Source: a virus
Length of the DNA: 29,303 nt
IMG/VR virus record: IMGVR_UViG_3300017917_002172
Coordinates: 1 to 29,303 of that record
Direction: 5' to 3' (one strand)
Shown: positions 1-29,303 of the stretch, in pieces
How positions within the stretch are numbered: the stretch's first letter is position 1
How the letters are laid out: every line of letters starts with the position of its first letter
The notes under the pieces: generated by a model
Seen by the model: only the letters and a program-made list of their open reading frames with translations
Told to the model about the DNA's origin: nothing
Databases searched by the model: none
Made by a program: the position numbers and the translations under genes

Positions 1-69
1 GAGATCTGAGTTATAAAAAATAAAGTGGTAAAATTGGTTTACACCAGTAATGGATGGAGTATATAGTAA
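1..69 (+). other. leader before first gene; possible tail end of an upstream gene
   Basis: No complete gene fits here. A GTG-led frame (25-66) encodes a short peptide ending LVYTSNGWSI, which resembles the C-terminus of the large fibre at 946-6369 (LVYSNTTYGWRIV). The same frame is stopped by TGA at 7-9, and two other frames stop at 16 and 32, so I cannot say which belongs to an upstream gene. A TAAAAT hexamer (29-34) could be a -10 box for the gene at 70, and GGAG at 56-59 lies ten bases before that start. Confidence 0.25.
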
Positions 70-357
70 ATGGCATCATCATTAGGATTCCCTGCGAGTC
101 CAACTATCGGTCAACAACACACAGTTGGCACAAAAGTGTATAGTTGGGACGGAACAGTTTGGAATTCAGTATCATCTGGCGGAGGAACAACTCTGACGCA
201 AGAAGAGATACAAGATTTCGTAGCACCGCTACTAGCACATAGTAGTCACTCGAATATAACAGCAACATATAATGATGCTACAAACAAAATTATTCTATCT
301 TCTTCTGGTGGTGGAGGAGGAGCTACGGATATTGGACTAATTATTGGTCTATCCTAA
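70..357 (+). CDS. small phage virion/tail-associated protein
   Basis: A 95-residue protein. The N-terminal half carries a 'FPASPTIGQQHTVGTKVYSWDGTVWNSV'-type pattern (residues 7-34): a Pro/Gly-rich lead followed by Tyr-x-Trp-Asp-Gly-x-x-Trp. This recurs in tail and capsid-decorating proteins of aquatic phages. The middle (about 43-78) has a predicted helix and a strand pair, and the C-terminus has two Gly-rich runs. It is first in a run of structural genes leading to the large fibre. GGAG ten bases upstream is a plausible ribosome site. The assignment to the virion rests on sequence style and neighbours; no enzymatic motif is visible and the exact role is unknown. Confidence 0.6.
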   Translation: MASSLGFPASPTIGQQHTVGTKVYSWDGTVWNSVSSGGGTTLTQEEIQDFVAPLLAHSSHSNITATYNDATNKIILSSSGGGGGATDIGLIIGLS

Positions 358-373
358 ATATCTATAGTATAAT
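344..373 (+). promoter_or_regulatory. candidate promoter giving a leaderless transcript
   Basis: TATAAT at 368-373 is a perfect -10 hexamer. A weak TTGGTC lies 18 bases upstream (344-349). Six bases separate the -10 from the ATG at 380, so transcription would start at or beside the start codon. No Shine-Dalgarno is present. The same geometry recurs at 7695 and 12802. Confidence 0.5.
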
Positions 374-379
374 TAATCT

Positions 380-694
380 ATGGCAAATTTCAGTAACGCT
401 AAAGCAAATTTAGTAGGCACAACACCAGTAACGTTGGTAGATGCAGAAGCAGCAACAGTAGTTGCTGGATGCTCAATTGCAAATAGACATGGATCAACTA
501 CTTCAGTTTCCCTCTATGTAGAAAATGCAACAGAAATTTACTACATCTCAAAAGATCGCTCAATTGACGGTGGACATAATTTTGAAGCAATTTCTGGAAA
601 TAAAATATTCTTACAGGCAGGCGATGTATTAAAGGCAGTAGCAGCTTCTGCAGACGCTTTTGATATTATTGTCTCAGTATTGGACGGTATCTAA
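380..694 (+). CDS. small phage structural protein, beta-rich
   Basis: A 104-residue protein with alternating beta-strand pattern and no signal peptide or membrane helix. Its composition (small and hydrophobic residues, few charges) and the stretch around residues 34-75 resemble the ~100-residue head or tail accessory proteins found beside fibre genes in many marine and freshwater phages. That family match is from memory and not verified. The start is ATG, without a Shine-Dalgarno but with TATAAT six bases upstream, so translation is probably from a leaderless mRNA. The next gene starts one base after its stop, suggesting co-translation. The function beyond 'virion accessory' is not readable from the sequence. 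Confidence 0.6.
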   Translation: MANFSNAKANLVGTTPVTLVDAEAATVVAGCSIANRHGSTTSVSLYVENATEIYYISKDRSIDGGHNFEAISGNKIFLQAGDVLKAVAASADAFDIIVSVLDGI

Positions 695-695
695 A

Positions 696-944
696 ATGTA
701 CGATTACTCAAATACAACTGAAATTGATCTAAGTTTTCAAAATAAGACTTTTTATGGATTTAGATATAACAACGATACTGGAAAATTGCAGGTAGAAGTA
801 ATTAATGACGGAAGTCCAGTCCGTTTTCCTACTGATGGGGTGGTTAGGAAGACTGATTACAAGGCTTGGTTTTGGACCAAGCATACGGTACAATTTGAGT
901 GGGACACCAGCCCAAAATCTAATCTTTTGATGGAGATATTATAA
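696..944 (+). CDS. small hypothetical phage protein
   Basis: An 82-residue protein, rich in aromatic residues (five Phe and three Trp) with a mixed polar beta pattern. The reading frame extends upstream to 660, but the ATG at 696 sits one base after the stop of the previous gene, so I chose it as a coupled start. Its own stop is one base before the ATG of the large fibre. I recognise no family. The position between two virion-type genes suggests a small tail-tip or baseplate accessory, or a fibre attachment protein; this is inference only. Confidence 0.55.
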   Translation: MYDYSNTTEIDLSFQNKTFYGFRYNNDTGKLQVEVINDGSPVRFPTDGVVRKTDYKAWFWTKHTVQFEWDTSPKSNLLMEIL

Positions 945-945
945 A

Positions 946-3900
946 ATGACACAATTAATCGACCTTGGTAAAATCAGATTTTACTTCGCAGGACAATGGA
1001 ATGATTCTGCAACTTATGAACTAAATGACGTAGTGCGTTACGGTGGTAACGTTTACGTATACACATATGCCTTAGCATCAGCTGGACACGTACCAACAGA
1101 TGAAAACTATTGGGCAATTATGATTGAAGGACTAAACTTTACTGGTGTTTATGCTCCAGGAACAGAATATCAGGTTGGTGATGGTGTAGCACATGGTGGT
1201 AAGGTTTACATCTCTATTAAGACTGGTTCAGGTCATACTCCTCCAAATACAGAATACTGGTCACAATTTGCAGACGGTATTCAATATGAAGGTGCATATA
1301 GCCCAACTAAAAACTATCAAAAGAATGACGTAGTAACTTACGGCGGTTCAGTTTATATTGCTAAGCAAGATGGAACAAATAATCTTCCAACTGTTACAGC
1401 ATATTGGGATGAATTTGTTGCTGGTGTAGATGCAACTGGTGTTTGGAATGCTGCAACTAATTATGTACCTAATCAGCTAGTTGCATATGGTGCAAAGATT
1501 TACATGTCTATGACAAATAACGTAGGCAAAGCTCCTTCACAAAATGCTGGAGACTGGGTTTCATTTATTGATGGAATTCGTGCAATGGGTACATATGATT
1601 CAGCAACACAATATTATGCAAATGATTTGGTTGTATACGGGTCAACAGTATATATTGCAAAGGGAGATACTCTAGGACACTCTCCAAGTGATACAGCATA
1701 TTGGAATGTTCTTACATCAGGAACAACTATTCGTGGAGAATGGGCTCCTGCAACAGAATATCTTTCTGGAGATGTTGTAAATTGGGGTGGAAGTACTTAC
1801 ATTACAAATGTATTCCACTCATCTACAAATGATGCAATCTCAGGATTTTCTACAGACCAGGCAGCTGGTAAGTGGACAAAGTATAACTCAGGTATTAGAT
1901 ATCGTGGAGCATGGACAGCATTAACATACTATATCAATGGAGACGTTGTAAGTGATGGAGAAAATGCTCGTATTGCTATTGAAGATCACGCAGCAGGATC
2001 ATTCCTAATTGATGATGAAGATAAGTGGGAAATTTTAGCAAAGGGTGCAACTGGTCTTCTTCCAGGTCAAGGAGGAAAGGCAGGATATGTTCTTTCTACA
2101 GATGGTGCAGAAGCATCATTCGAAAGAGATGTAACTAACCTATACTTTGGTGATGGTGCACGTACATTTATTGAAGGCCCAGCAGCACTAACAGATGTTG
2201 CACTTGCCGCAGCATGGGACGCAGAAGGATTTGCACAATCAATCATTGTTAATAATCTTGATTTAACTACAGGTAATGGTGCTGAGCAGTCAGCAGACTT
2301 TATTGCCTATACAACTGGTTCAACAAATGAAGCAGGTTGGGCAGATCTAGGATTTACAGGTCCAGATTTTGATTCAACGACTTATGGAATTACAGGTCCT
2401 GGTGACGGATATGTATTCACAGAAGGATTTGCAGCAACACCATTTACAGTAACAAATGTTGCACTAGCATCACATACTGCAACAATTACTACTGGAGAAG
2501 CAAATACATTTGAAGTCGGTAGAAAAGTACGTCTTTCAAATTGTGGAACTACATTTAACGGAACTCACGTAATTTTATCTGTTGTAAATTCAACAACATT
2601 CACAGTAGAAATTGAAAAAGCGGATGTTGCTTCAACAGCAGTAACTGGAACAGGAACATATCACCTAGGTGATGGAAATCTTGTTCTAGCAACTGGTAAT
2701 CATGGAGCTTACAATAAGATCGTTCTTGCAGCAGGAGGTTTCGTATCTGGATCAACTCAGATGACAATTACTCCAAATGAGAATGTACACATTGAAATTG
2801 CAACTGCTTCAACAAGTGCTACAACAGGTGCTCTAACAGTTGTAGGTGGAGTCGGAATTACTGGAGATCAGTACATTGCTGGTGACTTGACAGTTATCGG
2901 AAACGTGGACTTGCAGGGTGTTACAAAGCTTCCTGTAGGTGCTGGCGCTACACAATATGAAATTGACGCAGAGCTCTCAGATGCTGTTGTTATTGCAGCT
3001 GGTAACTCAGCAGGATTCGTACAGAATGCCTTGGTTAACCTAGGTTCAGGAATCTCTTCATCTGCAGACTATATTGCATATGCTGCAGAAGGAAACAACG
3101 TTTCAGGTTGGGTAGATATGGGTATCACAAATGCCTCATTCAATGATCCAACATATGGAGTTACAGGTCCTCATGACGGATACATCTTTATGTCCGCCCC
3201 ATCAGGTACAACAGGAAAGGGAAATCTTGTAATTGCAACAGATAACACTGGTACAGAAAACAAGATCGTTCTTGCTGCTGGTGGTCTAGGAACTGGTAAT
3301 GAGCAGATGGTCATTACTCCAAACCAAAATGTACATATTGAAATTGCAACACCTTCTACAAATGCACAAACTGGTGCACTTACTGTAGTCGGAGGCGTAG
3401 GTATTTCTGGTCAGATCTCATTCGATGGTTTGATGAGAACAGAAGGACAACTATACTTCGGTGAAGGTGCAGAAGCTTTTGAAGCAGCTGCAGACCTTAC
3501 AAATGCTCGTGCAGTGTTCATTGTTCAGGGAGACCCATACGCACAGGTATCAATTCAGAACCCAACTGCAACATCTTCAGGTGACTTGATTGTCTATGCT
3601 GATAATGGTGATGATCTATCTGGATGGATTGATATGGGTGTTACTGGCTCAGCATTTAGCCAAACAGAATTCGGAATTACTGGTGCAAATGATGGATACA
3701 TTTTCTATCAAGCACCAGAAAATACATCAGGAGCTGGTAACTTAGTAATTGCTACTGGCGACGGTGGTACACAAAATAAGATTATCCTAGCAGCTGGAGG
3801 ATTTGCATCTGGTAAGAATCAGATGACAATTACCCCAGACCAAAATATTCACATCGAAATTGATACCCCTTCTGTTTCACCAATTACTGGTGCTCTAACA

Positions 3901-6369
3901 GTTGTCGGTGGTGTCGGTATCCTTGGTGATATGAATATTGCTGGTGATGTTAATATCTCAGGTCAGATTTCGTTCGCAGGTGGCGGAACAACCGTTGAAA
4001 CTGAAAACCTAGCGGTTACAGATCCGATGGTGTTCGTAGCTAATGGACAGCTTTCTGGAGACTTCCAAGACTTCGCATTCCTTGGACAGTCACGAAGCAT
4101 ACGTGAAGGCGTAGTTCTTGGACCATACACATTAACATCAAAGACAGTTTATAACAACGTTGCAACACTTCTTACTGGTTCAGTTCCTCACGGATTTGAA
4201 ATTGGTGATACAGTAGTTGTAAATAACGTTGATACTCTAATTACTTATAAGACAGCATTTACAGTTGTTCGTAAGAGAGCAAATGAGTCTGTTACAACAG
4301 ATTATACAAAGAATATCGCACTCGTAGCTCGTACTCAAAACGTAGCAACAATTACAACAGACGGAGCACATGGATATTCACAAGGTGAAACAGTAGTAAT
4401 TACTGGAGCAGACACAGGATATAACGGCTCATACACAATTTCTTCTGTACCAACAACTACAACATTTACATATGCAAATACAGGTTCAGATGATACAGCA
4501 AATGCTTCAGTTGGAACTTCAACAGTATCTCGTACCGTATCAAATGATTATGTAACTCTTACAACTTCTCAGCCACACAACTTTGCAGTAGGTGAGCAAG
4601 TAGTTGTATCAGGTATTAGCGCATTCTGGAATGGAACATTTACAATTACAAGCGTTCCAAGCCCAACAACATTTAAGTATATCCAAACAGGGTCAGCGCA
4701 GACTCCAACAAATGCAAATGGAGGCATTGCTTACGTAGCAGTTCCTGCAGATCCAATTTTTAACGGAACTCACGTAATTACAGCAGTTCCAAATACAAAG
4801 TCATTCAGCTTCTTAAAGAATACCCCAGATTTAGCACTAACTGGTACTACAAAGCAGAATGTTAACTATGTAACATCATGGAATATTACAAATGGTGTGG
4901 TAACGCTTACACTTACAAATCCACCAACAGAATCTGTTGGTTCGTTTACAGCAATTCAAAATGTTGATTCATCAATTGATGATACAGTAACATTGACTGC
5001 TGTAAATGCATCACAAGCACCATATACAGTATCGTTCCCTGTAGAACTAGATGATGTCCCACAGACAACACTTGTTACTACAGTATCTGCTACTGTTTCA
5101 AGTCGCAATCGTACAAATAACGTAGCAACACTTACAACTGCAGCAAATCACGGATTTATCGTTGGTCAGCAGGTTGTAGTTTCTGGAGTATCAGCATCAT
5201 TCAATGGAACATACATTATTGATGCAGTTCCTGCAGCTAATAAGTTCTCGTACGCACAGATTGCTTCTAACGTTACAGAAACAGCATCTACTGGTACAGC
5301 TGTAGTTTCAATTCCAAATCCTGGAACAACAACAGAAACTCTTCCAAATCAAGGAACAGCTATAGTAACAGATCCTTCTCGTGGAAGTTACACAGGTCTT
5401 GCACGTGACCACTCAACAGGTCACTGGTGGATCTTCTCAGGTGTAGAGCAAAAGCCAACACTTACAATTGACTTTACTACAGTAGACACAAATGACCTAC
5501 ATATTAGAGATTTGTGGACAACTGGTGGAGATATCTACTCATCAGCAACAACATTTAATATGGTTGATGAAGTTGTAACTACACTCAACCTAGCTAGAGC
5601 AGCAACTACAGTTAATATGGGTGCAAATACAGGCACACTTACAATTGGAAATCCAACAGTTGTTGGTACACAGACAACACAGAATCTGTGGAATACAACA
5701 GCTACAACTGTGAACTTTGCAGGAGCAGCAACTACATTAAATATTGCAGCACCAGTTACAACATTTAATCTAGGAAATACAGCAACAGCAGCACAAACAG
5801 TAAGCATGTTTACTTCATCAACTGGAGCATCAACTTACAGCTTTGCTTCTGGAGCAACTGCAGCAAGCACCACAAAGACAATTAATATTGGTACAAATGG
5901 TGTACTTAACTCTACAACTAATATCAATATTGGTAGCCAAGCAGCAGGTGTTTCAACTGGTACAATTCGACTAGATGCAAATACAGTGCTTGTAGCACAG
6001 GATCCAACTCCTGCACAAGACTTGTCTGTTGCAACTAAGCGTTATGTAGACAATAGACCAGTAATCGTTAATACAACACAAACATTAGTACAAAGAGGAC
6101 AGACTAGAACAGGTGGTTCAACATCAACTGGTCACTACTTTGTAATACCAGCAGCAGGACTAGTCCTTACTCTCCCAGCATCACCAGCACTTGGAGATCA
6201 GATAAAGATTACAGATATCGCTGGAACTGCTTTTAATACGCCGTTTACAGTAGCACGAAACGGTCAGCCAATACAGGGACTGAATGAAGACTTAGTCTTT
6301 AACGTTAATAATCACTCAGTAACGCTAGTATATAGCAATACAACTTATGGATGGAGGATCGTAAGATAA
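946..6369 (+). CDS. giant multidomain tail fibre / tail tip adhesin
   Basis: A 1807-residue fibre with at least five zones. Residues ~12-368 hold seven repeats of about 50 residues with a W/Y-x-Y-x-x-x-D-V-V-x-Y-G-G-x-x-Y pattern, as in carbohydrate-binding modules of the CBM5/12 type. Residues ~399-1015 hold three copies of a ~170-residue repeat ending in NKIVLAAGG, TPNQNVHIEI and ALTVVGGVGI-like signatures. Residues ~1068-1459 are Ig-like beta repeats (HGF-x-x-G-x-x-VVVSGV ... FNGTY). Residues ~1536-1684 carry T-x-N-[LIF]-[GA] repeats resembling a beta-helix. The C-terminus holds an ATKRYVDN segment, common in T4-like fibre proteins, and a last beta domain. It probably binds host surface glycans, which would make it a main host-range determinant. 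GGAG lies ten bases before the ATG. Confidence 0.85.
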   Translation: MTQLIDLGKIRFYFAGQWNDSATYELNDVVRYGGNVYVYTYALASAGHVPTDENYWAIMIEGLNFTGVYAPGTEYQVGDGVAHGGKVYISIKTGSGHTPPNTEYWSQFADGIQYEGAYSPTKNYQKNDVVTYGGSVYIAKQDGTNNLPTVTAYWDEFVAGVDATGVWNAATNYVPNQLVAYGAKIYMSMTNNVGKAPSQNAGDWVSFIDGIRAMGTYDSATQYYANDLVVYGSTVYIAKGDTLGHSPSDTAYWNVLTSGTTIRGEWAPATEYLSGDVVNWGGSTYITNVFHSSTNDAISGFSTDQAAGKWTKYNSGIRYRGAWTALTYYINGDVVSDGENARIAIEDHAAGSFLIDDEDKWEILAKGATGLLPGQGGKAGYVLSTDGAEASFERDVTNLYFGDGARTFIEGPAALTDVALAAAWDAEGFAQSIIVNNLDLTTGNGAEQSADFIAYTTGSTNEAGWADLGFTGPDFDSTTYGITGPGDGYVFTEGFAATPFTVTNVALASHTATITTGEANTFEVGRKVRLSNCGTTFNGTHVILSVVNSTTFTVEIEKADVASTAVTGTGTYHLGDGNLVLATGNHGAYNKIVLAAGGFVSGSTQMTITPNENVHIEIATASTSATTGALTVVGGVGITGDQYIAGDLTVIGNVDLQGVTKLPVGAGATQYEIDAELSDAVVIAAGNSAGFVQNALVNLGSGISSSADYIAYAAEGNNVSGWVDMGITNASFNDPTYGVTGPHDGYIFMSAPSGTTGKGNLVIATDNTGTENKIVLAAGGLGTGNEQMVITPNQNVHIEIATPSTNAQTGALTVVGGVGISGQISFDGLMRTEGQLYFGEGAEAFEAAADLTNARAVFIVQGDPYAQVSIQNPTATSSGDLIVYADNGDDLSGWIDMGVTGSAFSQTEFGITGANDGYIFYQAPENTSGAGNLVIATGDGGTQNKIILAAGGFASGKNQMTITPDQNIHIEIDTPSVSPITGALTVVGGVGILGDMNIAGDVNISGQISFAGGGTTVETENLAVTDPMVFVANGQLSGDFQDFAFLGQSRSIREGVVLGPYTLTSKTVYNNVATLLTGSVPHGFEIGDTVVVNNVDTLITYKTAFTVVRKRANESVTTDYTKNIALVARTQNVATITTDGAHGYSQGETVVITGADTGYNGSYTISSVPTTTTFTYANTGSDDTANASVGTSTVSRTVSNDYVTLTTSQPHNFAVGEQVVVSGISAFWNGTFTITSVPSPTTFKYIQTGSAQTPTNANGGIAYVAVPADPIFNGTHVITAVPNTKSFSFLKNTPDLALTGTTKQNVNYVTSWNITNGVVTLTLTNPPTESVGSFTAIQNVDSSIDDTVTLTAVNASQAPYTVSFPVELDDVPQTTLVTTVSATVSSRNRTNNVATLTTAANHGFIVGQQVVVSGVSASFNGTYIIDAVPAANKFSYAQIASNVTETASTGTAVVSIPNPGTTTETLPNQGTAIVTDPSRGSYTGLARDHSTGHWWIFSGVEQKPTLTIDFTTVDTNDLHIRDLWTTGGDIYSSATTFNMVDEVVTTLNLARAATTVNMGANTGTLTIGNPTVVGTQTTQNLWNTTATTVNFAGAATTLNIAAPVTTFNLGNTATAAQTVSMFTSSTGASTYSFASGATAASTTKTINIGTNGVLNSTTNINIGSQAAGVSTGTIRLDANTVLVAQDPTPAQDLSVATKRYVDNRPVIVNTTQTLVQRGQTRTGGSTSTGHYFVIPAAGLVLTLPASPALGDQIKITDIAGTAFNTPFTVARNGQPIQGLNEDLVFNVNNHSVTLVYSNTTYGWRIVR
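979..2049 (+). repeat. seven tandem CBM5/12-like repeats in the fibre
   Basis: Each unit (about 50 residues) opens with G-x-[WY], then a Tyr, D-V-V or a similar triplet, Y-G-G-x-x-Y and a closing Trp before a Gly-hinge. The copies have diverged at DNA level, so this is an old protein-level repeat rather than a recent DNA duplication. The seventh copy is the most degenerate. Chitin-binding and glycan-binding modules have this aromatic spacing. Confidence 0.75.
2140..3990 (+). repeat. three copies of a ~170-residue fibre repeat
   Basis: The copies begin near 2140, 2935 and 3451. They share a sequence of signatures: SADFIAYTTGS / SADYIAYAAEG / SGDLIVYADNG; GW-x-D-[LM]-G; TYGITGPGDGY or close variants; GNLVIATG; NKIVLAAGG; TPNQNVHIEI; TGALTVVGGVGI. 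Copy 1 is longer because it contains an extra beta domain (2440-2667). Confidence 0.8.
4147..5322 (+). repeat. Ig-like beta repeats in the fibre
   Basis: Repeats of the form NVATLTT...HGF-x-x-G-x-x-VVVSG...FNGTY-x-I-x-x-VP-x-x-x-x-F-x-Y. Clear copies start near 4321, 4525 and 5113. A degenerate copy lies near 4147, and a truncated one near 4752 keeps only the FNGTHVI...VP half. This type of small beta domain is common in phage fibres. Confidence 0.7.
5551..5997 (+). repeat. T-x-N-[LIF]-[GA] beta-helix-like short repeats
   Basis: Short recurring strands such as TTFNMV, TTLNLA, TTVNMG, TTVNFA, TTLNIA, TTFNLG, KTINIG, TNINIG. This signature is known in structural proteins of cyanophages and other T4-like phages, and suggests a trimeric beta-helix or stacked-strand shaft. 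The low complexity produces an open frame on the opposite strand. Confidence 0.65.
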
Positions 6370-6370
6370 A

Positions 6371-6868
6371 ATGGCAACATTAACAAACTTATTAAATAAC
6401 TCTCAGGGTGGCGTAGTACCACCAGGAACAATAGTCGCTTGGGGTGCTAATAGCACTCCAAACGGATATGTATATTGCAATGGTGCGGCAGTTAGCAGAA
6501 GCTTATATGCAGACCTATTTTCAGCAATTGGAACAACATTTGGCGGAGGAGATGGATCATCAACATTTAACGTTCCAGACCTTCGTGGAGAATTTATTCG
6601 TGGATTCGACGATGGTCGTGGAGTAGACTCTGGACGAGGATTTGCTTCTGTTCAGAGCAGTGCGATGCAAGCCCATAACCACCAGATGAGAACATGGTAT
6701 ATTTATGGTTGGAGCTATGGCGACGCAGCTCCAGCAGCTGGTCACTGGGGTTGGGGAACTTCAAACAACAGATCTTATGAATATATGTATGGTGGTAGCA
6801 TGGACGTAACAACAGCAGGAGAAAACCGTCCGAGAAGCATTGCCCTAAGATATTGCATCAAGTTCTAA
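6371..6868 (+). CDS. phage tail collar domain protein (short tail fibre type)
   Basis: A 165-residue protein with the full phage tail-collar pattern. PPGTIVAW is at 17-24, followed by PNGYVYCNGAAVSRSLYADL, then FGGGDGSSTFNVPDLRG up to residue 73, an HNH triad (102-104) in the receptor-tip region, and a C-terminal NRPRSIALRYCIKF. In this family the N-terminal domain forms the trimer base, and the HxH region often binds metal in the tip (T4 gp12 is the classical case). The segment 108-150, rich in Trp, Tyr and Gly, is the variable tip and probably touches the receptor. It begins one base after the stop of the giant fibre and is likely co-translated with it. Confidence 0.9.
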   Translation: MATLTNLLNNSQGGVVPPGTIVAWGANSTPNGYVYCNGAAVSRSLYADLFSAIGTTFGGGDGSSTFNVPDLRGEFIRGFDDGRGVDSGRGFASVQSSAMQAHNHQMRTWYIYGWSYGDAAPAAGHWGWGTSNNRSYEYMYGGSMDVTTAGENRPRSIALRYCIKF

Positions 6869-6900
6869 TTACTAGATCTTGCTTATAAAAAAGGAATATT

Positions 6901-7323
6901 ATGTTAGTATACACGTATAATCCATTAACTATGGAATTCGTTGGAACTTCTAACGCTGATGAAGATCAGTTAAATCCTGGAACCTACTTGTTTCCAGCAT
7001 TTTCTACAACTGAAAAATGTCCTGAATTTAATCCAGAAACGCATATAGCATATTTTAATGTAGACGCTAATAAATGGTTAATTCAAGATATCGAATCTGA
7101 ACCAGAAGTTAAGAAGATAACTGAAGAACAAGTTAATGTATTAAAAAAAGAACTAGAAGAAGTGTTAGAAAAAAGATCTAATGTTTTGCAGAAATTAGGT
7201 TTAAGTGAATTAGAAATACAACTACTTCTAGTAAAGCTTCCTACTTTAGAGCAAATAAATGATCTTATAGGTCAAGACGAACCAGACGGGGGCGTCCCAT
7301 CTTTAAAGATTCCTAATCTTTAA
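6901..7323 (+). CDS. tail fibre assembly-like protein with C-terminal coiled coil
   Basis: A 140-residue protein. Residues 1-60 (YTYNPLTMEFVGTSNA, then NPGTYLFPAFSTTEKCPEF and a strand ending in W) match the style of tail fibre assembly chaperones (Tfa/gp38 type), which help fibres trimerise and may stay on the tip. Residues ~70-125 are strongly charged and helical (Glu/Lys-rich heptads), unlike the usual Tfa C-terminus, so a trimeric coiled coil is likely. The position directly after the collar protein supports a fibre-related job. AAGGA lies five bases upstream of the ATG. The last codons overlap a perfect inverted repeat (7302-7324). Confidence 0.6.
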   Translation: MLVYTYNPLTMEFVGTSNADEDQLNPGTYLFPAFSTTEKCPEFNPETHIAYFNVDANKWLIQDIESEPEVKKITEEQVNVLKKELEEVLEKRSNVLQKLGLSELEIQLLLVKLPTLEQINDLIGQDEPDGGVPSLKIPNL

Positions 7324-7324
7324 A
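7302..7324 (+). repeat. perfect 10-bp inverted repeat at a stop/start junction
   Basis: TTTAAAGATT, CCT, AATCTTTAAA: two 10-base arms around a three-base loop. The right arm contains the TAA stop of the upstream gene and the first base of the ATG at 7324. Only one G-C pair is present, so an RNA hairpin would be weak; a DNA-binding site is equally possible. Confidence 0.6.
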
Positions 7325-7662
7325 TGAATGGAGAAAACTATCTAGCCCCTAGGCTCATCGCACTTGCAAAAGATTCTGCGCTCTCTTTGTGCTTAGATCA
7401 ATGGCAAACTGATGATAGCTTAGTGACATATAAAGATGTTATAGATATTTTTGATAATAATGATATAGATCGTTTTGAAAAAACTAATATTATTATTAAA
7501 GAAAAATTTAAGAATTTCTCTCTTCCAGAAATATCATCAATGATTAAAGAGGCTTATTTAATGTCAGAATCTGTAATTAAGGATACCTTAAGGTTTGTTG
7601 GAAGACCTAATTCTGGATCAGAAACAGAGATTTTTAAGTGGGGGCACTCACATAGCCATTGA
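7324..7662 (+). CDS. hypothetical protein, helical, His-rich C-terminus
   Basis: A 112-residue protein, predicted mostly helical and mildly acidic in the first two thirds, ending in GHSHSH. The ATG abuts the upstream stop without a Shine-Dalgarno, so translation is probably coupled. It ends 33 bases before the first cargo gene and just upstream of that gene's promoter, so it may close the fibre operon. I recognise no family. The His-x-His end could bind metal but could also be incidental. Confidence 0.55.
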   Translation: MNGENYLAPRLIALAKDSALSLCLDQWQTDDSLVTYKDVIDIFDNNDIDRFEKTNIIIKEKFKNFSLPEISSMIKEAYLMSESVIKDTLRFVGRPNSGSETEIFKWGHSHSH

Positions 7663-7688
7663 CATTATCTTACATAAAATGATAGACT
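7659..7688 (+). promoter_or_regulatory. near-consensus promoter of the halogenase cassette
   Basis: TTGACA (7659-7664, perfect -35), an 18-base spacer, then TAGACT (7683-7688, matching TAnnnT). Six bases later is the ATG at 7695, which has no Shine-Dalgarno, so the first cargo mRNA is probably leaderless. A nearer TAAAAT (7675-7680) lies only 10 bases from the -35 and does not fit as its partner. Confidence 0.65.
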
Positions 7689-7694
7689 TATGTC

Positions 7695-8402
7695 ATGGCA
7701 ACAGTTTATTGGTCTAAATTTAACTTAATTAAGTCTTTAAATACTAGTATTTTTGATTTAAAGCCTTACCCAGTATTACCAAATTATATAGGTAATTGTG
7801 GGAAACCAAAAGACCATTCAGTAAATTTTTTTGCATGTCCAGCATGTAAAAGCTATACAGATAACTTATTCTATATTAAAAATCCTTTAGATTTTAATAT
7901 TAGAATAAATTCTAATAATACTGTTGACTCTAGAAGCCCAGCCTCATCACTTATTACTTCTATAAGAGATTTTAATGACAGCTCTTTGATACTAGATTAT
8001 TTTATGTCTATATCATTCTTTTCAGAAAAAGAAATAAGTGTTTCTGTAATGCCTCCATTTTTTTATAATCCTCCAGCAGATGGAGCACATCTTATTCCAG
8101 GAGAGTTTAATATAGGATCATGGTTTAGACCATTAAATGCAACATATTTTATTAAAAATAAAGACGTAGACTTTGTATTAAAAAAAGATGATCCTTTATT
8201 TTTTATAAAATTTAATACAAAAGATAAAATAGACTTTAAAGAATTTTATTTTACAGATTCCCTAACTGGGATAGTAGACTCTACTGTTGGGTTAAAGAAA
8301 TTTAAAAGAAATGTTCCTATTTTAGATCTGTATCATTCTTTTAAAGAAGAAAAATTAAATAAAATTGTTTTAAAAGAGATAAGGAAGTCACTAATTGATT
8401 AA
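7695..8402 (+). CDS. halogenase-associated partner protein 1, function unknown
   Basis: A 235-residue cytosolic protein without signal peptide or membrane helix. An early CPAC motif lies near residues 48-51, within NFFACPACKSYTDN. The second half reads as a beta-rich fold: ISVSVMPPFF, GEFNIGSWFRPLNATYF, then KKDDPLFFIKF. The order 'short Cys motif, beta strands, ...PPxF..., G.W.RP, polar strand, hydrophobic-P-L-F-x-I' parallels the protein at 10013, and both sit immediately upstream of a halogenase. I therefore infer distant homologues in a two-gene module. I do not recognise a characterised family. It could be a substrate-presenting or accessory protein. A near-consensus promoter lies just upstream. 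ATG at 7690 is an alternative but out of frame. Confidence 0.65.
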   Translation: MATVYWSKFNLIKSLNTSIFDLKPYPVLPNYIGNCGKPKDHSVNFFACPACKSYTDNLFYIKNPLDFNIRINSNNTVDSRSPASSLITSIRDFNDSSLILDYFMSISFFSEKEISVSVMPPFFYNPPADGAHLIPGEFNIGSWFRPLNATYFIKNKDVDFVLKKDDPLFFIKFNTKDKIDFKEFYFTDSLTGIVDSTVGLKKFKRNVPILDLYHSFKEEKLNKIVLKEIRKSLID

Positions 8403-10023
8403 TAATATAAACAAAATTGTAATTGTTGGCGGCGGATCCGCTGGTTGGATGACTGCTACAACCATGGTTTCAGTATTTCCTGATAAAAAAATTACTGTTA
8501 TAGAAAGTCCAAATACTCCTACAGTAGGAGTAGGAGAAAGCACATTAGCATTTTTAAATGATTGGTTATTCCTAGTCGGAATAAAAAAAGAAGACTTTAT
8601 GGCAGAATGTGATGCTTCTTATAAATTAAGTATTAAGTTTACAGATTTTCTACAAAAAGATAGTGGCTCATTTCATTACCCATTTGGTAGACCAGCATTT
8701 GACTCAGACTTAGGATTAAATGGCTCTCAGATGTGGTATATTAAAAAAATGCTTAATGAAGATATCCCAGTTTCTGATTATGCAGATTCATATTATCCAG
8801 TAATGTCTTTAGTAAATTCAAATAAGTTTGCCGAAAATATAGGAGATGAATTTTGCTCATTTGATGCTAAGCAAGATGCAGCAGTACATTTTGATGCTTC
8901 CCTATTTGGTTTATGGCTTAAAAATAATAAATGTATACCATATGGAGTTGAACTAAAGACTAATGATGTAGTCTCATTTTCAGAAAACGAAGATGGCATA
9001 GAGTATTTGGTATTAGACAATGGGGAAAAGGTTTATGCAGATATTTTTATAGACTGTACTGGATTTAGATCACTACTTCTGGGAGAATACTTAAAAGAAG
9101 AATTTATAGACTATAGTAATTTGCTTCCAAATAATAGGGCATGGGCAACAAGAATACCTTATTCTAATAAAGAAAAAGAGTTAGAGCCATTTACAAGCTG
9201 TACAGCAATTAAAAATGGGTGGGTATGGAATATACCTTCATGGAATAGAATAGGTACTGGTTATGTCTATAGTGATAAATATGTATCCCCTGAAGACGCT
9301 CTAAAAGAATTTAAAGATTATCTTAGATCTAATAAAATGACGTTTCCTGATATTAATAGAGACGTAGATTCATTTGAGTATAAAGATATAAAAATGCGTA
9401 TAGGTATCCATAAAAGAACATGGGTAAAAAATGTCATTGCTATAGGTCTTTCTGCTGGATTTATTGAGCCATTAGAAAGTAGCGGATTGTTTACAGTCCA
9501 TCAGTTCTTGATGTTATTTGCTCAAATAATGGATAGAGGCAAAATAACTCAATGGGATAGAGATTCATACAATATGATTGCTTTCCAGCAGTTCAATACT
9601 TTTGCAGATTTTGTTGCATTACACTATGCATTGTCTCAAAGAGAGGATACAAAATATTGGAAAGATATAACAAATAAAACTTTTTATCCCGAAATTATCA
9701 ATGAAGAATTTACCAATAGCAGAACTCCAGTTGACCTAATTGTTAGAAAAATATATTCTAATAGCTGGTCAGAAAGAGATTCTTATAGTGGATCTTCTTC
9801 TGGATTAAATTGCGTTGCTACTGGCATGAACTATAACATCCTAACTCCAGTAGGAGTATTTTTGACATATACAAAAAATAAAATAGATATCCAATCATTA
9901 CTAGATAGAAACATAGAGGTTTGGGAATCTAATAAGTCTAAATGGCAACAGCAGGCAGATTCTGCAGAGTCATTATTAAATTATTTATCTAAGAATATAT
10001 ATGGTGATAAAAATGAAAAATAA
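8395..10023 (+). CDS. flavin-dependent (tryptophan-type) halogenase 1
   Basis: A 542-residue flavin-dependent halogenase. These enzymes use FADH2, O2 and halide to make hypohalous acid and halogenate an aromatic substrate such as an indole. Visible: the FAD-binding GGGSAGWM at residues 12-19, GVGEST near 45-50, the catalytic lysine in ASYK (K77, equivalent to K79 of PrnA), the family hallmark WVWNIP at 276-281, and the GFIEPLES glutamate (E358, equivalent to PrnA E346). All key residues are intact and the length is typical. Translation starts at TTG 8395, eight bases before the end of the upstream gene, with AAGGAAG seven bases ahead of it. Reduced flavin would have to come from a host reductase, as none is encoded here. 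The substrate is unknown. Confidence 0.92.
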   Translation: MINNINKIVIVGGGSAGWMTATTMVSVFPDKKITVIESPNTPTVGVGESTLAFLNDWLFLVGIKKEDFMAECDASYKLSIKFTDFLQKDSGSFHYPFGRPAFDSDLGLNGSQMWYIKKMLNEDIPVSDYADSYYPVMSLVNSNKFAENIGDEFCSFDAKQDAAVHFDASLFGLWLKNNKCIPYGVELKTNDVVSFSENEDGIEYLVLDNGEKVYADIFIDCTGFRSLLLGEYLKEEFIDYSNLLPNNRAWATRIPYSNKEKELEPFTSCTAIKNGWVWNIPSWNRIGTGYVYSDKYVSPEDALKEFKDYLRSNKMTFPDINRDVDSFEYKDIKMRIGIHKRTWVKNVIAIGLSAGFIEPLESSGLFTVHQFLMLFAQIMDRGKITQWDRDSYNMIAFQQFNTFADFVALHYALSQREDTKYWKDITNKTFYPEIINEEFTNSRTPVDLIVRKIYSNSWSERDSYSGSSSGLNCVATGMNYNILTPVGVFLTYTKNKIDIQSLLDRNIEVWESNKSKWQQQADSAESLLNYLSKNIYGDKNEK

Positions 10024-10720
10024 AAAAATATTATTTTCAGTTGCAAAAATGACAGATCACTCAAAGTTTATAGATGCTCCAGAACCAGCAAAAAAATTTG
10101 TTCCAGAATGGTATAAGAATTCAGAAAGATTTACTGGAGAAAAAGATGGACTAGACATATCAAACGGATTTGCTAATCTTGGTATTAAAATGTGTATGCC
10201 TTTTTTAGATTCTATGATTTCTGGATATAATGCTACATTGTGGACAGATATTCATGTTCAACAAACTGAATTGGGGCCAAGAATAAATTGGAGAGTTGGG
10301 CCAGATCCATTAGAACAAAGACCAAAAACAAATAAAGAGTTGCCTACACCAGCTGGACACCATGACATACATTTTGCATGGAAAAGCATTTTTTATGTTA
10401 AAACCCCTCCAGGGTACAGTTGTTTAATAACACATCCATTTAACAGATATGATCTTCCATTTACAACTCTTTCTGGAATTGCAGATACAGATACTACTTT
10501 AGGTAGAGGGAATGTACCGTTCTTTTTAAAGAAAGATTTTGAGGGAATTATTAAAGCTGGAACCCCAATATTTCAAATTCTTCCTTTTAAAAGAGAGAAA
10601 TGGGTTTCTGAAAATACTGATTCTATTAATGAAGAAGGAATGAAAAGTGAATTTTTAACAGCACGTAGTTCATTTGGCTGGTATAAAGATTTTTTATGGA
10701 ATAAGAAGTCGTATGAGTAA
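10013..10720 (+). CDS. halogenase-associated partner protein 2, function unknown
   Basis: A 235-residue protein, the same length as the partner at 7695. Features: VPEWYKN near residue 27, KMCMPFLDSMISGY around 60, a strand-rich centre, HHDIHFAW near 113, ITHPFNRYDLPF near 137, then GTPIFQILPFKREKW and a C-terminal Phe/Trp-rich helix. The pattern resembles uncharacterised proteins that I recall accompanying halogenase genes in marine phages; this is unverified. The frame opens at ATG 10001, but I prefer ATG 10013, because GGTGAT at 10003-10008 then serves as a Shine-Dalgarno. The gene overlaps the upstream halogenase by 11 bases and the next halogenase by 8, so the four genes are tightly coupled. 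Confidence 0.65.
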   Translation: MKNKKILFSVAKMTDHSKFIDAPEPAKKFVPEWYKNSERFTGEKDGLDISNGFANLGIKMCMPFLDSMISGYNATLWTDIHVQQTELGPRINWRVGPDPLEQRPKTNKELPTPAGHHDIHFAWKSIFYVKTPPGYSCLITHPFNRYDLPFTTLSGIADTDTTLGRGNVPFFLKKDFEGIIKAGTPIFQILPFKREKWVSENTDSINEEGMKSEFLTARSSFGWYKDFLWNKKSYE

Positions 10721-12239
10721 TATCGTAATTGTTGGTGGCGGAACAGCTGGCTGGATGACTGCCTTATATGCAAAGCATATACTTCCTCATTGTACTGTTA
10801 CAGTAATTGCAAGCGAAGAAATTGGCGTTCTTGGAGCAGGAGAAAGTACTACTCCAATGACAGTAGACTTCCTTGATATTCTTAAGCTTCCAATATCTGA
10901 AGTAATTTCAGAAACAAAAGCTTCAGTTAAAGTAGCCGCTAGATTTACTGGTTGGAATAATACTGGAGATTACTATTACAATCCATTTGGAGCAGATGGA
11001 GAATTAGCAATTGAATCCCTAGATCATTTTTATTATAAAGATGTTAGAGAAGATTGTAGAGTTTTTCCTATAGCAATACTTAATAATGATACTCAAAAAG
11101 ATTATGATTTTAATATAAAATTAGCAGAAAAAAATCTTTTTCCATTCGATAAAAATAAAAATAGATTAGCCAACTTTTCTATTAATTTTGATGCATCTCT
11201 AATGGCCAAATATTTAAAAAATATTGCTATACAAGAAAGAGGAATTATATATATAGACGATGTCGTAGATAGTTTTGAAAATAATCAAGATGGTAGCATA
11301 TCTTATATCATTACAAAAACCCATAAGGTTAAGGCAGACTTTGTATTTGATTGTAGTGGATTTAATAGGCTAATTATAGGAAAACATTTTAATACAAAAT
11401 GGATCTCATATGAAGACTCATTACCAGTAGACAAGGCTTTTCCATTTTTTCTATCACATGAGCAGGTTGGTAAAGGTGTTGTTCCATATACCAATGCTAT
11501 AGCTATGAAATATGGTTGGATGTGGATGACCCCACTACAGCATAGATATGGGTGCGGATACACTTTCGACTCTTCATATATATCTGTAGATGAAGCAAAA
11601 AAAGAAGTCGAAGAGTACTTCGGTTTTGAGGTAAATCCTCCAAAACCTGGTTTATTTTTTCAATTTAAAGCTGGAACTTATGAAAAGAGTTGGGTTAAAA
11701 ATTGTATATCTATAGGTTTAGCATCTGGCTTTATTGAGCCTTTAGAAGCAACATCTATTTTATCTGGACTTCATAATTTAAGAAATATTGACCCAGATAT
11801 GATATTAAATATTTCTGATAAATACATAGATGACTATAATGAAAGATTTAAAAAAAATCAAAGTGAAATAGTAGACTTTATATATCTGCACTACTTGTGT
11901 ACACGAGATGATACAGAATTCTGGAAATATTTTAGCAAAAATAATATAATTCCAATTTCATTATCAGAAAAAATAGATAAGGCAAATAAAGCAGAGCTCT
12001 CATGGAAAGATTTTGAAGAAACTAATATATTTGGCTTAGAAAACTATTTATTTGTTATTGACGGAAATGGAATTATGCCATATAATACATATATAAAAAA
12101 ATATCGTGGAAAGATTTCAAACGAAGAGTTTGAAAATTATTTAAGGTTCAGGATAAATCAAGACCAAAAGTTGTTACATGCCATAGACTGGAATGTATTT
12201 ATAGATATAGTTAAGAGTATTAATGCTAACAATAAATGA
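10713..12239 (+). CDS. flavin-dependent (tryptophan-type) halogenase 2
   Basis: A 508-residue second halogenase, a paralogue of the one at 8395. It keeps GGGTAGWM (residues 8-15), GAGEST (41-46), the catalytic lysine in ASVK (K73) and the GFIEPLEA glutamate (E342). The hallmark WxWxIP is WMWMTP (269-274), with Thr in place of Ile. The substrate-facing region differs from copy 1 in the segment after residue 80 and at the C-terminus, so the two may act on different substrates or positions. The frame is open further upstream, but ATG 10713 places the FAD motif at the usual distance from the N-terminus and overlaps the upstream stop (ATGAGTAA). AAGAAG lies just ahead. No flavin reductase is nearby. 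Confidence 0.9.
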   Translation: MSNIVIVGGGTAGWMTALYAKHILPHCTVTVIASEEIGVLGAGESTTPMTVDFLDILKLPISEVISETKASVKVAARFTGWNNTGDYYYNPFGADGELAIESLDHFYYKDVREDCRVFPIAILNNDTQKDYDFNIKLAEKNLFPFDKNKNRLANFSINFDASLMAKYLKNIAIQERGIIYIDDVVDSFENNQDGSISYIITKTHKVKADFVFDCSGFNRLIIGKHFNTKWISYEDSLPVDKAFPFFLSHEQVGKGVVPYTNAIAMKYGWMWMTPLQHRYGCGYTFDSSYISVDEAKKEVEEYFGFEVNPPKPGLFFQFKAGTYEKSWVKNCISIGLASGFIEPLEATSILSGLHNLRNIDPDMILNISDKYIDDYNERFKKNQSEIVDFIYLHYLCTRDDTEFWKYFSKNNIIPISLSEKIDKANKAELSWKDFEETNIFGLENYLFVIDGNGIMPYNTYIKKYRGKISNEEFENYLRFRINQDQKLLHAIDWNVFIDIVKSINANNK

Positions 12240-12510
12240 CTTTAAGTCAACAAGCAAAAGATTTTTTGAAAAAAGCTACTGGAATAAGGTAAATGCTATA
12301 GAGGCCTTGTCATTTGGCACAAAAATTGTTATAATATTTCCAGGCCTTTTATTTGGAGTCCAGTTCTGGTGGCTCTACATATTTGCCTTGGTATCCAGTA
12401 TGGCGTTGGTCATGACATCAACAATTAAAACGCTACCAACCATTATATGGTTTAATATAATCTGGATTATTTTAGCATCATCATCGATAGCTAAACATTT
12501 TTTAACCTAG
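12223..12510 (+). CDS. small integral membrane protein, 2-3 helices
   Basis: A 95-residue protein. After a basic, polar N-terminus (residues 1-25) come strongly hydrophobic segments at about 30-50, 52-65 and 72-90 (IVIIFPGLLFGVQFWWLYIF; then ALVSSMALVM; then IIWFNIIWIILAS), so two or three membrane helices are likely. The start overlaps the end of halogenase 2 by 17 bases, tying its translation to the cassette. It could be a membrane anchor or transport aid for the halogenase products, or a holin, since small two- or three-helix proteins are common holins; no endolysin is nearby to favour that. No family recognised. Confidence 0.65.
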   Translation: MLTINDFKSTSKRFFEKSYWNKVNAIEALSFGTKIVIIFPGLLFGVQFWWLYIFALVSSMALVMTSTIKTLPTIIWFNIIWIILASSSIAKHFLT

Positions 12511-12517
12511 GAGAAAA

Positions 12518-12781
12518 ATGACAGAAGAGACAAATCTAGAGGCTGTTGAAACAGTATCTGAAGACGTCGTAATTGAAGCAGAAACAGTATTCCTTGTGGT
12601 AAAGGATAAGAGTGGTCTATTTAGAGCATTGACAGATGTTACTACAAAGATCAATGCTGATCGCTCAGCATCACTTCTTGATATCCGCAATGCATGCCGT
12701 GATATCGCATCTTCAATTCAAACTCATGAAACAGCACAGGTAGTTGTAGCACTGCTAAACAAGCAGGATTCAACTAACTAA
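12518..12781 (+). CDS. small hypothetical phage protein
   Basis: An 87-residue acidic protein. Residues 1-25 are Glu/Val-rich and likely disordered. A strand (TVFLVVKDKSG) is followed by two predicted helices ending in a polar tail. It has a clear AGGAGA site six bases ahead of the ATG, unlike the leaderless gene that follows. Codon use (CGC and CGT arginines, AAG lysines) differs from the preceding cargo genes and matches the structural block, so it probably belongs to the core phage genome rather than the halogenase cassette. Function unknown. Confidence 0.65.
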   Translation: MTEETNLEAVETVSEDVVIEAETVFLVVKDKSGLFRALTDVTTKINADRSASLLDIRNACRDIASSIQTHETAQVVVALLNKQDSTN

Positions 12782-12789
12782 TTAGATGC

Positions 12790-12795
12790 TATAAT
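12790..12795 (+). promoter_or_regulatory. -10 box for a leaderless GTG start
   Basis: A perfect TATAAT ends six bases before GTG 12802, with no Shine-Dalgarno between. No convincing -35 is seen, as is usual for TAnnnT-driven actinobacterial promoters. Confidence 0.5.
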
Positions 12796-12801
12796 CATAT
12801 A

Positions 12802-14547
12802 GTGTCTTACCAGCTTAAAGTAATCAAGGACCATCCAGTAGCCTTTTGGCCGCTGGATGAGTCTCTTGGTACTGCCGCCACAGATATATCTGGATGCGGA
12901 AACAATGGAATATATACTGGATCCCCAGCAACAAATATTCTATCACTTGTTCCAGGAGGAATCTCTGGTACTCGTATTACAAATACTGCATATGTAACAT
13001 TTCCAATTACAAAAGACTATTATGGTTCAAATGTTGGATCTGGTCTTGGAACATCATATACATCAGACAATGATTTTACTTTAGAGGTATGGTTTCACCA
13101 ATCAATAGAGTCTTCGGACGAAACCCCGCTTCTTGCAGATATCACAAATGATATTGGTTTATATTGGCATAATGGAGATATTGTATTTCGTGTCTCAGAT
13201 ACAGAGTCAGTTAGACACTGTATGCCATATACAAAGAAGTCTATGCATGTCGCAGGTGTATATTCAGTAAACTCAATAACCCTATATATAGATTCAGTTC
13301 CAGTTGAATCAAAATCTTTATCTAATTTTAAATTTACAAATACAGCACTTACTCTGCAGGCGGGACCTACATTAAATTCAGAAGATACATTTATTGTAGA
13401 TGCTCCAGCTGTTTACAGATATGGGCTAAATCAAGAAGCTTTGAGAAAGCATTATTTAGACGGCAATGTAACAGTATCTCCAATTCATGTTGTATACCCA
13501 GATAATGGAATTTTATTTACAGGAACAGACGCCAATATTAGAGCGGCCTTTGATTATTCCTATCCAGTAAATAAGTCATGGGCACAATTCTTAGATGAAA
13601 ATACATACTATGATCCAAATAGAAAATATGTGACATTTTATCAAACAGACACTATTGAGGCAAAAACATTTATTATTGAGGATTTCTTTTTAGTACCATC
13701 ACAGATTAATTTAAATACATCGAAGGTGGAGTGGAGAAATGATTTTGGGGTTGAAGTAGAGTCAAGCGTGGATGGAATAAATTGGGTGGCATGTAACAAT
13801 GGACAGCCATTACCACAATATACAAAAGATTCATTTGATTCAAGCTATAAAGTATATATTCGAATTACCATGTCTACTTCAGACTCTAGTAAATTCCTTC
13901 CTAAATTATCATTCTTCTGTATAACATTCTATTCAGACAGAACTATATTTGCAGATAATTATGGAGATAAGATTACATCTAATTCAGACTATTATTTAGG
14001 ATCTTTAAATTATCCTATTTTATCTCGTAATTACATGAATGGAATTAGGGCTAAAGATGGCTCAGGATTTGATTTGACCACATCTAGCTCTGTGAAGTCT
14101 GTAGAGATGTTCTTTACACCCCTTACGTTGGCTTCTAACACACTTTTGTTCAGTTCTGCTGGTACAACCACAAGATTTGGCTGGAATGGCTCTGGAGCAA
14201 TTTCTAAGGCCAATATTAGCAAGGTATACATAAATAACGTAGATGTCTCATCAGCTACAGATATAACTAATTATTTAGTAGAAGAGGAGCCGCATCATAT
14301 TGTCTTGGTATTTAGCACACCAATTACTGGAGTAATTCAGTTTAATTATGAGATAGTTGGAGGACCAAGCAATCTATATAAGAATATTGCTACCTATGAA
14401 TCAGAATTAACAGTGGATAAGGTAGAGACCCACTTCGAGCTATATACTGGCAAGCCAGTAGAAAGCGTATCAGAATCTGCCATCACCCTGACACAATTGG
14501 AGCCAGCATATTACAATAATGACTGGATCGTTCTACAATCTATATAA
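12802..14547 (+). CDS. LamG/concanavalin-like virion protein
   Basis: A 581-residue protein from a GTG start. Residues ~9-220 form a laminin-G/concanavalin A-like jelly roll: the opening HPVAFWPLDES with ATDISGCGNNG, FTLEVWFHQ in the middle, then an ITLYIDSVPVES strand and a closing ALTLQAGP strand. This fold is typical of glycan-binding phage proteins. The region ~225-390 is a separate beta domain. Residues ~415-560 look like a second jelly roll (VEMFFTPL, KVYINNVDV, EPHHIVLVFS). It is most likely a surface or tail-tip adhesin or minor tail protein. It stands alone between cargo and head genes, and its start looks leaderless. Confidence 0.75.
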   Translation: MSYQLKVIKDHPVAFWPLDESLGTAATDISGCGNNGIYTGSPATNILSLVPGGISGTRITNTAYVTFPITKDYYGSNVGSGLGTSYTSDNDFTLEVWFHQSIESSDETPLLADITNDIGLYWHNGDIVFRVSDTESVRHCMPYTKKSMHVAGVYSVNSITLYIDSVPVESKSLSNFKFTNTALTLQAGPTLNSEDTFIVDAPAVYRYGLNQEALRKHYLDGNVTVSPIHVVYPDNGILFTGTDANIRAAFDYSYPVNKSWAQFLDENTYYDPNRKYVTFYQTDTIEAKTFIIEDFFLVPSQINLNTSKVEWRNDFGVEVESSVDGINWVACNNGQPLPQYTKDSFDSSYKVYIRITMSTSDSSKFLPKLSFFCITFYSDRTIFADNYGDKITSNSDYYLGSLNYPILSRNYMNGIRAKDGSGFDLTTSSSVKSVEMFFTPLTLASNTLLFSSAGTTTRFGWNGSGAISKANISKVYINNVDVSSATDITNYLVEEEPHHIVLVFSTPITGVIQFNYEIVGGPSNLYKNIATYESELTVDKVETHFELYTGKPVESVSESAITLTQLEPAYYNNDWIVLQSI

Positions 14548-14572
14548 ATCGTCAACTAGTCTGACAAAAAGC

Positions 14573-14601
14573 TGGACTTAGACCATAAAGAGTGGTAAAA
14601 T
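14573..14601 (+). promoter_or_regulatory. candidate promoter of the head gene operon
   Basis: TGGACT (14573-14578, four of six -35 positions), 17 bases, TAAAAT (14596-14601), then seven bases to ATG 14609. No Shine-Dalgarno is present. The string AGTGGTAAAAT also occurs upstream of the first gene (24-34). Confidence 0.45.
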
Positions 14602-14608
14602 AAAAACA

Positions 14609-14944
14609 ATGGATACTGGAAAGATTAAATATACGGATGTTGGAGAAGAGACCCGCCTAGGTATATATGTCTGGGAAATGCCAGACGGAAGATGGATTGG
14701 CGATGATGATGGAAACTATCTATCAGTAACCGCCATGAAGGGCAACAAAGTAAAGATTGATGCCCTTGCAAATGCAGTCCGTTCATATGGAATTTATGAG
14801 GGGCAGCCAAAGTTTTTGTCAGGACGTCGTAAGATTGATGATGAAGAATTTGAATATCAGAAGCAGCGTCTTGAGTGGGGTCTGGTTCCAGATCCACTAG
14901 ATATTGGAAATTATAAAGACGAAATGAAAAAGGCAGGAAAGTAA
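14609..14944 (+). CDS. small hypothetical protein preceding portal
   Basis: A 111-residue protein with a compact alpha/beta N-terminus (GIYVWEMPDGRWIGDDDGNYL) and a charged helical C-terminus. It overlaps the portal start by one base (TAATG), so the two are translationally coupled and it probably acts in head assembly or packaging. I do not recognise a family. Its start lacks a Shine-Dalgarno and lies seven bases after a TAAAAT box. Confidence 0.65.
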   Translation: MDTGKIKYTDVGEETRLGIYVWEMPDGRWIGDDDGNYLSVTAMKGNKVKIDALANAVRSYGIYEGQPKFLSGRRKIDDEEFEYQKQRLEWGLVPDPLDIGNYKDEMKKAGK

Positions 14945-16527
14945 TGTCAGACTATATTGCAGATGACGATAGCCAAGAGATTCAGATCTCTAACTCTACT
15001 GATTGGTTAAAATTTCATAGTCCAGTAGTTGAAAAAACCAATGATCCTTTTAAGGTAGAAGGCGATGAATTGGTTAAGGTCTCAGGACTTTCTCCAGCAT
15101 TCCGTCGCAAAATGAATCGTGATATTCAAAAGAGATTTGTTGGTATTGAAGGAACTGGCACACAACAGAATCTATTGCAGCAGGCAATTACTGGATATGC
15201 AATGTTCGATCTTGTCGAGCCTCCTTATAACATGGAGTATTTATCTCAAGTTTATGAAGTAGATCCATATAATTATTCTGCAGTTAATGCTAAGGTTGCA
15301 AATATCGTAGGTCTTGGTTTTGATTTTATTGAAACACGCAAGACAGTAGAAGCAATGGACGGAATTGATAATGATACACAGCTTGAAAGAGCTCGTAGAA
15401 AGCTCAATAAGCTTCGTAGAGATTTACATGACTGGCTAGAAGATTGCAACGAAGAAGAGACATTTAAAGAGACTTTAATTAAATTTTATACAGATGTTGA
15501 AGCAACAGGAAACGGATATCTTGAAATAGGTCGTACAACTTCTGGAAAGATCGGATATATTGGACATATCCCAGCAAAGACAATGCGTGTTCGACGTCTT
15601 CGTGACGGATTTATTCAATTGCTTTATGGTAAGGCTGTATTCTTCCGTAACTTTGGAGATCAGGAAACTCCTAATCCAATTGCAGGCGGATTAGATAGAC
15701 CTAATGAAATTATTCATATTAAGAAGTACACGCCACAAAACAATTATTATGGAACTCCAGATATTGTGGCTGCTGCAAATTCAATGGCTGGAAACGAGTT
15801 TGCTGGTAAATATAACCTAGATTATTTTGAAAACAAGGCTGTGCCAAGATATATTATTACAGTTAAGGGAGCAAAGCTTTCTACTGAGTCAGAGCGTAAG
15901 TTGCTTGAGTTTTTCCAAGTCGGACTCAAGGGTAAAAACCATAGATCTCTATATATTCCTCTTCCTGCAGATTCACCAGATTCAAAGGTTGAATTTAAGA
16001 TGGAGCCAGTTGAAGCTGGTACTCAAGATTCATCATTTAACACATATCGTAAAATGAACCGTGATGAAATTCTTATGGCTCACAGAACACCAATTAATAA
16101 AATTGGAACCCCAGAAGGAATTAATTTGGCGGCAGCTAGAGATGCCGATAAGACATTTAAAGAGCAAGTATGTCGTCCAGCACAGGATATTCTAGAAAAG
16201 AAATTAAATAGAATTATTGGCGAAATGACAGATGCCCTAGAAATTAAATTCAATGAATTGGCACTTACAGACGAAGATACCCAGTCTAAGATTGATGAAC
16301 GTTATTTGAGAATGCAGGTAATTACTCCAAATGAAGTTCGTATCAGAAAGGGCATGGTTCCTCTAGATTCTGGAGATGAAGTGGTTGTATTAAAGCCACA
16401 GCAACAGGCAGAGGTTAGGGCGCAGGCTGGACAGACCAGAACCCGTGATTCTGAAAGAGCTGCAAATTCCCCAGATAATTCTGGGGAGGGTAGAAATACT
16501 CAGGGGGATGGAAGACAGGTCGAGTAG
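14944..16527 (+). CDS. phage portal protein
   Basis: A 527-residue portal, which forms the dodecameric ring at the capsid vertex through which DNA is packaged and the tail attached. Supporting features: the N-terminal lead into PPYNMEYLSQVYEVDPYNYSA; the ETLIKFYTDVEATGNGYLEI segment; NEIIHIKKYTPQNNYYGTPD, followed by the long spine helices; the NEFAGKYNLDYFENKAVPRY region; and the MAHRTPINKIG segment, typical of the HK97/PBSX-like portal family. The C-terminal ~45 residues are polar and likely disordered. AGGAAAG lies upstream of the ATG, which overlaps the preceding stop. A strong hairpin lies near the 3' end (16468-16487). Confidence 0.92.
   Translation: MSDYIADDDSQEIQISNSTDWLKFHSPVVEKTNDPFKVEGDELVKVSGLSPAFRRKMNRDIQKRFVGIEGTGTQQNLLQQAITGYAMFDLVEPPYNMEYLSQVYEVDPYNYSAVNAKVANIVGLGFDFIETRKTVEAMDGIDNDTQLERARRKLNKLRRDLHDWLEDCNEEETFKETLIKFYTDVEATGNGYLEIGRTTSGKIGYIGHIPAKTMRVRRLRDGFIQLLYGKAVFFRNFGDQETPNPIAGGLDRPNEIIHIKKYTPQNNYYGTPDIVAAANSMAGNEFAGKYNLDYFENKAVPRYIITVKGAKLSTESERKLLEFFQVGLKGKNHRSLYIPLPADSPDSKVEFKMEPVEAGTQDSSFNTYRKMNRDEILMAHRTPINKIGTPEGINLAAARDADKTFKEQVCRPAQDILEKKLNRIIGEMTDALEIKFNELALTDEDTQSKIDERYLRMQVITPNEVRIRKGMVPLDSGDEVVVLKPQQQAEVRAQAGQTRTRDSERAANSPDNSGEGRNTQGDGRQVE
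16468..16487 (+). repeat. 8-bp GC-rich hairpin near the end of the portal gene
   Basis: TCCCCAGA, TAAT, TCTGGGGA: a perfect eight-base stem with a four-base loop, inside coding sequence about 40 bases before the portal stop. It has no T-run, so it is not a simple terminator. It could mark RNA processing or limit read-through into the next operon. Confidence 0.55.
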
Positions 16528-16544
16528 TCCTACTCAACTATTAT

Positions 16545-16573
16545 TTGCGTTATAGTAAATAACGTAATAAAAT
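16545..16573 (+). promoter_or_regulatory. candidate promoter of protease-scaffold-capsid genes
   Basis: TTGCGT (16545-16550), 17 bases, TAAAAT (16568-16573), then seven bases to ATG 16581, with no Shine-Dalgarno. A six-base inverted repeat (CGTTAT, AGTAA, ATAACG; 16548-16564) overlaps the -35 and the spacer and could be an operator. Confidence 0.45.
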
Positions 16574-16580
16574 TAAGCAT

Positions 16581-17906
16581 ATGAATATTGAAAAATCTTT
16601 GTGGTCCTCACATGGCGATAACATTAATTTATCTGTGCCATTCACTAAAGTCAACCGTGAAAAGCGCACAGTTTCAGGGTTTGCCACATTAGATAATCTA
16701 GATCAAACAGGTGACGTTGTAACATCAGAAGCAAGCATGAAAGCTTTTGAGAATTTCCGTGGCAATATTCGTGAAATGCATGGACCAACAGCAGTTGGTA
16801 AGATGGTTTCATTTAAGCCAGAAACCTATTATGATCCAATGACAAAACAATTTTATAGTGGTGTTTATGTAGATGCATATATTTCAAAAGGTGCACAAGA
16901 TACATGGGAAAAGATTCTTGACGGAACTTTAGCAGGATTTTCAATCGGCGGAAAAATTATAGACTCAGATAATGAAGTTAACAAATCAACAGGTAAACCA
17001 GTTCGTTTTATTAAAGAATATGCATTGATGGAACTATCAGTTGTAGATTCTCCAGCAAATGAGCTTTGCAACATTTTGTCTATTCAGAAAATGAATGGAC
17101 AATTTGTATTTAAAGGAATGGCAGCAGAAACTATAACAGAAAATATTTTTTATTGTGCTGACTCTGACTCAGTATTTATCTCTACAGATGCATCTTACGA
17201 CTCCCCAGTTACAGGAAAGCCAGCATCACTAATTGGTTGGGTTGAGAGTAATGATGTTAACAAAGCGAAAGAAATAGATAAGATTCTTGATTCATTTAAG
17301 AAATCAAGATTACCGTTGCCTGATACACAAACAATTGCAAAACAGGCAAACGCAGAAGGAGGTAATGAAGTGTCAGAAAATACAGAAAACGCAGTAGTTG
17401 AAGAAACTCCTGCAGTTGAAGAAGCAGCGCCTGCAGAAGTTGCAGCACCTGCTGAAGAAACACCTGTTGCTGAGGAAGCACCAGCTGTTGAAGACGCTCC
17501 TGCCGAAACTCTGGAAAAAGCAGCCGACGTATCAGAAGTTGAGGTTGATGAACCTGATTTTGCAAAGATGCTAGGTGATCTTAAGGGATTCTTCTCAGAT
17601 ACACTTACAAAGGCATCTGAGGCAAACGCAGCTCAAGTTACAACAATCAAAGAGACTGTTGAAACATTTAGCAAGAGCGTAGATACTCGTATTTCAGAAT
17701 TGGCAGAACAGCATGCAGCACTTTCAAAGGCTGTAGAAAATATCAAGAGCACGATTGATGGCGTAGAAAAGCGTGTCGTAGCAGTAGAATCAGAGACTGC
17801 AATCAAGAAGTCCTCAGACCTTGGCGGGTCTCAGGAAGTAATAACAAAATCCAAATCAAAATGGAACGGTTCTTTCCTCGGTTCCGTAAATGAACTTTTT
17901 AACTGA
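16581..17906 (+). CDS. prohead protease fused to capsid scaffold
   Basis: A 441-residue protein. Residues 1-165 form an HK97/XkdF-type prohead serine protease: a candidate catalytic His in EMHG (H67), a Ser in GFSIGG (S121), and ELSVVDSPAN (151-160), the usual closing motif of the fold. The protease trims scaffold and capsid during maturation. Residues ~265-315 are an Ala/Pro/Glu-rich linker, and 325-405 are a strongly helical, coiled-coil-like segment ending in KSKWNGSFLGS. This second half looks like a scaffolding protein, which matches the absence of a delta domain in the capsid protein downstream. An internal start at 17370 probably makes the scaffold on its own. Another beta-rich segment (185-225) is unassigned. 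Start by leaderless-type ATG. Confidence 0.88.
   Translation: MNIEKSLWSSHGDNINLSVPFTKVNREKRTVSGFATLDNLDQTGDVVTSEASMKAFENFRGNIREMHGPTAVGKMVSFKPETYYDPMTKQFYSGVYVDAYISKGAQDTWEKILDGTLAGFSIGGKIIDSDNEVNKSTGKPVRFIKEYALMELSVVDSPANELCNILSIQKMNGQFVFKGMAAETITENIFYCADSDSVFISTDASYDSPVTGKPASLIGWVESNDVNKAKEIDKILDSFKKSRLPLPDTQTIAKQANAEGGNEVSENTENAVVEETPAVEEAAPAEVAAPAEETPVAEEAPAVEDAPAETLEKAADVSEVEVDEPDFAKMLGDLKGFFSDTLTKASEANAAQVTTIKETVETFSKSVDTRISELAEQHAALSKAVENIKSTIDGVEKRVVAVESETAIKKSSDLGGSQEVITKSKSKWNGSFLGSVNELFN
17370..17906 (+). CDS. predicted nested capsid scaffold (internal in-frame start)
   Basis: GTG at 17370 is in frame with the protease (codon 264). AAGGAGGT (17356-17363), almost the full anti-Shine-Dalgarno complement, lies six bases upstream. 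Initiation here would give a 178-residue protein comprising the acidic Ala/Pro/Glu linker and the coiled-coil scaffold, without the protease. This is the arrangement of lambda C and Nu3, where more scaffold than protease is needed. The Shine-Dalgarno is the best in the region, while the parent gene has none. No other gene starts there: ATG 17365 is out of frame and stops after ten codons. Whether the site is used is inference. Confidence 0.6.
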   Translation: MSENTENAVVEETPAVEEAAPAEVAAPAEETPVAEEAPAVEDAPAETLEKAADVSEVEVDEPDFAKMLGDLKGFFSDTLTKASEANAAQVTTIKETVETFSKSVDTRISELAEQHAALSKAVENIKSTIDGVEKRVVAVESETAIKKSSDLGGSQEVITKSKSKWNGSFLGSVNELFN

Positions 17907-17926
17907 AAAGGTAGGTGAAATATATA

Positions 17927-18991
17927 ATGAGCAATGAAACATTTGAAAAATCAGTAGCAGCGAATACAACAATCGCTGGTGTCGGTCAATCAGCAAGCGG
18001 TACATTTGCATCCACAACAGGTGGAGCAGGAGTACACGTAGCATCTGAAGCTGGCAACGGTGGTATCCTAAATCCAGAGCAATCATCACGATTCTTGGAT
18101 TACATGTTCGACGCAACTGTGATCGGTAAGGTAGCTCGTACTGTACGCATGAAGTCAGACACTACCGAGATTGATCGTATCGGTGTTGGAGAGCGTCTAA
18201 TGACAGTCGCAGCTGAAGCAGATAACACTGCAACAAACGCAGCAGTAACTTTCTCAAAGATCTCTCTTACAACAAAGAAGCTTCGCCTAGATTGGGAACT
18301 TTCAACAGAATCGCTTGAAGATAATATTGAAGGTGCTGATCTAGAAGATCACATCGCCCGCATGATGGCAACACAGGCAGGTAATGACATTGAAGACGTA
18401 GTCCTCAATGGAACAGGTTCTGGTTCTGGCTTGATGTCAGCATTCCAGGGCGTTGTTGCAAAGTCTAAGGCTTATGGTCACGTTGTTGATGCAGCGGGTG
18501 CAGCAGTATCCCGTGCAACATTCAACTCAGCACTTAAGGCTCTTCCACGTAAGTACAAGCAGCGTCGTACAGACCTCCGCTTCCTTGCTGGATCCAATTT
18601 GATTCAGGACTTCCTGTACGCAAACAGCATTGGAACAAACCAGACAATCCCACAAGATATCGCTTCAAGCATTATCCGTGGAGATGTCGCACCACTAGGT
18701 GGACCAGCTGGATATGTGGCTCCATTCGCATTCGGTATTCCGATTGTTGAAGTGCCACTTCTTCCAGAAGCACAGACTGGTGATTACACAGGCGCAACAG
18801 GTCAGCACGGAGATATCCACTTGACATTCCCAAATAACGTAGTTATTGGTATCAAGCGTGATGTAACTGTCTACCGCTTCTTCTGGCCTCGTAAGGACTC
18901 TATCGAGTACACAATGTATACTCGTGTAGGCGTTCAGATCGAGCAGGCAGACGCTTGGGTAGTTGTTAAGAACGTTAAGGTCGCTTCTTAA
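17927..18991 (+). CDS. major capsid protein, HK97 fold
   Basis: A 354-residue capsid protein. Residues ~1-45 are Ser/Gly/Ala-rich and flexible. ILNPEQSSRFLDYMFDATVI leads into the E-loop region. LEDHIARMMATQAGNDIEDVVLNG (139-162) is the P-domain spine helix, and GIPIVEVPLLP near 245 is the usual A-domain strand. The closing VVIGIKRDVTVYRFFWPRKDSIEYTM and VGVQIEQADAWVVV strands are typical of the fold. No delta domain is present, in line with a separate scaffold. The frame opens at GTG 17915, but ATG 17927 with AGGTGA ten bases ahead is the likelier start. Arginine codons are nearly all CGT or CGC, consistent with high expression. A strong terminator follows. Confidence 0.92.
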   Translation: MSNETFEKSVAANTTIAGVGQSASGTFASTTGGAGVHVASEAGNGGILNPEQSSRFLDYMFDATVIGKVARTVRMKSDTTEIDRIGVGERLMTVAAEADNTATNAAVTFSKISLTTKKLRLDWELSTESLEDNIEGADLEDHIARMMATQAGNDIEDVVLNGTGSGSGLMSAFQGVVAKSKAYGHVVDAAGAAVSRATFNSALKALPRKYKQRRTDLRFLAGSNLIQDFLYANSIGTNQTIPQDIASSIIRGDVAPLGGPAGYVAPFAFGIPIVEVPLLPEAQTGDYTGATGQHGDIHLTFPNNVVIGIKRDVTVYRFFWPRKDSIEYTMYTRVGVQIEQADAWVVVKNVKVAS

Positions 18992-19012
18992 TTTATAGGA
19001 TTTAATTCCGCT

Positions 19013-19046
19013 AAAAGCCCCTCAAATTAATTTTTGGGGGGCTTTT
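19013..19046 (+). terminator. intrinsic terminator after the capsid gene
   Basis: A 14-pair stem, AAAAGCCCCTCAAA with TTTGGGGGGCTTTT, one G-T pair, and a six-base loop (TTAATT), starting 22 bases after the capsid stop. The right arm ends in TTTT and is followed by an AT-rich tail. It is likely to separate the abundant capsid mRNA from the connector genes. Confidence 0.85.
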
Positions 19047-19071
19047 CATTTAAATTTGTTAATGCTATAAT
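19043..19071 (+). promoter_or_regulatory. candidate promoter of the connector operon
   Basis: TATAAT at 19066-19071, with TTTTCA 17 bases upstream (19043-19048) overlapping the tail of the terminator. Transcription near 19078 would give a ~20-base leader carrying AAGGAG (19087-19092) before ATG 19099. Confidence 0.5.
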
Positions 19072-19098
19072 TGATTGACACAGAATAAGGAGATTTAC

Positions 19099-19497
19099 AT
19101 GTCATTCGAGACATTAAAAGTATCTGAACTAAAGAAAGTGGCTGAAGATTTCGGAGTAGAGATTGACGGTCTAAAAAATAAAACAGACATTATTGCAGCA
19201 CTCTCAGAAGAGGGAGTCACCTGGGCGGTATATCAAAAGACCGTAAAAGACGTAGAAGAGGCAGAAGACATGTCAGTAGAAGTTCTTCCAAAGTTTGATC
19301 CTAAAAAGGAACAGCCAGAAGATACAGTTTTGGTTAAGATGGAAAGAGACAATTTCCGTTATGACATTCAAGGGTTTACATTTACAAAAGAGCATCCGTT
19401 TATTGCTATGAATAAAGAAAAGGCCCAAGCAATTTTTGATAAGGAGGCAGGATTTAGGTTAGCAACTCCTAAAGAAGTGCAGGAGTTTTATCACTAA
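19099..19497 (+). CDS. SAP/HeH-like domain protein after capsid (connector-region protein)
   Basis: A 132-residue protein. Residues ~3-40 (LKVSELKKVAEDFGVEIDGL, then KTDIIAALSEEG) form the helix-extended-helix pattern of SAP/HeH/Rho-N-like motifs, which often appear on small phage proteins downstream of the capsid gene and may contact nucleic acid or head components. Residues ~70-132 are beta-rich with FRYDIQGFTFTKEHPFIAM. TTG at 19075 is in frame, but ATG 19099 has AAGGAG six bases ahead, so I chose it. A head-to-tail connection or head-fibre role is inferred from position only. Confidence 0.65.
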   Translation: MSFETLKVSELKKVAEDFGVEIDGLKNKTDIIAALSEEGVTWAVYQKTVKDVEEAEDMSVEVLPKFDPKKEQPEDTVLVKMERDNFRYDIQGFTFTKEHPFIAMNKEKAQAIFDKEAGFRLATPKEVQEFYH

Positions 19498-19511
19498 TCT
19501 AAGCCTATAAA

Positions 19512-20495
19512 ATGGCAGAGATATACGTAGGAAGTAATTTCCCAGCAAGAACAACAATATTCTATGCTGGAGAATTATATGTTTCAGAAGGTCCAGTTAA
19601 TGTTCAGGTATATGACATTACTCAGGACCCAGCTGTTGTTCCATCTATAAATCCAGAAACATTAGTTATTCAATTAACTGCAACTCAGTTAGAAACAGAT
19701 CCAGGAACCTATCAAGTTGTCTTGCCTCTTACTTTAACTACAAGACAGAGAAGCTTTAAGCTAGATTGGCTGTATATGGTTGGCTCTGAAACTATTACGC
19801 ATACATCATATTTAGATATTGTAAAGCCATATGCTGATATAACAGAAGTTATGCAGGATTTAAATTTTGGATATGAGCCATCAGATCCAAACTATAAGTC
19901 ATACCATGAATTAATAATGGCGGAAAAGTATGCCAGAAAAGTAATTGAAAGTCATACTGGACAAAACTTTTACCTATATGATGATGTTCAAATAGCTTAT
20001 GGAACAGGCTCAGATGTATTGCCTCTACCATATAAATTAAATTCATTGCATGAACTACATGCAAGCGACCTGCTATTAGTAGATACAATTAATAATGTTA
20101 ATAATTGGAACTATGAACCAATCGTTTCAGAAACAGGATTTGGATTAAGAGTAGATAGATCTAATGTATTAGATAATACCGTCTATGTTGCAAATGGTAT
20201 GGTTCCACCATCAATTCATGATTTATATAATGGTCCATTTATTAATGGAGTCAAATATAGAGTAGCTGGAAAGTATGGATGGGATTATGTTCCAGATAAT
20301 GTCCAGCAAGCATGTATTCAATTAATAGGAGACTTTTTCTCCAAGGACAGGGTTTGGACAAATAAGTATGTAAAGAGTATATCTACATTTGACTGGGATT
20401 TTGAATACTCATCAGATGTATATAAAGGAACTGGTAATGCCTATGCTGATCAGTTACTATATCCTTATGTATTAAATAATATGGTTGTAATATGA
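19512..20495 (+). CDS. probable head-tail connector (adaptor-like)
   Basis: A 327-residue protein. Residues 1-105 form a beta domain (NFPARTTIFYAGELYVSEGP, then QLTATQLETDPGTYQVVLPL), which resembles a small Ig-like or BppU-like N-terminal extension. Residues 110-327 include helices (ELIMAEKYARKVIESHTGQNF) and a C-terminal DNVQQACIQLIGDFFSKDR helix followed by DWDFEYS and GNAYADQLLYPYV. The latter features are typical of gp6/gp15-like adaptors that dock under the portal. The gene is followed by a four-base ATGA overlap into the next connector gene. The N-terminal extension makes it longer than classical adaptors. Confidence 0.7.
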   Translation: MAEIYVGSNFPARTTIFYAGELYVSEGPVNVQVYDITQDPAVVPSINPETLVIQLTATQLETDPGTYQVVLPLTLTTRQRSFKLDWLYMVGSETITHTSYLDIVKPYADITEVMQDLNFGYEPSDPNYKSYHELIMAEKYARKVIESHTGQNFYLYDDVQIAYGTGSDVLPLPYKLNSLHELHASDLLLVDTINNVNNWNYEPIVSETGFGLRVDRSNVLDNTVYVANGMVPPSIHDLYNGPFINGVKYRVAGKYGWDYVPDNVQQACIQLIGDFFSKDRVWTNKYVKSISTFDWDFEYSSDVYKGTGNAYADQLLYPYVLNNMVVI

Positions 20496-20920
20496 TAGAT
20501 TTGATTGATTCTGTATTAAGCATGAGGCTTGATGTTTATAGACAATCAGATATACAAGATAAAGATACTGGTGCTATAAAAAGAGAGTGGAATTACCATA
20601 AAACTCTTCCATGCCATGCTAAAGGTGTAATTAGCAACTCAGCTACAACAAGATCTAGCGATAAGCAAGTTTTTAGCAATAAGTATATTAATGATCAAGT
20701 AATTCAAGTTAGAACTATGGATAAGCTTGTAATGCGTGATAAGATTACAAATGTTCGTGATTCAAAGGATAGCGTTATTTGGGTTGAGAATAATTTTCCA
20801 ACAGATACTCCAACAGTGTTTGAAGTAGTTGGAACTACACCAATCACAGATCCTTTTGGCAATGTCATTGGATTTAATTCATCATTAAAGAGATCGGAGA
20901 ACCAGCAAATTGGACTCTAG
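20492..20920 (+). CDS. probable head closure / stopper protein
   Basis: A 142-residue protein, beta-rich, starting MIDLIDSVLSMRLDVYRQSD, with a later IWVENNFPTDTPTVFEVVGT strand. Size, position right after the adaptor and before the tail terminator, and the overall beta-barrel pattern fit the SPP1 gp16-like stopper that seals the filled head. It overlaps the adaptor by four bases (ATGA) and the next gene by 11. The exact family is not certain. Confidence 0.6.
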   Translation: MIDLIDSVLSMRLDVYRQSDIQDKDTGAIKREWNYHKTLPCHAKGVISNSATTRSSDKQVFSNKYINDQVIQVRTMDKLVMRDKITNVRDSKDSVIWVENNFPTDTPTVFEVVGTTPITDPFGNVIGFNSSLKRSENQQIGL

Positions 20921-21695
20921 TGTAATGCTAATGCAGGCATCCAGCGGCCTAGAAAGGCTTATGGATGGAAATAGAAACGGCGTACTTAAAGATAGTACAG
21001 TCGCTCAAATATCTGCATATTTATATTACAACACTCAAGTTATATCTAAGCTTACAGAAAACAAACAATTCCAATCTAAATTTTCTGAGACCATATTCCA
21101 GCAGATAGACAAGGACTTTGGAGAGTACATGGATGCAAAAGCTAGAACATCTCCAAGATCTCTTCACCATGTCTATGAATGGAAAAAGGTAGGAAATAAG
21201 AACGCAAGACTTTTCGGTCTAAGCTTAGAATCACAAGACGGTCTTTCATTTAGAATTTCAACTGCATTTAAACCATCACGCTCACTTGTCCCATTAACTG
21301 GAGGAACAAAGCGTAGACATACATTTATCAACAAGGCTTCAGTAATGGAAGCAGGTATGCCATTAAAGATATCTCCAAAGAATGCAACAAGATTAGTTTT
21401 TGAATCTGGCGGAGAAACTGTATTCATGCCTAAAGGTGCATCAGTTATTGTTAAGCGTCCAGGCGGACCTGGAGTAAAAAACCAATACTTTTTAGCACAC
21501 TCAAGATTCTTTACAGGACAACTTGTAAATCAGTCTATAAAGAAATCTGGATTCCAAAGAATATTCAATGCTGGAATGGCAAAAGCATTAAAGCTCCCTT
21601 CTGGAATTAAAAAGGTTCAGTATAAATTTAGCCCTAATGTTATTAGGTCTCAAGCAGACTCAGCACTCACAGCAGCATTTGGAGGAGCACTATGA
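20910..21695 (+). CDS. probable neck / tail completion protein
   Basis: A 261-residue protein lying between the stopper and tail terminator genes, where HK97 gp10-like tail completion proteins normally sit; it is about twice their usual size. Residues ~1-80 are helical, and 85-200 are basic with beta strands (LFGLSLESQDGLSFRI; VFESGGETVFMPKGASVIV). A C-terminal basic helix (FNAGMAKALKLPSGIKKV) follows. TTG 20910 is preceded by GGAGA nine bases upstream, while ATG 20925 has no Shine-Dalgarno, so I favour TTG. A four-base overlap joins it to the next gene. Confidence 0.55.
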   Translation: MDSSVMLMQASSGLERLMDGNRNGVLKDSTVAQISAYLYYNTQVISKLTENKQFQSKFSETIFQQIDKDFGEYMDAKARTSPRSLHHVYEWKKVGNKNARLFGLSLESQDGLSFRISTAFKPSRSLVPLTGGTKRRHTFINKASVMEAGMPLKISPKNATRLVFESGGETVFMPKGASVIVKRPGGPGVKNQYFLAHSRFFTGQLVNQSIKKSGFQRIFNAGMAKALKLPSGIKKVQYKFSPNVIRSQADSALTAAFGGAL

Positions 21696-22204
21696 CAGCA
21701 AACTTTAAACTAGATGCAATGCTAGAGCTACGTAAATTTCTATGGGAAGAATTATCTTCTCGTAATATTTTTGATGCAGATGACTATTGGTCAGATAATT
21801 TAAATGAGAATATTGTTCCAATAGTTCCAGTTCAGCAGACTGCGGAAATGAGTCAGTTTTTGAGCGGAAAGAAGCATATAGTCTATGACAAGATAGGTAT
21901 GTCTACTGAAGATAATTGGATGATCTCATGTGAGCAAATTTTGTTCACCATATATTCAACTGATTTTTCTGAGATAAATGAGATTAGGAACTTTATGACA
22001 GACCAGTTTAGACGTATGGACGAGTCTGCAAGGGATATAAACTACTGGTCTGACTTATCAGACAAATTTAAATTTCATTCTATTTTTATAGCAGATATAT
22101 CCCCAACAGCCCCATCAGAGGAATTGCAAGGATTCTTTACGGCAGAGGTCATACTAGAAATCAAATATTCAAGAATTTTAGACGGCCAGGGCAGATTCCT
22201 TTAA
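21692..22204 (+). CDS. probable tail terminator protein
   Basis: A 170-residue alpha/beta protein in the place of lambda gpU-like tail terminators: after the neck protein and just before the tail tube. It opens with helix KLDAMLELRKFLWEELSSR, has a central strand-helix pair (CEQILFTIYSTDFSEINEIRNF), and ends with strands (FFTAEVILEIKYSRIL). Tail terminators cap the tube and dock it to the head. The ATGA overlap with the upstream gene indicates coupled translation. Confidence 0.65.
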   Translation: MTANFKLDAMLELRKFLWEELSSRNIFDADDYWSDNLNENIVPIVPVQQTAEMSQFLSGKKHIVYDKIGMSTEDNWMISCEQILFTIYSTDFSEINEIRNFMTDQFRRMDESARDINYWSDLSDKFKFHSIFIADISPTAPSEELQGFFTAEVILEIKYSRILDGQGRFL

Positions 22205-22214
22205 CGTTTGCCTT

Positions 22215-22242
22215 TTGACCTCTTATGGCCTAGAATTAGACT
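22215..22242 (+). promoter_or_regulatory. candidate promoter of the tail tube operon
   Basis: TTGACC (22215-22220), 16 bases, TAGACT (22237-22242). The same TAGACT hexamer is used ahead of the halogenase cassette. The predicted leader is about 64 bases and ends with a strong AGGAGGTG (22295-22302) before ATG 22313, consistent with high expression of the tube protein. Confidence 0.5.
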
Positions 22243-22312
22243 ACTAGAGGAAAGAAGCCTAGCCAGCTTGATAAAATTTAATACATAGAATTCCAGGAGG
22301 TGGAAATAAAAT

Positions 22313-23053
22313 ATGGCACAAAACGCAGGTAATGCTAAAAACATTCTCGTTGGTGCGTCTCCTTTGTTTATTTCGAATTTCGATATTACAGCAGGATCAA
22401 CACTATATAAAGAGAATGCAGAACCAGGTACAGCTAATGCAGGCGCATTTATATCAGGCGAGTCTTACACAAAGACACTCAACGATATAACACCAGGCGC
22501 AACATTTGCATATCGCAACGTAGGATTTACAAACAATGGTCTTCAGATCACCTATAATCCAACATATGATTCAGTAACCGTCGACCAGTTGCTTGATACA
22601 GCTAAGCTGTTCAAGTCTGCGATGGAGGTTATGATCGCAACTGAAATGTCTGAAGGAACACTAGAAAACGTTCTAGTTGTTTTCGGTCAGGGTGATACAT
22701 CAGGTTCAACAATTACAGCAACCAACACTTTGATTGAAGATGCAGGTTTCTCAACAGGAACAGCTAACGCAACAAAGACACTTGGTCTTGCTGCTGGTGC
22801 TCTTGGCGTACAGCCAACAGAGCGTCAACTAATTGCTGTCGGACAAGCTCCAACAACAACTGATGGATCAAATACAAAGTCAACAGAGCGTATTTATTAT
22901 GCTCGTCGTGTACTTTCTGTACAACAGTCACAGTTCTCTTTGGCTCGTTCTACACCAACAACATTTCCAGTAACCTTCCGTCTTCTCCCAACCGCTATGT
23001 CGGGATATGAAGGGCAGGAGTACGGTAAGATTATTGACCGTGTTTTAGCATAA
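22313..23053 (+). CDS. major tail tube protein
   Basis: A 246-residue protein that polymerises into the tail tube. It is beta-rich, with FAYRNVGFTNNGLQITYNPTYDSVTVDQLLDTA in the first half and VTFRLLPTAMSGYEGQEYGKIIDRV at the end, the pattern of siphovirus tube proteins. It carries the strongest Shine-Dalgarno of the tail block (AGGAGGTG) and mostly CGT/CGC arginines, fitting a highly expressed structural protein. It is flanked by a promoter and a terminator, so it is probably a near-monocistronic unit ahead of the chaperone and tape measure genes. Confidence 0.88.
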   Translation: MAQNAGNAKNILVGASPLFISNFDITAGSTLYKENAEPGTANAGAFISGESYTKTLNDITPGATFAYRNVGFTNNGLQITYNPTYDSVTVDQLLDTAKLFKSAMEVMIATEMSEGTLENVLVVFGQGDTSGSTITATNTLIEDAGFSTGTANATKTLGLAAGALGVQPTERQLIAVGQAPTTTDGSNTKSTERIYYARRVLSVQQSQFSLARSTPTTFPVTFRLLPTAMSGYEGQEYGKIIDRVLA

Positions 23054-23073
23054 TAGCTAAATAATTGTCGGAG

Positions 23074-23096
23074 GCCCCCGAATTTTCGGGGGCTTT
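23074..23096 (+). terminator. intrinsic terminator after the tail tube gene
   Basis: GCCCCCG / CGGGGGC with a short A/T-rich loop, at least seven pairs, followed by TTTCT. It starts 21 bases after the tail tube stop. The T-tract is short, so termination may be partial. Confidence 0.75.
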
Positions 23097-23100
23097 CTGC

Positions 23101-23129
23101 TTGTATATGTAAAACCATTATGTTATAAT
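23101..23129 (+). promoter_or_regulatory. candidate promoter of chaperone/tape measure genes
   Basis: TATAAT at 23124-23129 and TTGTAT 17 bases upstream (23101-23106). The likely start near 23136 leaves a ~20-base leader with AAGGAGG (23145-23151) before TTG 23157. Confidence 0.5.
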
Positions 23130-23156
23130 AATTTAGACATATCCAAGGAGGATAAA

Positions 23157-23495
23157 TTGGCAACTACAGTATACAATGTAGAAGAAATTCAACTACAAAA
23201 CGGGCAAACAGCAAAGCTCAAACCACTATCAATCAAAGAACTTCGTAAGTTTATGGTTGCAATTCAAAAGACTGCAGACGTAACTACAGAAGATGAAACA
23301 CTTTCAATTCTTATTGACGCATGCGCTATCGCTTTAGAAAAGCAATTACCAGATCTAGTAAAAGATCGTGACGCTCTAGAAGACGCTCTAGATGTTCCAA
23401 CAATGAATCGCATTCTTGAAGTTTGCGGCGGAATTAAACTTGACGACCCAAACCTTCTAGCGGCAGCGGTTCTGGCTGGTCAGAACTCGATCTAG
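23157..23495 (+). CDS. tail assembly chaperone, short form (gpG-like)
   Basis: A 112-residue protein lying just before the tape measure gene, in the position and size of the lambda gpG-like chaperone that holds the tape measure protein during tail assembly. It starts at TTG with AAGGAGG five bases upstream. The start MATTVYNVEEIQLQNGQTAKLKPLSIKELRK and the helical rest (DETLSILIDACAIALEKQLPDL) are typical. A -1 frameshift at CCCAAAC (23447-23453) makes the longer form. Confidence 0.8.
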   Translation: MATTVYNVEEIQLQNGQTAKLKPLSIKELRKFMVAIQKTADVTTEDETLSILIDACAIALEKQLPDLVKDRDALEDALDVPTMNRILEVCGGIKLDDPNLLAAAVLAGQNSI

Positions 23496-23818
23496 CCGCT
23501 TTAGAAGGAGAAGTTTTTCTTTTAGGTCATTGGAAAAATTACGAAGACCTAGAAGAAAATCTATCAATGCCAGAACTTATAACTACATTACAGGCAATAA
23601 AGAAAAAGGAACATGATGAAAAGAAGTTCCAGGCATCTTTGAAGGGTGTAGATATAGGTGAATACGAAACAGAAGAGAGGGGATCTAAGTTTGAAGATAT
23701 GCGTCTTAGAGCTGCAGGAATAAATGCATCATCTGACGACGTGTTGTCTCTACAAGGACAGTTTGCAGCAGCAGCTGGATTTGGTATTGGAGCAGGACTT
23801 GGGTACTCACAGGAGTAA
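23157..23818 (+). CDS. tail assembly chaperone, long frameshift form (gpGT-like)
   Basis: Joining codons 1-99 of the short chaperone to the -1 frame gives about 220 residues (join 23157-23453 and 23453-23818). In the -1 frame the reading is open from 23444 to the TAA at 23816-23818, starting with a Gly/Ser-rich junction, then WSELDLAALEGEVFLLGHWKN and a helical LITTLQAIKKKEHDEKKFQ. No independent start with a Shine-Dalgarno is well placed for this frame (ATG 23567 lies far inside), so a frameshift is the simplest way to translate it. The tape measure start follows eight bases after its stop. Confidence 0.78.
23447..23500 (+). promoter_or_regulatory. -1 programmed ribosomal frameshift signal
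   Basis: CCCAAAC (23447-23453) has the X-XXY-YYZ form with zero-frame codons CCA AAC and -1 codons CCC AAA. Five bases later an outer stem AGCGGC (23459-23464) / GCCGCT (23495-23500) encloses an inner stem GTTCT (23469-23473) / AGAAC (23482-23486). Slippery site, spacer and structure together are the classical frameshift arrangement. The zero-frame stop (23493-23495) lies inside the structure. Confidence 0.75.
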
Positions 23819-23825
23819 TAACTAA

Positions 23826-26800
23826 ATGGCTGACGAGACAATCAGTACACGAATAGTCGCTAATGCCGACTTTTCAGCCCTTATTGCAGATGTGCATAAG
23901 GTTACTGCCAGCCTATCTAAATTACAAGAACAATTAGCTAACTCTAATAAGATGTTGGCCAATAACATTGCGGTGATGAATCGCAATTTTGCAGATACAA
24001 TTAGAAGTACTGGACAATATTCAACACACTTTGTAAGCCTTACATCAGATGTAGAAAAGTTTGGTAAAAACCTAGACGGTGGAAGACTTAAGTTAAAAGA
24101 TTATTTCGGTACATTTCAACAGCACGTTAGAACATCTGGCGGATTAATTAGAGAACTTGCTAGACAGCAAGTCGCTATGCAAAACGCTATTCTTCAACCA
24201 CTAGGAAGAAATGCTCAAGGACTTCAACAATTTAACGTTCATATTCCAAGAGGCCTTGATGAAATAAAGAATAAGACATCTTTAGCTAGACAAGAACTAG
24301 CTATTATGAATCGTGTTATTCAAGACGGTGCAGTTCAACTTATTAACTGGGGTAAAAATACTCAATGGGCAGGTCGCCAGCTAACAGTTGGTTTAACGCT
24401 ACCCCTAGCAGCATTTGGTAAAGCATCAGCAGACGCATTTAGACAAGCTGATCAAGAATTAACTCGTCTTACAAAGGTGTATGGAGATATTGCTGGTGCA
24501 ACATCTGCAGAGTTAGGTAAGGTTCGCCAAGATGTAATTGCAACATCGAAAGAATTATCTCAGGCATATGGTACTAATTTTAATGAAACAATTTCTTTAG
24601 CTGCTGATATTGCTGCAACTGGAAAGCAAGGCCAGGAGCTATTGGCTTCAGTAAAAGAAACAAGCCGCCTTGCCGTTCTAGGTGAAGTTGATAGACAAGA
24701 AGCAATGAAAGCAACCCTCGCTATTCAAACAGCATTTCAGCAAAATACAGATGAATTGTCACAATCAATTAACTTCCTTAACGCAGTTGAAAACCAGACA
24801 TCTACATCTCTAGCAGACTTAGTTGAAGCTATTCCAAAAGCTGGTCCAGTAGTAAAACAGTTAGGCGGAGATATACAAGATCTTGCGCTATACATGACTG
24901 CTATGCGTGAAGGTGGAATTAACGCATCTGAAGGAGCTAACGCATTAAAGTCAGGACTTGCAGCATTAATTAATCCAACAAAACAAACTGTTGGGGTAAT
25001 GAAAGATTTTGGCATAGATATACTTTCAATGGTTAAAAGAAATGCTGGAGACACTACATCTCTTTTATTTGATTTGCAGGGAGCATTGGATAATTTAGAT
25101 CCACTACAAAAAGCTCAAGCAATCGAACAGTTATTTGGTAAGTTTCAGTTTGCAAGAATCAGCGCTCTTTTGAATAACCTTGGTAGACAGGGAAGCCAAA
25201 CGCTTAATGTGCTTGACCTAATGAAAGCTAGTGCTTCAGAGTTAGAAACTGTAGCTGGTCGAGAATTAGCAGCCGTAACAGAATCTGCTTCTGGAAAATA
25301 TAAGAGAGCAATTGAATCTCTTCGTGCTGATTTAGCAGGATTAGGCGACCAATTCCTTACAATAGGAACAACAATGATTAATATTGTTGACAAGGCCTTG
25401 AAGTTTTTTGATAAATTGCCACAACCTATTAAGCAAGCAATTACATTCTTAGGCGCTCTTACAGCTATGGCTGGACCACTTATTATGATCACTGGTGTTC
25501 TTGCTAACTTCTTTGGATACATCTTAAAGGGTGTAATGCATATGAAGGCTTTCTTTAAGGGTGGAGAAGGTTGGAAATATTTAACTCCTGAAATGATGGC
25601 AGCTGAAAAGGCTGGTAAGTTAGTTGAACAAACATTTTATAGCGATGCAAAAGCGGCATCTGTTTTACAACTAGCTTTAAGAAACTTAATTGATGAGTTT
25701 AGTATATTAGAAACAAAAGCAAAGTCTGGAGCAATGGCAGTCAATCCAGCAGTTTCTACGCTTGCTGGAAATGCTGTAATGGGAGCTGGAGTCAGAGAAG
25801 TTATTCCAGGACATCCTTTAGTAGGAGATTATGGAACTCGTGCTTCAACACATATGGTTCCTCGTGCTTCTTTAACAGAAGAACAAAGATTGCAGCAAAC
25901 AATATTCGGACTTGTTCCTGGATCAATTCCAGTAAATAGAAAAATTGGTGATGCTCCTCAAATTTATATGAATCAACCATTACCTCCAGTTCAGGGATTA
26001 ACACAGGTTAATGGGGTTTCAACGGGAGTTGTGGCAGGAGAAGCAGCAAGATGGCATGCAATGATGGCGACACTTGCAATGCAATCAAAGTCTGAGATTG
26101 AACAGCTAAAGAAACAAATAGCTACTACTGGAGTTGTAAGTAAAGATTTCATGTCACAGTTTGATGATATTTTGCCCATTGTTTCTGGAATTACAGATAA
26201 TGCAGCAACACAGTCATCAGTAATAGTTGCAGAATTACGTGCTGGTAAGATTACAGTTGAACAAGCAAGAGCAAAAATAATTGCATTAAATCTTGAAATT
26301 GAAAGAATGATTGGCGCAGCTGTTGGTACTCAAGCAGCAGCTATGGGAAGAACAATAAACCCAACTATGGTTCCAACATTAGACCAACCAGTTGTTGATG
26401 CTACTGGCAAATCAAATATGCGTGAGCTATTTAAGAAAAGCAAGACAAGAGATCTTTTAGATAAGGTTTCTCGTTCATTAGGTGTTAGAACTTCAGGCGC
26501 AGGATATAATATTGAGACTACTCGTCCAAAGAAATTTGCAACAGGAGTAGTTGATGCTGCAAATTCATTTAGAACTCTTACAGCTAAAATTGGCGGACTA
26601 AGAAGTTTAAAGAGATTTAAAACAAGAGGTACTGGATCAGAAAGAACTGGAAGATCTAATAGAGCAAATTCAGAAGAAGGATCTCTTCCATATGAACCAA
26701 TATCAAGATCTACTTCTACTAAACCATCTTCTCGCAATAGAGGCTGGAGAGAAGATGAGGTTATGGGCATGGGAGAGCCGCCAAGAGGATGGGTTGTCGG

Positions 26801-29303
26801 TCACTTATATACAAGTAGATTTAATAGAAGATTTGGATCTAGAGGCGGAAGAGGTGCTTCTCCTAGATTAACTGGTTCCGAAATAGAGCAAAGATTTGAT
26901 TTATCTGGAAGACCACTAAAAGATGTACCACACGATATTCTTCCATCAAACTATATGTCTATTTCGGAAGAGTTTAACTCGGCTTTGTCTCCTATGTCGG
27001 GCATCCCATATGCTACAGGATCAATGTTCTTGAGGATGGGTGCAAGACCAGAACATTTACTTAGCCTAACTAATCATTTAATAAAGCAAGGATATTCTAA
27101 AGAACAAGCAATGTTTATTGCTCGTAGAGCATTGACTAGAGTTGAAAAAGCAATGACTAATATTGGGGATAGAGTAATAACAGAAACTCAATTCGGCAAT
27201 ATCGTTACAAGTGCTTCTATTAAAGAATTGCAAATGCTAGATAGAACATCTGGTAGATTTGATTCATATGTAAAAGCATCAAAACACTTACGTATGGGTG
27301 GAGTTGGAATTCAAAAGTATCAGGGTGGAGTTACTCAGGTTCCTGGTTATGGCGGAGGAGATATAATTCCAGCTTTAATTGAACCAGGAGAGTCTGTAGT
27401 TACAAAAACAGCAACTGCTGGAAATCAAGGCGCATTAACTTTAATGAATGCTGGATATAATGTAGATGAAATGCTAGGATTCCAAAATGGCATTGTTTCA
27501 GCTAGAGGCGGAAAGCTAAGAGGCGCATTGTCTGCTGGATTCCAGGAAGGAAGATCTGGAGCACCAAGAACACCAAGTAGCGGAATGATGTCTGGTATGG
27601 CTGGTATGGGGCTTATGATGGGCGGACAGATGATGGGCGGAGAAACTGGACAGGCCATGCAAACAGTTGGTATGCTAGTTTCATTTATGCCAATGATATC
27701 TTCTCTTGGAAGAATGCTTAAAAATGTTATGTCATTGACTACAGTTGTTACAAAATTTGGAACAATTGCTGGTCGTGTATTTACTGGAGTTAGAGTTGCA
27801 TTAGCTGCAATTAATCCAGTAGGAGCATTAGTAACAGTCACATTAACTGCTCTCGTAGCCCTATTCCTAAAGATGCGTAAAGACGCTGCAGAGAATAAGC
27901 GCAATCAAGAAGCAATGTTTGGCACTACAGAAAAGGGTGCTAAAGAATTAGGAATAACATATACAAATCTTGCAGATAAAATGAAGGCTGTAAGAGAAGA
28001 GCAAAAGCTTATGGCGGATAAAGCAAAGGCTCAATTCGAATCATATACTTCTGCTGGAGTAAGTGGCTTAACATTAACTATCAAACAGCTCAAAGAATTA
28101 AAAGAACGTGTTAAGTCAGATATGCCAGAAACACTTGCAGTATTAAATGATATAGATTCTACTCAGGTAAATCAATGGGCTTCAAATCTTAAGGCTCAAA
28201 TGGTATCTGCTGGAAAGAGCACTGAAGAAGCAACTAATTTAATTTATGCTCTTATAGAGTCTTCAAATAAAGCTGGTCGTGGAGTATCTACAATAACAGA
28301 TAAAGCCTTTATGGCAATAGCAGATAAGGGCGCAGCCGCTGATTATATTATTAAGAATCTTTCTAATAACATAGATGATCTAGCAAACATTGATCCATCA
28401 GCATTTGCAACTAACGTAGATACTGCAATAACGTCATTAGACAATGCCGTAAGAAGCTTAGTTGGTACAAAAGATGCATCTGGTGAAATGTTAGATGAAG
28501 CAGAAGCATTAGCAATTCAATTTGAAAAAATGGCTGCTGCTGGAGTTAAAAATAAAAAGCTTGGAGAAGAAACACTTGCTACATTAAAGTCTGAAAGACC
28601 AGAATTGGCAGGCATTCTAAATTCATCTGACACTATTGGTGGAATGTATGCTAAGTGGAGATTATATCTACAAGGAGTTAACTTAGATCTTAAGAATATA
28701 AGTTCTGCACAGGCAGAGGCTATAGCAGCATTTACTGCAGCATTAGATTCAGCAGGAGCCAATGCCCTTGCAGAAGGCGGTACAGTTGCTGGACTAGAAG
28801 AAGCTAGAGCTGCATTAAAGAAATTAAACGATGAATATGAGAAAGCAAATAAACTATCTAAAACAGAAAATATAGACTCTAAGGGATTAAGTAAAGATAG
28901 AATTCGTGCTATTCAAGATGAAATAAAAGCTATCAGAAAACGTGCTGAAGAAAAAAAGAAGGCTCTTCAAGATTCATTAAATGCAGAAAATACAGAGCTA
29001 GAACTTCAGAAGTTACAGCTTGAATACCAGCAAGCACTTGCTCGTGGAGACAAGGATGCTGCCACACAAGCACAAATTGCAATTCAGCAATTGAATAAGC
29101 AGTATCAGACACAAAAAGCATTAGATAGAATTGAGCAAAATGCAAAGAAAGAAGAAGAGAAGCAGCAGGCTATTTTGGACGCAGATGCTGCATATAAAGA
29201 TAAGCTTAAAGATGCTGTAACAGGTGCTGGTAATAGAGCAAATGATTTATCAGCAACAATTAAAACTGTAACTGAGCTAGGAAATGAATTAACTAGAGTT
29301 GCA
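23826..29303 (+). CDS. tail tape measure protein, partial at the window end
   Basis: At least 1826 residues, open to the last base, so truncated by the window. Tape measure proteins set tail length and help deliver DNA. Residues ~180-470 form a TP901-type core (RQLTVGLTLPLAAFGKASAD, then QELTRLTKVYGDIAG and YGTNFNETISLAADIAATGK). Hydrophobic segments near 535-560 and 1318-1350 are candidate membrane helices. Residues ~860-1150 are basic and loosely structured. GGGDIIPALIEPGESVV (around residue 1186) is the tape-measure LEPGE-type motif, and from ~1690 a charged coiled coil (Gln/Lys/Glu-rich) begins. If 1.5 A of tail per residue holds, the tail exceeds 270 nm. It starts at ATG 23826, eight bases after the long chaperone. 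Confidence 0.92.
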   Translation, partial: MADETISTRIVANADFSALIADVHKVTASLSKLQEQLANSNKMLANNIAVMNRNFADTIRSTGQYSTHFVSLTSDVEKFGKNLDGGRLKLKDYFGTFQQHVRTSGGLIRELARQQVAMQNAILQPLGRNAQGLQQFNVHIPRGLDEIKNKTSLARQELAIMNRVIQDGAVQLINWGKNTQWAGRQLTVGLTLPLAAFGKASADAFRQADQELTRLTKVYGDIAGATSAELGKVRQDVIATSKELSQAYGTNFNETISLAADIAATGKQGQELLASVKETSRLAVLGEVDRQEAMKATLAIQTAFQQNTDELSQSINFLNAVENQTSTSLADLVEAIPKAGPVVKQLGGDIQDLALYMTAMREGGINASEGANALKSGLAALINPTKQTVGVMKDFGIDILSMVKRNAGDTTSLLFDLQGALDNLDPLQKAQAIEQLFGKFQFARISALLNNLGRQGSQTLNVLDLMKASASELETVAGRELAAVTESASGKYKRAIESLRADLAGLGDQFLTIGTTMINIVDKALKFFDKLPQPIKQAITFLGALTAMAGPLIMITGVLANFFGYILKGVMHMKAFFKGGEGWKYLTPEMMAAEKAGKLVEQTFYSDAKAASVLQLALRNLIDEFSILETKAKSGAMAVNPAVSTLAGNAVMGAGVREVIPGHPLVGDYGTRASTHMVPRASLTEEQRLQQTIFGLVPGSIPVNRKIGDAPQIYMNQPLPPVQGLTQVNGVSTGVVAGEAARWHAMMATLAMQSKSEIEQLKKQIATTGVVSKDFMSQFDDILPIVSGITDNAATQSSVIVAELRAGKITVEQARAKIIALNLEIERMIGAAVGTQAAAMGRTINPTMVPTLDQPVVDATGKSNMRELFKKSKTRDLLDKVSRSLGVRTSGAGYNIETTRPKKFATGVVDAANSFRTLTAKIGGLRSLKRFKTRGTGSERTGRSNRANSEEGSLPYEPISRSTSTKPSSRNRGWREDEVMGMGEPPRGWVVGHLYTSRFNRRFGSRGGRGASPRLTGSEIEQRFDLSGRPLKDVPHDILPSNYMSISEEFNSALSPMSGIPYATGSMFLRMGARPEHLLSLTNHLIKQGYSKEQAMFIARRALTRVEKAMTNIGDRVITETQFGNIVTSASIKELQMLDRTSGRFDSYVKASKHLRMGGVGIQKYQGGVTQVPGYGGGDIIPALIEPGESVVTKTATAGNQGALTLMNAGYNVDEMLGFQNGIVSARGGKLRGALSAGFQEGRSGAPRTPSSGMMSGMAGMGLMMGGQMMGGETGQAMQTVGMLVSFMPMISSLGRMLKNVMSLTTVVTKFGTIAGRVFTGVRVALAAINPVGALVTVTLTALVALFLKMRKDAAENKRNQEAMFGTTEKGAKELGITYTNLADKMKAVREEQKLMADKAKAQFESYTSAGVSGLTLTIKQLKELKERVKSDMPETLAVLNDIDSTQVNQWASNLKAQMVSAGKSTEEATNLIYALIESSNKAGRGVSTITDKAFMAIADKGAAADYIIKNLSNNIDDLANIDPSAFATNVDTAITSLDNAVRSLVGTKDASGEMLDEAEALAIQFEKMAAAGVKNKKLGEETLATLKSERPELAGILNSSDTIGGMYAKWRLYLQGVNLDLKNISSAQAEAIAAFTAALDSAGANALAEGGTVAGLEEARAALKKLNDEYEKANKLSKTENIDSKGLSKDRIRAIQDEIKAIRKRAEEKKKALQDSLNAENTELELQKLQLEYQQALARGDKDAATQAQIAIQQLNKQYQTQKALDRIEQNAKKEEEKQQAILDADAAYKDKLKDAVTGAGNRANDLSATIKTVTELGNELTRVA

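Follow-up and report, generated by a model that had tools for sequence, protein, structure and literature searches.

The window, a 29,303-nucleotide stretch of viral DNA (IMG/VR record IMGVR_UViG_3300017917_002172), carries behind its tail-fibre genes an overlapping array in which two 235-aa partner proteins of predicted dUTPase-like fold, P1 and P2, alternate with two flavin-dependent halogenases, H1 and H2. We tentatively interpret these four genes as one version of a modular cassette for tailoring the tail tip, in which the P proteins would act as accessory or adaptor factors and the phage would halogenate its own tail tip, and we give this interpretation somewhat less than an even chance. 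The portal protein is 59% identical to that of Streptomyces phage StarPlatinum (Stanwilliamsviridae), and the phage is a Stanwilliamsviridae relative, probably with an actinobacterial host.

The genes P1 (7695..8402), H1 (8395..10023, 542 aa), P2 (10013..10720) and H2 (10713..12239, 508 aa) lie in this order on the plus strand, as do all features given here, and overlap by 8, 11 and 8 bases at the P1/H1, H1/P2 and P2/H2 junctions, which confirms the layout of the preliminary description. Start codons were chosen by support from relatives (TTG at 8395 for H1, ATG at 10013 for P2 and ATG at 10713 for H2); an alternative P2 start at 10001 would add four residues, and a start at 10674 gives the longer mechanical ORF of H2. 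The promoter proposed ahead of P1 (TTGACA-18-TAGACT, 7659–7688) did not hold up, such matches being at chance level in the region (32 found, 33.9 expected). Upstream of the cassette lie genes for a 1807-aa tail fibre protein (946..6369; phrog_9851 tail fiber, 1.4e-60), a tail collar-domain fibre tip protein (6371..6868; PF07484, 1.1e-24; phrog_523 tail collar fiber), a 140-aa tail-fibre-assembly-like (TFA-like) protein (6901..7323; phrog_105, 1.8e-7; phrog_7290, 1.3e-6) and a 112-aa protein without assigned function (7324..7662), which has the same place in most cassette phages. Downstream, a 95-aa protein gene (12223..12510), found in the same place in cassette phages, overlaps H2 and is followed by the gene for a 581-aa LamG (ConA-like lectin) protein (12802..14547; PF13385, 8.1e-8).

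The two halogenases are related, as had been proposed, with PF04820 matched by both (H1, E 3e-97; H2, E 1.6e-102) and 31% identity between them. The flavin-binding GxGxxG is kept as GGGSAG in H1 and GGGTAG in H2, and the catalytic lysine equivalent to PrnA Lys79 (H1 Lys77, H2 Lys73) and the active-site glutamates (H1 Glu358/Glu361, H2 Glu342/Glu345) are invariant in their alignments. H1 retains the GFIEPLE motif; WxWxIP reads WVWNIP in H1 and WMWMTP in H2, where Ile is replaced, and ends in ITP, ITP and VTS in three H2 orthologues. The best PDB match of H1 is VirX1 (6qgm, 2.5e-108), and the halogenase tree places H1, and not H2, inside a 17-row clade with syn9 gp41/gp42, S-RIM44 and S-H35 (SH-aLRT 91). 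The H1s and the H2s each group in a clade of their own with 100% support, and other phage halogenases fall between the two. Judged from sequence, H1 and H2 are flavin-dependent halogenases of different clades, with intact catalytic residues and no recent duplication.

The partners are related as well. BLASTP gave no match between P1 and P2, and shallow profiles matched weakly (4% probability), but disjoint deep profiles matched with 96.9% probability (E 1.9e-10), five column-shuffled control profiles all remaining below 1%. Because profiles may drift on iteration, an iterated HMM merging of the two was not relied on as proof. In the partner tree, P1 and P2 fall into separate clades, each with 100% support and with many other phage proteins between them; the profile and tree evidence indicates that they are homologous, but members of older, separate families. 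P1 matches phrog_17480 (4.5e-19) and belongs to its own branch of a DUF6065-like superfamily, and P2 (phrog_7084, 2.9e-36) to the branch that includes DUF6065. PF19541 (DUF6065) is matched by 19 of 70 P2-family members (best 2.4e-33), whereas the window P1 and P2 themselves do not match it at E 1. The name DUF6065 was not found in the literature searched, and P1, used as a single query sequence against viral contigs, gave no match. The relatedness of the partners was thus upheld; the tandem duplication of one partner–halogenase module, also proposed, was rejected, since neither H1 and H2 nor P1 and P2 are mutual nearest relatives in the trees.

AF2 modeling, with input alignments lacking rows from annotated phage records, gave models of high confidence (pLDDT 93.9 for P1, 95.2 for P2), and far from having unrelated folds, both partners are modeled as dUTPase-like. 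Foldseek matched both to dUTPases in the PDB with prob 1.00 (E 1e-3 for P1, 3e-4 for P2), and the P1 model also matches viral dUTPases in BFVD. The P2 profile matches dUTPases among PDB sequences, with the motif III and IV region aligned; the P1 profile had no match among PDB sequences and no signal against the dUTPase alignment, and the kinship of P1 to dUTPases is therefore drawn from its fold and its homology to P2. The common fold is that of the dUTPase/dCTP deaminase superfamily (beta-clip fold; B. subtilis YosS 2xy3, chlorella virus 3c2t, ASFV 6ljo). Unlike dUTPases, the partners lack the motif II Ser, the motif III Tyr and motif V, and have an extra invariant Cys (Cys48 in P1) and longer N- and C-terminal parts. 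In P2, Phe143 aligns at the motif II Ser, motif III reads DTDTT rather than DSDY, and inspection of the C-terminus found no Gly-rich motif V; the motif III Asp (Asp158; 58/71 in the family) and motif IV Gln (Gln188; 54/71) are retained. P1 lacks these two as well, with Asn139 at the Asp position (Asn in 45/68 of its family) and Phe170 at the Gln position (Tyr in 60/68), and strongly conserves Trp143 and Arg145. According to the models, P1 and P2 have a dUTPase-like fold from which most of the dUTPase active site is gone. The models and the P2-family motifs therefore place the partners in a diverged branch of the dUTPase superfamily whose members are probably not dUTPases, although P2 may bind or hydrolyze some nucleotide, because it retains the Asp of motif III and the Gln of motif IV.

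The LamG gene forms the constant right border of a variable slot and was used as an anchor in comparing what the slot holds. Six further contig groups share the P1–H1–P2–H2 order (L010/L011, L012, L013, L041, L042 and L380–L382), and in all seven phages the tail fibre, collar and TFA-like genes lie upstream of the array and the LamG and portal genes downstream, the fibre and collar genes keeping their position. The slot, situated in close relatives between tail fibre and portal, is filled differently elsewhere: with a 2OG-Fe(II) oxygenase (2OG), two halogenases, a GlcNAc transferase and two P genes (L469); a halogenase, a carbamoyltransferase and P genes (L482); one halogenase and four P genes (L383); five 2OG genes and two P genes (L474) or a methyltransferase and two P genes (L466), both without a halogenase; P genes without any halogenase (L471); or neither tailoring enzymes nor P genes (L461 and L465). 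Compared across related viruses, the gene order suggests a swappable kit for chemical modification of the phage's own receptor-binding tail tip.

A link between the partner family and phage halogenases, anticipated in the preliminary description, is borne out: among 157 deduplicated halogenases, 27 lie next to a partner gene on the same strand, against a null mean of 10.8 and a maximum of 20 over 2000 shuffles, and the other 130 have no adjacent partner. An obligate association was rejected, as halogenases are absent from 83 of the 104 partner-anchored loci, and in sister phages P genes occur with 2OG oxygenases, a methyltransferase, a GlcNAc transferase or a carbamoyltransferase. The commonest recognized neighbors of P genes are 2OG oxygenases, not nucleotide enzymes; the Pfam/PHROG neighbor scans used pseudo-alignments of unrelated neighbors, meaningless as alignments and serving many-protein scanning only. 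Many phage halogenases have other positions, such as before the terminase in HTVC008M and after SbcC in S-H35. In Actinomycetia phage DSL-LC01, collagen-like fibre genes are followed by halogenase and glycosyltransferase genes.

VirX1, the closest structurally solved relative of H1, shares with it the catalytic motifs and the place behind tail-fibre genes. This enzyme of cyanophage Syn10 is identical to syn9 gp42, whose gene is overlapped at its 3' end by a P2-type gene (gp43) behind the tail-fibre genes, and a partner gene directly follows VirX1 homologues in several cyanophages too. Cyanophages of several genera (syn9, S-RIM44, S-CREM1, P-TIM40 and Sf-FR1) follow a similar plan, in which the tail fibre gene is followed by a fibre assembly or Gly-rich adhesin gene, a small gene, halogenases (one or two), a P2-type gene and 2OG oxygenase genes. 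In syn9, two tandem VirX1-type halogenases precede one P gene and then 2OG oxygenases, whereas in the window P1 and P2 are interleaved and the second halogenase comes from another clade. The tail-fibre/2OG-Fe(II) oxygenase islands of syn9, S-CREM1 and P-TIM40 have a halogenase, a P2-type gene and oxidative tailoring enzymes after fibre genes, much as the window has halogenases and a P2-type gene there; the window phage, however, is not a cyanophage, and 2OG enzymes are missing from its cassette. VirX1 forms a trimer whose open site takes bulky substrates, and it accepts many small aromatics (PMC8407142). In vitro it works without its partner (PMC8407142), and catalysis on small molecules therefore does not require the partner. 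No natural substrate of phage halogenases, including VirX1, an enzyme in wide use, was found in the literature searched, where reviews speculate on antibiotics.

The collar protein is a candidate substrate, its C-terminal tip (residues 109–129) bearing the aromatic strip WYIYGW...HWGWG (6695..6757). The strip occurs in all cassette phages and in none of 85 collar homologues without a halogenase, and all nine loci with a WYxYGW tip have the cassette, an association drawn from seven related phages and one contrast. Collar tips accompanied by a halogenase are richer in W+Y (p 5.5e-5, for loci that are not phylogenetically independent), yet L469, with two halogenases, has a tip poor in Trp/Tyr. 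Collagen-like GXY repeats, sought as modification targets, were absent from the window fibre and the S-CREM1 fibre. We hypothesize that during virion production H1 and H2 would draw FADH2 from a host reductase and halogenate aromatic residues at the tail-fibre tip expressed along with them; the most plausible target would be the Trp/Tyr-rich strip in the collar protein encoded immediately upstream. The P proteins, their dUTP hydrolysis presumably lost, could be accessory factors that recruit the enzyme to the fibre tip or keep the tip in place while it is modified, possibly in a trimeric state such as dUTPases, VirX1 and tail fibres have, and the modification would tune receptor binding.

The halogenases might instead act on small molecules, be it free tryptophan, a different indole or phenol, or a metabolite that the phage makes, to yield a halogenated signal, antibiotic or toxin, with the P proteins as small-molecule binders of the pathway. 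PrnA/RebH-type relatives do act on free tryptophan. Antibiotic protection has been proposed for cyanophage halogenases (PMC9964418, PMC2984593) and a halogenated metabolite cluster for jumbo cyanophages (PMC7824862), and the breadth of small aromatics accepted by VirX1 would fit as well. We nevertheless consider this route unlikely, as the cassette has no other biosynthetic genes, unrelated phages keep the same position within the tail-fibre block, and the slot swaps with macromolecule-decoration enzymes such as the GlcNAc transferase and 2OG hydroxylases. The dUTPase fold and the Asp and Gln kept in most of the P2 family could also mean that the P proteins are working or altered dUTPase or dCTP-deaminase-like enzymes and that the cassette serves to change nucleotide pools or to produce a modified base; some P relatives lie beside ribonucleotide reductase (RNR) or MazG (CRP-6 next to RNR, HF2 and S-RIM4 near it), and one such protein of S-CREM1 was labeled a triphosphate nucleotidohydrolase by that phage's annotators. 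The motif losses of P2, the Asn and Tyr substitutions of the P1 family, the prevalence of 2OG neighbors and the separate PF00692 protein of HF2 leave this only a slim chance.

Slimmer still is the chance of the model in the preliminary description, in which a duplicated module gave rise to the pair and each partner is dedicated, as carrier or protector, to the halogenase encoded after it. The strict order in seven phages, the overlapping genes and the homology of the partners agree with it, but the trees put both halogenases and both partners in older clades, P1-type genes adjoin H2-type halogenases and P2-type genes H1-type ones elsewhere, L383 combines one halogenase with four P genes, and no halogenase accompanies the P genes of L466, L471 and L474; the dUTPase fold seen in the models now constrains any carrier or protection-factor role. 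We rate as equally improbable that the P proteins are trimeric tail-tip or receptor-binding subunits encoded with their fibre: the fold family forms trimers and P genes co-swap with fibre genes in the slot, but receptor-binding tips vary fast, whereas the Cys and, in P1, Trp143 and Arg145 are conserved in very different phages, and P genes overlap enzyme genes.

If the tail-tip tailoring interpretation is extended, phages would halogenate aromatic residues in their own receptor-binding tail tips through swappable cassettes in which divergent dUTPase-fold proteins of the DUF6065 superfamily are the constant substrate adaptors for changing halogenases, 2OG hydroxylases and glycosyl-, carbamoyl- and methyltransferases, a generalization that we regard as doubtful. 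The genes that consistently accompany VirX1, those for tail fibres to one side and for 2OG oxygenases and a dUTPase-fold protein to the other, point to modification of tail proteins, which is directly testable in a culturable phage, and DUF6065 gains a fold and a first functional context.

The window, a single IMG/VR virus record of 29,303 bases, carries the cassette as four overlapping genes on the same strand, in which the 235-aa partner proteins P1 (7695-8402) and P2 (10013-10720) alternate with two PF04820 halogenases, H1 (8395-10023) and H2 (10713-12239); the starts of P2 and H2 were chosen by support from relatives. Ahead of the cassette lie genes for a tail fibre of 1807 aa, a protein with a collar domain, one resembling tail-fibre-assembly proteins and a product of 112 aa; behind it come a 95-aa gene, an 87-aa gene and the LamG protein, portal, head protease and capsid genes. 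The portal shares 59% identity with its counterpart in Streptomyces phage StarPlatinum (Stanwilliamsviridae), which points to a probable actinophage and not a cyanophage. The downstream part also holds a 140-aa protein with a below-threshold SAP-domain match (19075-19497; 0.0014) and an open reading frame of more than 1800 aa that runs off the end (23826-29303) and, by eye only, resembles a tape measure protein.

Both halogenases match the Trp_halogenase profile PF04820 (H1, 3e-97; H2, 1.6e-102) and are 31% identical to each other. The closest solved structure for H1 is VirX1, the cyanophage Syn10 halogenase (6qgm; 2.5e-108), and H1 retains the catalytic features GGGSAG, Lys77, WVWNIP and GFIEPLE. 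H2 retains GGGTAG, Lys73 and GFIEPLE, with WMWMTP standing where WxWxIP is expected; throughout its clade (window 10713-12239 and the orthologues in loci L010, L012 and L013) this hallmark reads WMWMTP, WMWITP or WMWVTS, the Ile being replaced. The preliminary description had proposed a tandem duplicated module, which a tree of 84 phage halogenases contradicts: all six H1 proteins from cassettes cluster in a single clade (100%) nested in a VirX1-type group, and the six H2 proteins in a separate one (100%) nested in a different large group. H1 and H2 were brought together and did not arise by duplication in place.

The proposed likeness of the two partners, on the other hand, was borne out. Direct BLASTP between P1 and P2 gave no match; hhalign of 68 P1-type against 71 P2-type proteins, non-overlapping sets chosen by separate profiles, gave a probability of 96.9% (E 1.9e-10), with five column-shuffled controls all below 1%. 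One Cys is invariant in both families (68/68 and 70/71), and its columns coincide in the profile alignment. AlphaFold models (pLDDT 93.9 for P1, 95.2 for P2) matched dUTPases in the PDB, P2 at E 3e-4 (prob 1.00, target TM up to 0.69) and P1 at E 1e-3 (prob 1.00, target TM 0.56); in BFVD, the first P1 hit with a named function was a viral dUTP diphosphatase. Independently of the models, the P2-family profile found 11 matches among 177,635 PDB sequences, each weak (E at least 0.024), nine being dUTPases or dUTPase-like and aligning at motifs III-IV. Against 69 dUTPases, P2 aligned across motifs II-IV (hhalign E 4.1e-5, probability 70%; shuffled and reversed controls at least 0.05), and P1 alone gave no sequence signal against PDB sequences or the dUTPase alignment. 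The P2 family keeps the motif III Asp in 58/71 and the motif IV Gln in 54/71 members and lacks the motif II Ser, motif III Tyr and Gly-rich motif V; in P1, Asn replaces the motif III Asp in 45/68 and Tyr the motif IV Gln in 60/68. The dUTPase active site is largely lost in both. Pfam DUF6065, of which no mention was found in the literature searched, falls within the P2 family (19/70 members match, best 2.4e-33), and one GenBank annotator labelled the S-CREM1 member 'triphosphate nucleotidohydrolase'. In HF2-group haloviruses (L008 8001-8666; L277, halovirus HF2) a P2-type gene lies near ribonucleotide reductase; HF2 also encodes, at another place, a distinct protein of the PF00692 dUTPase family.

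Among 115 deduplicated halogenase loci, a same-strand partner (P) gene adjoins 27 of the 157 halogenases (mean 10.8, maximum 20 in 2000 within-locus label shuffles). VirX1 itself has the same sequence as syn9 gp42, and the 3' end of gp42 is overlapped by gp43, a P2-type gene; gp43 relatives lie directly 3' of a halogenase in S-CREM1, S-RIM44, P-TIM40 and Sf-FR1, and near one in Sf-FP1/Sf-CH3. No halogenase is seen in 83 of 104 P-anchored viral loci, and among 12 genome bins of bacteria that encode a P2 relative, only 4 have a PF04820 match above cut-off, two of them marginal. Several Gammaproteobacteria bins (L285-L290) carry P2-type proteins, mostly without a clear halogenase in the genome. 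The commonest recognised neighbours of P genes without a nearby halogenase are 2OG-Fe(II) oxygenases; a halogenase or 2OG-like gene lies within three genes of a P gene in 34/77 cases (null mean 26.4, maximum 34; 1000 shuffles). Two families, phrog_274 ('DNA endonuclease V') and phrog_3531 ('ferrochelatase'), recur in 2OG-oxygenase/halogenase islands (syn9 11054-17024; L006 10343-14164), and these names may be wrong, because one such protein (L006 12267-12902) weakly matches a 2OG profile (7e-4).

The P1-H1-P2-H2 order recurs in L010/L011, L012, L013, L041, L042 and L380-L382. Anchoring relatives on the downstream LamG gene revealed that the content of the slot between it and the tail-fibre genes varies: one H1-type halogenase with four P genes (L383); a 2OG oxygenase, P2, two halogenases, P1 and a GlcNAc transferase (PF11397, 1.8e-39; L469 3159-9163); a halogenase, a carbamoyltransferase and P genes (L482 1522-8340); five 2OG oxygenases with two P genes (L474 type, 5044-9995); a methyltransferase-domain protein with two P genes (L466 5871-9971); four P genes only (L471 2950-5821); or fibre-like genes with neither tailoring enzyme nor P gene (L461, L465). 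In filled slots the P proteins are therefore more constant than the halogenases, which are one among several interchangeable tailoring enzymes. In Actinomycetia phage DSL-LC01, a lake-water actinophage record, a halogenase and a glycosyltransferase lie directly behind collagen-like fibre genes (L484 10222-15691, minus strand), with no recognised P gene in the annotation.

Halogenases encoded by phages are already known, and so are the adjacent pairs in syn9; we found no description of the partners as a dUTPase-fold superfamily including DUF6065, of such partners accompanying VirX1, or of partners and other tailoring enzymes sharing one swappable tail-fibre slot.

The collar protein just upstream is a candidate substrate. 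Its otherwise variable C-terminal tip bears the strip WYxYGW...H(W/F)GWG in all cassette phages; among 95 collar matches the strip occurs in nine, all in cassette loci, and is absent from the 85 without a halogenase. This tip had no match in 50,697 phage records. Trp plus Tyr in the last 80 collar residues is higher where a halogenase is present (6 versus 57 clusters, p 5.5e-5), the cassette phages being close kin. The tip of L383, with one halogenase, is Tyr-rich and Trp-free; L469 has two halogenases, yet an aromatic-poor tip.

Herpesvirus and adenovirus dUTPase-related proteins, also among the P1 fold matches in BFVD, are a precedent for dUTPase-fold proteins as non-enzymatic adaptors. Tail fibres, like dUTPases, usually form trimers. 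VirX1 is a trimer whose open active site accepts bulky substrates, and it acts in vitro on small aromatics (PMC8407142); a partner is therefore unnecessary for the chemistry itself. Trimeric VirX1, dUTPases and tail fibres would suit symmetric docking. No reductase could be recognised among the cassette genes; FADH2 would come from one encoded by the host. The cassette is best read as post-translational tailoring of the tail tip, in which the dUTPase-fold proteins would present or deliver the substrate and the halogenases would modify aromatic side chains at the tip of the fibre.
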